64,000 nt of DNA from Sacculina carcini (taxonomy: Eukaryota > Arthropoda > Thecostraca > Sacculinidae): contig OU696588.1 of the NCBI GenBank assembly GCA_916048095.2, forward strand, positions 5,521,501-5,585,500. Direction: 5' to 3'. Under the pieces are notes generated by a model. That model had not been told where the DNA came from, made no database searches, and saw only the letters and a list, made by a program, of their open reading frames with translations. The translations under genes and the position numbers were made by a program. Below are positions 1 to 64,000 of this stretch, in pieces (positions within the stretch are counted from its first letter, which is position 1; each line of letters starts with the position of its first letter).

Positions 1-742
1 GCACTTAGTAATCGTACAGTGCAATGAATAAATGACGTCACTTTTGCAATTTTGCTAAAACGGTCATAAACTAAACTTGCTAAACTGCGAGACGGAGTGA
101 GAGTGTTTATTAGACTTTTTTTAACCTACACTCAGATATATTGAAACAGCAATATTGAGTACGGCTGACAACTTAATGGATGCTAATATTGTCATCCACA
201 GGGTTGCCTTGTGCCGCGTGGTGTATTTGTGGCGGTGTAGTGGTCAGTGGTGATTGATGATATGGGTCGAGGTCGGCACCCTTTTGTCACCTCCCTCCTC
301 ACGCCTCTTCACTGAGACAAGCGCAAAAATAAACTGCCCGTGTTAGCTGACTGATAATTCGTGCCAAACACTCGTGCGTGTTCTACTCATCACCAGACAC
401 ACAAGCAAACAAGCCCCTCGCTGTCATGGCAGAGCTAGTGAGCGTCTCGCACGTGAGCTCCTCGGCACCCAGCACCTTGCTGCCACTCGCTCAGGCATCA
501 AACACCACCGACTCACCTGTTTGTGACCCGACTGACACCGTGACGTCATCACATTGGTGACCTTGTAGCGCACTGCTGGCGCTGTTGACACACAGACAGA
601 CAGACAGACAGACACGTCTTGTCGGGTCGGTGAGGCACAGTGGTCGACACATCTTGTGTTGACATCTGCTGCTGTGAGGCTGCTGTTTGTAGAAGCTCGG
701 GTGCATCAGTTGTTGTTGTACGGTGTTGTACAGCTAGTGAAG
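1..742. other. No recognised gene; upstream flank
   Basis: No coding region I can support. A short GACA microsatellite lies at about 592-615. The stretch just before 743 could be the 5' untranslated region of the exon candidate that follows, but no TATA box or initiator is convincing. Confidence 0.4.
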
Positions 743-754
743 ATGGTCAAGCAG
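743..754 (+). CDS. Candidate first coding exon (MVKQ)
   Basis: An ATG at 743 opens four codons (M V K Q) that end exactly at a consensus splice donor, CAG|GTAAGA (755-760). The exon ends in phase 0. The next supported exon candidate on this strand, 2509-2564, begins after TTTCAG and reads on without a stop in the same frame. The family is not recognised. Short first coding exons with strong donors are common in animal genes, but the call rests only on splice signals and phase, so transcript evidence would decide it. Confidence 0.4.
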
Positions 755-2508
755 GTAAGAAAATGCCGACTGATTCACACCTACACTCTGACATCGACTC
801 AGTGAATGCTACAAGTATACTACGACAGATATCGCAATACAGGCTCCGCTTATATTAGTCTACCGAGAATCACTGTAGTGGACAGTACCCGCCCAAAAAA
901 TTGCACGCCAAACACACAAAAAACAATTTATTATTGACGGAATCAAAGTGACACAACATAATCTTTGATCATTTAAAAATTTTCACTTTATTAATATCAA
1001 TTGATAAAAAATTCCTACACATAGATGGAAACGCAGAAACTAAATGTTTGGTAGCTTGCACAACAGAGAGCGGCTGCCACCAAACATAAACCAACCTCTA
1101 ATAATGCTCAAGCAATACTTCATCTGAGAATTTCAAGTATCCTGGTAGAAGTCAACATTGGGTTCGCTGTTAGTCATGCAAAAATATGTATAGTTATCTC
1201 GTGATGTTGAAATCGAGGACCTTCCAAATTATGACCAATTGACATGTAAATGAGTGATATTAACACTCGTGCGTGCAAACTATTGGCGGTTTCCGTAGAT
1301 GGGAAAATAATGGGGCCTGCGTATACTCTCAATAGGCTGTCGTATGCGATTTTAATGCTAATAATTAATTGGATTTGTAGATGCAGCGAATCAGTCAGAA
1401 GTAGTTCTTGTAACAATATTTATCGCCACAAAACGTACGGTCACAAATATAGTTGGCACATTGGTGTGTGTGTATGTGTGTGTGTGATATGTCTGTATGT
1501 CTATGTGTGATGTGTGATATGTCTGTATGTGTATGTGTGATGTGTGTGTGTGTGTGATATGTCTGTATGTGTATGCGTGTGTGTGATATGTATGTGTATG
1601 TGTGATGTGTGTGTATGTGTGTATGTGTATGTATGTGTATATGTGTGCGTATGTGTGTGTGTGATGTGTGTGTATGTGTGATGTGTGTGTATGTGTGTAT
1701 GTGTTATGTGTGTGTATGTGTGATGTGTGTGTGTATGTGTGTATGTGTTATGTGCGTGTGTGTGTGTGTCATGTGTATGTGTGATGGGTGTGATGTGTGT
1801 GATGTGAATATGTGATATGTGTGTATGTGTGTGTGTGTTGACCGCAGGAAACGATGATTTTCGACCCGAGCCGAGGCAGAATGATACTTTTGCCGGTAAT
1901 TTGTCGCTTCAGAAACACTTGAAAAACATGCCAACTTGAGTATACATTGGTACAGCACTAGTGCATGCTGGCATATGAGCCAGTGCTGATGTCTGCAACC
2001 TTGCATCTGCTTGTCTGTGTGTTGCAGTGTTTGTGTGTCAAAGCCTGTTTGTGTGCTTGTGTGTATGTCCGTCTGTTTGTGTATGTGTGTGCTTGTGTGT
2101 ATGTCCGTCTGTTTGTGTGTATGTGTGTATTTATGACCGTCTGTTTGTGTATATGTGTTTGTGTGTGTGTGTGTGTATGTATGTCCGTCTGCTTGTGTGT
2201 GTGTGTACTCATTTAGTTGGGTTCACCTAGTTGTATGTTTGAGGAAATGAGTGGGCTTCATAATTTCCGTCTCAAATCCTCATAAGTCTATATTTCTCGT
2301 ATATTTAACTTTTTGCGTTATATATCTGTAAACATGTCTGAATGAGGAAATCTATTAAATTTTTCACAAGCTCCTGTGCACTGCACTTTGCTCCACTTCT
2401 CATCATACACGTTTTATATGTCTACTGTTGGACCACCTCCGGCGGTTTTTAGTTCAGTTGAACACAAATGTGACTGATGTTGTCTTCATTGATTGTTCTG
2501 TGTTTCAG
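755..2508 (+). other. Putative intron with TG-rich satellites
   Basis: This would be the intron between the two exon candidates, with GTAAGA at the left and TTTCAG at the right. It holds a compound TG/TATG array at about 1456-1850 and a second array at about 2040-2212 built from TATGTCCGTCTGTTTGTG-like units. No other coding potential is evident. Confidence 0.4.
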
Positions 2509-2564
2509 ACTCCTCCCGTGTTGAATCCTCGCTCAAAAAGCACATTGTCAGCGAATAACGGCCG
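2509..2564 (+). CDS. Candidate second coding exon
   Basis: The 56-nt segment lies between an acceptor (pyrimidine-rich, ending GTGTTTCAG at 2508) and a donor GTATGT (2565-2570). Read in phase 0 from the MVKQ exon it encodes TPPVLNPRSKSTLSANNG and leaves two bases (CG) for the next exon. The peptide is rich in Pro, Ser, Lys and Arg, like a disordered N-terminus. I do not recognise the protein. Matching phase, no stop and consensus sites at both ends make this better than chance, but the gene continues outside what I can assign. Confidence 0.45.
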
Positions 2565-2982
2565 GTATGTGATGCCATTTTTCTAGCATTGCCAATCATT
2601 TCAGCGATAAAGCTCACAATATCACAAAATCATTGCAAAATAATGCCAAGTCTTCAAATGAAATGAAATATTGGAGTGTCAGTGCATATTATTTGCGTGA
2701 GCATTTGGTGCATGCATTCTTGCAACATTGCATAAGTTGTGCTTGTTGTAATCGGCACGTGTAATGATGAACCAGTTTACTGCTTGAAATTGTGAGATTA
2801 AACGTGTTTTAAAATAACAACAATAAAGTCTTTATGTATATGCGGTAATGTGATAATTTGCTCAGTACAAAAAAATCAACGCTATATTATTACATCAAAG
2901 AGCAGCACAGAACTAAAGACCTCCGGTCCACCAGAAATCCCAAACACCAATGCCACACACATTCACATTCACGCTACACTTC

Positions 2983-3016
<34 letters not shown>

Positions 3017-3082
3017 AACATACTAAAATCATGCAGTTCCATAAACACTGAATACTCGTAACAGCACATGAACACTAGCACG
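2565..3082. other. Non-coding, with CA/TA microsatellite
   Basis: AT-rich sequence without a supported gene. A (CA)n(TA)n microsatellite lies at about 2983-3018. If the upstream exons are real, this is intronic. Confidence 0.4.
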
Positions 3083-3264
3083 CAGAGCCGTAGCAACCGC
3101 CCCCCGTACCACCCGGCCGGGTGACAATGTTGATGGGCCCCTGTTGCTTCACGTATTATGTGATTATGTCTAATAAATACATTCATTATTTGGTGATATA
3201 TTTATAGTGGGGTCCCCAAGTGTTGCCTTCGGGGGGGGGGGCATAATTCCTCGCAACGGCTCTG
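3083..3264. mobile_element. hAT-type MITE (CAGAGCCG family), copy 1
   Basis: The 182-bp element starts CAGAGCCGTAGC and ends with the inverted GCAACGGCTCTG. Its flanks form an imperfect 8-bp target duplication, CTAGCACG (3075-3082) and CGCGCACG (3265-3272). A terminal CAG and an 8-bp duplication fit hAT. It has no coding capacity. Copies of the same family lie at 43432-43680, and partial ones near 35190-35327 and 46868-47050. Confidence 0.75.
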
Positions 3265-3933
<669 letters not shown>

Positions 3934-4099
3934 ATAGCATTAAAACCCGCCCGTTGAGCGGAACAATTCATACGAATATTGCAAATTAAAAAATAAATAA
4001 GGCAAACTGATAAAACCCTAATCAATTGAAAAGTCTAAATTTCATTATATTTAATTTTATTTTGCCAAAATATTTTCACTCAGCCAGCTTCATATTTAA
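3934..4099. repeat. CCCGCCCG-motif repeat, left part (interrupted)
   Basis: A copy of the dispersed repeat that recurs across 3.9-12.4 kb, here with CCCGCCCGTTGAGCGGAAC at about 3946. It runs to CATATTTAA at 4099, where a piggyBac element interrupts it, and resumes at 5352. The motif contains GTGCGG and is usually followed by AACAATTCAT or AATAATTCAG. Confidence 0.6.
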
Positions 4100-5351
4100 C
4101 CCAAATAAACCCAACATGTCTAAATATTTTTCAAAGTTGATCAAATTTTGAATGTTAACTCAAAACGCCACAATTAAGAATAAATTTGGTTGAATTTTAA
4201 TCTAAGACATGTTGTTTGCTTAAAATAAGCATGACTACATATGTAGTCATTGGGCAGGTAACCTGATATATTACCATCACAGATATTCTTCTTCGTAGGT
4301 GGTTGCTATTTTTTCAAGTTCTTAGGTAAACCAACAAGATAACATTTTCTGAGCAAATAAACACCTTTTAAAACATTTTATATTCAACACTTCATCATAA
4401 CAACATAATCATAGCAATTAAACGATAAATGGAATATATTCATATGAAACTGCACCTCTATTTTTCATGAAACTTCTGGAAACACTCTTTCAAGTGGAGG
4501 GACTTGTTACACTTTGCACACTGTATTCTGCAATTCTTTTTGCAAACTGCGCAGCGTCTAATTGGGCAGCTTTGTGGGTTCATTCCAACATTTCACTATC
4601 CAGACTGCTATCCTGAAAAAAATAAAATAAAAGGTTCAATGTACTTACGTTGTAGGGAAAAAATCACATACCAAATTACAAATTTCAAAATTCCAGCGAT
4701 ACCATTTCATCTAGCACAAGACCACAGAATGCCCCACACAATACGTAGCCAGATGATGCCACCATAGGTTGCCTCGAACGACCAAATTCACGTGCGATTG
4801 TTACATGCAAACCTTCACTATACATATTGTATATCTACGATATTCACTAAGGATATATATAGGTTAGGTTAGAAGTACGTAACGACCATTAGTAGTTTTT
4901 AGTAGTACATAACAAGTCAGCAGCCCAGTCGTCAACTGATGCATATAATTTGTTGACACGTTGCCCAATGACTACATATGTAGTCATGGATTTTTCAACT
5001 TACCTCAAGAACAGGTTCTGAAATTTATGAGGGGGATTTTCATTAGGTAATCTTTCTCACATATTCAATAATGAACTGAGTGAAAGAGACCACCATTGAT
5101 GTACTCACGACAGTAGTATGCAGGTTTCAACATGAAAGGGTAACAGAAGCGCGAAAACGTGAAAACAACCGATATTATTTCTTATCACAATTAAAGGGGT
5201 ATATTAATTAAACGCTATTTTGGAGATATATAGGCCAGAAAAAAGTGCAGAATTATATCGATGCCTTTAAAATTCCATAATGATATCTAAATCATGAATG
5301 GTGGCCTCCTGAAATGCATGACTACATATGTAGTCATTGGGATAATATGGG
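4100..5351. mobile_element. piggyBac remnant, inserted at TTAA
   Basis: The 1252-bp insertion is flanked on both sides by TTAA (4096-4099 and 5352-5355). It interrupts a dispersed repeat whose intact copies elsewhere read straight through CATATTTAAACCCG. Its ends are similar inverted sequences, CCCAAATAAACCCAA and CCCATATTATCCCAA. Three copies of the 20-bp perfect palindrome ATGACTACATATGTAGTCAT occur at 4231-4250, 4969-4988 and 5318-5337, the last next to the right terminus. The interior encodes the remains of a piggyBac transposase zinc-binding tail on the minus strand. TTAA targeting, CCC ends and that domain together identify the superfamily. Confidence 0.85.
4466..4590 (-). pseudogene. 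piggyBac transposase C-terminal Cys-rich domain (fragment)
   Basis: Read on the minus strand, this piece has the Cys pattern of the C-terminal zinc-binding domain of piggyBac transposases: RRCAVCKKNC, then CAKCNKSLHLKECF, then a final HEK before a stop at about 4466. The domain normally follows the catalytic DDD core and binds the subterminal DNA. Upstream in the same frame there are stops, so only the tail survives. The rest of the transposase is not visible inside the 1.25-kb insertion. Confidence 0.8.
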
Positions 5352-7684
5352 TTAAACCCCCCACCCCCCCCCCCCCCCGACGTGCGAAATAATTCAGGAC
5401 TCGAACACCATCCGTTCTGAATCTTGAAGCCAAATCCATTAGTTTTGTATATGAATTCATTCTACACGGTGAAATTGAACGTTTTATTGTCTATAGTTGC
5501 TGCCCGCGGGACATATTTATTTAATAAAAATGAGCCATCGCTTCGTTTGCGTTTGAAGCCCCTGATCTATACCATTGAACCCGCGTAATTATGTCACCTC
5601 ATATTCAAGCATACATACACAGATAGAGAGATAATTTCTTTCATATATACATAAAAGAAATATATATATACATATATATATAGATTTGAACCCGCCCGTC
5701 GTGCTGAACAATCCATAAAGTAAAGTTCACATTCAATCCATAAAATAAACTGAATAAAAATTTAAAAGCACAGAATTTAACCTGTATATACGTTCATCAA
5801 TACAAAACTCTAAATCTGAATATTTTTATTTTAAATTTGACGAAATATGATCCCTCAATCCGCCTCATATTTGAACCTGCCCGTCGTGCGGAATAATTCA
5901 GAACACAAACACGTAAAAAACAATGCAAATTCTAGCATGTAAATCCGCCCGTCGTGCGGAACTTTCATAAGAGAAAAAATATATGAATTAATAAAGAAAA
6001 GAGTAAACCCATAAAAAGTCTAAATTTATATATTTTTATATTATTTTGACAAAATAGTTTGCCTAAGCCGCTTTATATTTATACCTGCCCGTCGTGCTGA
6101 ATATTTATATACTCAGACACGAAATAATTAAAAATGACTAAACTTTTTCATCATAATGTTTCCAAAATATATTTGTAACCTAACATCACCATCTAGCATT
6201 GAAGCCCGCCCGTTGTGAAGAACAATTAATAAGGTAAAATATATGTTGAATTAAAAAAACGATTAGAAATTTCAAAAGGAAAAGTAAACCCATATAAAGT
6301 CCTAATCAATAGAAAAGTATATATATTAATGTTTTTATCTTAGATGTGGCAACATATTTTCCCTCAAACAGCCTCATATTTAAATCCGCCCGTCGTGCGG
6401 AACGACTAATAAAATACAATGAATCAAAAATCAAAAAGCTTATCCAATAGAAAAATATAAATTTGTAAATTCTTGTTTTAATTATTGACGAAGATTTTTC
6501 GCTCAACACTGTTCAAATTCGCACCCGTCCTTCGTGTGTAGTAATTCAGAAGTGTAACACTATCAAAACAATGAAACTTTCTGTCATCTCTATAATTCCA
6601 GATGAATGCTTCCGCTAAAACAGCATATGCATATACTTGGTATTGCATGATATTGCAACCCATATCCTTATGCAACTTAAGCTTATGCAGCTTGAAATTA
6701 AACCAGTTAAATTACCCAGTCAAGTTCAGCAGTTTACTTTGTTCCCTGTAGCATTTTACCCGCCCGTTGTGCGGAACAATTCGTGTGTAATTATGAGGAC
6801 AATAAAGCCTTTATATTCAGTATAGTATATCATTAATTAAACTGTACGCAATAGAACCACGCCATCCATGCTTGGAGCTAATATGATGCATTTTAAATTG
6901 TGATTGGGCTTCAGTGAAATTTAATCAGTGTATATTCCTGTGTAATCGCAAGTGCGCATAATAGCTGACAAATTGGAAAAATGTCATCTTAACTTTACAC
7001 CACCGTAAATTCCTTTGGGTAAACTTTGGAAAATTAGAAATTATTCCGTATTGTAGAAAACAAAATTTCTAGCACGATGATATAATGTATTTTAATGTGT
7101 AACAAATAGTTACTGAGAAATGGGTAGAAAAATGAATAAATTATAAATTAAAAAAATTATACCGTTTTGTAGATGACAAAATTCCCAGCATGATGGTATT
7201 TTTTATTTAGATGTGTGATGATTAGTTTTTGAGAAATAGAGAAAAAAGTAAAGAAAATCGGTCGCCCGAAGTTAAAATGAAATTATGAATTTAGATTGAA
7301 ATTTTGTCATTTTACATATTTTATATTTAATTTTTGGGTATAAATTGTATCTTATCTTGTAGAACACAAAATTACCCACACATTAGTATAATCTGTTTGG
7401 CTGTACCATTGCTGGTTTATGAAGAGTAGATGAAAGAATATTGACCAGCATTTTCGTATTTTGCAGGGCTCATTTTGTTTTACACCGCTATAACGTTTTT
7501 TTATTCTGTTTTGGGTTTCACAATTTAACCTATCGTGTAGACAAGAACATTTCCAACGTAATGGTAGAAATTGTTAGCGGGTACGTTAAGTTGTTACCAA
7601 GTAATAGCTGGCAAAAAATGGAACAAGGAGGGTGGGACAGACAGACAGACACACAGACACACAGAGGATCTGTTGTATATATAT
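5352..7684. repeat. Degenerate CCCGCCCGTYGTGCGGAAC repeat copies
   Basis: About nine diverged motif copies lie near 5692, 5876, 5944, 6083, 6204, 6384, 6522, 6759 and 5378. Each is embedded in AT-rich sequence that includes CTCATATTTAAACCCG. From about 6840 to 7660 lies one copy of the sequence that is repeated at 10.4-14.1 kb (TTCCTGTGTAATCGCAAGTG, then ACACCGC). It ends in a GACAGACAGACACACAG tract at 7636-7668. I see no conserved coding frame. Confidence 0.55.
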
Positions 7685-9460
7685 ACTAGCATTAAAACCC
7701 GCCCGTTGTGCGGAAGAATTCATAAAAATATTGCAAATTAAAAATAAATAAGGCAAACTCATAAAAACCTTAATCAATTAAAAAGTCTAAATTTCATTAT
7801 TTTTAATTTACATTTTGACAAAATATTTTCACTCAGCCCGCCTCATATTTAAACCCGGCCGACGTGCGGAATAATTCAGAACTCGAACACCATCCGTTCT
7901 GGTTCTTGAAGTCAAATCCATTAGTTTTGTATATGAATTCATTCTACACGGTGAAATTGAACGTTTTATTGCTGCCCGCGGGACATTTTTATTTCATAAA
8001 AATGAGCCATCGCTTCGTTTGCGTTTGAAGCCCCTGATCATTGAACCAGCGAACCATGAACCAGCGCAATTATGTCACCTCATATTCAAGCATACATACA
8101 CAGACAGACAGATAATTTCTTCTTTATGTATATACTAGCATTAAAACCCGCCCGTTGTGCGGAACAATTCATAAAAATATTGCAAATTAAAAATAAATAA
8201 GGCAAACTCATGAAGACCTTAATCAATTAAAAAGTCTATATTTCATTATTTTTAATTTTATTTTGACAAAATATTTTCACTCAACCCGCCTCATATTTAA
8301 ACCCGCCCGACGTGAGGAAAAATTCAGAACTCGAACACCATCCGTTCTGGTTCTTGAAGTCAAATCCATTAGTTTTGTATATGAATTCATTCTATACGGT
8401 GAAATTGAACGTTTTATTGCTGCCCGCGGGACATTTTTATTTCATAAAAATGAGCCATCGCTTCGTTTGCGTTTGAAGCCCCTGATAATTGAACCAGCGA
8501 ACCATGAGCCAGCGCAATTCTGTCACCTCATATTCAAGCATACATACACAGACAGACAGATAATTTCTTCTTTATGTATATATATAGCATTAAAACCCGC
8601 CAGTTGTGCGGAGCAATTCATAACATGAAATTCATATTCAATTCATAAAAAATATGGAAAAATAAAAATGAAATAGGGTACACTCATAAAAATATTAATC
8701 AATTGAAAATTATAAGTTTAATTATTTTTATTTCGACACAATATTTCCCCTCAGTCCGCCTGAGTCATTTTTAAACCCGCCCGTCGTGCTGAATAATTCA
8801 GAACTCGAACACGATCCGTTCTGCATCTTGAAGTCAAATCCATTGGTTTTGTGTATGGATTAATTCTACAGGGTAAATTGAACGTTCTATTGTCTATAGT
8901 TGCTGCCCGCGGAACATTTTTATTTATAAAAAAAAAACCTTTTTTTAAATGAACCATTTGAAAAAATGATCTAAAAACACTTTTTTAAACCCACCCGTCG
9001 TGCGGAACAATTCATACAATAAAATTCATATCAAATCCATAAAATATAATGAATACAAATTGAAAAGCAAAAAATGTAACCTATAAATATCTTAACCAAT
9101 AGAAAAGTCTAAATGTGAATATTTTTGTTCTTATTTTGACAAATATTATCCCTCAACCCGCCTGATATATAAATCTGCCCGTCGTGTGGTATAATTCAGA
9201 ACACAAACACGAAACAAACAATGAAAGATGATGAAATCTTTTCATCAGACTGTTTCCAAACTATATTTATTACTTAACATCATTCCCCAATATCATTTGC
9301 TTAAGTACTATTTCACTTTTACCGCTATAATATTTATTGTTAAAATTTATATATTTTCCGCTATCATTAAAACCCAATATAACCTGAGTCAAACCTACCC
9401 AACCCAACCCAACCATTCAATCTTGACCGCTCTCAGCCTAGTCTGAGGTGATTTAACTTA
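7685..9460. repeat. Tandem ~449-bp repeat units
   Basis: Units beginning CTAGCATTAAAACCCGCC start near 7685, 8134 and 8583, a spacing of about 449 bp. Each contains the CCCGCCCG motif twice, a segment with GTTGCTGCCCGCGGGAC or a variant, and a CACAGACAGACAGATAA end. A frame of 121 codons at 8263-8628 spans one unit; it is not intact in the other copies and resembles no protein I know, so it is not called a gene. Degenerate copies continue to about 9230. Confidence 0.6.
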
Positions 9461-10057
9461 TTAGTTTGTGATCACAAAATATACTGATGCGATCATAATT
9501 TGTAATCAGAAGACTGAGATTATCTACCCCAGGGGTCCCAAACACGCGGCCCACCAATACTTTTCTCTCAACCCGCCAATATAGTATCGGGACCAAACTG
9601 TAAGGTAGCTAAATTCACATTTGTTGCATAATGCGATATAATTTTACACCATTATCATATTATCTCATAATTCCCGGTTAATGCTTCCACTAATGCATCA
9701 TATTCATACAGTTGTTATTTTTTGGATTACATCGATAATGCAGCCCTTGATATTACAGCCGATATTATATTATGCAATCTATATTCTGCTACGTATTATT
9801 CCTAATACATATATCATTAGATCGCAAAATATATTTAAAGGTTCACATCATTCTCCAAAATCATTTGCTTAAGAGCTATTCTACTTTTATCGCTAGAATA
9901 TTTACTGCTAGCAAAATATCATATACCTCGCTATCATTTAAACCCACTCTTTATAGATACATTTAATTCGCCCGTCGTGCGGAACAGTTCATAAAATATA
10001 ATTAATATTCAATTCATAAAAAAATTAGTGCAAATTGAAAAAGAAAAACAAACCCAC
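9461..10057. repeat. AT-rich sequence with repeat fragments
   Basis: AT-rich sequence with one further CCCGTCGTGCGGAAC motif at about 9970. No gene is supported. Simple ACCCAACCC runs occur just before it, at 9390-9415. Confidence 0.4.
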
Positions 10058-12121
10058 AGGAAAGTTATAGCTAATCTAAAAGTCTAAATGTGAAATTTAT
10101 GTTTCAATTTAGAAAACATGTTTTTCCACAACACTATCAAAACAATGCAACCTTCTGTCATCTCTATAATTCCAGGTTAATGCTTCCGCTAAAAAAGCAT
10201 AAGTTGGCATTACATGATATTGCAACCCATATTCTTATGCAACTTATGCTTATGCAACTTGAAATTAAACCAATTAAATTACACAGTTAAATTCAGTAGT
10301 TTACTTTGTTCCCAATAGCATTTTACCCGCCCGTCGTGCGGAACGTTATTGAGGACAATAAAGCCTTTATATTCAGTAGAGTGTAGCATTTATTAAACTG
10401 TACGCAATAAAACCACACCATCCATGCTTGGAGATAATATGATGCATTCTTAATTGTGATTGGGCTTCAGTGAAATTTAATCGGTGTATATTCCTGTGTA
10501 ATCGCAAGTGCGCATAATAGCTGTCAAATTGGCAATATGTCCTTTTGACTTTACACCGCCGTAACTTCCTTCAGATACCCTTTGGAAAATTACAAATTAT
10601 ACCGTATTGTAGAAGAAAAGATTTCTAGAACGATGGTATAATTTATTTTTATGTGTAACAAATAGTTACTGAGAAATAGTAGAAAAATGAATTAATTTTA
10701 GTCGCCCGGTGTTCAAGTGTAATTTTGGATGTATTTGAGAATTTTGCCAATTTTACACGTTTTTTGTATCATTTGTGGGTATAAATTATAGCTTATCTTG
10801 TAGAACACAAAATTCTCTACACAGTAGTATATTCCTGTGTAATCGCAAGTGCGTAAATTGTGATTGGACTTCAGTGAAATTTAATCAGTGTATATTCATG
10901 TGTAATCGCAAGTACGCATAATAGCTGTCAAATTGGCAACATGACATTTTGACTTTACACCGGCGTAACTTCCTTCAGATACACTTTGGAAAATTAATAA
11001 TTATACCGTACTGTAGGAAACAAAATTTCTAGCACGATGGTATAATTAATTTTAATGTATGACAAATAGTTACTGAGAAATGGGTATAAAAATGAATAAA
11101 TTGTAGTCACCCGGTGTTCAAGTGTAATTTTGGATGTATTTGAGAATTTTGCCAATTTTACACGTTTTTTGTATCATTTGTGGGTATAAATTACACCTTT
11201 TCTTGTAGAACACAAAATTCTCTACACAGTAGTATATTCCTGTGTAATCGCAAGTGCGCATAATAGCTGTCAAATTGGCAATATGTCCTTTTGACTTTAC
11301 ACCGCCGTCACTTCCTTCAGATACACTTTGGAAAATTAAGAATTATACCGCATTTTAAAAAATACAATTTCCAGCACGATGATATAATTTATTTTAATGT
11401 GTGACAAATAGTTCCTGAGAAATAGGTAGAAAAATGAATTAATTTAGGCGCCCGGTGATCAAGTGTAATTTTGGATGTATTTGACAATTTTGCCAATTTT
11501 ACACATTTTTTGTATCATTTGTGGGTATAAATTATACCTTTTCTTGTAGAACACAAAATTATCTACACAATAGTATAATTTTTATAGCTGTACCATTGCT
11601 GGTTTATGAGGAATAGATAGGGGAATATTTACCAAAACATTCACGGTTTCCAGTGCTAATTTTGCATTTTTGACTTTGTCATTTTGACTTCACACCGCCG
11701 TAACTTTTTTTTAATACACTTTGGAAAATTAAAAATTATACCGTGTTGTAGCAAACAAAATTCCCAGCATGATGGTATTATTTATTTAGTTGTGTGATAA
11801 TTAGTTTTTGATACATAGAGAAAAAAGTATAGAAAATCGGACGCGTGGAGTATAAATATAATTTTGAATATAGATTGAAATTTTGTCATGTTTACATCTT
11901 TTATGTTCTATTTTTGGATATGAATTATAACCTATCTTGTAGAACAGAACATTCTCTACACAGTGGTATAATTTGTTTGGCTGTACCATTTCTGGTTTAT
12001 GAGGAGTAGATGGCAGAGCATTGACCACAATTTTCGCATTTTTCAGGGTTCATTTTGTGTTTTCACCGCGATAACTTTTTTTGGTCTTATTTTTAAAATT
12101 TGAAATGAAATTTGAAATAGT
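10058..12121. repeat. 2064-bp tandem duplication, copy 1
   Basis: This block is repeated almost unchanged at 12122-14174 (offset 2064 bp). It begins AGGAAAGTTATAGC, contains one CCCGCCCGTCGTGCGGAAC motif (about 10326), and holds three diverged internal subrepeats beginning TTCCTGTGTAATCGCAAGTG (about 10490, 10830-10900 and 11228). Those subrepeats also occur singly at about 6940. Open frames here contain no recognisable domain. Confidence 0.85.
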
Positions 12122-14174
12122 AGGAAAGTTATAGCTAATCTAAAAGTCTAAATGTGAAATTTATGTTTCAATTTAGAAAACATGTTTTTCCACAACACTA
12201 TCAAAACAATGCAACCTTCTGTCATCTCTATAATTCCAGGTTAATGCTTCCGCTAAAAAAGCATAAGTTGGCATTACATGATATTGCAACCCATATCCTT
12301 ATGCAACTTATGCTTATGCAACTTGAAATTAAACCAATTAAATTACACAGTTAAGTTCAGTAGTTTACTTTGTTCCCAATAGCATTTTACCCGCCCGTCG
12401 TGCGGAACGTTATTGAGGACAATAAAGCCTTTATATTCAGTAGAGTGTAGCATTTATTAAACTGTACGCAATAAAACCACACCATCCATGCTTGGAGATA
12501 ATATGATGCATTCTTAATTGTGATTGGGCTTCAGTGAAATTTAATCGGTGTATATTCCTGTGTAATCGCAAGTGCGCATAATAGCTGTCAAATTGGCAAT
12601 ATGTCCTTTTGACTTTACACCGCCGTAACTTCCTTCAGATACCCTTTGGAAAATTACAAATTATACCGTATTGTAGAAGAAAAGATTTCTAGAACGATGG
12701 TATAATTTATTTTTATTTGTAACAAATAGTTACTGAGAAATAGTAGAAAAATGAATTAATTTTAGTCGCCCGGTGTTCAAGTGTAATTTTGGATGTATTT
12801 GAGAATTTTGCCAATTTTACACGTTTTTTGTATCATTTGTGGGTATAAATTATAGCTTATCTTGTAGAACACAAAATTCTCTACACAGTAGTATATTCCT
12901 GTGTAATCGCAAGTGCGTAAATTGTGATTGGACTTCAGTGAAATTTAATCAGTGTATATTCATGTGTAATCGCAAGTACGCATAATAGCTGTCAAATTGG
13001 CAACATGACATTTTGACTTTACACCGGCGTAACTTCCTTCAGATACACTTTGGAAAATTAATAATTATACCGTACTGTAGGAAACAAAATTTCTAGCACG
13101 ATGGTATAATTAATTTTAATGTATGACAAATAGTTACTGAGAAATGGGTATAAAAATGAATAAATTGTAGTCACCCGGTGTTCAAGTGTAATTTTGGATG
13201 TATTTGAGAATTTTGCCAATTTTACACGTTTTTTGTATCATTTGTGGGTATAAATTACACCTTTTCTTGTAGAACACAAAATTCTCTACACAGTAGTATA
13301 TTCCTGTGTAATCGCAAGTGCGCATAATAGCTGTCAAATTGGCAATATGTCCTTTTGAATTTACACCGCCGTCACTTCCTTCAGATACACTTTGGAAAAT
13401 TAAGAATTATACCGCATTTTAAAAAATACAATTTCCAGCACGATGATATAATTTATTTTAATGTGTGACAAATAGTTCCTGAGAAATAGGTAGAAAAATG
13501 AATTAATTTAGGCGCCCGGTGATCAAGTGTAATTTTGGATGTATTTGACAATTTTGCCAATTTTACACATTTTTTGTATCATTTGTGGGTATAAATTATA
13601 CCTTTTCTTGTAGAACACAAAATTATCTACACAATAGTATAATTTTTATAGCTGTACCATTGCTGGTTTATGAGGAATAGATAGGGGAATATTTACCAAA
13701 ACATTCACGGTTTCCAGTGCTAATTTTGCATTTTTGACTTTGTCATTTTGACTTCACACCGCTGTAACTTTTTTTTAATACACTTTGGAAAATTAAAAAT
13801 TATACCGTGTTGTAGCAAACAAAATTCCCAGCATGATGGTATTATTTATTTAGTTTTGTGATAATTAGTTTTTGATACATAGAGAAAAAAGTATAGAAAA
13901 TTGGACGCGTGGAGTATAAATATAATTTTGAATATAGATTGAAATTTTGTCATGTTTACATCTTTTATGTTCTATTTTTGGATATGAATTATAACCTATC
14001 TTGTAGAACAGAAAATTCTCTACACAGTGGTATAATTTGTTTGGCTGTACCATTTCTGGTTTATGAGGAGTAGATGGCAGAGCATTGACCACAATTTTCG
14101 CATTTTTCAGGGTTCATTTTGTGTTTTCACCGCGATAACTTTTTTTGGTCTTATTTTTGAAATTTGAAATTTAT
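12122..14174. repeat. 2064-bp tandem duplication, copy 2
   Basis: Second copy of the block at 10058-12121. By eye I count roughly ten substitutions over about 2.05 kb (for example near 12295, 12716, 13360, 13763, 13857 and 13901), so about 0.5% divergence. It breaks off at about 14174, where TTTGAAATTT is followed by sequence that instead matches 7530-7630. Confidence 0.85.
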
Positions 14175-14329
14175 CTTATCGTGTAGACAAGAAAATTTCC
14201 AACGTGATGGTATATATTGTTAGCGGGTACGCCAAGTGGTGGCCGAGTATTAGCTGATAGAAAATGGACCAAGCATGGTGAACACACACACACACACACA
14301 GACACACAGAGGATCTCTTTTATATATAT

Positions 14330-14394
<65 letters not shown>

Positions 14395-14400
14395 TGTTAT
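14175..14400. repeat. Repeat tail with CA and TA microsatellites
   Basis: The segment resembles 7540-7680 (AATTTCCAACGTGATGGTA, then AGCGGGTACG), followed by (CA)n at 14281-14300 and (TA)n at about 14322-14390. This is the same repeat end as at 7.6 kb, where GACAGACA/CACA and TATATA also follow. Confidence 0.6.
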
Positions 14401-16530
14401 ATATATGTTTGATGTTGATATTTGACATGGTGTGTATTTGATAACCAGCGATCGGTCGATGAAAACTCAATACTCCTGTCATCCATAATATGTATTATTG
14501 ATTGAGCTGCGCGATGTACAGGTCGTTGACAACGAAATTATAGAATATAACATTAAATGAAATAGAAATACAATAAAATAAATACTAAAATAAAATATCA
14601 TGTTGGAAATTGCGTGAAAAGAATTGTCATAATGCATTAAAAAGCACAACTAATTGCATTGTTTATCATTGTTCAGCATTGTTATCAACAATGTGGATGA
14701 GCAGAGGAATAAACTCCATTAGCTTGATATTGTTGGTATTTCTAGCGTTTTCTACACTTCGTGACCGTGTCTACTGAACTACCATAGCTATACTCATGAA
14801 CAATTAGATTGCTAGTTGAAAATCCACGTTATATTATGATATGACGATAAGGAATTGCTCAATGACTCAGAAACGAAGACAAAGGATTCAGTCTGAACAA
14901 CTCTGAAACTCTCAAATTGATTCTGGAGGAGGATCATGCGCGATCTCCAGCAGATCAGCACGTTCAGCAAGATCTGCATCAGGATCAATTGCTCTCTTCT
15001 TACGATGTGCACGAGGCCAAGGCAAGCGACAGCCTGTCATTTATCGTATCATTGTCATTGTCATTGTCTCGTATCAGCATTAATGTACTCGGCAATAATT
15101 GAGTGCAATTGCGGCGTATATGTGTGAAATATTTGCATGTTTGACTAGAGCTCACAGCTCACTGTAATATGCTATAACGCGAAATGTTATGCTAGTTCAG
15201 ATATACTTTGGTTTTATGTTTTCAACACACTTTTCACGCGGTTCTCGCTCGTTCCCAAACGTCAAGGAATGTGCGCTCAATATTCAATAAATTGTTTTAA
15301 ATGTATTATTGAGTGTAGTATCAAAATAAATTAGAATACAATAAAATACAGTCACTTATTTCACATGCACTGTTGCATTTGTCGAATGCGTGTTGTGGCA
15401 GAGAGGTGTGTGGCCTCCCGATGATTGGAAAGAGACGAGAATGGCCTCTTCTCCTGCCGGTCACAGAAAACACCAATCTGTGATCGAACACAGGTCACGT
15501 GATTTGCCCAAACCGCAGGTCACACTAACACCTACTACCACTGCCTAGCTAGCGAAACATATATATTTTACTGCTTCCGTAAATTTTAATTTTGGTATGT
15601 TATCAGGGAAAAATTTTTCCATCATATTTCAGTTACATTCATTCTCAAACTCACAAATGTTGACATTGAACACTGCATTCTGGTATATTTTGAGCGTATG
15701 CCAGCGTCTTCTTTGTCGTCTCGCATTATCAGTGTTGTCTTGTTTGTGTAATGTCATGACGACAATCTACAGGCATCTTCACACCAGACTCATCAACAAA
15801 TGTTCACTAATTCGGCCAAAATAGCACAAAGTTACTCGTTCAACAAGCTGATGTGGACGGTGGGAACTGGACGCTAATGCTGTCCAAACTACACCCACAC
15901 TCTCCGAGCCAGTACTCGTAGCATACAAATAAAAACAATGAGACTTAAATTGTGCGACTCTGAAAACTGTATCACTTCAATTTGCTATATTTGAGCTATA
16001 TTAAATTTATTGTTCGAATTATAAATGATTTGAGGTCTTGTCTCCACACTTCTTTATAGATTCATTGATTTACAATTTTTCCTTTGAGTAGGATATATAT
16101 TTGAATATTGAAAGTCGATATTCCAGTTACTCCGGGAACACATTGAATCATATGTTTGACCAAACGTGTGGCAGTTTGAATACATTGAGATCTTACAGGT
16201 GATTTTCTTGTAGAGAATATGATGATGTCCAGCTGGATGTAATACATGTGAAATTATGAACAGCCGGACGATTACAAGAAGTCGATGTTTAGCCAATGTA
16301 ATTGGGTAATGGCCTGTTATTGCACTCAAAATGTACTGTGACATTTTAACTTGATGGGTACATTCATTTGTATTTTAGAGTCTCGTAGCAATAGGTGAGC
16401 GATTTGAGCCGAAACACAGAACGAATCAGCTGATTATTTCCAGTTTAATATACACGCAAGTGTCTGCTTCAACATGTACTTTACCTGGCAATTCAGTAGT
16501 GCTGGCTAATTACGCTTCCAAACGACACGA
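14401..16530. other. No recognised gene
   Basis: Mostly unique-looking AT-rich sequence. Frames of 60-96 codons exist on both strands (14.8-15.1 kb and 16.05-16.34 kb), but none shows a domain, a splice context or a start I can defend. A TCATTGTCATTGTCATTG short repeat lies at 15048-15066. Confidence 0.4.
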
Positions 16531-17205
16531 TCAAATTCACACACACACACACACACACATATATACACGCATACACACACAGTCTGTATTCTAGATTATA
16601 ACGCTGACAGTTGAACGGTGACAATATGTGTCTGTACAAGCTGGTCATCTACGTCACACTTCTACACATCAACGAATTGAGAATGCTTAAACATTTGCAG
16701 GCTGTTGTACAGTTACAGACATCACACACACACACTCACACACACGCACACACTCTCACACACACACACACACACACACTCACACACACACACACACATT
16801 CAAACACACACACACACACACACATACACACTCTCACGCACACACTCACACACACACACACACACTCACACACACAAACACACTCACATACACTCACACA
16901 CACACACACACTCACAAGCACACACTCACACAAACACACTCACACACACTCACATACACACAGACACGCACACATACACACATACACACATACATACACA
17001 TACACGCATACATACATACATACACACATACATACACACATACCTACACACACACACACTCACATACACACACTCACATACACACACTCACACACACACT
17101 CACATACACACATACACAGACATACATACATACACACATACATACACACATGCACAAACACATACATACACACACACATACACACACACACACAAATACA
17201 CACGA
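16531..17205. repeat. Long compound CA/CATA microsatellite
   Basis: (CA)n with CT, CATA and CAAA interruptions occupies 16536-16585 and then 16720-17205 almost without a break. It is the source of long His/Thr open frames that are not proteins. Confidence 0.9.
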
Positions 17206-17258
17206 AGATTTGTGGTGATGGTGCGGCAGTGATGCCCCCACTGATGCTTTGTGACGTT

Positions 17259-19415
17259 CTAGCGACCGACCGCAGGCTGAGAGTCGGGAGGAGTGAGGGG
17301 AACGTCATACTGCGCGTCCAGAGGGTTCGGGTAAATGTTGGCACAGGAACGTTGACCCAGTGTGAACGTGGTCACTGGTCCTGCACGAGCGCTCCTCACT
17401 GATTTCAAGCTGTTCTGCTCACTGAAGCCGACCGTGGCTGCATCGTTGTTATCGGCTGCTGCTGTGGTGGTGGTGGATGGACGCAGTGGAGACCCGGCCG
17501 TGAAAATCGGGTCCTGACTGTACACGTGCACTGCCTCGTAACTCAGACCTGAGAGTCGTCGCGAGATCTTGCGCCTCACACAACCCTTCATCAGAGCGAC
17601 GGCCGCTAACAGGCCGGCCAACGTGCACGTGCACACGGCCACAATCACCGCCAGTCTTCCGTAGGTGCTTCCGTGACTGTACACGTGGATATACGTGGCG
17701 ACGCTGTCTCTGCGGTACTGAACACCCGCGGGCGACTGCTGACAACACGTGGCTCTCACCTCGCAGGTGTACTGACCACTGGACTTGAGCTCCACAGCCG
17801 GCAACGACAGTCTGACACACACACACACACACATGCACACCTTATATCCGATCTCACTGGAGCTACATATGCTACATTCAAAACCAAAATTAAGAAACAT
17901 TACCTCACTTTGCAAAACTCAGACTTGATAGTCGTCGTTGTAGAACGTTGAAGTCACCAAGCACTTCGAGCTTGTTGTAACCCTTCCTGCAGTTGCTGTT
18001 CTCGTCGTGTATAACCGTGTGCTGAGCTTATGACTATGAGCTTCATATATAAGAGTATTTAGCTCTTGTTTTCGTTGCTTAATATTTTAATACATGTTTC
18101 ATTATTGGCTCTAGTGAACGCTAAGTATAAATATCTTAATCGATATAATGGTGGCTTAATGTTGTTGTTAAAATAAAGTACGAAATTAACAAAATTAAAT
18201 ACAAATATAATAATAATATCTATATTTACGCATTACAATTAGTGTTGATACTTATTGTGTGACTCTGTGGCAGAGAAAAATGAGGAGCAGTGATATAATG
18301 AGTGTCGCATGATGAACTCACTGTGACACGACCATTGTCTGATTGACCGACACTCGTTCATTGGCCATGCTGGAGGTGCCGCAGCGTGCCGGAACTGCTT
18401 GCAGTCCCCACAGTCTTGCTGTTACTACCACGCGCTCAGAGGGAGGCCTGCTGCAAATTTGCTTGGTTTCGGCAGACTCGAACTTCCAGCCGACCACGGC
18501 CGTGACCTGCCGACCTGTGGTCACGTGACACGACAATTGAACGTCGCTGCCGTACATGACCAGCTGTCGCGAGGGCTGCACATTGAGTTGGATGCTGTCT
18601 AGCACGCGGCGACATTCAGACTCACAGGACATCTCGACTGCCGGCTGGCTGGTCGCCCGAGAAACCGTCGTGTCTGGCTGAGTTGATTGCACCAGCGAGC
18701 TTTGCTGATCTTCACCTCGACGTCTGTGTGGCGAGTTGTGACTTGCTCTCGTGCGGCTGAGAAACGCGTCGGTGTTTTGCGTGCGATTGTGTGGGTGTTG
18801 GTGGTTCGTGACTGTTTGTAGAGTCTCGTTGATTTGAAGCATTGTGGACATCGTGTCATGATGTGAGGGTGTTGTACGGTGAAGAGCATGATGAATATGG
18901 TGGCTGGAATCATCGTTAGTATGGTAGAAGTTCAACTTGTTCTCCTGTGTCACTTGCTCAACACCGCTTCTGTTTCTAGTCTTGTGAGCAAGCTTCTTCT
19001 TTTTCTCTTTCATACCTGCTTGTTTCTTATGTTTAAGAATTTTATTTCGGTGCTGATCAATCCTTGCCTCTTTGATCAACTTACCTTTGTCATCCGATCC
19101 CAATTTATTGAAACGAGACGCCTTTCTGACCGTATAACCTGGATTTGTGCTGAATGAGAAACCTTTGTCCATATTTGGCTGTGGTGTGGCTGGATGCTTG
19201 CCTTCCATAATCCACAAAAGCTCATCGTCTACTCGAGAATCATCAGGAAACGCGAAGAGATCCTCATCGTCAGCAAATATTGGACCGTCACCACTGCTTT
19301 CATCGTCGTGGATTGGCTTCCTGGAATCAGTTGTTCCACTGGTTGTCGTCACTATAATAATCATCATAATGATCAACGACGGGACTCGCCATTTGGTCTC
19401 TCTATATGCGCTCAT
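17259..19415 (-). CDS. Single-pass membrane protein with one Ig-like domain (2 exons)
   Basis: Exon 1 is 19415-18322 and exon 2 is 17811-17259; the intron (17812-18321) is GT-AG. The donor is CACA|GTGAGT and the acceptor TGTGTCAG|A. Phases fit (two bases plus one), giving 548 residues. I chose the ATG at 19415 because AACATG has a good context and opens a signal peptide with a LIIMMIIIV core. Residues about 35-280 are Ser/Thr/His/Lys-rich and probably disordered. An Ig-like domain follows: C296 (LSCHV), W310, and SGQYTCEV with C381, whose last strand is completed across the splice. A membrane segment (about 418-439) is followed by a basic KGCVRRK stop-transfer and a cytoplasmic tail of about 105 residues ending PAVGR. 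It is probably a surface receptor or adhesion protein; the family is not identified. Confidence 0.8.
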
Positions 19416-20497
19416 GTTGACACAAGATAACACACCTACAACAACGCATAACAAGCTCTCGCTATTATGCGCCAGCCACGCACATGCACCAGTGCTCGTC
19501 TGCCTTCTGGGGCTGGTAATTTGTAAGCTTTATATCTGCATCGCCCACAAACGCACACACACACACACACATACACGGTGTTTTCACAATGTGAGCGTGT
19601 GCGCGCGCCTTACAGTCGCGCTGCTGCTGCTTCATCGATTTTTGCCTCGTCGGCAGCGACGATGCTGGAGTGCACGTGCCAACTGTGTCGTCCAGCTTCC
19701 CGCCCAGCAATTGCTCACACGTCATTGTCATTTTCGATCAAATGCCAGATTTAATTTGCGTGTGGCGCGCGCCACTGTCATTAACAACATCTAATGGAGT
19801 GTCAAAAACACAAACACGGCCTAATGACTGCCCGCTCCCAAACATCCGCATCGCATTTGCAAGGGGAAAATATTACTGAGTCTGAAACATGCGACCTCTA
19901 GCTGCAATACTGTTTTTGTTAGTATTTTATTATTATCACTATTATTATGCCATAATTATAATGCAAGCGGTGTTGCGGAGAAAAGCGTGCGCGTGCGTGT
20001 ATATCACCCGGCAAATCTGAGTTCCAACAATAAAAGCGTGCAAAAATCATTGATGTTGCGTAATTCTCGCAGTGTCAACGTGCCGGTCAGTGTCAGCGTC
20101 GACGTGAAAATGCAATGATTACACAGTCACGTGACCAGGTCATCAGACACTCGGTGTGAACCAGCACCCGTTCTCCAGGCTGGAACACGTCTGTGTGTGT
20201 GTGTGTGCACGTGCCAATGTGTTTCATGCAATTCTGGGAAATAATTAGTGATAATAATAATAAGTGACCATGTCGCAAAGTCATCGTGTCAAACGCCTTC
20301 TGCGATATATTTCGTAATGCCATCTCATTAGTGGCAGTGACACTTGTGTAATGCACGCTGGAATATCAGCCTTGGTTTTGCATCACAATTTGCTTGTGTA
20401 AACTTGCTTGTAATTAGTCATACCGTTAGCCTGTTAACCTTGTTATTGTTTTGTTAACCTTGCTTGTTTGACCCTCTTCACTGTACTCTGCTCCTAG
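19416..20497. other. 5' flank of the Ig gene; no other gene seen
   Basis: This lies upstream of the minus-strand Ig gene and contains a CA microsatellite at 19553-19573 and GC-rich sequence at 19590-19700 (GTGCGCGCGCC, then GTCGGCAGCGACGATG) that could include its promoter. No defined promoter element is claimed. Other frames are small and have no domains. Confidence 0.4.
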
Positions 20498-20524
20498 AAG
20501 CATCCACCAGGAGAGCAATATGAC
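20498..20524 (+). CDS. Candidate 27-nt microexon
   Basis: A pyrimidine-rich acceptor (ACTCTGCTCCTAG, ending 20497) and a strong donor GTGAGT (20525-20530) enclose 27 nt. All three frames are open. Phase 0 would read KHPPGEQYD; the phase left by the 2509-2564 exon would read (R)SIHQESNM. Its length is a multiple of three, as in many neuronal microexons. There is no other support. Confidence 0.25.
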
Positions 20525-20728
20525 GTGAGTAATTAACACTTCAACATAGAGTATCAAGAAAGAAACCACCGTTTTACATAATAATAAAAAATATAAAAAC
20601 AATAATTTCGGACATCTTAAATATAAAACACTTCAATTCATATGTAACATATTGTTTTATCAGTAAAAGTCCATGAGCACATTCCTTCATTATATTGGCA
20701 ATACTCGCCAATTTGTATATAAAAAACG

Positions 20729-22331
20729 TCAATTATGTATTTGACCAAGGCTCATATATATAATGCTCAGGAGTTTTTTTTTCCGCATGAACTTGATTCC
20801 TCGAATCTTCCACTCGTTTGTTGATGATTTATTATCTCGAAGTCTAATCTGAATGGCGAACTCTAAATTGGGGTATTTTCTCGCCAGTTTCGTGAGGAAG
20901 AAAGTCAGTTTGCCCACGCGCACCATTGACGGTGAGAATTGATCTATCAAACGGATCACTCGATCGCACGGACACTGGCGCCGCGGCATCATACAACCTG
21001 AACACGGATGCGTGCTGACGTTGAGGATGACCCAGTCTATGAAAACGATCGTACGGGTGTTGAAACAATTGAGTGAATGGTGCTCCGGCGGCAGGATGTG
21101 TCGAGGTGATATCTGAAGAAGATGGAGTGATTTCATCAGGACTGTAAGCATTTCTCAATGAGCTTGATGAAACTGATCCATACCATGTGGGAGCTCTTCT
21201 GATATTAGCCACTGGTACAAACCACGTCAAAGGTGACTTTCTTTCTCCAAGTGCTTTTTCTCCGTGAAAAAAAGGTCTGGTAATTAACTTCGGTATCCGA
21301 AACATATCTGATGTAGTTTCAGGGTGTTCGTCTATCTCCTGTTTCCGTGCACCATCATATGTGGCTGGTCTGGAGTGCGTTGATGATACTGCAGGCTCGA
21401 CATTAAAATTTACTGGTAAAAAACGCCGGTGAGTGGAGAAAACTCTAGAGTTGAAATGTGGAGTGGCACCACCTCTGGCCATTAAGCGCATATTTAATCG
21501 GTAAGGATGACTATTCGATTCTTGTGGTCGCAACAACCCTGGTAACTGATCCTTCACTGTATCTGCTTCCTCGAACTGTTTGGCATCACCATCAAGTTGA
21601 GATGTCACAGCTTTCGATTGGGAAAAATGATTAATTTGCGCATCTTCCTGACCATTTTGCAAGCTGGAGATATTAGACGATTTGTGTTGGTTGAAGTCTC
21701 TGGCAAATCTTTGAGAAATTAGAGGTAACAAAACTTTTCTGATGAGACCGGCAAGGGTGATTCCTGTTTTCTTTCTTGGCAAGTTATCAATTTCAGACTG
21801 ATTACTCTGTTTTTTCTCAAGCGTAAATTCTTCGCTGTTGTTATTGTTTCTGTTGATCCCATATTGACCTTGAAGAAAGTTTACCGTTGAGTTATTCGCC
21901 TTGCCAAATGTTTCACTTTGATACTCTACGTTTTTACTGACATTTTGAACGGACGATTTGCTGATCTGTTTTCTACTTGAGTCCTGTTCACCAATGATGG
22001 TCTTCTTATCATCATCTTGAATCTCTTGAATCTGATATAAAATCACGTCTTGTTCAGCCACGTCTTTTCTATCAACTGCAACTTCGGCGGATGACTTGAC
22101 CAGCGTGCCAGGTTCATTGGTGACACCTCCTCTCTGCTGCTCGACAGCGATCTGAGGAGTGGCTGCGCTGTGCACTGGTGTTTTCTGCTCCAAGTCGTCC
22201 ACACTCTGTTTGTCGACAAGCGGCAAGGGAGCCACGTGAACAGAAGGAAGTTCATCAGACACCAGATCGCTTCCCACCTCAACGTTTGGCAGTTGTCGAT
22301 GTCGACTCAGAGTGTTAACCACAGTATATAT
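20729..22331 (-). CDS. Unidentified protein, 3'-terminal coding exon(s)
   Basis: On the minus strand a good acceptor (TTTCTATTGACAG, ending at 22332) is followed at 22331 by 495 open codons to a TGA at 20846-20844. An in-frame TGA lies just before the acceptor, so this is a downstream exon, not a gene start. The product is hydrophilic, Gln/Asn/Ser-rich and has no recognised domain. Near the end, a second frame (21151-20729) looks more protein-like: CSGC, RRQCPC, then RVIRLIDQF and KLTFFLTKLARKYPNLEF, ending in a basic KFMRKKK. A short intron near 21.1-21.2 kb (for example CCA|GTGGCT to TTCTTCAG|ATATC, phase 0 to 0) would join the upstream frame to it. I cannot tell which C-terminus is used. 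Confidence 0.55.
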
Positions 22332-23210
22332 CTGTCAATAGAAATGATAATGTTAACAATCACACAACAGGATTACAACACATCGCCAGCTGAAATATCA
22401 GCCAGTGAAGACATGTTAGCATGTATCTGCTATATTATTGTTATCACCGCGTTATGTATATTGGTACATTCTGCGGTGCATAAAGAATATAACATATGCT
22501 ATATTAAACGTTATTTGAACGGTTTCATTTCTTGTTAAGTTCCCGTGAGCCGTGGTTCAGGTAAGCCAGCACAGAGTCCTGCCTAATGGGACGACATGCT
22601 TAAAGAGAGGACAAATATGAGCAGTACACGCTTAGGTACGCATTATGGGCCTGCTGGGTGGCAACGCACTCACACAGAATGAGAGAATGAAGCAACTGCC
22701 GATCACTGACGCTCCAACTGCCAGACGCCATTTTCTGGAAGTCGTCTTTTTCCGCTTCATCTGCATTCGCTCATTTTCCTTGCTCTCCAAAACGCCCGGA
22801 TCTGGTTGTATAAAATCACATGATCATGATTCCATATTCAGAACAGATCATGCTTCATTACCAGAGCTGATCCAAGGTCTTATGGAGCCCCCCGAAAGCA
22901 ATAATTGCCGCCCCCCATTATGTGTGTGTGACATTGTGCCAATGGACGTTTGTCGTTGCGTTGAGTGTGTGTGTATGTGTGTATGTGTGTGTATGTGTGT
23001 GTATGTGTGTGTGTATGTGTGTGTATGTATGTGTATGTGTGTGTGTATGTGTGTGTGTATGTGTGTGTATGTATGTGTATGTGTGTGTATGTATGTGTAT
23101 GTGTGTGTGTATGTTTGTATGTGTGTGTGTGTATGTATGTGACAGCGCACGCAACAACGACGGGAAAATGTATTTACGAGCAGCCTCTCGGTCTCTTTGA
23201 GACTTAAAAC
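22332..23210. repeat. Intergenic or intronic, with TG/TATG array
   Basis: 22960-23147 is a compound TG/TATG array. Minus-strand 22731-22674 could be a first exon: ATG in an AAAATGGC context, reading MASGSWSVSDRQ, with a GTGAGT donor at 22673. It ends in phase 1, whereas the exon at 22331 needs phase 0, so a direct join fails unless the weak donor GTCAGT at 22710 is used. Confidence 0.4.
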
Positions 23211-23908
23211 GTGGTCACACGAGGCCAATCGTTGGTTTGACCAACAATTGGCCTAGCCAACTGTTGGCTTGCAGCGGACAATCGTTGGCCTAGCCAACAA
23301 TTGGCTTGCGAGTGGTCACACGAGGGCAGTAATTGTCCAAACCAATAGATGTGGTGCAGAGTAGGTCGGTGTGGTTTATTTCGCTCTCCTGATTATACCC
23401 TTTGAATTTTGATTTAATCCAGGTGTATTCTTGAATGTACAGCTAATAAGTATATTCTGATCATACAATATACAGAGCTTAAAATATTCAACAGCTTTTA
23501 TATCTTTACTTATATATCTATTTATGAATTTTTATTCTAGTAATGTATCAAACATTTAAATAAATTATACAAATATTATATTACAGATTCCATCCAATCA
23601 TAATAAAATTGCACAATAAAACGAACACAAAAACACAACACATCACAGGCTCTCAAACTTAGTTGAATTCACTGCACGCGTTGTTTCAGGGTCATGTGGT
23701 GAAAAAACGGAAGATCTAATATTTGACTTGCACGAGAATTCTATCATTTTCAGCGTGACAGTCCGCGTTCATCGCACGGCAGCCTAGCGCCCTCTTGAGA
23801 CAAGCGACTGAAATACAGGCTAATTGGCTTGAAAAGTTGTACATGTTCAACTTCGGTTTTCGGAACAATTGTACGTCAAGCCAACGATGACCTTGAATCA
23901 TATATAAT

Positions 23909-26714
23909 TAGGGCTGTCAAAATTAAATAAAGTTATTTTTCCACCTAAAGGTCGCTTATTCATAAGCTACTTGAAACTGAATGAAAAAGTTGTGTACGAT
24001 AATTATTAAATAAGTTACCAAAAATTAGGTTACCAAAAGTTGCTTTTTCATCGTTAGGTTACTTTTTTGCTTTATAGGTTGATTTTTAATCGTCAGGTTA
24101 ACTTTTGTTATTTTTCTTGTTATTAGGTCACTTTAACACGGAATTTGGTATCTTTTTTGCAGATATGAGGCACAAAAACGATATAAATAAGGATAAAATA
24201 GAAATAGAGACGGAATATCAGGTCTTACGATCAAGAGATGTAAAAATTTCTGCTGTTGGGATTTAGCAATTGATCTTCACCTGAATATCTGTGCTACTCC
24301 ATAGTTTTACGTTTCTGGGTGCGCAGGATAGTATGTATGTATGTATTGGCCACTTTCAACAAAGTATCGGCGGGTTTAACAGGGTAAATGCAAGTACAAA
24401 AGAGCAAAGTAAAAAAAAGTAAATTGTCATGAGGCACATAGGCCGGCACACGAACATAGACGCAAACTAAAGTATCGCAGAAGCTAGCTCGGTAGTTAGA
24501 AAAGCATAAGCTAAGTTGCGGGCGAACAGTGGGTATACACAGCTAGGATGGTCGGTCAAAACGGTGGTCGGAAACGTCACAACAGGTGAGGAAACCGCTA
24601 CAGATGGGTGTCGTAGGGAGCCGAAAATGTCAGTGGAGAGAAGGATAGCATGAGGAAAAACAAGCAAAGGTAGTCCGATAGGATTCCAGAAGATGTTTAT
24701 GAAGCTTAAGACTGAAATATTTATTGGACGTGGCAGAGGTTATATGAGAAGGCAGCTTGATATATAGTCGAGGATCTACGAACTGAAAAGATCGCGAGGA
24801 CCAGGGAGATTCAGACGTGGCGCGAATTTCAAGGAGAGCGATAAAGTTCCGGGTATTATGGGCATAGGTCGTAGGGTGGAGCAGTTCCTTTAGATAGGGT
24901 GGAGGAGCATGTGAATGTAGGATTTTGAAAATAAGGCAGCATATTTTTGGTGGACCAAAAGTTTAAAGGGAAGCCAGCCAAGTTTCTTAAGCAGAGTAGA
25001 TGAAGGATGGCGAGCAGGGAGTCTAAAAACAAAACGACACGATTGATTGAGTATAGATTGCAAGGAGGATTGTTGTTTCGCTGATAAGGAAGAACAATAG
25101 TTTAGATGAGGAAAAATATATGAATGTATGAGCGTGATTGAATTACGTTGGTCAATATATTTTCTAATGATATAAAGGCTGCGAAAGATGAATCTACATT
25201 TGCGTACAGTTTGAGCAATATGGTAAAAAAAACTAAGACTGAAGTCAAATGTGACACCAAGATTTCGTGCGTGGAAAAGGGTTTTGAGTTGGCATGATTG
25301 GGCATCCAAAGAAGGTGGTTGGAATAAAATAGTTTGTGTGTTGGAGGGATTGACTGATAAAGAGCATGAAGCAGCCCAAGAGGAAATGGAATTAAGTATG
25401 AGAGGAAGGTCATTTTGTCGAGATAGAGGAAAGTAGATCTGGTTGTCGTCGGCGAAAATGTTGTACTGCAAAGACAGGTAGCGAAAAATGGAGCAGAGAG
25501 AGAGAGCATGTAAATATTGAAAAGGACAGGACCGAGGACAGAGCCTTGAGGGACACCATATGAGAGAATCTTCAGAATTCAACAGCACGGAGAATGTGCG
25601 ATCAGACAGATATGATTCAAGAAGAGCAAGAGCAGAATCAGAAAAGCCAAGTCCGTGGAGGTCATTCAAGAGAATTCGATGATCCACCAAGTGAAACGCG
25701 GATGAGATGTCAATGAGGGTCACTATGGCAGGAGGTTTCGTGAAAAATTGTTGGAGAATATCGTATTTTTCTCTTAACAGCGCCGTTTCAGTGGATCTAT
25801 TAGCAATAAATCCCGAATCAATGAAAGCAAAGAAAACACCATGAAGGAAAGAAGCATTAACGAGGTGGGTGTAAAAAGGAGCAAGAAGGTGAATGCTAGA
25901 GGATATTTTCTTGAATAAATCGGATTGAACGGACAGGAGGAAGGTTGAGACTTTCGTAAGAACCGAACAGTATCGAGAAGTGAGATTTGTGCAAAATAAT
26001 TGAAAGGAGAAACGGAATGAGAAATGCGCGAGGGAAGGGAGCCAGAATGTTTGACAATAGAGCTGAGTAGTGATTCGATCTTGGATGAAAGGAAATCAGA
26101 GAATGCCCAAGCTGAAAAAGAAGGGGGGGGTTCAAAATGGATTTGCCCAATTTTAAACCATAGTTCCATTTCATTTTAGGAAATGCCCACGAACCGGAAG
26201 GTGTCGTGATATGTTTGGAGTATGTGAGCTCTCTACACCAGATACTGCACTGTAGCACTTGACAGTGCGCATTTACTAGGACAGGAAGTAGCACGTGAGT
26301 TAAAGTGCGTGAGATAGCGCCACTTTCCCACGTTTGAGCTCAAGCGACGAAACAGTGCCCCCTTACAAGACTGTGATAACAGGCTGCTTACATAAGGACG
26401 GGAGCATTCACACATGCAGTGTGATTACATTTTGATGAATATGCTCCTTTTGGCGATGTTAGCCAAATGATGTTAAGCCACTTTTGGTGGTTTGTTGTGA
26501 AAAAAGTACCAGATCTGAGAGAGGATGGAAAAATAGTAACAAATCGGGATTCAAAAGAGGGACTGGTGAATTTTCTTCCTGCAGAGCTACAAAAATAAAT
26601 TGACGTTTTTTGAAGGATATGCATTTTTATGCAGGTTAGGTTATTTTTAGGTTACTATTTCTCGAAAATAAAGTTACTTTTTTCTGATTATTAGGTAACT
26701 TTTTGACAGCCCTA
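23909..26714. mobile_element. hAT-like element H1 (TIR TAGGGCTGTCAAAA)
   Basis: Ends are TAGGGCTGTCAAAA and its inverse TTTTGACAGCCCTA. They are bounded by a perfect 8-bp duplication TATATAAT (23901-23908 and 26715-26722). It sits at the centre of the O1 palindrome. The interior has TTAGGTTAC-like repeats near both ends and no recognisable transposase. A LINE fragment fills its middle. Confidence 0.85.
24331..26300 (-). pseudogene. LINE fragment (reverse transcriptase), frameshifted
   Basis: Read on the minus strand, frames at about 26294-25774 and 25723-24890 give reverse transcriptase pieces: LIDISSAFHLVDH (motif A, with D), FADDNQIYF (motif C), and a C-terminal thumb-like region with HPSSTLLKKLGWLP. 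They lie in different frames with stops between, and motif B (normally PQGS) is damaged. The 3' end is a GTAT/CATA microsatellite at 24331-24345, as expected of a LINE tail. The 5' side is truncated. The family is the same as at 47.1-48.7 kb, and resembles CR1/Jockey-group LINEs. Confidence 0.8.
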
Positions 26715-27073
26715 TATATAATCAAATATAATAGATTGTTGGCCAAGCCAATCATTGGCTTGGCCAACAATTGTCCCGAAAACCGAAACATGTTCAACTT
26801 TTCAAGCCAATTGGCCTGCATTTCAGCCGCTTGCCTCAAGAGGGCGCTACATTGCCGTGCAATAAGAGTATGGGCACGGTACGGTACGGTACGAAATTAC
26901 GGTACGGTACGATTGAATTTCGGGCAAAAGTACGGTACGAAATTACGATACGAAATTTTTTCCGAAGTACGGTACGGTATGAAAGTACGAAAAAAAATTC
27001 GTACCGTACCGTACCTTTTTCGTACTAAAGAGAATGGGTCAAAGGTGAGCTCGACATAGAGAACTTCCACCTG

Positions 27074-27949
27074 ATGTTCCGGCAGAGTGAAATTACGTTG
27101 CCCAAACTAGACTGTGTTAGAAGGTGGGGGTCCACGTATGATATGCTGAAAAGTGTGAAAGAATGCAAGCCATTTCTGCATCAACTTGGGCTGGCTAATG
27201 ACTCTATGTTGATGGAAGATGATGAATGGTCGTGCATTAACGACTTGCTCCTGAGTCTACAGCCCCTGTACATAACTACTAAAGCCATTTAATTACAGCA
27301 CGTTACAGATGGAGAGTTCCTGGGCGAGTGGCTGAAGTGCAAGGTGAAGCTATCAGCTTTAGGAAGGATAAATATTTCAGGTGATATTCTTGAAGCCATG
27401 GAAAGCAGAGATGGCAAGCTTCTTAACAATCCCGCCTTCCTATCGGCGGTGTATATGGACCCGCGGTATCAATGCTTATTATCTGACACACAAAGAGAAG
27501 TTGCAAAAACACACCTCTGCACATTGTGGAAGAGATTGGAGATGATTGAAAAGAACGGTGACGACTTCCAGGAGAGGCATCGCGTACAGATTGCAGAAAA
27601 ATGCGAGTCAGACAGTGCAAGTGATGACAATATCATAGAAAAATTGCTCACCGAAGGGGATAAGTCAACTCGCAACAATGTAAGTGGCAAAATGACTGAA
27701 GTTTCGCTTACAATAGCAAGCTTCGATAATTCGCCAAGAATCGACAAAAAAGAGAATATTTTTCACTGGTGGCATCATCATACCCACATTGGTCTGAAAG
27801 CACTAGCAGAAGTTGCCATAGCACTTCCGTTGACTCAGGCCAGCGTTGAAATAAGTTTTTCTGGTCTGAATTACGTTCTCAATGAGCGACGGACAAGACT
27901 AAAATTTGATAAAATTGATGCGATCATGGTGCTAAGATGTAACACCTGA
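27074..27949 (+). pseudogene. hAT transposase, C-terminal part, with in-frame stop
   Basis: Two frames in the same register (27074-27292 and 27293-27949) are separated only by a TAA at 27290-27292, at a position where CAA (Gln) would keep the frame open. The first part reads CVRRWGSTYDMLKSV, typical of the region after the catalytic core. The end, with LTQASVEISFSGLNYVLNERR and LKFDKIDAIMVL, is the hAT C-terminal dimerisation domain. The BED finger and the first part of the catalytic domain are missing, so the copy is non-functional. Confidence 0.85.
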
Positions 27950-28815
27950 TACTGCAATCTTGCTACTGCCAACATTTCGTGCTTGCTCTAATGAATTTAT
28001 CGCTAGTGCCCTATATTCTGGCATATGCCATGCTTACCATAAAATGTTAATATGTCTTGTGAATTTGCAAATTGAATGTGTTAAATGTGAATGTATTTTA
28101 TGAACCAATACGTGCGTGAATTTGTATGGGTGCGGGAGCGTCGTGTGTGTGTATATATCGTAGAATTTAGGAGCATATGAGTACTTATGCATTTTTATTG
28201 AGCTCGACGACATTAATACATTTATGTGTCTATTATCGTTTCAGCTTGTGTTAACATCGGGGTAGATGACCCACTGCCATAACAACAACAATATGTATTT
28301 GTTTGAGCACAATTCCAGAAATCGGGTGGGAGGTACACGATAGAACCGAGTGAGAAAGTACATGCTTGTGAGAAATAATAGGTGAATGGCATGCTAACTC
28401 ATTGACTATTTCCATGGAACCTGGTATCTAGAAGAGTTCATATTTTACTCGCGTATAATGACTGTATGAACATGACGCAGAAACCTCATCATTGTGTTTG
28501 TATTTGCTTCAGCCGCGCCATATTATCATAAGCATATACAACCAACTCACTGAATTCGCCAGGGCTTTCAGTAATTTTACCAATAAAGTGAATATACCGA
28601 TAAAGTAATTTTACTTGATGTCGAAGGGTCCCATTTAACGTTTTCTTTTTATAATGTAAAGTTAAATAAGCGTATTTCATATACATTTCGTATTTCAATT
28701 AGTATTAAATATTTAGTAAAATATAATATCATGTGTGTAATAAAGTATATTATAGAATTCCACATATGGGGATAGCAAATATCGATTCAAGTCCTGTGAG
28801 AACGATTGCTGAGGG

Positions 28816-29059
28816 TGTTGTATGTATTAGCATTATGATATTTACTTATTGTGTGCATTTGTATGAATGAAAGAGTCATGCGTATGAAGCCACGTTATAT
28901 ATAATTAAGCTGTAGAATTGTGTATTGCGTATTGACTAATGTTTGATGTTGCCATGGGAACGGATGAGGGAATGTTGAATTCTCACAATGTGCGTGGTTG
29001 TTGTTGTTCGGAGTTGAAATCATACCGACGTGCTTTGTGAATACATATTTTTACTTACA
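28816..29059 (+). repeat. E1 5' LTR
   Basis: Begins TGTTGTATGTATTAGC and ends TTACTTACA. It matches 32651-32894 except for about two substitutions (A/T near 28874 and A/C near 29053). Confidence 0.93.
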
Positions 29060-29071
29060 AGCTATTTCGGC
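29060..29071 (+). promoter_or_regulatory. E1 primer-binding site, complementary to tRNA-Phe nt 1-12
   Basis: The 12 nt directly after the LTR, AGCTATTTCGGC, are the exact reverse complement of GCCGAAATAGCT, the first 12 nt of animal tRNA-Phe(GAA). No TGG, the usual start of a site complementary to a tRNA 3' CCA, occurs here. The match stops at the LTR edge, which would place the primer 3' end at nucleotide 12. The gag ATG follows four bases later. Confidence 0.7.
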
Positions 29072-29074
29072 AAT

Positions 29075-29821
29075 ATGGCTAATGTTAAGTTGACAGAAGT
29101 TGTGCGGACGTTTGATGGCTCCAGCAATGTGAATGACTGGCTGGACAAATTTGATTTGATCGTCCAATTGAGAGGCGTGGAAAACCCTGAAACAGTGTTA
29201 CCGATGTTTCTCGAGGGTAGCGCACTTTCCGTGTATACTGAGCTCAGTGCGCAGCAAAAACGGGATATTCATCAGATCAAGTCGGCGTTGCTGAACGCGT
29301 ATTCAGTGAATCCCTTCAAGGCGTATGAACAATTCTCGCAGCGAGTTTGGCGAGACGAGCCTGTGGATGTATACATGGCAGAGTTGCGCCAGTTGGCTCG
29401 CCTTGCCGGCATAGCCAACAACATACTGCTGCTGCGTGCATTTGTGGTCGGTTTGCCGTCGGCGGTGTCGCGAGAACTCAGAGCGACAGCTGGCATTGAA
29501 AGCATGAATTTGTCTTCTGTTGTGGAGCGCACGAGAGCACTCATGTCGGAGCTCCACGAGAATCAATCAGGAGCAGTTGCTGTCATCGGACCAAGGAATG
29601 GACCTGTACCCAGGCAGAATGTTCAGTGTTTGGAACGCCGCGGCACGCACGTTGCACGATTCTGTCCGAGAATGCCAAATCGGAACAACAACAACCAATC
29701 CAACAACAGACTTTGTTGGATTTGTGGCAAGCCAACCCATTTGGCTAGAGAGTGTCCATGCAGGCCGGGAAACGCCAAGGGAGAAGTTTCTGCGCCGGAA
29801 ATTTCTCCAAGTTCTCATTAA
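29075..29821 (+). CDS. gag: E1 Gag
   Basis: It encodes the structural nucleocapsid-type protein of the retrotransposon, 248 residues from the ATG at 29075. The N-terminal half has the capsid-like pattern seen in Ty3/Gypsy Gag (VNDWLDKFDLIV, then a Trp-rich ENPE to QLARLAG region). Near the C-terminus one good zinc knuckle is present, CWICGKPTHLAREC (CX2CX4HX4C). An upstream second knuckle, CLERRGTHVARFC, lacks its first Cys. The frame ends at 29821, overlapping pol by 70 nt. A slippery site at 29767-29773 lies in the overlap, so most product would stop as Gag and a fraction would continue into Pol. Confidence 0.88.
   Translation: MANVKLTEVVRTFDGSSNVNDWLDKFDLIVQLRGVENPETVLPMFLEGSALSVYTELSAQQKRDIHQIKSALLNAYSVNPFKAYEQFSQRVWRDEPVDVYMAELRQLARLAGIANNILLLRAFVVGLPSAVSRELRATAGIESMNLSSVVERTRALMSELHENQSGAVAVIGPRNGPVPRQNVQCLERRGTHVARFCPRMPNRNNNNQSNNRLCWICGKPTHLARECPCRPGNAKGEVSAPEISPSSH
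29767..29808 (+). promoter_or_regulatory. E1 -1 frameshift signal
   Basis: The slippery heptamer GGGAAAC (29767-29773) is in the Gag frame as G GGA AAC. A 6-nt spacer (29774-29779) follows. Then GGAGAAGTTTCT (29780-29791) can pair with GGAAATTTCTCC (29797-29808): 12 pairs with two G-U wobbles around a 5-nt loop. This is the classic arrangement for -1 recoding. Pol is exactly in the -1 frame. Confidence 0.85.
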
Positions 29822-32631
29822 TGGCGCTTCCAATTGTAGATGGTTTTATTTGTGGTCGCCCCGGTAGGATTCTCATTGATACTGGATGCACACAGTCATT
29901 AGTTGGTTCATGGGTGCTACCATATTATTCGTTGAGTAAGGGCGTCGTGATGGGAGTTGATGGAAAAGAAGTGGATACGTTAGGCACTGTGAATCTTTGT
30001 CTAAGCGTGAATGGTGTCTCACAGAAGGTGAAGTGCATAGTGATTGGAAAGTTGCTTCAAGGTGTGGATGCAATAGCTGGGTTGGACTTCATTCAGTTGG
30101 TCGGTGGATTTGCGTGGAAAGACGGGGTAGTATCATTTAACAACACCAACGTGGACGAACTAACGGCCGGACTTTCCGGTGAACCAGCAATTGAACGCGC
30201 GCAATGTGCAGCAAACGTCGTGACCCCAAGAAAACTTTCGATCAATGACACTGATTTTGTCGCTGATTTTGATGGATCATCATGGGTTGTCAAATGGTGT
30301 TGGAAGGATGGCGAGAGTCCTGATTTAATGAATAAGATCGATTGCTATCAAAGTAACAGAACCAACGAAGTCAAGGCGCAATGGGAAGAGGAATTGTTTT
30401 CATGGATTGACAAGGGGTGGCTCAAGAGATGTGAAAACCAGAACGACAGAAGAGGAATAATACCTTTGATGACAGTTGTGCAGGTAAATAAAAATAAGGT
30501 GCGACCTGTCCTAGACTACCGAGAGTTAAATCGGTCAGTGGAGAGTCATCCAGGTGCTGATGTTGCGGTGTGTACGGAAACACTGAGAAATTGGAGACGC
30601 ATGTCGAGAAACTTGAAAATTGTTGATTTGAAGTCTGCATATTTGCAGATACAGGTTGACAGGCGGTTGTGGCCGTATCAACGAGTGATTTTCAGAGGTG
30701 TTGTTTATTATCTTACCAGGCTCGGGTTCGGTCTAAGCTCGGCACCGAAAATTATGACAGCAATTGTGAAGAACGTTTTGGAGCAAGATGCGCGTGTGAA
30801 ATCTGGTACTGATTGTTACATTGATGATGTAATAGTAAATGAAGACATTGTATCAGCGGAAACAGTGACCAAACATTTAGCCCAGTACGGACTCGAGGCG
30901 AAAGCTCCGGAGTCATTGGATGGAGGACGTGTCCTGGGTCTGAAGGTGGCGCGTAGGGGAGGAAAAGTGTGTTTCAGTCGAGGAAACGTGCTTCCGACTG
31001 AGGATGAAATAAAAATGAAAATGACCCGTAGAGAGATGTTTTCAATCTGTGGCAAAATTGTGGGTCATTACCCTGTATGTGGATGGCTTCGAGTGGCGAG
31101 TAGTTATATTAAGCGGTCAAGCGAGGGACAACGATGGGAAGATGAGGTAGGAAGCACAGCCGTAGGAATGCTCAAAGAAATGCTGACGCGAATTGCTCGA
31201 GAAGATCCTGTGAGAGGGACTTTTTATGTGTCATCGACACCAAAAGGCAGTGTGTGGTGCGATGCGAGTAGCTTAGCTGTCGGTGCTACTGTAGAAATTT
31301 GTGGCCAAATAGTGGAGGATGCAGCTTGGCTCCGGAAGTCGGATGATTGTCAGCATATAAACCTTGCTGAATTAGATGCTGTACTGAAAGGCATCAACCT
31401 GGCTCTAAAGTGGGACTTGAAAGTGATTGAAGTGTATACTGATTCTGCCACTGTTTTGAGATGGGTACGCTCGACTCTGGAAGGTGATAGAAGAATAAAG
31501 GTGACGGGAATGTCAGAGATACTTGTGAAACGACGACTGTCAGTTTTGAAAGAACTCGTTGATGAGTTGAAACTGAGTATTTCTTTGACACTGGTTCCAT
31601 CGGAGAAAAACAAAGCTGATGTATTAACACGCGTTCCGAAGACTTGGATGAGGGCAAATACAGTGGCTGCTGTAATAGCGTCAGTCGTCGACATTGAAAG
31701 ACTGCACTCGGACCACCATTTTGGTACTGAGAGAACACTGAATTTGGCGAGATTGGTGGACCCTTCGGTGCGAAGAGAAAGTGTGGAAGCTGTTGTGAAG
31801 CGGTGTAGAGTCTGTAAGATGGTAGACCCAGCTCCTGTGCGTCACGAGCCCGGTGAACTTAGTGTTCGTGAAAATTGGACACGCTTAGCGTTGGATGTGA
31901 CGCACTATCGTGGACAGTCATATCTAACACTAATTGATTGTGGTCCAAGTCGCTTTGCGATATGGCGTGAAGTGGCCTCTGAAAACGCCAAAGATATATG
32001 TCGGCATCTGACGCAAATACTCCTAGAGAGAGGGCCACCGGAAGAATTTCTTATGGACAACAGTCGTGCGTTTCGATCTTACGAGGTTGCAGAATTGTGC
32101 AAGGCATATAATATACTTCAGCATTACAGGGCGGCCTATAGACCATCAGGGAACGGTATTGCAGAACGTATGCACCGCACAATCAAGGTGATGGCATCAA
32201 GATCCAGAGACAGTCCACTGAAGATGGTATTCTGGTACAATCTGGCGGCAAAGGAGAATGCCAATGGCAGTACAGCACCATCGGAAGCGATATTCAATTA
32301 CCACTGGAGGCATCCTGCTGCCAAAACAACACATATGCGTGACACCACCAATTCGCGATACAAGTTAGGAGATACGGTGGTGGTGAAACCGAGCGACAGA
32401 CGATGCACGTCCAGGTGGACAGAGGGGAAAGTCACTGGTGTACGTTCGGAAAATATAGTGGATGTTGACGGTGTTCCGAGACACGTCCTTGATATCCGTC
32501 GATTGTTCATTGAAGATGATTCAGAAGACGACCGGTCAGCCGTTGAATCAGAGGGCAATACAGTGGAAGTTCCGAGAAGATCACAGCGTAACAGACGGCC
32601 ACCAGTGTGGATGGCCGACTATGTCAGATGA
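29767..32631 (+). CDS. pol: E1 Pol (protease, RT, RNase H, integrase)
   Basis: The -1 frame is open through the slippery site to 32631. Counting from 29752, the aspartic protease motif LIDTGC has its Asp at about 43. The reverse transcriptase shows VRPVLDYRELN, IVDLKSAYLQ and CYIDDVIV (Asp 358-359). RNase H follows (WCDASSLAVGA, then LAELDA and YTDSATVL). Integrase has an HHCC finger (HSDHHFG to CRVCKMVD) and DDE residues in ALDVTHY, LMDNSRAF and GNGIAERMH. No chromodomain is seen. Integrase lies after RT, which excludes Copia order. All catalytic residues are present, so the copy may be active. Confidence 0.9.
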   Translation, partial: GKRQGRSFCAGNFSKFSLMALPIVDGFICGRPGRILIDTGCTQSLVGSWVLPYYSLSKGVVMGVDGKEVDTLGTVNLCLSVNGVSQKVKCIVIGKLLQGVDAIAGLDFIQLVGGFAWKDGVVSFNNTNVDELTAGLSGEPAIERAQCAANVVTPRKLSINDTDFVADFDGSSWVVKWCWKDGESPDLMNKIDCYQSNRTNEVKAQWEEELFSWIDKGWLKRCENQNDRRGIIPLMTVVQVNKNKVRPVLDYRELNRSVESHPGADVAVCTETLRNWRRMSRNLKIVDLKSAYLQIQVDRRLWPYQRVIFRGVVYYLTRLGFGLSSAPKIMTAIVKNVLEQDARVKSGTDCYIDDVIVNEDIVSAETVTKHLAQYGLEAKAPESLDGGRVLGLKVARRGGKVCFSRGNVLPTEDEIKMKMTRREMFSICGKIVGHYPVCGWLRVASSYIKRSSEGQRWEDEVGSTAVGMLKEMLTRIAREDPVRGTFYVSSTPKGSVWCDASSLAVGATVEICGQIVEDAAWLRKSDDCQHINLAELDAVLKGINLALKWDLKVIEVYTDSATVLRWVRSTLEGDRRIKVTGMSEILVKRRLSVLKELVDELKLSISLTLVPSEKNKADVLTRVPKTWMRANTVAAVIASVVDIERLHSDHHFGTERTLNLARLVDPSVRRESVEAVVKRCRVCKMVDPAPVRHEPGELSVRENWTRLALDVTHYRGQSYLTLIDCGPSRFAIWREVASENAKDICRHLTQILLERGPPEEFLMDNSRAFRSYEVAELCKAYNILQHYRAAYRPSGNGIAERMHRTIKVMASRSRDSPLKMVFWYNLAAKENANGSTAPSEAIFNYHWRHPAAKTTHMRDTTNSRYKLGDTVVVKPSDRRCTSRWTEGKVTGVRSENIVDVDGVPRHVLDIRRLFIEDDSEDDRSAVESEGNTVEVPRRSQRNRRPPVWMADYVR

Positions 32632-32650
32632 TGAGGACATCACGGGGAAG

Positions 32651-32894
32651 TGTTGTATGTATTAGCATTATGATATTTACTTATTGTGTGCATTTGTATG
32701 AATGAAAGAGTCTTGCGTATGAAGCCACGTTATATATAATTAAGCTGTAGAATTGTGTATTGCGTATTGACTAATGTTTGATGTTGCCATGGGAACGGAT
32801 GAGGGAATGTTGAATTCTCACAATGTGCGTGGTTGTTGTTGTTCGGAGTTGAAATCATACCGACGTGCTTTGTGAATACATATTTTTCCTTACA
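32651..32894 (+). repeat. E1 3' LTR
   Basis: 244 bp, TGTTG to TTACA, preceded by the purine-rich CACGGGGAAG and followed by the GAGGG duplication. Confidence 0.93.
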
Positions 32895-33140
32895 GAGGGT
32901 ACGAAAAGGTACGGAATTACGGTACGAATTTATTTTCGTACTAGTACGGTACGATTGAAAAAATGAGGTACGGTACCAAAGTACGGTACGAAATTTTTTC
33001 GTTGGTACGAGTCACGAAAAACCAATCGTACATTACCGTACTTCATTCTCTGCGTGCAATGAACACGCACTGTCACACTGAAAATGATAGAATTCTCGCG
33101 CAGGGCAAATACTAGATCCTCCGTTTTTTCAAATAAGAAT

Positions 33141-34641
<1,501 letters not shown>

Positions 34642-35172
34642 AATGAAATTGTAAAAGGTATAGTCGGCCATGATTCAACTCAGTTTGATGGCCTGTGATA
34701 TGTTGTGTTTTTGAGTTCGTTTTATTGTGGCAATTTTATCATGATGGTGTGGAATCTGTAATATAATTTGTATAACTTATGTTAATGTTTGATACCTTAT
34801 TAGATTAAATTTTGATAAATGGAGATATAGGTAAAAAAATATTTAGAATATGTTTAACAATATGTATATGTTTAGAATATTCATATTATACGATCAGAAT
34901 ATATTTATGATCTGTACATTCAAGAATACACCTGGATTTTTATGAGTGAATGTTTGTGTTATGTTGGGTTTGGCAAATATATGATGATGATGATGATGAT
35001 GATTAAATCGAAATTCAAAGGGTATAGTCAGGAGAGCGAAATAAACCACACCGACGTACTCTGCACCACATCTATTGGCTTGGACAATGACTGGCCTCGT
35101 GTGACCACTCGCAAGCCAACTGTTGGCTAGGCCAATCGTTGGCTTGACCAACAATTGGCCTCGTGTGACCAC

Positions 35173-35656
35173 GGCTTCACAATACTTCATTTTGCTATGT
35201 GCTATGCTATATGCTATGTATGTGCTACTTTATTATGTATTTTAATATCATGCGTGAGGCGGCAGGGCCCCTCAACACTCGGGGGCCTGTGGTAGGGGTG
35301 CGGGGGGCTGTTTCTACGGCTCTGTTCATCATGTTCATAGATATATTGGGATGTTCAAGGATCGCTTGCAGTTATTACAGTTTCTAATCGGTTTGTCCAC
35401 GCTAAAAAGGCGTTTTCATTATCCCTGCACTCGGCTGTGATATTTTCTTAACAAGAAATTGCATCAGAGTTTCAAAAACTGGCTTTTCGGCACGCTTGTA
35501 CACTTGAGCATAATGTGACTACCACACAATGTTAATGAGTAATTAGCTCGGTGACTTATTCGTTCATTGGCTCGCTGTTCAGTGAGCTGACCACAGTTAC
35601 CAGTCATCAGCTCCACCAACAACCAGGACACACCGTTAACACGTGACACTATGGTT
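35173..35656. repeat. Non-coding, with partial CAGAGCCG MITE
   Basis: About 35190-35327 matches the right part of the MITE at 43432-43680 (GGGCCCCTCAACA, then CTACGGCTCTG). The left end is missing. No gene is supported. Confidence 0.55.
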
Positions 35657-35665
35657 TCCATATCA

Positions 35666-35701
<36 letters not shown>

Positions 35702-36014
35702 GACCTCAATACCTGTATATTCATATTTGGCTTACGCTACATGTAAACTAAAACAAAAATGTACAATATTGTTACCATAAGCAATACTTTATGCATGTAA
35801 AATGTACATGCACGTATGTATTTACCTGTATGTGTGTACGTGCATGTATGTGTGCCACGTGTGCGAGTATTAGCGCGTGTGTGTGTGTGGAAGTGTGTTG
35901 TGTGTGTTGGCATGCACCATTACACATACATGACCATGAGCTGTGCGTGGAAACTCAGGTGCGCTTGAGCATGCAAATGTGTCTGTTTATGTGTGTTCCA
36001 GAGTGTGTGTGTGC

Positions 36015-36095
<81 letters not shown>

Positions 36096-36461
36096 AGGAC
36101 GCACAAGCCCTGCAGCAGTGAGAACAGGATACGTGATATGCTACGTGCACTGCATACGACATAGTGGACATAGTGGTTCAGCCTCTTGTTGCTGACGTCA
36201 CACATAACACTGACATTACCACCACTGTCATCACCATGGTAATACTATGATGTGACAATTGAGTGATAAGTTGAATGCATTCTGGTGTTGTTGCACGTGC
36301 AATGTGCATGTTAGCATCTTCAACACGAACGACAGACGATGTGCTTAGCAGTTGCAAGAGCTTGCAACATTGACGTGAATAAAACCACAGGCAAGTGTTG
36401 ACTGCCAGGAATAAACGGGAAAATAGCCGTGTCAAGACAAGAGCCGCGCGTGTTGGATGAG

Positions 36462-36494
<33 letters not shown>

Positions 36495-36650
36495 AGTGTG
36501 TGTGTGTGTGTGTGCGTGTGTGTGTGTGTGTGTGTGTGAGTTAGCTGCCTGTACAATGCCTTGCGCAAGCAATAATCAAGTGTTCGACGTACTGGACACA
36601 CTGGCATGCACTGTTGCACAACACACACACACACACTGGCACACACACAC

Positions 36651-36703
<53 letters not shown>

Positions 36704-36896
36704 TATACACACACACCGACTTACGAGCTCACACAAATAACCCATACAGGTACCACACATGTACTTCATGAGTGTGTGTGTATGTGTGTGTGTGTGTGGC
36801 GAGTGTGAAAGTCAAGCAAGAATCTAGCCATCGGTGTTGAGTATGAGTATCTACGCACAACACACACAAACACGCACACACACACACATACACACA

Positions 36897-36931
<35 letters not shown>

Positions 36932-36985
36932 CCACAAACACATAAATACTCATACATACACTCACAGGTGAGTTTTCTCCGCATA
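35657..36985. repeat. Cluster of CA/TG microsatellites
   Basis: Tracts occur at 35670-35698 (CA), 36005-36090 (TG), 36463-36540 (TG), 36618-36718 (CA/CATA), 36770-36800 (TG) and 36858-36930 (CA). The unique sequence between them (for example 36095-36450) has no coding region I can support. Confidence 0.75.
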
Positions 36986-37051
36986 CTGCACCTGACTGCA
37001 CGTGACTTCCTTCATGAATTCCTCCATTTGGTTGCACGCGTGTGTACTCAC

Positions 37052-37170
37052 CGACCGCCAAACTCAGCAAGTCAGCAAAAATTTGTTGAAGAATCTCCAG
37101 TAAAATGGCCGCTCTAGTGAAATGTAACACTTCACATCCGGGAAAATAATTGAGCGTTGTGAGTGGAACC
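37052..37170 (-). other. Candidate first exon or promoter region
   Basis: On the minus strand an ETS-like CCGGATGTGAAGTG and a YY1-like GCGGCCATTTT are followed by a frame reading LLEILQQIFADLLSLAVG, which ends at a strong donor GTGAGT (37051-37046). There is no in-frame ATG, so it would be a non-coding first exon or an internal exon without a visible acceptor. Support is weak. Confidence 0.25.
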
Positions 37171-37200
37171 GTCAAAATGAAACCATTACGTGTGCGTGTG

Positions 37201-37235
<35 letters not shown>

Positions 37236-37555
37236 TTATTGGTCACTCATACAAGCAGTTCAGTCAATAGTATATACGAGATAAAAGCACATGTGACAAT
37301 AGTCCGACAAGCTCACGCTTCTTTTCGGACTGATACTTAAACAATAAGCAAGACTACTACTATTTGCTAGCTAGCGCCACATTCATTCTGATGTATTTAT
37401 ATAGTCGACAACAATCAAATAGAGATCACACGCAAGATGAATACATGCATACACGCAGGCTTGTGTGCACACTCGCACGCATGTACATTCATACAGACAC
37501 ATATACAGAGTTTCATATAAACACACAATCGCATATACTTGCACATATATAAGCA

Positions 37556-40507
37556 TCACGGTACACTGGAGTATTGTTTGGCCAGTAAATGTTTTCTTAA
37601 CTCTTTTTTGAATTTGGTAAAGCTTCCTCCTATAAGAAGTTGTTTTATCTCTGACGGCAGACCGTTGAATATTCTTGGTCCGTCGTATATAATACTGTTC
37701 TTGTATATTTGTGTTCTATATGACGGTACTTCCAGGTCTATGTTGTTTGATCTTGTCCGTCTTTCTCTGTTCAGCAATTGAAACGGTGATCCACACCGTA
37801 TTGTTTTATGTATCAGCAATACTGCGAAGTATTGGCGTATGGAGTTAATGTTCAGTATGTTTTTGTTGTGATAAACTTGTTCCGTTGATTGGTACTTTTT
37901 CATGAAGTAAATGCACCGGAGGAACCTGTTTTGTGCAATTTGTATAGTTTTGAGAAAACTTGGCCAAGTGTTCGCCCATATTGATGCACAGTATGTTATA
38001 TGTGGATAGAAGAGTGAATAGTACAGGTTCATCATTAAGTCTGCAGATAAATTGTGTCTTGTGCGATAAAATATACCAGTAATTTTTGAGAGTTTGCTGT
38101 CCACTTCCTCAATTTGATGTCTCCAATTTAAATTTTCGTCGATGTATAATCCAAGGAATTTGGTATGTTTTACCATAGATATAGGTTCTCCGTTGATAGA
38201 TATTGCTGGAAAGTCAAATTGAAGTGATCTGTTCTTGAATAAAACACATTTTGTTTTACTGGTGTTTATTTTTAACTTATTGTCTTGTACCCATCTATTA
38301 ATTTTTTCCAATTCCTCAGTTAAAGTGGTGTGCAGCTTGTCCAGTGAGTCATCTTTTAGTAACAGAGTGGTGTCGTCTGCATAAATGGTGTAGTGAAATT
38401 TCTCGCTGGCGTTTATTATGTCATTAATGAATATTAGGAACAACGTTGGCCCGAGAATTGAGCCTTGTGGAACTCCATTTTGAATAGCAAGAGCCGGCGA
38501 CACCTCATTATTGCATGCGACGAACTGTTTCCTATCGCACAGGTAGCTTTTTATCAATTTTAAACAAACTCCTCTGATACCCAGGTTTTCCAATTTGTCG
38601 TACAGAATGGTGTAATCAAGACTGTCAAAAGCCTTGGACAGATCAATGAATATACCCATGGATATCTCTTTTTCCTCTAAGCATTTGTATACTTGATGAA
38701 CGAAACTTAATATTGCTTTTTCTGTGGATCGGTTTTCTCTGAACCCAAATTGCTGCGTTATCAGCAGTTCATTTTTTTCAAGGTAGGAGCACAGTCTCGA
38801 GTTAATGATAGATTCAAAAATTTTGCTGAATGCGGGTAGAATTGATATTGGCCGATAGTTATTGACTGCGGTTTTGTCCCCTGATTTGTGTACCGGTAGA
38901 ACTCTTGCTGTTTTCATTTGGCGTGGGAAATAGCCGTCCTTTAATGATAAATTTATTATATGGCATAGGGGTAAGGATATGTAAGGAGATGTTCGTACTA
39001 ACACTTTTGGTGGAATGTCGTCGTATCCGGGGGAGTTGGACTTCATTGAAGAAATCACTCTGTTGATCTCAGCTTCGGTAGTGGGTTCCATAAACATGGA
39101 GAATGTGGTTGGATGCTTCAAGTAACGTCTGTGATCAGTACGTGTTTCTGGAGTTGCAAGTGAGGTTTTCAGGAAATGAGTGTTGAAGGTTGCGGCTGTG
39201 TTCGCGCATGGCGGATGCAATTCGATTGTTTGAGATTTGTTCTGTTTTCTACCCATTAGTAAATTTAGAATAGACCATTGTTTTTTCGGGTCGTGCCTGT
39301 TCTCGGTGAGTTTGTTTTTATAGTATTGATTCTTTGCAGCACGGAGTATGGTAACTAGTTTATTTCGGTACTTCCTGTATGTTTCCCCGTATGTAATTGG
39401 CCACTTTTTTGATAACGTTTTTAGTCTGTTTTTCTCAGTTATGCACTTTTTTAGTGATGCTGTTATATGTGGACTTATTGTGTTCTTTGTTTTGTTTTTC
39501 AGCATTTTCAGTGGAAATTGTATATCGAATGTCTCTTTGAATTTGGAGTAAAATATATCGAAAGCCTCGTCAGCGCATTCACAATTCAAGACGTCTTCCC
39601 AATTAGTTGATCGGATGATTTGATTAAAACCATTCAATTTGTCATCACTCAACACCCTACGTCTAACATAATTTTGATCCTGACTTGATAACGGAGTTAC
39701 ACGGAACTGTGAGACTGCTGGGTAATGATCGGTTATGTCGGTCTCGATGATCAGGTTTCTACTGTTTGCTTGCATCTCAGTGGTCCAAATGTGGTCAATC
39801 AAAGTCGCTGTGTTATCTGTTACTCTGGTTGGTCTGGTGATTGTGGGAAACAGATAGTTTGAATACATAATGTTTATGAAGTTATTTGTGTTTTCGGTTG
39901 ATTTCAGTAGATCAATGTTGAAATCTCCAAATATAGCAATGTTTTTGTACTTTTTGCAGCTATTAATATCAGCCATAATATCTTGAATTATTTCGTTGAA
40001 TTTGGATAATTTTCCGTTTGGAGGTCTATATATACACATGCATATTGTCCAATAATTATTGTGTTTTATTTGCACAGAGAGAGTTTCTGCGTGAGACGAG
40101 GATATTGTATACTCTGCTACCTGTTTCGATTTGTAGCTATCTTTCACAAACATTGCCACTCCACCGCCATGAATATTTCTTTCATTAAAATAACTGTTGT
40201 AACCCGGTAATGCATACAGCGGTAAATATTCCTTGTTCAGCCTGATTTCGTTCAATCCCACGATTTCAGGGCTCAGAGAACTTCCCGCCATGATTTCGTC
40301 TATAAATTGTTGAAAGTTTTTTGGTATAGATCGTATGTTGAAAGTTAAAATGGTCATGGTTTTATTGTCTGGATTGGGTAATTTTTCAGGTAGAACGTAC
40401 TCAGTTTCAGGAGTATTAATTGTGTTGAGGTATCTGTCAACATCAGAATCGATATGATAGCCTGGTTTTATGGTTTCAAATTTGAGGCAATCATTGTTTG
40501 GAATCAT
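37556..40507 (-). CDS. LINE ORF2: endonuclease and reverse transcriptase
   Basis: 983 residues from the ATG at 40507, with no stop or frameshift. The N-terminus is an APE-type endonuclease that nicks the target (LTFNIRSIPKN, GLNEIRLN, IYRPPNGK, GDFNIDLL, LIDHIW, ITDHYPA). The reverse transcriptase starts near residue 500, with VLPVHKSGDK and NNYRPIS, then IFIDLSKAFDSLD (motif A), NGVPQGSILGP (motif B) and IYADDTTLL (motif C, Tyr about 709). A thumb and C-terminal region follow. It would copy its own RNA at the nicked site. Domain order and motifs fit the CR1/Jockey group. Every catalytic motif is present, so it may be active. Confidence 0.93.
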   Translation of the reverse strand: MIPNNDCLKFETIKPGYHIDSDVDRYLNTINTPETEYVLPEKLPNPDNKTMTILTFNIRSIPKNFQQFIDEIMAGSSLSPEIVGLNEIRLNKEYLPLYALPGYNSYFNERNIHGGGVAMFVKDSYKSKQVAEYTISSSHAETLSVQIKHNNYWTICMCIYRPPNGKLSKFNEIIQDIMADINSCKKYKNIAIFGDFNIDLLKSTENTNNFINIMYSNYLFPTITRPTRVTDNTATLIDHIWTTEMQANSRNLIIETDITDHYPAVSQFRVTPLSSQDQNYVRRRVLSDDKLNGFNQIIRSTNWEDVLNCECADEAFDIFYSKFKETFDIQFPLKMLKNKTKNTISPHITASLKKCITEKNRLKTLSKKWPITYGETYRKYRNKLVTILRAAKNQYYKNKLTENRHDPKKQWSILNLLMGRKQNKSQTIELHPPCANTAATFNTHFLKTSLATPETRTDHRRYLKHPTTFSMFMEPTTEAEINRVISSMKSNSPGYDDIPPKVLVRTSPYISLPLCHIINLSLKDGYFPRQMKTARVLPVHKSGDKTAVNNYRPISILPAFSKIFESIINSRLCSYLEKNELLITQQFGFRENRSTEKAILSFVHQVYKCLEEKEISMGIFIDLSKAFDSLDYTILYDKLENLGIRGVCLKLIKSYLCDRKQFVACNNEVSPALAIQNGVPQGSILGPTLFLIFINDIINASEKFHYTIYADDTTLLLKDDSLDKLHTTLTEELEKINRWVQDNKLKINTSKTKCVLFKNRSLQFDFPAISINGEPISMVKHTKFLGLYIDENLNWRHQIEEVDSKLSKITGIFYRTRHNLSADLMMNLYYSLFYPHITYCASIWANTWPSFLKTIQIAQNRFLRCIYFMKKYQSTEQVYHNKNILNINSIRQYFAVLLIHKTIRCGSPFQLLNRERRTRSNNIDLEVPSYRTQIYKNSIIYDGPRIFNGLPSEIKQLLIGGSFTKFKKELRKHLLAKQYSSVP

Positions 40508-40900
40508 TGTGATCTATGCAAACCATTTGAGTTTATCAATTGCCTGTGTTTGAATGTAACAACAAAGTTGACATTCCCGTTAATGTTTGTCATACATAGC
40601 TGACTCACGCGACTATTTGTAGAATCACCGAAATAGCCCGCCACTCTCGCATATTTTAATACACATACCGAAGTATTCATATGACTAACCGTTATATATA
40701 GATGACTCACCAACATACTCATGCAACCGCTCGCATACCCATTCACACACACACATACATACACACACTTCTCACCACACACACACATATACACCAGCAC
40801 ACCAACACACATACTAACATGCTCACAGGCACACTTTGGATATACTAACATATCTTAATATTGATATTGATATAGTATATAAACAGATATAATTTTGAAC

Positions 40901-41752
40901 TTATCTCCTGCTTCGTGGAGGCTTTGCTTCGTTGTTTCGTGAAGCAGCAGCAGCTGCTGGTTTTCTGGCCGATTCTGCGGCGGCTGCTCCGTCGCTGCTT
41001 TCAGTCACGAAACTTCCTCGTTTGTTTGTTTTCTGACGTCTCTCGTTACCCTCCTTACTTTGTGATGCGGAAGCTGTCGTATCAGTGGAGGCAGCGCCAG
41101 CATTGTCGCCTTCGTTGTCCGTGCCATATCGTTGATACGTGCGGTTCCTGATGACAAGCGTAGATCCTCTGAAAAATGCCACCTTGCCTTCGCTCTTAGC
41201 TTTTTTGAGGGCTGGGATCTGTCTTCTGATACTTTCCCTCGATGCAGCGCAGAGATCTTCGTTAACGAAGATTCCTGTTCCTTTTAGTTTGCTGGCGTTG
41301 CGCAGGACAGCGTTCCTGGCAGCCATGTTGTCAAATCGCACATGAATGGCTCTGGAGTTGGCAGATGGTGCCCCCGATCTGTGTGCCTCGAGTTTACTGT
41401 TTGGCACCTGCAGTTTGTCAGCCACCAAACTGGTCACTTTTTCAGTCGTCTGTTCCCATGTTTCATCGGCATTCTCCTGGACTCCAACAAATCTTAAATT
41501 CTGTCTTCTATTGTAGTCCTCGATTTCATTTTGCCTTTTATCGATATTGTCGAGGCGTTGTTGCAGTTTGGTGTTCTCCTGCCTGCTGTCGTCCAGCTCA
41601 GCCTGTGTGAACTCCAGGCTCTTTACCAGTTCACTCGTTTTTTCTTCGAGCTGTGTGATCCTGGATTTAAGTTGTTCTGCGACAAAGTTCATCGCCGAGT
41701 GAAAAGATCGCTCTTGCGACTCGAGCAGTAGCTTAATGGCGTCAACGTTCAT
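40901..41752 (-). CDS. LINE ORF1: coiled-coil RNA-binding protein
   Basis: 283 residues from the ATG at 41752 (AATGAACGTTG). Residues about 15-85 form a heptad-rich coiled coil (EEKTSELVKSLEFTQAELD). This is followed by YNRRQNLRFVGV, the hallmark at the start of the L1-type ORF1 RRM, and a C-terminal part with FDNMAARNAVLRNASKLKG and a basic tail rich in Ala and Lys. Such proteins trimerise, coat the LINE RNA and act as chaperones. It ends 393 nt before ORF2; that spacer contains a CA microsatellite (40740-40800). Confidence 0.85.
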   Translation of the reverse strand: MNVDAIKLLLESQERSFHSAMNFVAEQLKSRITQLEEKTSELVKSLEFTQAELDDSRQENTKLQQRLDNIDKRQNEIEDYNRRQNLRFVGVQENADETWEQTTEKVTSLVADKLQVPNSKLEAHRSGAPSANSRAIHVRFDNMAARNAVLRNASKLKGTGIFVNEDLCAASRESIRRQIPALKKAKSEGKVAFFRGSTLVIRNRTYQRYGTDNEGDNAGAASTDTTASASQSKEGNERRQKTNKRGSFVTESSDGAAAAESARKPAAAAASRNNEAKPPRSRR

Positions 41753-42000
41753 TGCACCAAAATTGCACAAAATTGCAGATTTGCAATTCACAGTTTGCAG
41801 CAACACAAGCAGTACGTCCGCTCAGCACCAAGTCTATCACTGTAAGTGTGTGTGTGGCTGTCTGTGTGTGGCTGTGTGTGTGTGAATGTGTGTGTAACCA
41901 TTGTGGTCGTTACTGTGTCTATGTATATAAATTTGCTTCATAAAAAGTCCCAATGCATCACTATCCGAAAATAGTGGCTTACACAATAAGCTGTTGATAA

Positions 42001-42594
42001 TACAATAGGAATAAGTCGCACAATAAACAGCATTAGTAAGCATTGGTAAACCGCATGTGATCACAAAATCACACGTTGAAAAAGCGCCCATGCTAAAGGA
42101 ATATGTCATGCGGGTGACCTGCAGTGACCTCAAACACAGCGGCATCAGTAGCTGAAGCTGTGATCGATTACAAGTGTTGTCTTGGTGACGTCTGGTTGTG
42201 AACAGGGTTCATGGCCTTCTCATGTATCACCCATCATCTCCGTCCTCCTTGAGTATGTGAGAGTATGCGCGCCATAACACACACACACACACACATACAC
42301 ATGCACATACGTAACTACAGACAGACATACATACACACAAAGTGGCTGTCTGGGAGGTCGCATTTATTGACCATAGAATTGTCAATGTCACACGTACACA
42401 CATACACACACATACACATACACGTACACACACACACACTGACACACACACGCACACACACACACTGATACAAACGCACACACGTACGTAAAGTTGTGAA
42501 GACTTGAATGAGCATGCGAGGTCATGGCAATTGTGGGTGAGTCGCGGAAACTGGTAATCAGTTGTGGTGACGCTCAGTGTGAGGCAGCGACAAA
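42001..42594. repeat. Non-coding, CA/CATA microsatellites
   Basis: CA-rich tracts lie at 42273-42335 and 42390-42482. The LINE 5' region may extend into the left part. No gene is supported. Confidence 0.5.
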
Positions 42595-43118
42595 ACGACA
42601 AGAATAACACTGTCACAAAACGACAAGAATAACACTGTCACAAGACGACAAGAATAACACTGCCACAAGACGACAAGAATAACACTGCCACAAGATGACA
42701 AGAATAACACTGTCACAAGATGATATGAATAACACTGTCACAATACAAGAATAACACTGCCACAAGACGACAAGAATAACACTGCTACAAGACGACAAGA
42801 ATAACACTGCCACAAGACGACAAGAATAACACTGCCACAAGACGACAAGAATAACACTGCCACAAGACGACAAGAATAACACTGCCACAAGACGACAAGA
42901 ATAACACTGTAACAAGACGACAAGAATAACACTGCCACAAGACGACAAGAATAACACTGCCACAAGACGACAAGAATAACACTGCCACAAGACGACAAGA
43001 ATAACACTGTAACAAGACGACAAGAATAACACTGCTACAAGACGACAAGAATAACACTGTAACAAGACGACAAGAATAACACTGCCACAAGATGACAAGA
43101 ATAACACTGCCACAAGAC
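42595..43118. repeat. 25-bp minisatellite, about 21 copies
   Basis: The unit is ACAAGACGACAAGAATAACACTGCC with few variants (GCT, GTA, GTC before ACAAG). The period is 25 bp, so each strand reads through the unit in all three frames. The minus strand is open in all three frames for 270-500 nt. This explains the repetitive Cys/Leu/Val frames, which are not genes. Confidence 0.95.
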
Positions 43119-43431
43119 GACGACAACAACCAAATTGCCTTGCAAAATGAGTTTAACGCGTCGTTACTGCCACATTTTTTTCATTCCGGGAAAGGACAGA
43201 AGGAAAGTGCAATACAGGATTATGCATCGATTTGATGACGCGATTATTTCCAGCCTCTAGGCTTATCATTTCGGACCTCTATTGTCACATTTCTCCAGCA
43301 AATGCTTCACAGTCAAACTGACCCCCCAATGTCTCCATCAACTCATAACCAAGAGGTTCACTAAAAGTGGTTAATTCTGTAGAATTTGTTGATATAAGCA
43401 TTGTCGCAAAGATACTGCATAATGATGCATG
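43119..43431. other. No recognised gene
   Basis: Unique-looking sequence with no open frame of note. It ends with GATGCATG, the left target duplication of the next MITE. Confidence 0.4.
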
Positions 43432-43680
43432 CAGAGCCGTTGCGAGGAATTATGGCCCCCCCCCCCCGAAGCATTACTTGGGGCCCCCATTATGAATTAA
43501 ACACCAAATAATGAATTTATTTATTATACATATTCACATAATACAAGCTCAGGTGAAAACATCTTAGCAAAAAGGAAAAGGATGTACATGATAAATATGA
43601 CAGATTTATATATCATACGTGAAGCAACGGGCCCCTCAACATTCGGGCCCCCCCGGCCGGGGGTAAGGGCTACGGCTCTG
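43432..43680. mobile_element. hAT-type MITE (CAGAGCCG family), copy 2
   Basis: A 249-bp element with ends CAGAGCCGTTGC and TACGGCTCTG, flanked by GATGCATG (43424-43431) and GATACATG (43681-43688), 7 of 8 identical. Poly-C and GGGCCCCC runs lie near both ends. Confidence 0.8.
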
Positions 43681-44520
43681 GATACATGTACATGACTGAT
43701 CGCCACAAATTTCAGCCCCCCGAATTAATTCAGCCCCCCAAAAATTGCACTCTGGATCCGCCACTGGTGCGTCAGTATTAGTATCAATGTATTTCTACAC
43801 TAGTATTTGTCCTATGAAGCGTATGAGACTACGCTATTGTGTGTAGAAAGTGTGTGTGTATTTGCTTCAATGAGCGAGCTTGAAGAACAAAATATTTGCA
43901 ACTACTGTGGTCACACATGCAAAGTGCAATGCCTATCGTATTCACAACAATTTCCATTTGCATATTAAAAATGGTTGCAGCAATATGGTCATAATTTTTA
44001 TAATCACCAGTGCCCAGTTATAATCATCATTTTTCCTCTACAAGCAATACATAAGAAATGAATATATATCCGATATTATCCGTAAATCTTGGACACATCA
44101 CATTAAATCAAATATAATGTCATAAAATATTGAAAGACAATTCCAACGTATATAATTCCCGCAAAATGCCCGCACGCAGATACACATATATTATACTGTG
44201 TATCTGTTACACAAACACACTACATTACATGACAGCACACACACACAGTCAGTTGTGTATTGTTGTCAGCGTGAAAGCAGGGACAGGACAGCAGAACTTA
44301 CTCATGATGACACACTGATGACTGACAGCTAGCACACGAGTCACTTGCACCACATCTACTCACTGTACACCGGACCTACGCAGTCACACCAGCACCAACA
44401 TACTGATCACAAGCACACCTCTGCCTCGAACCATTGAGACTGACAACCAGCACCAGCACCGCTCTCCAACACTCTGTCCAAGAAAGAGGCCCAGAGAAAA
44501 CTGGACAAACTGGTGAGCCC
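43681..44520. repeat. End of a CAGTGGCGGATCC-type hAT repeat, then unique DNA
   Basis: The sequence ACTCTGGATCCGCCACTG ending at 43766 is the right terminus of a hAT-type repeat whose TIR (CAGTGGCGGATCCAG) is widespread in animals. A left-type terminus of the same kind lies at 45937. They face away from each other, so they are two separate insertions. 43770-44520 has no supported gene. Confidence 0.5.
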
Positions 44521-45119
<599 letters not shown>

Positions 45120-45519
45120 GTGCGCGTGAAATTGTGCAAACAATAAAAATGTAATCTACGCTGATCAATGATGGAATTCGACACGGCATTTTGCATGATG
45201 AAACAGTGATGACCTCGCTGCAACATAAATTGTCCTCATTAAGTTGGCTTCATGTTAAATTTGTTCTTAAATTGCCAATTATATCACCATTATGAGCTTA
45301 TAGAAAACAATATTCAGCGATAGCGCAATTACCTGGTTCTGAAATCTGAAATATGCTATTCTGAAATCTATAACACAATCGACATTCCAGTTTGCGGACC
45401 TCACATGTTTTGTGCAAACTATGGTACATGATGATATCAAAATGAGCATGTAAAATTATTTTGACTATTATCAAGGCAATATGCATTTTGCATGTATTGT
45501 TAATTGCATTCATACAAGG
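45120..45519. other. No recognised gene
   Basis: AT-rich unique sequence; frames below 90 codons without domains. Confidence 0.4.
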
Positions 45520-45850
45520 GCGTGGATCCTGGGGGTATGGGGGTATATACACCCATGACAAATTAGCTAGGGGTATGAATATGTAATTATACGCCCAAAA
45601 ATTCCGCTGAATTCAGTTCACATTAGGTATACTTTCATTTAAATCAGTATAGCAAAGGACAAGTATGTGTATGCAATAATATTCAATAAACTTTTCAATG
45701 AGGCATGTGTGTTGTAATTGACTAGGCATACAATAGTTGAGGGTTCCATGCAATTAACCAGCTGAGTCAACTTTGAACACTAATTAGTGTTCAAAGTTGA
45801 ACTTGGACGGTGGAAGTCATCCCCCCGAGCCTCGACCCAAATCTACACCC
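45520..45850. repeat. Dispersed repeat R, copy 1
   Basis: Inverted relative to 62600-62787. Shared blocks include GTGTGTTGTAATTGACTAGG (inverse near 62735), the TTGAGGGTTCCATGCAATTA segment, GTTGAACTTGG and CCCCCCGAGCCTCGACCCAA. No terminal structure or coding region is recognised. Confidence 0.65.
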
Positions 45851-45936
45851 TTGCATTCATCTGCTCATGGAGAATGTATTGTATTCTCTATTGAATTATA
45901 ATCAATATATTTTATACCAAACAGATAAGATTAATA

Positions 45937-46320
45937 CACTGGCGGATCCAGAGAGGAGGCTCAGCGGACCCTCTGCTTCTTCCCTCTGCTTCTTCCCTTC
46001 GAGCAACGACTGTCAGGACCGGGGGGGGGGCGATAATTCAGCAGAATTGGTGCCCCTCCTGTAACGGCAGCTACCTTCTGTCCTGTTCTTCTCCCGGAGC
46101 TATAAAAAATGTCAAAGTTCGTCCCTGCGGTCAGGGGATAAGAATACTGCCGCCGTACCCGTTGCGTGTCGTAAGAGGCGACTAAAAGCGGACCCTCTGC
46201 TTCCTCCCTTCCAGCAACCACTGCCAGGTCCGGGGCGCGCGATAATTCAGCAGAGTTGGTGCCCCCCTGACGGTGGAAGCTATAGGTGTCTGGAATCAAG
46301 AACATTCAGACTTAGAAAAC
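45937..46320. repeat. hAT-type left terminus and a duplicated segment
   Basis: Starts CACTGGCGGATCCAGAG. Two similar blocks (about 45960-46075 and 46185-46290) share GCGGACCCTCTGCTTC, GCGATAATTCAGCAGA and TTGGTGCCCC. Between them lies GCGTGTCGTAAGAGGCGACT, which looks like a conserved SINE-type block; I am not certain of its family. Confidence 0.45.
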
Positions 46321-46322
46321 TT

Positions 46323-46500
46323 GATTTAACGAATTTTTTTCAGTCCTAACCTAACCTAACTAAACCTAACCTAACCTAACCAGCTAAACCTAACCTAACC
46401 TAAAATCTATGAAAAATATAGAAACGTTTTTGTGCTTTTTAAGCGTTTTTAATAAATTAGCGTTTTTAATGTTCTTGAATCCTTACACACTTAGCCTAGA

Positions 46501-46531
<31 letters not shown>

Positions 46532-46540
46532 CTGACCAGT
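46323..46540. repeat. CCTAA tract and CCAGA tract
   Basis: 46323-46402 is made mainly of CCTAA units (about 11) with interruptions, the complement of the TTAGG repeat of arthropod telomeres. 46498-46530 is a pure (CCAGA)n run of about six units. Confidence 0.7.
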
Positions 46541-46867
46541 GCAGCTGTCTTCTCTCCTATCCCTCTACCGAATAAAAAAAATGTCAAAGTTTGTGTAATA
46601 TTTATCGTAATGCACGTGACTTGTATATCCCGTCATCGTCTCCCCGACTGATAAATGCTACAGAGGTGACATTTCAAAAAGTATTAATTCAACAGAAAGA
46701 GGGCGTCCTTGACGTGAACATGAGAGAACGCGTGCAAGCCAGCACATCAAGGTGGTGGCATCTATTGTAATGTTAGCATTACCACTTATCATCTGAACAA
46801 CATTTTGACAAACACTTGCTTAGTCCGTGCTTGTTGGACATTCAGTAGCAGACGTGTCACTCAGTGG
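46541..46867. other. No recognised gene
   Basis: Unique-looking sequence without an open frame of note. Confidence 0.4.
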
Positions 46868-47050
46868 TAGAGCCGTATCAACCGCCCCCCGTACCCCCCG
46901 GCCGGGGTGCCCCGTGTGTTGAGGGGCCCCGTTGCTTCACGTATAATATTAAAATGTATCATATTTATTATGTATATGTATATTATGTATAATAAATAAA
47001 TTCATTATTTGGTGATTTATTTATAATGGGGGCCCTAGTCTCCATTCGGA
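46868..47050. mobile_element. hAT-type MITE (CAGAGCCG family), truncated copy
   Basis: The left end reads TAGAGCCGTATCAACCGCCC and the body matches copies 1 and 2, including the inner TTCATTATTTGGTGAT. The right terminus is missing. Confidence 0.65.
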
Positions 47051-47089
47051 CCAATCTTACTGCCCCGCACACGACAAAAGCACCACAGA

Positions 47090-48685
47090 AGGCGCGCGGG
47101 AAGCACCGCTACTGGTTGCGCTCCCGAGCAACCGGTTCGCTCGGCGGAGAGGCCAAGCCAGAGAGGGGAGCACGAAATAGAAGATAAGGAGAGGAACGTG
47201 AGGACCCCGTGCTGTGATCAATGATCAGATCTTCCCTTTGCGCTTACATCACTTTCGCTCTAGTACTCCTCCTCCTCCCTGGTGGTCTTCCGACCTATCC
47301 AGCTTGCGTTCAGAATGCAGAGCCCGTGAGCGTTCTTGGCGGCGCTTTCACTCTTCTTCATCATGGTTCCTTTTCTGTAATGCCCGCCAATATTTTTTCT
47401 CCATGGTTGCTTTGTCAAAATCTAATTTCTATCGTTCACAGTTACTCCAACTCCGATCATCCCGCTCACGATGGCTGACTCTGAAAACTATCTCTGGTCG
47501 CTCCTCCAAGTCACCTTGCTCCATATCTGCCAGTGAATTTGCATCATTTTTCTCTTCTAAAATCGCATCCTTGCAATCCAAATTACACACATGTACTTTT
47601 TCCCTCCAATTTCCTCCTTGCCTCAATACTGTTTACTCTTCTTCCTCGATTGATCCCTCTACCATAACACGTTTTCTTACCAAACTTCAAAGGTCTAAAT
47701 GTCCCACTGGACCCATACACTTTTCTGCTCTCTCTCTGATGCTATTATACTCCTTACTCCACTTTTCACACATATGGTGAACTCTTCTTTCCTTCACGGT
47801 TCATTCTTAGCTTCCAAACATGCCACTATACTGCCCATTCTCAAAACATCAAATCTTGATCCCACTCTCCCATGCAACTATCGTCCAAGTTATATTCTAT
47901 CTCTGTCCTCCAAGCTTCTAGAATCTGCCATGTTCAATTACGGCCTATCATCTTGCCTGTTGTCGACCCTTGCCAATCTGGTTTTGTATCTCAGCACTCT
48001 ACCGAAACACTTCTTCTTTCCCTCGCCAAAGACCTATTCTCTAATTTTTCATTTGGAAATTCCGTGCTTCTGATTTCCTTAGATTTTTCTGCTGCTGCCT
48101 TCGATCTAGTCGACCAAGAAATCTTATGTTGTGATCTTGCTCATCTAGGCCTCACATCCACTGCACATTCTCTCCTTACCTCTTATCTAAGCGATCGTTC
48201 CTATGCTGTTCGCAGTAATGCAGCTTTATCGTACGACTTCCCCCTCACTTCTGGGTTTCCACAAGGCTCACTTCTCGGTCCTTTACTTTTCAACTTATCC
48301 GTATCATCCCTTTGTCCTATTCTACGTAGCTATGCAGTTTTATTTCAAGTATACGCGGACGACATCCAAATTTATTCTCCTCTTTCTCCTCATTCTTCAA
48401 ATTTGGTTTCTATGCTGCTCACCTATATTTCCTCTTGGGCTGCTTCACGTAAATGTGTTCTCAACCCTGACAAAACAAAATATCTAGTCTTTCATCCTCC
48501 TCGAATTTCGCCCCACTCTAAAAACCTTCCGATAGCAAATCAAATACGCAATTTGGGTGTCTTGTTCGATCCTAACCTTTCTTTCTCGATTCATTTTTCT
48601 CAGCTTACCCGCTCGTGCCGCTTTTTACTCCACCAATTTTACCCTATTCGTTCGTCGATTGATGTCTCATCCGCTAGTCATCTTG
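47090..48685 (+). pseudogene. LINE fragment (reverse transcriptase), frameshifted
   Basis: Plus-strand frames at 47214-47780, 47699-48073 and 47872-48685 together cover part of a LINE ORF2. A linker region comes first. Then CNYRPSYILSLSSKLLE, FSAAAFDLVDQEIL (motif A, with an inserted Ala), SGFPQGSLLGP (motif B) and VYADDIQIYSPLS (motif C). Pieces overlap in different frames, so the copy is dead. It is the same family as 24.3-26.3 kb. The reading frame is cut at a TTAA (48686-48689) by the next element. Confidence 0.82.
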
Positions 48686-48689
48686 TTAA

Positions 48690-48950
48690 CCCATTAAGAC
48701 CTGGCGTCCAGAAAAATGGACGCCAGAAAAACCGCCATAGTGATTTTGGAGAGACCATTAACATCAGCCTGTCTGCCATAAAATGGGCAGCGCAGCAAAC
48801 ATATTTATTACGTGTTGTGAACCGGTACACTGCAGAGTTGCACCATGGCCGTTGCACGGCGTCGCTCCGGTTCAGTCATATTGCCCTAATTTTTTTACTA
48901 CCAGTTTTATTTACATACAACTGCTTAAACACGTACATGAGTGTTGTAAC
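48690..48950. mobile_element. piggyBac-like terminus, left part
   Basis: Directly after TTAA the sequence starts CCCATTAAGACCTGG, followed by a subterminal hairpin GGCGTCCA-GAAAAA-TGGACGCC (48703-48724). An inverted counterpart, GTCCATTTTTCTGGACGC, lies at 62548-62565, beyond the E2 insertion. TTAA followed by CCC and a subterminal palindrome fits piggyBac, but the outer right end is degraded and no transposase is seen. Confidence 0.5.
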
Positions 48951-49269
48951 TGTGGTTGAATATATTGAAGTAAAGGTGAACACAAATGCACAATGTAAGC
49001 AAGCACTCCACTGAGCCAGCAACATAAAACACTACGTAGTTAAAATACAATATACGTATCACAACGATATCTCCACCGCACTCCCACACACTTCTCTCCT
49101 CACGCCGAGATTCACACCGCACTGTCTCCCATCAACACGACAACACGATCAACAAACTCATCGCTGCCACCTGATACCTCGTCAGCACCTTGCAACGAGT
49201 GCATTGTGAAAACATACACCCGCACACAAACATACATACACAAAGCGGAACACTACGCCAGCAAATGCA

Positions 49270-49305
<36 letters not shown>

Positions 49306-49374
49306 CACACACACATGCACATAACGAAAACCTTCACCTACAACAATATGACAAGATAATATATCAAAACCACA
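48951..49374 (-). repeat. E2 3' LTR
   Basis: 424 bp; in plus orientation TGTGGTTGAA to AAAACCACA, with a CA microsatellite inside (about 49269-49320). On the minus strand it is preceded by the purine-rich GATCAAGGGGGA. Confidence 0.9.
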
Positions 49375-49392
49375 TCCCCCTTGATCTCAAGA

Positions 49393-52287
49393 TCACTCGG
49401 ACACGTAATCATTCATCCAGACCGGAGGTAGTCTCTCTCGTACACTTCGTCTAGGACTTTGCCTGATGGGCGGTTCCGAAGTTGGTGTTTCGGTGACCTC
49501 AGAGTGATCACCGTTCTCTCCGTCAGCCGGAATGACCACGGGTCTCAAGTCCAATATGTGACGAGGTACACCATCCACCGACATATTATTTGACGAGTTC
49601 ACCCCCGTTACAGTACCACGGGTCCACTGCGAAGTACACCTCCGATCTGGTGGTTTTACCCACACTTCCTCACCGATGTGAACAGCACATTATTCCGAAT
49701 CATTATCGACAGTGCATTCTACAAATGTATTTCGCCACTCATACTTGTGTGCATTGCGATGAGGCACTGACGATTCCTCCACACCAACCCTCGGAGACAT
49801 GTTATACCAGTATACCGCCGTAGTCGGTGGTATGTTACATCTTTCGGCGAGCGCTTTTATCGTCCGATGGTGGCGTTCAACAATGCCATTGCCGGTAGGG
49901 CGGTAGGCTGCGCGGTAAAACGGCCGAATCTTCCAATTGTCCAGCAGCTCCTGCATTTCTCTGGAACTTAACGCTCTCCCGTTGTCCATTAACAGCTCAC
50001 GAGGTGATCCTCTCTCTCGGAAAACTTCATCCAGATGCTTACATACCTGCTCCGCTGTCTCAGACCGAAGCTCACGCCACACCGCAAATCTACCTGGTCC
50101 GCAATCGACAATCGACAAGTACTGATGGTGTTCATAGTGGGTCACATCCACGGCCAGTCTGCACCACGCGTCGTTCACACTAAGATGTCCTGCAGCATGG
50201 CGTGAAGGAGCGGGATCAATGGATTGGCACCGCTCACAGGCTCTCACCACTCGCCGCACAGCGTCGCGTGACACACTAGGGTCCGCTTGTCGGGCTAAAA
50301 AAAGAGTCCTGTCTACACGCATGTGATGCATGCCATGCATCTGCCGAATTTCTTCTGCAGTCATTGCACATATATGACTGTCTTCTTTGTCATGTTCACA
50401 GCCGCTTTTGACGGCATTTCCAGCTTTGACTAACCATCCCTTTTTCACGCGAGTCAGTTCATCAGTTTTATTTTGCGTGGTCGGAACACTCGTGACGGAT
50501 ATTTTCAAACCAAGTTCTGCAATGAGATCGCTCAAAATTCCCAATCTTCTCTTGATCAAGACTTCCGCTGCACCCTTTGTTTTCACTCTTCTTTCCCTGT
50601 CGATCACTGTGCTTACCCAGCCGGCTACTGTTGCAGAGTCTGTGCGAATATCAATATCCTTCAATTGCCATTTCACCGCCATGTTCACACCTTTCAGTAC
50701 TGCATCAAGTTCCGCGACATTGATATGATGTACATCATCAATTTTCCTTTGCCAAGCAGCATTTTCAACGATGTGGCCCTCAATCTCCACTGCTGCACCC
50801 ATTGCAATGCTGCTCGCATCGCACCACACGACACCTTTGTCAGTGACAGAAACATGCCATTTTCCACCAACCGGATCATCAGATCTCACTCTTTTGACCA
50901 TATCAACCACCATCTGCATAACGAAATCGCTAACTGCACTGTCCCATTGTATTCCATCGGTATGACGTTTTATGTAGCTACTGGCAATCCTTAGCCACCT
51001 AGCAACTGGGTAATGCCCGATCATTTTTCCACACAACGAGAATATATCACGCTTCGTCATGTTGTCTGAGACTGATGGAACTGCATTGCCCCTGCGAAAC
51101 ACAACACGACCACGATTTTCTTTACTCAATCTGAGACCCAACACAGCACTTCCCTCTATAGACTCCGGATCTTTCGCTTGCAGGCCATATTTGTTTAAAT
51201 GGTCGACGACTTCCCTGCCGGACACAGCCGATTCGCATACGATAATGTCATCGATGTATGAATCCGTGCTCTTGTTGATGATTTCCGACTGACTCAGAAC
51301 GGTGCGCACTATTCGAGTCATAATTCTCGGTGCGGAGCACAGTCCAAAACCCAATCTAGTCAAGCAGAAGACATTGCCATTATATTTCACCAGCTGGTAC
51401 TTCCATAAATTCGGGGCGATATGCACCTGCAAATACGCGGACTTCAAATCAACGATTGAAGCTGGTCCAACGATGCGCCTCCACTTCCTCAGCTTCTCTC
51501 CGCACACATCTAAAAACTCGTCCCCCGTGTGGCTACTGACAAATGCATTTAACTCTCGAAAGTCCAGCACTGGTCGCACTTCGTTTTTAGTGGGCTGTAC
51601 CGCTGCCATGAGTGGCAGTACGCCTGTGCAGTCTGAACCAGTCCATGGAATGAGAATTCCTTCCTTAATCCACCGCTTCACCTCGGTGTCAAATTCACCA
51701 CGGATATCTTCAGCCACTGTCTTGTTGTAACAACCCACTGTTTTTGACAAGAATGGTTCACCTGCTTTCACCACCCATTCCACTTCCCATTTGTCACCAT
51801 CGAACACGGCGGTGAAGTCCGGATCAGTGATCTCCAGTCTCCGTTTAGCACAGCATTGCACTTCATCACTTTTGGAAACCGCAGCGCTTGCAACATTGTC
51901 ATTTGAGCCAAATTTGACTTGAGAGCCACACACAAAAACACCACCAATCTTCTCGATTACCTCCATCCCAATCACAAGGTCGACATCATTCAAAATATTA
52001 TCAACGACCATAGCACACACTCTTAGACACTTTCCAGATATCTCGATATCAATCACAGCCGTGCCACGACACTCTATCCTTCGTCCGCCAAAAGCCGTTA
52101 AATAACTACTGCCTGCGATGCAATTAACAAGGTGTGACCGAACAATAGCCCCAGAACAACAAGTATCGACTAGTGCGTGAATCGTCTCACTTGAGAGTTT
52201 TGCCTCGACGATTGGCAGTTGGTTGGGCGCCTTCACTGATTGCTTGGAGTAGCGGCTGGCGCACCAGTTACTCCTGAACCGTTTCCC
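49393..52287 (-). pseudogene. pol: E2 Pol, with premature stop and altered protease motif
   Basis: The frame runs from the slippery site at 52287 to a TAA at 49692-49690 (after DNDSE), then continues in the same frame through VWVKPPDRRC to the natural end at 49393. E1 reads through this position, so the TAA is a nonsense mutation removing about the last 100 residues. Protease reads ALVDTCCSGA, that is DTC instead of DTG. RT has VRPVLDFREL, IVDLKSAYLQ and SYIDDIIV. RNase H has WCDASSIAMGA. Integrase has MHGMHHM to CERCQSID and VDVTHY, LMDNGRAL, GNGIVERHH. Most catalytic residues remain. Confidence 0.88.
52246..52287 (-). promoter_or_regulatory. E2 -1 frameshift signal
   Basis: On the minus strand GGGAAAC (52287-52281) lies in the Gag frame as CAG GGA AAC. 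A 6-nt spacer GGTTCA follows, then a hairpin (52274-52246) with GGAGTA pairing TACTCC and inside it CTGG pairing CCAG. Pol is the -1 frame. Confidence 0.8.
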
Positions 52288-52628
52288 TGACGGAACTGTC
52301 GCGAAATGTGTCCCTTTTTCCCGAAATTGTAGCATGTAATTGCTGATCTTTTTGGACACATTCGAGCCATATGAGGTCCATCACACAAGAAACAACTGCC
52401 TCTGAACTACTGAATTTGCTGAGTGTCGACTGGTCTTGCATTTGATTTGCATACGCTCTGTGGTGCAGCCGCAGCAGCAGCCGCGACTTGTCCATCATTA
52501 CGTGTGAGCACACGCGCGTGGTTAATCAGCGCAGACATTTCCATTGAGAAAGCATCCTGCATTCTTTGCAGGTTCGCTCTGACATGACTGGGAAACCCAT
52601 TCACAAACCTCAATCTACAGATGTTCTC
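52281..52628 (-). pseudogene. gag: E2 Gag, C-terminal part, with in-frame TAG
   Basis: From 52628 the frame encodes ENICRLRFVNG to MSALINHARV and an Ala run, then a TAG at about 52409-52407 (after TQQIQ). It goes on in the same frame through a zinc knuckle CFLCDGPHMARMC and a second knuckle CYNFGKKGHISRQF, in which two Cys are Phe. The stop therefore cuts Gag before its zinc fingers. It could be nonsense decay or, less likely, read-through. Upstream it abuts the E3 LTR. Confidence 0.8.
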
Positions 52629-53723
52629 TGTAGTCTTGATTTCTTCTGATAGCACCCGTTTGTGGTCACGGTGGTGCTTCTTCTCGCGATTCTTGTGATA
52701 GTCTAGATTTGTTTTCCCAATAGCTCGTGTTAATAACTCTCCCCCACGGAGGTCTGCCGGTCCAGCTTGTTGAACAAACGTAAACACTGTATTTGTCAAC
52801 AGCAGCAGCGTAGCGATGCGATATCAAACAACACACGGACGATAGTGGTCAAACAGCCCAAACACAAAGCACGATCGACCAAGCCACAAGGCTCAACACG
52901 AGTAAACGAATAGACAATAGACCAGACCAAAAACTCTCGAGGACCAAGGTCCAAAAGGACTCCGTAAGACCTAACCCGAAAAAGACCTAGAGAATCGCCT
53001 ACCCGTCTCTTTTATGCGACGCGCGACGGTCAACTGAGGCAGAGCTGGTGCAAGCGCGTACCTATGCTCCTCGCCGGCTGGTTGGTGTTAGTTTCCTCGT
53101 AAATCTCTGACTAATCTTCCCCGGGTGGACAAATTTGGATTCCCTGCTATTGTTTTTGTCGGTTAACCTACTCATCGAGCGGGTAATAAAATTCTCATAA
53201 AGTGGTGTGATTTCTCTGGACGCTCTGGTCAACACGTGTTAAGCGGGAGACAAGTCTGGGGTTGACACATTTATGTGAGATGAATTTATGGCCCCTGCAT
53301 TCCTTCACGCGCGCTAGCTGCTTGCAGTAGCTCGTCGCTGTCCGCCACGCGCTCATATTACATGCTGACTAAGCATAGGCGTGCGGGGTTGCCACGCTTG
53401 TTGGGATACACACAGATACGCTTAACAGGCGATTATATAATTAGCTTTTACACACAGAATTAAAGCAGAATAAATGAAGCGAGAAACATCTCTGCTACAG
53501 CACAGCGCAAGGTCTACATCAAATTATGTGGGAATCCACATAATTTGACCACTAGATGGTCACGGCCATAAAACGAATTATCAAAGCAAGCTTATACACG
53601 GCGAGCTGAATACATGACGAAATACAATTTATAAATTAATAAGATTGTCGTTTGGCACTAATGAATTTGTTTGAGTTCTGTCCACCGCCGACTGTTCTCT
53701 CGACTGATCCATAGATCGATTGT
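52629..53723 (-). repeat. E3 3' LTR (repeat block)
   Basis: 1095-bp block identical, as far as I can read, to 60428-61522. It includes TCGAGGACCAAGGTCC and a short palindrome ATTATGTGGGAATCCACAT (53524-53542). The minus-strand end is GACTACA, abutting E2 gag. Confidence 0.85.
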
Positions 53724-53997
53724 GAAGAAACGTCACTTGGTCGTTGTTGAGCGCCAGCAGGTCCCAGTGGTAGGCTGTTGTTCTCTGTTGTAGATGCCCG
53801 GGCGCCTCTTGTACGTGTCCGTGTAGAAGCAGTACGCCGATTGGCAATTCACACAGAGTTTCCCATGATGGAGTGATGGGGGTCTTCCACTTGACAAGTA
53901 CCTCGGCCACTCCATGCCGGAGGCGATAGCCTTCAATGCTCTCCACTCCCCAGTTGTGATGTGGTACAGAAGTGATGATCACGCTCGGTATGACCAT
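53629..53997 (-). CDS. E3 third ORF with a chromodomain
   Basis: 122 residues from an ATG at 53997. Residues about 17-51 (GVESIEGYRLRHGVAE, then VLVKWKTPITPSWETLCEL) match the chromodomain pattern, with the aromatic/hydrophobic V-E-x-I start, LVKWK and WE. Chromodomains bind methylated histone tails and, in chromoviruses, steer integration; there they are fused to the integrase C-terminus. Here the ORF is separate, about 0.9 kb downstream of pol, and its last 31 codons lie inside the repeat block taken as the LTR. It could be a spliced accessory exon, an independent gene, or a displaced Pol tail. Confidence 0.65.
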   Translation of the reverse strand: MVIPSVIITSVPHHNWGVESIEGYRLRHGVAEVLVKWKTPITPSWETLCELPIGVLLLHGHVQEAPGHLQQRTTAYHWDLLALNNDQVTFLHNRSMDQSREQSAVDRTQTNSLVPNDNLINL

Positions 53998-54915
53998 TCT
54001 TCACTATGCCGTCGAACTCGGTGCGGCGCGAGGGTTCAGCGGAAAACTCGAATTGAATACTTAAAGCTTTGATACACACGCTTATAAAGGTGGCGTAAAA
54101 ACAATAGCTATTGTTAAATGATACAGCTCATGGTGTCTGTATGCAATCTGACATACAGCTATATCTAAACATTAGCGGAAGCATGCGATAAGCTGTCGTC
54201 CAAGCGCAAGCGGAAGCTACACAATAAGATATCGGCTTGCAAACCGACGATTCCTCGTACATCTGATAGGACTCAGATAGCGACAGCACACTTGACAGAT
54301 GCAATTAACACGAATCAACCAAGCAAGCGGGGTTATATATAGCGAAATAAAAGTACAACACGTAATAGCTTGACACAAAATATAAAACACGCGTGTGGAT
54401 AATGAATGCGAACGTTCGGACTGAATCACACATGCACACCCACGGTGGAGATATCTAGTTCAAGTTTACACGTCGGGTTCATTGTTGATGGCGAGGTCGC
54501 TGTTCGAGACCAGAGGCGGTACTGGTGGTAGCGCTTCTCGTAGCACGGCGAGTCTTGCAGTTCCAGTGTCGGTGGCAGGTGTGAAAGGGCGATGTACAGG
54601 TGAGATGGCAGTGTACAGTTCCAATATGAAAATGATGAATATACGTGACCGTGGTAAATGGAAATGGGTGAAGGATCCGACGGGATTACTGAAGAGATGA
54701 GTAGGAACAGAAAACAGAGCCATTTGCATAACCTACGCATAACAAATAATGGGTTTGCCCATATGGACAAAACCAACATGGAAGCCATATATCCGGAACA
54801 TGCGTTAACACGAGCGAAAAACACTGCAAGGGACACTTTAGCACCTTGCAGCAAGCAATTAGACTGTTCATCGTACACAAATGAGCTCAATGTAATTCGT
54901 GGGTCATATTATCTT
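53998..54915. other. E3 region between Pol and the chromodomain ORF
   Basis: Minus-strand frames here (54890-54426, 154 codons, and others) show no known domain. Cys and Leu-rich stretches are present, but I cannot argue for an envelope-like protein. No gene is called. Confidence 0.4.
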
Positions 54916-57900
54916 TTACATGCTCATTAACGATTGCCAAATTTCCGCATGCTTCTCTAGGAACATCTTTGCGATTTCGACTTTTCCTCCTCCCATGGAG
55001 ATGCTCACATTTTCGCTGTGTACACTCTGCTTTGGGCTATACATGCACTTTGGCTCGCTCGTCTTCGTGTCAACCTGCAAACTCATCTTTGCTCGAGCCT
55101 CACTAAGCTCATCTTTGCTCACGAAGTTAGCCTCGTATCGCCCACGTTTATTTTCTACTTGTTCCTCGATGTCCTCACTTCTCAGACGCTTGGGTTCTGT
55201 CCTTGACACCTTGACACCCGTTTCCTCGTCCTCAATCTTTCTTTTATGTGGTTTTATCTGGGCCTCATCGGTTTGTGCTAACACTTTTCTCTCGGCGAGG
55301 GGCATCTCATCAAAGGTTCTTCGCATCTGGAGCCTTGAGGCGAGAGGGACATCGTCTATGTCATCCTCATCACTCGCGTCATCTGATGTTGCATCTAGTT
55401 GCTCTGGTGTATCTCTTTGTTCTCGGGTTTCCAGTTGCACTCGACCGGGCCTGACCGGATGTTTCTTCTGGTAGTACTTGTGATGAATATGCTGCTTGTC
55501 TTCTCGAGTGGGCTGCCACACTTCATCTGTGTCTCTCAACCTCAGGTTTTCCACATGCACCGTGTGTGTCGCACCATTTATTTGATTTCTTATCATGCAT
55601 GTAACCGGACTCAGGAATGATACTACACGGAAGTTGGGATCCCAAGGTGACGACAGTTTTTCTCTATGTCCCGCTGGATAACTGTAGTACACGGGATCTC
55701 CTGCTTTGAGTACGACTGGTGTCGTTTTCTTGTCATATAGCTCCCGATTCTTTTCGTGCGAGAGAGCCAAATGATGTCGCACGTGGTGAAAAGTATGTTG
55801 TACATTCTCCATCATCGTTGTAACATAGTCATCTCCGTAGTATTTTTGTGTCGGATTTAATATTGTCTCCATCGGTAATATCGGTTCTCGGCCGTAAAGT
55901 ATGAAGAACGGTGACAGCTGGGTTGTTCCACTCTCGGCTGTCCTGTATGCGGCTAATAACGACGGAATTTTTGTGTCCCAATTCAAATGTAGTGTACCGG
56001 TTGTTTTTGCCAAAAAGTCGTTTTGCACCCTATGGAAGCGTTCTACTTTTGCGTTTGATTGCGGGTGATAGGTCGACGTCTTTATATGTTTGATATTCCA
56101 AAATGTTTCGATTTTCTCTACAATTTCGTTGCAAAATTCCAACCCGTTATCGGAAACAATTACTCGCGGACAACTGTGCCTTGGCAAAATGTGTCCCATT
56201 AACACTTTTGCGACACTTTCAGCCGATTTGTTCGGCACTGGGAAGGATTCGGGATATCCAGAGAAATGGTCGACGATGTTTATGATAAATCGATTGCCTG
56301 AATATGAAACAGGAAAAGGACCGCTGGTGTCTATGGAGATGATTTCGAAAGGATGATGCGGAATTTGCATATCATGCAATGGTGGCTTCTGCTTTTTCAG
56401 CTTTCTCATGTTGCATGGTGTACACGTTTTACAATAATCGATCACATCTCGGTACAAGCCTGGCCAGTAGAACCTCGTCCGTATTTTTGCGTAGGTTTTA
56501 TCAATTCCGAAATGTCCCCCGAAAAATCCATTGTGAAATTCTTTTATTATCGATGGTCTCAGTGTTTTCGGGACGCACACTTGCAGTCCTGGGAAACGGT
56601 TGCAGTGATCTGGGTTTGAAACATGGAAAAGCGTATTATCAATCATCGTATAGCGCCTACCGACATCTGGCTTGTCATCTTCGGTTTCGAGTGCGGATAT
56701 AATGCTCGCCAACGAATCATCTTCTTTCTGTAAAGTACAAATGTTCTTGTTTCTCGACAGGAAGTCACCAAACTTGTGATGAAAATCGGTGTCATTCTCG
56801 GCATCAGGGCAGGGATCGATCTCATATCGCAGCTTAGCTCCTGGTCGTCTATCTGAGTTGATGACATCAACGTCACATTCCTGCTCGGATTTGAGTCGCG
56901 ATAGAGCGTCGGCTACGACGTTCTTAGCACCTGAGATATACTCAACATCACATCCATATTCATCTAACAATATCGCCCATCTCTGTACTCGCGGGTTTTT
57001 CATTTCGGATGCAAACAGGTACCTTAACGGCTTATGATCGCAGTACACAGTGAACTTCGATCCATACAGGTAATGTCTGAACTTTTGGCAGGCGAAAACG
57101 ATAGCAAAACCTTCGCGCTCAATTGTTGGCCATCGTCTCTGCGTCTCGCTCAACTGGTGAGAGAGGAATTGTATGACACGTTCGCCATCGTCGTGAACCT
57201 GTGTCAGCGTTGCTCCGATAGAGTCTTGGCTTGCATCTGTGTATATCTTGTACGGCTTGCTCGTGTCTGGATAGGCTAGTATTGGAACTTGCGTTAAGCA
57301 CTTTCGCAGCTCGTCAAATGCTTCTTGACACTCTTGAGTCCAATGGAATTTCGCGTGTTTTCTGGTCAGTGCGATCATGGGTTTGGCAATTTTCGCATAG
57401 TTGTCAACGAAACGACGGTAATATCCTGTGAGTCCGATGAAAGATCTTATTTCGCGTACGTTCGTTGGAGGAACCAATTTTTGTATTGCTGAAATTTTCC
57501 TTGGGTCTGGCTTTATTCCCTCGGGAGATACGAGATGACCTAAATAATTTATTTCCGGTTTGAGAAATTCGCATTTGGACATTTTTAGTTTGAGATTGGC
57601 TTCGCGTAAACGGTCAAAAACGATGGAAATGTGCCGAATGTGTTCTTCGAAGGTTGGCGAGTATACAATGAGATCGTCCATGTAAGTAGTACAAAACTTG
57701 AACTGAATTCCTTGCAGCACAGTATTCATTAGCTCCGAAAATATAGCAGGTGCACATGCTAATCCGAACGGCATGTACAGAAAATCGAAACTACCCAAAT
57801 AACATGTAAACGTCGTTTTTTCTACTGAATCTGGATGCATTGGAATCTGCCAAAAGCCTGATTTTAGGTCTAGTGATGAAAAATATTTGGCATTTCCAAG

Positions 57901-59106
57901 TGAACTCAATACGTCGTCAATTCGAGTGATCGGATATGCGTTCTTCCTCGTGTTTTTGTTGAGCTTTCGATAATCGACACACAATCGCTTGTTCCCATCC
58001 TTTTTGTCTACTATGACTATGGGTGACGCCCACGGTGATCTTGATGTTCTTATTAGTTTGGCGTCGAGCAAGTCATTAACTTCTTTTTCCACAAAATCTC
58101 TCTGACTATATGGCAGCCGATATGGTTGTGATTTGATCGGTGCGTGTTCTCCAGTGTCTATTTTCATCTCCACAATGTCTGTTTTTCCCAAATCTTTATT
58201 CGAGCGAGCAAACAGATCTCTGTTGTGTTCTATAAGCGCTGTTATCTCGTGTCGTTCAGTGCGATTTAGATGTGACATATCTGGCAACTCCCAGGCTTCT
58301 TCTTTATTTCGCTGATCTTCGACTGATGCTACGGTGTAGTTTGCCAATGGTTCTGCGTAGCCGATGACAAGGTTAGCTGGAAGAGTCTGAGATCGGGATG
58401 AGTTGTTGGCTAGATTCATGCTCAACATTTTTCGTTGATCTGCTCTCGTTATCACTGACATTACCGACAAGTTTGGTTCGTTCTTGAATATTGGCAAATT
58501 GCTGTCAAATCGTACAACGATGTCAGTTTCAATCATGTTCTTTGATGTGACATACGACATGCAGCCTTCTACTGATGAACGAGGAGGGATAGTTACTTTA
58601 TCGATCAGTCGCACCACTGATCCTGCGCACGTTTTTGTTCGTGATTTTGGTTTCAATGATATTACGTTGTCGCCGATACACAGAGTTTTGTTACCGAAGT
58701 TCAGCGTCACACCATACGCTGAAAAGAAATCTACTCCCAATATGCAATCATATTTCAAACCGACCACGACTCTGAATCTATAATTGTCCGAGAATTTCGC
58801 CAATCTTATGCATACTTCTGCACTTCCCACATTGTCTAGGGCTTTTCCAGAAGCCCCAATCAGTTTTACATCCGGGATATTACAAAACTTGTATTCATCT
58901 TGGTCAAGCTTATCGAGAAAAGCTTTTGATATCAGAGACACATCACATCCTGAATCAATCAAAACGTCGGCCCTGTGGCGGCCAATAAAACAGAAACATG
59001 TTGGGGTATCGTTACGAACATTTACTGACGCTACTTTCAATGGACCATTATACTGCTCTTTCGCCACACCCAGGCTGGTCCTACCGGTGGGCGGCGCTAG
59101 TTTCCC
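54916..59106 (-). CDS. pol: E3 Pol (protease, RT, RNase H, integrase)
   Basis: Open from the slippery site to 54916; about 1396 residues after the shift. Protease VLIDSGCDVSLIS lies at the N-terminus. RT has KRLCVDYRKLN, YFSSLDLKSGFWQI, FGLACAPAIF and TYMDDLIVYS (Asp pair about 464-465 counted from 59067). RNase H has IYTDASQDSIGATL. Integrase has HNGFFGGHFG to CKTCTPC, and ISIDTSG, IVSDNGLEF, SNAKVERFHR as the DDE core. A GPY/F-like region (VYYSYPAGHR to VHVENLRLR) follows. The last 230 residues are acidic and basic low-complexity sequence with SDDASDEDD. These are classic Ty3/Gypsy features, all intact. Confidence 0.92.
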   Translation of the reverse strand, partial: GKLAPPTGRTSLGVAKEQYNGPLKVASVNVRNDTPTCFCFIGRHRADVLIDSGCDVSLISKAFLDKLDQDEYKFCNIPDVKLIGASGKALDNVGSAEVCIRLAKFSDNYRFRVVVGLKYDCILGVDFFSAYGVTLNFGNKTLCIGDNVISLKPKSRTKTCAGSVVRLIDKVTIPPRSSVEGCMSYVTSKNMIETDIVVRFDSNLPIFKNEPNLSVMSVITRADQRKMLSMNLANNSSRSQTLPANLVIGYAEPLANYTVASVEDQRNKEEAWELPDMSHLNRTERHEITALIEHNRDLFARSNKDLGKTDIVEMKIDTGEHAPIKSQPYRLPYSQRDFVEKEVNDLLDAKLIRTSRSPWASPIVIVDKKDGNKRLCVDYRKLNKNTRKNAYPITRIDDVLSSLGNAKYFSSLDLKSGFWQIPMHPDSVEKTTFTCYLGSFDFLYMPFGLACAPAIFSELMNTVLQGIQFKFCTTYMDDLIVYSPTFEEHIRHISIVFDRLREANLKLKMSKCEFLKPEINYLGHLVSPEGIKPDPRKISAIQKLVPPTNVREIRSFIGLTGYYRRFVDNYAKIAKPMIALTRKHAKFHWTQECQEAFDELRKCLTQVPILAYPDTSKPYKIYTDASQDSIGATLTQVHDDGERVIQFLSHQLSETQRRWPTIEREGFAIVFACQKFRHYLYGSKFTVYCDHKPLRYLFASEMKNPRVQRWAILLDEYGCDVEYISGAKNVVADALSRLKSEQECDVDVINSDRRPGAKLRYEIDPCPDAENDTDFHHKFGDFLSRNKNICTLQKEDDSLASIISALETEDDKPDVGRRYTMIDNTLFHVSNPDHCNRFPGLQVCVPKTLRPSIIKEFHNGFFGGHFGIDKTYAKIRTRFYWPGLYRDVIDYCKTCTPCNMRKLKKQKPPLHDMQIPHHPFEIISIDTSGPFPVSYSGNRFIINIVDHFSGYPESFPVPNKSAESVAKVLMGHILPRHSCPRVIVSDNGLEFCNEIVEKIETFWNIKHIKTSTYHPQSNAKVERFHRVQNDFLAKTTGTLHLNWDTKIPSLLAAYRTAESGTTQLSPFFILYGREPILPMETILNPTQKYYGDDYVTTMMENVQHTFHHVRHHLALSHEKNRELYDKKTTPVVLKAGDPVYYSYPAGHREKLSSPWDPNFRVVSFLSPVTCMIRNQINGATHTVHVENLRLRDTDEVWQPTREDKQHIHHKYYQKKHPVRPGRVQLETREQRDTPEQLDATSDDASDEDDIDDVPLASRLQMRRTFDEMPLAERKVLAQTDEAQIKPHKRKIEDEETGVKVSRTEPKRLRSEDIEEQVENKRGRYEANFVSKDELSEARAKMSLQVDTKTSEPKCMYSPKQSVHSENVSISMGGGKVEIAKMFLEKHAEIWQSLMSM
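59062..59106 (-). promoter_or_regulatory. E3 -1 frameshift signal
   Basis: GGGAAAC (59106-59100) is followed at once by the gag stop TAG (59099-59097), and Pol is in the -1 frame. After the 6-nt spacer TAGCGC, CGCCCACC (59093-59086) can pair with GGTGTGGCG (one bulged base) ending at 59062. Stop placement just after the slippery site is typical of efficient recoding signals. Confidence 0.8.
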
Positions 59107-60155
59107 GTCTGACTCGGCTCATTCACTTGTGATTGTGTTCTGCATTGTCTCCCGATATGCCCTATTTTTCCACATAGATAACATATGGGCTGGCCTTGGT
59201 CTGTCCACCTGTATCGAAATTTATCCACTGGCTGCCGTTGCAGCTGATTTGAGTCGTACCTCGATTCGTGCGCAATCCTGTTGATATTTCTACTTTCTGC
59301 TGGTGTGTTTGGTCTCAAATCCGGAAATTGTTGCTGTCTCTGTTCGCGCCTATCTCTGCGTGGAAATGCATTAGAATGCGTGCGCGGAGGGTATGCTTTT
59401 CGTTGCTGGAAACGAGGGAGCATAGCTGGAGTGTTCGCTGATGAATTCGCAATAGTTTGACAAAGTTTCGAAATGTTTTCTGTCAACGAGCATATATTTT
59501 TCTCGATTGCATCTAGCTTGGCTTCCTGGATTATATCTACATCCATCGGTTCTGGCTCGTTTTGACCTCTGAACAGTGTGTATGTTCTCTCTGTTTGTTG
59601 AGCTTCTACAGCATGATCTATTGCCTCCTGCAGTGTTGTTATTTTACGCTTGATCAGCGAGCGTGCGATGCTGTCAATTGCTATTCCTTTGAGAAATATC
59701 TCCACAAGTGCTAACTGTGCGTCTGGAGCGTCCGGGTTCTCGAATGCATCTAGCGAAAGTTCCAGTATTCTTTCTGCAAAGTTTTGTAGGGGTTCACTTT
59801 TGTGCTGCTTGAGATACCTGAGCTTTTCGCGTGCCCCCTGTGAGCTACATACTTCACTGTATCTGTTTTTGAGGAGCTGCCTCAATCTTGACCATGTCAT
59901 GCTGTGAGTATTTGTCATTTCCCGGTGGGCAAATTTAACCGCTGGTCCCCCTAGAGTCCTTAGTGCTACATTCAACAGTTGAGCATCATTCAATTGTAGC
60001 GAAAGATTGTTGATGTCTGAAACCCAGTTCTGAAATTTCACCGGACTTTCCCCTGAAAATGATCGGACGTGGCTTGCAAAACTGTTTACTTTGAGCTCAT
60101 TTGCTATGTCAGTTAGCGCTTGTGCCATCATAACTGGTTCACTTGATTCGATCAT
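59097..60155 (-). CDS. gag: E3 Gag
   Basis: 352 residues from the ATG at 60155 (an upstream TTG extension is not a plausible start). The middle has the Ty3/Gypsy retrotransposon Gag fold signature: FQNWVSDINNLSLQLND, LGGPAVKFAHREM, WSRLRQLLKNRYSE and EPLQNFAERILEL. Its C-terminus has one CCHC knuckle, CYLCGKIGHIGRQC. The reading frame stops three bases past the slippery heptamer. Gag packages the element RNA in virus-like particles. Confidence 0.9.
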   Translation of the reverse strand: MIESSEPVMMAQALTDIANELKVNSFASHVRSFSGESPVKFQNWVSDINNLSLQLNDAQLLNVALRTLGGPAVKFAHREMTNTHSMTWSRLRQLLKNRYSEVCSSQGAREKLRYLKQHKSEPLQNFAERILELSLDAFENPDAPDAQLALVEIFLKGIAIDSIARSLIKRKITTLQEAIDHAVEAQQTERTYTLFRGQNEPEPMDVDIIQEAKLDAIEKNICSLTENISKLCQTIANSSANTPAMLPRFQQRKAYPPRTHSNAFPRRDRREQRQQQFPDLRPNTPAESRNINRIAHESRYDSNQLQRQPVDKFRYRWTDQGQPICYLCGKIGHIGRQCRTQSQVNEPSQTGN

Positions 60156-60403
60156 TATGCTCTCAATCAACTATTTGTAACACTTAAAGCGTCAATTACA
60201 ATACGTATAAATGGCTCTGATAAGGAGAAAAGAATTGTCACATACCCTCGATGCAGAAAGCTTGTGCGCACTTGTATGGTCCCCGAGTTGGTCGTTCCGG
60301 ACTGGTTCTTCTGTTCTCCTGTTGTTGTTGGTCTTCTTTGTTCCTTGCTCTTGTTGGCGATGATGTTCTTACTTGCGGCTGTTGCTTGATGTCGATCTTC
60401 GAA

Positions 60404-60422
60404 GATCCGGGTCACGGCACCA
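60404..60422 (-). promoter_or_regulatory. E3 primer-binding site, tRNA-His 3' end
   Basis: Five bases after the LTR (ATTTG) the minus strand reads TGGTGCCGTGACCCGGATC. This is the complement of the 3' end of tRNA-His(GUG), ending GTCACGGCACCA, with one or two differences from the vertebrate sequence that I recall. This is a conventional primer site and contrasts with E1 and E2. Confidence 0.75.
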
Positions 60423-60427
60423 CAAAT

Positions 60428-61522
60428 TGTAGTCTTGATTTCTTCTGATAGCACCCGTTTGTGGTCACGGTGGTGCTTCTTCTCGCGATTCTTGTGATAG
60501 TCTAGATTTGTTTTCCCAATAGCTCGTGTTAATAACTCTCCCCCACGGAGGTCTGCCGGTCCAGCTTGTTGAACAAACGTAAACACTGTATTTGTCAACA
60601 GCAGCAGCGTAGCGATGCGATATCAAACAACACACGGACGATAGTGGTCAAACAGCCCAAACACAAAGCACGATCGACCAAGCCACAAGGCTCAACACGA
60701 GTAAACGAATAGACAATAGACCAGACCAAAAACTCTCGAGGACCAAGGTCCAAAAGGACTCCGTAAGACCTAACCCGAAAAAGACCTAGAGAATCGCCTA
60801 CCCGTCTCTTTTATGCGACGCGCGACGGTCAACTGAGGCAGAGCTGGTGCAAGCGCGTACCTATGCTCCTCGCCGGCTGGTTGGTGTTAGTTTCCTCGTA
60901 AATCTCTGACTAATCTTCCCCGGGTGGACAAATTTGGATTCCCTGCTATTGTTTTTGTCGGTTAACCTACTCATCGAGCGGGTAATAAAATTCTCATAAA
61001 GTGGTGTGATTTCTCTGGACGCTCTGGTCAACACGTGTTAAGCGGGAGACAAGTCTGGGGTTGACACATTTATGTGAGATGAATTTATGGCCCCTGCATT
61101 CCTTCACGCGCGCTAGCTGCTTGCAGTAGCTCGTCGCTGTCCGCCACGCGCTCATATTACATGCTGACTAAGCATAGGCGTGCGGGGTTGCCACGCTTGT
61201 TGGGATACACACAGATACGCTTAACAGGCGATTATATAATTAGCTTTTACACACAGAATTAAAGCAGAATAAATGAAGCGAGAAACATCTCTGCTACAGC
61301 ACAGCGCAAGGTCTACATCAAATTATGTGGGAATCCACATAATTTGACCACTAGATGGTCACGGCCATAAAACGAATTATCAAAGCAAGCTTATACACGG
61401 CGAGCTGAATACATGACGAAATACAATTTATAAATTAATAAGATTGTCGTTTGGCACTAATGAATTTGTTTGAGTTCTGTCCACCGCCGACTGTTCTCTC
61501 GACTGATCCATAGATCGATTGT
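60428..61522 (-). repeat. E3 5' LTR (repeat block)
   Basis: Same block as 52629-53723. Its right 83-94 bp encode the same C-terminus (RSMDQS to NLINL) as the chromodomain ORF. Here that segment is fused in frame to E2 gag. Confidence 0.85.
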
Positions 61523-62012
61523 TCGCTCTGATGTATTGTCTGCGCTGCTGTTCGCTCAGCGCAGACATTTCCATTGAGAAAGCATCCTGCATTCTTTGCA
61601 GGTTCGCTCTGACATGACTGGGAAACCCATTCACAAACCTCAATCTACAGATGTTCTCCAATGCTTCACCACCAAAATTATCCAAACAAGCAAGCTTTCT
61701 AATGTCAGTGGCAAATACATCAACTGATTCTCCTTCCCATTTCTTGTCACACAGCTTTTGAAATGCAATAAACGGATCGTCTGCAAACGCCGTTTGCAGC
61801 GCGTACTCGATTCTGTCAGCATTTTCCTGGTCTTCGTCGTTCAATTGCAGAAACAGAGCAAGAGCATCACCTTCTAAGTAGAGATGAATTAAGCTGGCAA
61901 GATCCGTCACCTTTTTCAGCTTCGCCACTAGTTTTGCTTTCTTGAGCCACGCAGCCACATCTCCTTCTCCTGTGAACGGTCTCATTGTGTAGTCACTGCC
62001 CGACACTGCCAT
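61523..62012 (-). pseudogene. gag: E2 Gag, N-terminal part
   Basis: Starts at the ATG at 62012 (MAVSGSDYTMRPF) and shows the same capsid pattern as E1 Gag (GDVAAWLKKAKLV, IHLYLEGDALALFL, KLCDKKWEGESVDVF). It runs through ENICRLRFVNG to MSAL, a segment also present at 52527-52628, and then SEQQRRQYIRAN before the E3 block. The junction contains TGTTCGCT twice, 27 bp apart. Confidence 0.85.
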
Positions 62013-62023
62013 GATCCGATATT

Positions 62024-62035
62024 GGCCGGTTAGCT
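62024..62035 (-). promoter_or_regulatory. E2 primer-binding site, complementary to tRNA-Ile nt 1-12
   Basis: The plus strand here reads GGCCGGTTAGCT, exactly the first 12 nt of animal tRNA-Ile(AAU). On the element strand its complement AGCTAACCGGCC follows the LTR (which ends CCACA) without a gap. As in E1, it is followed by AATAT. No TGG start is present. Confidence 0.7.
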
Positions 62036-62354
62036 TGTGGTTGAATATATTGAAGTAAAGGTGAACACAAATGCACAATGTAAACACGCACTCCACTGAG
62101 CCAGCAACATAAAACACTACGTAGTTAAAATACAATATGCGTATCACAACGATATCTCCACCGCACTCGCACACACTTCTCTCCTCACGCCGAGATTCAA
62201 CACCGCACTGTCTCCCATCAACACGACACTTGATCAACAAACGTATCGCTGCCACCTGATACCTCGTCAGCACCTTGCAACGAGTGCATTGTGCAAACAT
62301 ACACCCACACACAAACATACATACACAATGCGGAACACTACGCCAGCAAATGCA

Positions 62355-62398
<44 letters not shown>

Positions 62399-62473
62399 CA
62401 CACATGCACACACATGCACATAACGAAAACCTTCAACTACAACAATATGACAAGATAATATATCAAAACCACA
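62036..62473 (-). repeat. E2 5' LTR
   Basis: 438 bp, plus-strand TGTGGTTGAA to AAAACCACA, with a longer CA microsatellite (62357-62415) than the 3' LTR. Confidence 0.9.
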
Positions 62474-62599
62474 GTAATTATGCATTTAAATCATAAATAG
62501 GTATCGCATATGATATGGCTTTGAGTTATAACAGTTTAATTATGGGTGTCCATTTTTCTGGACGCTGGGCATCCATTACCTAGTTTCATTGGAAATAAT
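62474..62599. mobile_element. piggyBac-like element, right part
   Basis: Contains GTCCATTTTTCTGGACGC (62548-62565), inverted relative to the hairpin at 48703-48724. The expected terminal GGG-TTAA is not found, so the end is eroded. Confidence 0.4.
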
Positions 62600-62787
62600 G
62601 ATCTGGATATATATACATCGGCGTAGATTGGTGTCGAGGCTCGGGGGGGGGGGGGGGGGGTGACAGCCATCATGCATTAGTGTTTCAAGTTGACTCAGTT
62701 GGTCAATTGCATGGTACCCTCAACTATTTTCAGCCTATTCAATTACAACACACATACCCCAATGAAAAGTGTATTGCGTAATATAAT
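62600..62787. repeat. Dispersed repeat R, copy 2 (interrupted)
   Basis: Inverted match to 45.6-45.83 kb, including GTCGAGGCTCGG followed by a G run and CAATTACAACACACAT. Homology stops at 62787, exactly where the next LTR begins. Confidence 0.7.
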
Positions 62788-63090
62788 TGTGGCTTAATTG
62801 TAATGGCGTAACGATGTGTGCATGGGAGTGTAGGTTTGTGCGTATGGTTGAGTGATTGTAGAGTGTGAGAGGTGCGTACTTGTGTGAATGGATTATTTGT
62901 GCATGTGCTGTATTGCAGCGAGAAGTGTGCAAGATTGCAAGTGTCGAGTGTCAGGTGTCGTTGTGGCTTTGGTTTGATCTGCATGTGTATCTGAGTGTGT
63001 GCGCGCGTATGCAATGGTGTCCTTGTTTTGTCCTCTGAGTTCGTGGAGGAAGTCGTGTTCGGGCGTGCTCGTTGGGCGGTGTGGTCTTGT

Positions 63091-63126
63091 AGGCGCGCGT
63101 GGGACATCGCTGTCCCACGCGCGCCT
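63091..63126 (+). other. Perfect 16-bp hairpin in the TRIM LTR
   Basis: AGGCGCGCGTGGGACA (63091-63106), loop TCGC, and the exact inverse TGTCCCACGCGCGCCT (63111-63126). It lies 23 bp before the LTR end, so it would be near the 3' end of the transcript or at the U5/primer-site region. Confidence 0.9.
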
Positions 63127-63149
63127 GTCTTTCAATACATGTTGTTACA

Positions 63150-63161
63150 AGCTCTTTCGGC
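63150..63161 (+). promoter_or_regulatory. TRIM primer-site candidate (tRNA-Phe nt 1-12, 11/12)
   Basis: AGCTCTTTCGGC follows the LTR directly. It differs at one position from the E1 site AGCTATTTCGGC, at the base facing the near-universal U8 of tRNA. Confidence 0.5.
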
Positions 63162-64000
63162 CTTTTCAGTGATTTGTTTTCTTTCGGCTATTTTGGATCA
63201 TGGAAAACTTTTCTGTATAATTTTAGAGTGGTGGAGTTTTGACCCGGATTCGGCAGCAGTGGTGACAATGCCTTCAGCATCAGCGGCGGACAGGAGCGGT
63301 GTTCAGCGACGTGCCAGAAGTGTTGCAGGGGGCGGCGGTGAAGCGTGGTGCCTGCTGAAGACAGCGGGGAAGCTGTGGCCGAGGGTGCTTGTCGGCCCGC
63401 CTGCTCTGGACACATCGCTGACCTGTCAGAGGAAGCTGCTGGTGCTGGAGCACTGATGTGAAGTGAAGGCTGCCGAAGCCGGGGCGATCTGAGTGGAAGA
63501 CAGGTGGTGTTCGGCAGCGTGGCAAGATGGTGTGCAGGGGGACGGCAGTGGAGCATGGTGCCGGCAAGGAGGCAGCCGGGGAGCTGCGCCGAGGCTGCTC
63601 GCCGTCCCGCCTGGCTAGGACACGTCGCTGGCCTGTCGGAGAAAGCTGTGGTGATGGAGAAGGCCGGTGGAGACGCGGGAATGCGATTGGCGGAGGAGAG
63701 ATGCGGTTGGTGAAAGTGATTTAGCATGGATGAACACGTCGAGTTTCGTCGTTTGGTCGTTTTTCGTTTCGTCGTTTGTCAGATTTTTGCGCACGTACAT
63801 TGCGCACGTACGTGTATTTGTCTGCTTAGGTGCTTAGTTGTTCAGTTGGTTATTGGCGTGCGTAGTGGTGCTGTATTTGCTTCCGTATTTTGTTCGCTTG
63901 CGCAGAACGTGTGATCTTTGAGATCAGGGGGTATGTGGCTTAATTGTAATGGCGTAACGATGTGTAGCATGGGAGTGTAGGTTTGTGCGTATGGTTGAGT

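Follow-up and report, generated by a model that had tools for sequence, protein, structure and literature searches.

Two related LTR elements, E1 and E2, lie in a 64,000-nucleotide stretch of the Sacculina carcini genome (the window), and directly behind the 5' LTR both carry a sequence that could pair with the start of a tRNA. This raises the question of how their minus-strand DNA is primed. From a comparison of sequences we consider it most likely that the lineage of E1 and E2 is primed by a 5' fragment of a tRNA and not by the 3' CCA end.

Structure of the elements and their primer sites

E1 (about 4.1 kb, forward strand) has two long open reading frames, LTRs with TG..CA ends, and a perfect 5-bp target-site duplication, GAGGG, at positions 28811–28815 and 32895–32899. 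The 5' LTR (TG...CTTACA, 28816–29059, 244 bp) is 99.2% identical to the 3' LTR (32651–32894). The gag ORF (29075–29821, 248 aa) begins 3 bases past the primer site and is followed by the pol ORF (29752–32631), which comprises a protease-like DTG motif recognized by eye, reverse transcriptase, DUF7047, RNase H, and integrase. Pfam places RVT_1 at 248–363, RVT_3 at 530–575, and rve at 713–798 of E1 pol; the RVT_1 scores of 25.1 bits in E1 and 21.1 bits in E2 are both below the Pfam cut-off of 29.6. The order of reverse transcriptase, RNase H, and integrase in E1 is that of Ty3/gypsy-like elements.

E2 is situated on the reverse strand. Its 5' LTR (TGTGG...CCACA, 62036–62473) is 93.6% identical to its 3' LTR (48951–49374), and its flanks, ATTAC and GTTAC, agree in four of five letters, so that E2 like E1 has two LTRs, TG..CA ends, and a target duplication in the range of 4–6 bp. 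The pol ORF (49690–52359) is 45% identical to that of E1, whereas the LTRs of the two elements appear unrelated by eye. The gag ORF of E2 is interrupted, its 5' part (61523–62012) ending at the insertion of a further, gypsy-type element, E3 (52629–61522, reverse strand), whose LTRs (60428–61522 and 52629–53723, 1,095 bp) are 100% identical.

In E1 the sequence adjoining the CA of the 5' LTR is AGCTATTTCGGC (29060–29071, forward strand), the exact complement of nucleotides 1–12 of tRNA-Phe; in E2 it is AGCTAACCGGCC (62024–62035, reverse strand), the exact complement of nucleotides 1–12 of tRNA-Ile(AAT). Both 12-mers are unique within the window. The initial annotation had described both matches and the missing TGG start, and we found the same: the two sites open with AGCTA right at the LTR. 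It had also used E3 as an example of an ordinary tRNA-His 3' primer site, and this holds, too. The E3 site (60405–60422, reverse strand) begins 5 bases past the LTR and matches the 3' end of human tRNA-His, which may differ from that of the host, in 17 of 18 letters. A TGG start together with a match to a tRNA 3' end is thus found in E3 but in neither E1 nor E2.

Distribution of the sites in the genome

By our own arithmetic, taking about 45 tRNA types, an exact match to one of their 5' 12-mers is expected by chance at about three in a million sites. In the 264-Mb assembly the Phe 12-mer is present in 2,021 copies (1,016 + 1,005), and the same pattern written backwards in 5 (3 + 2). ACA stands immediately before 56 of the 61 Phe 12-mers listed for contig C1 (1–6.79 Mb) and is missing before the other 5. 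The wider pattern ACA-AGCTA-N6-C was found at 3,669 places as compared to 1,691 for its backwards control; of the 100 places listed, the 11 with sequence shown comprised one Ile site, two Phe sites, and eight with neither. These copy numbers of 2,021 versus 5, the ACA context, and the borders of 11 families described below led us to reject chance as the source of the matches, as the initial annotation had argued from two elements.

Frequencies were estimated from loci sampled by their pol sequence. A search with the reverse transcriptase region of E1 gave 105 matches (104 candidates scored); the first-look candidates of the lineage, 3,696 with E1 and 3,871 with E2, are not confirmed copies. 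The best 30 loci, E1 itself included (L039), comprised 27 with the exact Phe site, one with 11 of 12 letters (L064), and two without a site (L048, L049). In 20 further loci, picked for diversity from the remaining 75 rows of the E1 list, the Phe site was exact in 17 and the Ile site in one (L087), and two had no site (L075, L085). The expectation that other copies of the family carry the site was therefore borne out: including E1, 44 of 50 loci have the exact Phe site, one the Ile site, one a site with 11 of 12 letters, and four none. A third sample consisted of 15 stretches of 165 bases, eight from the E2 list and seven from the E1 list. Four of them contain the exact Phe site (L107, L109, L114, L115) and 11 have no site in view; the L108 stretch breaks off before the site, its end lying about 50 bases ahead of that of its E2 counterpart, and by eye we took L110 and L112 to lie within gag and L101–L106, L111, and L113 to be misplaced. 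Every recognized site in the three pol-based samples opens with AGCTA directly after the LTR. Loci found by means of the 12-mer or of a tRNA (L001–L008, L089–L092) were left out of these counts.

The Ile site occurs in E2 and in L087, the pol of which is 61% identical to that of E1. Conversely, L107 carries the Phe site, is 60% identical to E2, and is absent among the E1 matches listed. These relationships suggest that the primer may switch between tRNA-Phe and tRNA-Ile within the lineage.

Borders of the match and position of the primer 3' end

In 11 families (E1, E2, L050, L068, L071, L074, L078, L087, L107, L109, and L114) we compared the 12-letter block with its neighbors. CA precedes the block in all 11, and the block is a full match to tRNA-Phe in nine and to tRNA-Ile in two; the following letter is A in four, T in five, and C in two families and thus not constant. 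The block therefore reaches from the LTR edge to tRNA nucleotide 1 throughout, and the borders given in the initial annotation for two elements apply to all of these families. The LTR edge was also located by comparison with the second LTR in E1, E2, L006, and L090: the shared sequence stops at the site, with L006 agreeing for one letter further. A fifth comparison, L091, was dropped because its match was a simple repeat. According to the standard scheme of LTR-element replication, a block with these two borders is expected if the LTR edge is determined by the primer's 3' end, with the plus strand copying the primer up to its 5' end.

Nucleotides 8–12 (TAGCT) are the same in tRNA-Phe and tRNA-Ile, and only site positions 6–9 and 11 discriminate between the two. 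AGCTA is constant at the start of the block in 11 of 11 families, and all families seen match tRNAs with TAGCT at nucleotides 8–12; a panel of 25 tRNA 5' ends included 23 others (10 from the host, 13 from elsewhere), and no sampled site matched any of these in 12 of 12 letters. Because of the shared letters, a primer ending at nucleotide 12 would leave the same sites as one ending at nucleotides 8–11 and followed by fixed AGCTA letters or trimmed bases. The initial annotation had proposed priming by a 5' fragment with its 3'-OH at U12. Of this proposal, the exact match, its presence in many families, its extension to at least two tRNAs, its position against the LTR, and the lack of a self copy in E1 and E2 all stand; the 3'-OH at U12 is not established, since AGCTA is indistinguishable here from a fixed motif of the element. 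Integrase trims two bases beyond the CA in several retroelements, and if it does so in this lineage the primer could end at nucleotide 10.

We therefore considered a reading in which AGCTA is a fixed motif of the element at the LTR border, serving integrase trimming or the nuclease, and the true primer pairs through seven acceptor letters or through nucleotides 1–8 to 1–10; the fragment would then have fewer than 12 nt, or the LTR end would be trimmed. The shared nucleotides 8–12 and the constancy of AGCTA speak for it. On the other hand, such a primer of 7–10 nt would be shorter still, AGCTA is exact for both tRNAs, and there are zero extra bases between LTR end and site in E1, E2, L006, and L090. 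Overall we regard this reading as unlikely.

It is rather improbable that an intact tRNA docks at the site through its 5' strand, as an aid to packaging or annealing, and that synthesis starts from another 3'-OH. Accessory pairing of the tRNA is known from HIV. Bipartite primer sites are described for Ty1 and Ty3 in the available part of a review (PMC5371799). Against docking, the match covers the whole stretch between tRNA nucleotide 1 and the LTR edge, the point at which synthesis has to begin, and no complement of at least 9 nt to the tRNA 3' end was found when E1 was compared with human tRNA-Phe and both parts of E2 with host tRNA-Ile.

Possible sources of the primer

A fragment of a host tRNA as primer calls for host tRNAs with the corresponding 5' ends. 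The pattern GGCCGGTTAGCTCAG occurs at 10 places in the genome; eight were fetched, and all eight are tRNA-Ile(AAT) genes starting with GGCCGGTTAGCT. For tRNA-Ile, the 5' end assumed in the initial annotation is hence that of the host. For tRNA-Phe, no gene was found in the 264-Mb assembly of 43 contigs with two exact patterns, an anticodon-arm pattern, a loose D-arm pattern, a 26-mer with up to three mismatches, and BLAST; BLAST with human tRNA-Phe returned two partial matches only, the loci L089 and L090 described below. A general tRNA search (63 of 15,013 candidates scored, 51 matches) showed no Phe or Ile gene in the 30 loci examined. A tRNA-Phe must exist in this genome, and its gene may lie outside the 43 contigs or be unusual in form. 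If the Phe reading is correct, the tRNA should start with GCCGAAATAGCT.

With the source of the Phe primer unseen in the assembly, an RNA of a different kind beginning with these letters, e.g., a tRNA-derived SINE or a stable tRNA-like RNA, might be thought to act as primer. GCCGAAATAGCTCA is present at just two places, however, and Rfam finds no tRNA at either; one of them (L092) resembles a primer site whose adjoining LTR end has been altered. The eight examined places with the Ile pattern were all tRNA-Ile genes, and no dispersed RNA family is visible with either pattern. We judge such a primer very improbable, and a tRNA-Phe SINE in particular was set aside as unsupported by the two places.

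Self-priming of the Tf1/sushi type, in which the element transcript primes itself through pairing of its 5' end with the site, was also considered, as Tf1-type elements likewise have no site for a tRNA 3' end according to the available text of a plant survey (PMC6317226). The window contains no sense copy of either 12-mer, hence E1 and E2 contain none, in agreement with the earlier statement that the 12-mer is absent from both LTRs. The best match in the LTRs is 6 of 12 letters in E1 as well as in E2, which is under the mean of shuffled sequences, and the sites match two different tRNAs from nucleotide 1. On these grounds self-priming is hardly credible for the lineage, and for E1 and E2 themselves we rejected it.

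The preferred source thus remains a 5' fragment of tRNA-Phe, or of tRNA-Ile in some families.

tRNA-Phe fragments joined to element DNA

The two partial BLAST matches are stretches of tRNA-Phe next to element DNA, both in inverted-repeat settings. In L089 (about 1501–1535, reverse strand) nucleotides 38–65 of tRNA-Phe are followed by TTTCGGC and then by the internal region of an element. TTTCGGC can be read as nucleotides 66–72 of the tRNA or as the last letters of the primer site; the join is therefore ambiguous, and the fragment extends from nucleotide 38 to somewhere between 65 and 72. In L090 (1501–1530, reverse strand) nucleotides 38–67 lie beside antisense pol DNA.

Both fragments begin exactly at nucleotide 38. 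Nucleotide 37 of tRNA-Phe is m1G or wybutosine. The fragments resemble tRNA sequence that was reverse-transcribed and incorporated into aberrant cDNA: judging from the common start, minus-strand DNA would have switched onto tRNA-Phe and halted before the modified base at nucleotide 37. m1A58 can be misread by reverse transcriptase, and the change of A58 to T in L089 would fit such a misreading, which leaves a second change in the T-arm of L089 unexplained; L090 has no change at 58. The two loci seem to link tRNA-Phe to the reverse transcriptase acting on this lineage, and L089 seems to link it to the site itself.

L090 also contains a short element (about 1530–2387, reverse strand) with two LTRs of about 220–227 bp, about 400 bp between them, and a Phe site; it is probably mobilized by coding elements. 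The right end of the window (62788–64000) has stretches 77–92% similar to the L089 element, itself similar to L005 and L006, and the exact Phe site was not found there. In L002 (about 1501–1522) the primer site is followed by a partial inverted copy, AGCTATTTCGGCCAAATAGCT, with which a hairpin could form.

Proposed priming mechanism

We propose that tRNA-Phe, or tRNA-Ile in some families, is cut in or near the D-arm, and that the resulting 5' fragment of about 12 nt (GCCGAAAUAGCU or GGCCGGUUAGCU) pairs with the 12-nt site. The sites, their borders, their spread over many families, the match to two tRNAs, and the absence of a self copy from E1 and E2 are observed; the D-arm cut, the size and 3' end of the fragment, and the priming itself are inferred. 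Reverse transcriptase would extend the 3'-OH of the fragment straight into the LTR, and plus-strand strong-stop DNA would then copy the attached fragment up to its 5' end. By this step each cycle would restore the site to a length of exactly 12 letters, and since strong-stop DNA would run to the natural 5' end of the tRNA, no modified base would be needed as a stop. The remainder of the cut tRNA may be kept in the particle, and its acceptor strand, now free, could serve to capture the minus strand as it grows, an event suggested by L089. Several points count against priming by a 5' fragment: 12 nt is short for a primer, the searches described above found no tRNA-Phe gene in the assembly, the two tRNAs agree at nucleotides 8–12, some of the pol-sampled copies show no site, and 5 of the 61 Phe 12-mers lack the ACA context.

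Comparison with known primer systems

Conventional primer sites usually have about 18 nt. Like that of E3, they take their primer from the host tRNAs and lie past the 5' LTR; E1 and E2 differ in matching the opposite end of the tRNA, in a length of 12 nt, in having no TGG, and in the absence of a gap to the LTR. The site of Tf1/sushi elements, of about 11 nt, resembles those of E1 and E2 in that it is short, lies right behind the LTR, and does not start with TGG. There the element's own RNA primes, whereas a self copy is absent from E1 and E2, and their sites match two host tRNAs.

The plant survey distinguishes, in its available text, whole tRNAs, half-tRNAs cut in the anticodon stem, and self-primers, the half-tRNA sites being confined to Ty1/copia lineages (PMC6317226). 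The Ty3 review, as far as its text is available, mentions the half-tRNA of copia, the tRNA-independent start of Tf1, and for Ty5 a cut in the anticodon loop that is attributed to RNase P (PMC5371799). In Drosophila copia, yeast Ty5, and the Ty1/copia lineages alike, a tRNA fragment whose 3' end was newly created inside the molecule pairs beside the LTR, which is the situation proposed here. Cut and site of copia and Ty5 are located in the anticodon arm, whereas the site of E1 and E2 corresponds to nucleotides 1–12 with a proposed cut in the D-arm; furthermore, the domain order of E1 and E2 is Ty3/gypsy-like. No anticodon-arm complement was found in E1 among matches of at least 9 nt to human tRNA-Phe, nucleotides 1–12 being the only match. 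E2 matches tRNA-Ile at nucleotides 1–12 and in a 9-nt stretch (nucleotides 13–21) in the 3' part of the element, remote from the site. Helenus TRIMs and their fungal Copia partners share with the lineage of E1 and E2, as it is read here, internal tRNA 3' ends, several tRNAs, and primer switching, but their sites belong to the anticodon loop and not to the tRNA 5' end, and animal Helenus elements use tRNA 3' ends (PMC10886601, available part).

Priming from a tRNA 5' end was not found reported in the available parts of the open-licence PMC literature, including PMC6238403, PMC8556966, PMC3286476, PMC6317226, PMC5371799, and PMC10886601. The sites point to priming by a short front fragment of a tRNA as an undescribed start of reverse transcription. 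We think it probable that E1 and E2 represent a fourth kind of LTR-element primer, a roughly 12-nt 5' fragment of tRNA-Phe or tRNA-Ile released by a cut in the D-arm, with the rest of the tRNA kept in the particle. If so, the three types of the plant survey would be joined by one that serves a large lineage of compact retrotransposons here and relatives in other sources. A nuclease releasing a functional 5' tRNA fragment would be implied, and the function of tRNA fragments would become directly testable. Programs that detect primer sites by a tRNA 3' end or TGG, the approach described in the available text of PMC6317226, would score elements of this type as having no site.

Relatives in other sources

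A protein search with pol gave 932 relatives with E ≤ 0.001 among 7,992 scored. The 120 relatives listed come mostly from contigs of 3–5 kb, the organism names given being Argonauta, Petrolisthes, Aplysia, and Plakobranchus, and by eye nearly all rows contain DUF7047 (PF23088). Searches of viral contigs and genome contigs gave no match for DNA of these relatives, and the gag comparison was thus one of peptides, with the underlying codons not in view. In two of the relatives, P0021 and P0036, extended tracts of internal repeats separate the protease-like part from the reverse transcriptase.

Some gag proteins seem to start inside the LTR, in which case the N-terminal extension would be the translated primer site. 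Of 88 gag matches, 22 have at least 22 residues before an anchor motif and nine, P0204 included, have no anchor. The peptide TSYFG is present in P0128 and P0141, which are 92% identical to each other, and QAISA in P0204. Translated in two frames, ACA followed by the Phe site gives these peptides, both of which are absent from the rest of the set of 208 proteins. They suggest that gag genes of other sources may carry the same Phe site. The frame-A pattern (TSYFG, and TSYHG in P0189) has two occurrences in 17,269 background residues. QAIAA (P0158, P0179), QASRA (P0196), and QANTA (P0183) were set aside, as the pattern of their frame occurs 17 times in the same 17,269 residues.

As a lead only, KLSR (P0126, P0165, P0167) and SYRG (P0140) would fit a site AGCTATCGAGGC; the frame-C pattern (KLSR) has 35 occurrences in the 17,269 background residues, and KLSR is also found in six other proteins of the 208. 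Such a site would suit the nematode-like tRNA-Phe start GCCTCGATAGCT. SYHG in P0189 fits no tRNA that we could name. Most of the remaining gag extensions look like ordinary gag coding sequence.

Other features of the window

Outside the three LTR elements, the window contains a hAT transposase end (27344–27949, forward strand) and a non-LTR retrotransposon ORF coding for an endonuclease plus a reverse transcriptase (37556–40507, reverse strand). A short motif around CCCGCCCGTTGTGCGGAACAATTC recurs in eleven dispersed copies at 3941–10021. They are followed by a tandem duplication of about 2.06 kb (10058–14170), the copies of which are 99.6% identical, and a 25-bp unit array with 19 register copies listed is situated at 42537–43228.
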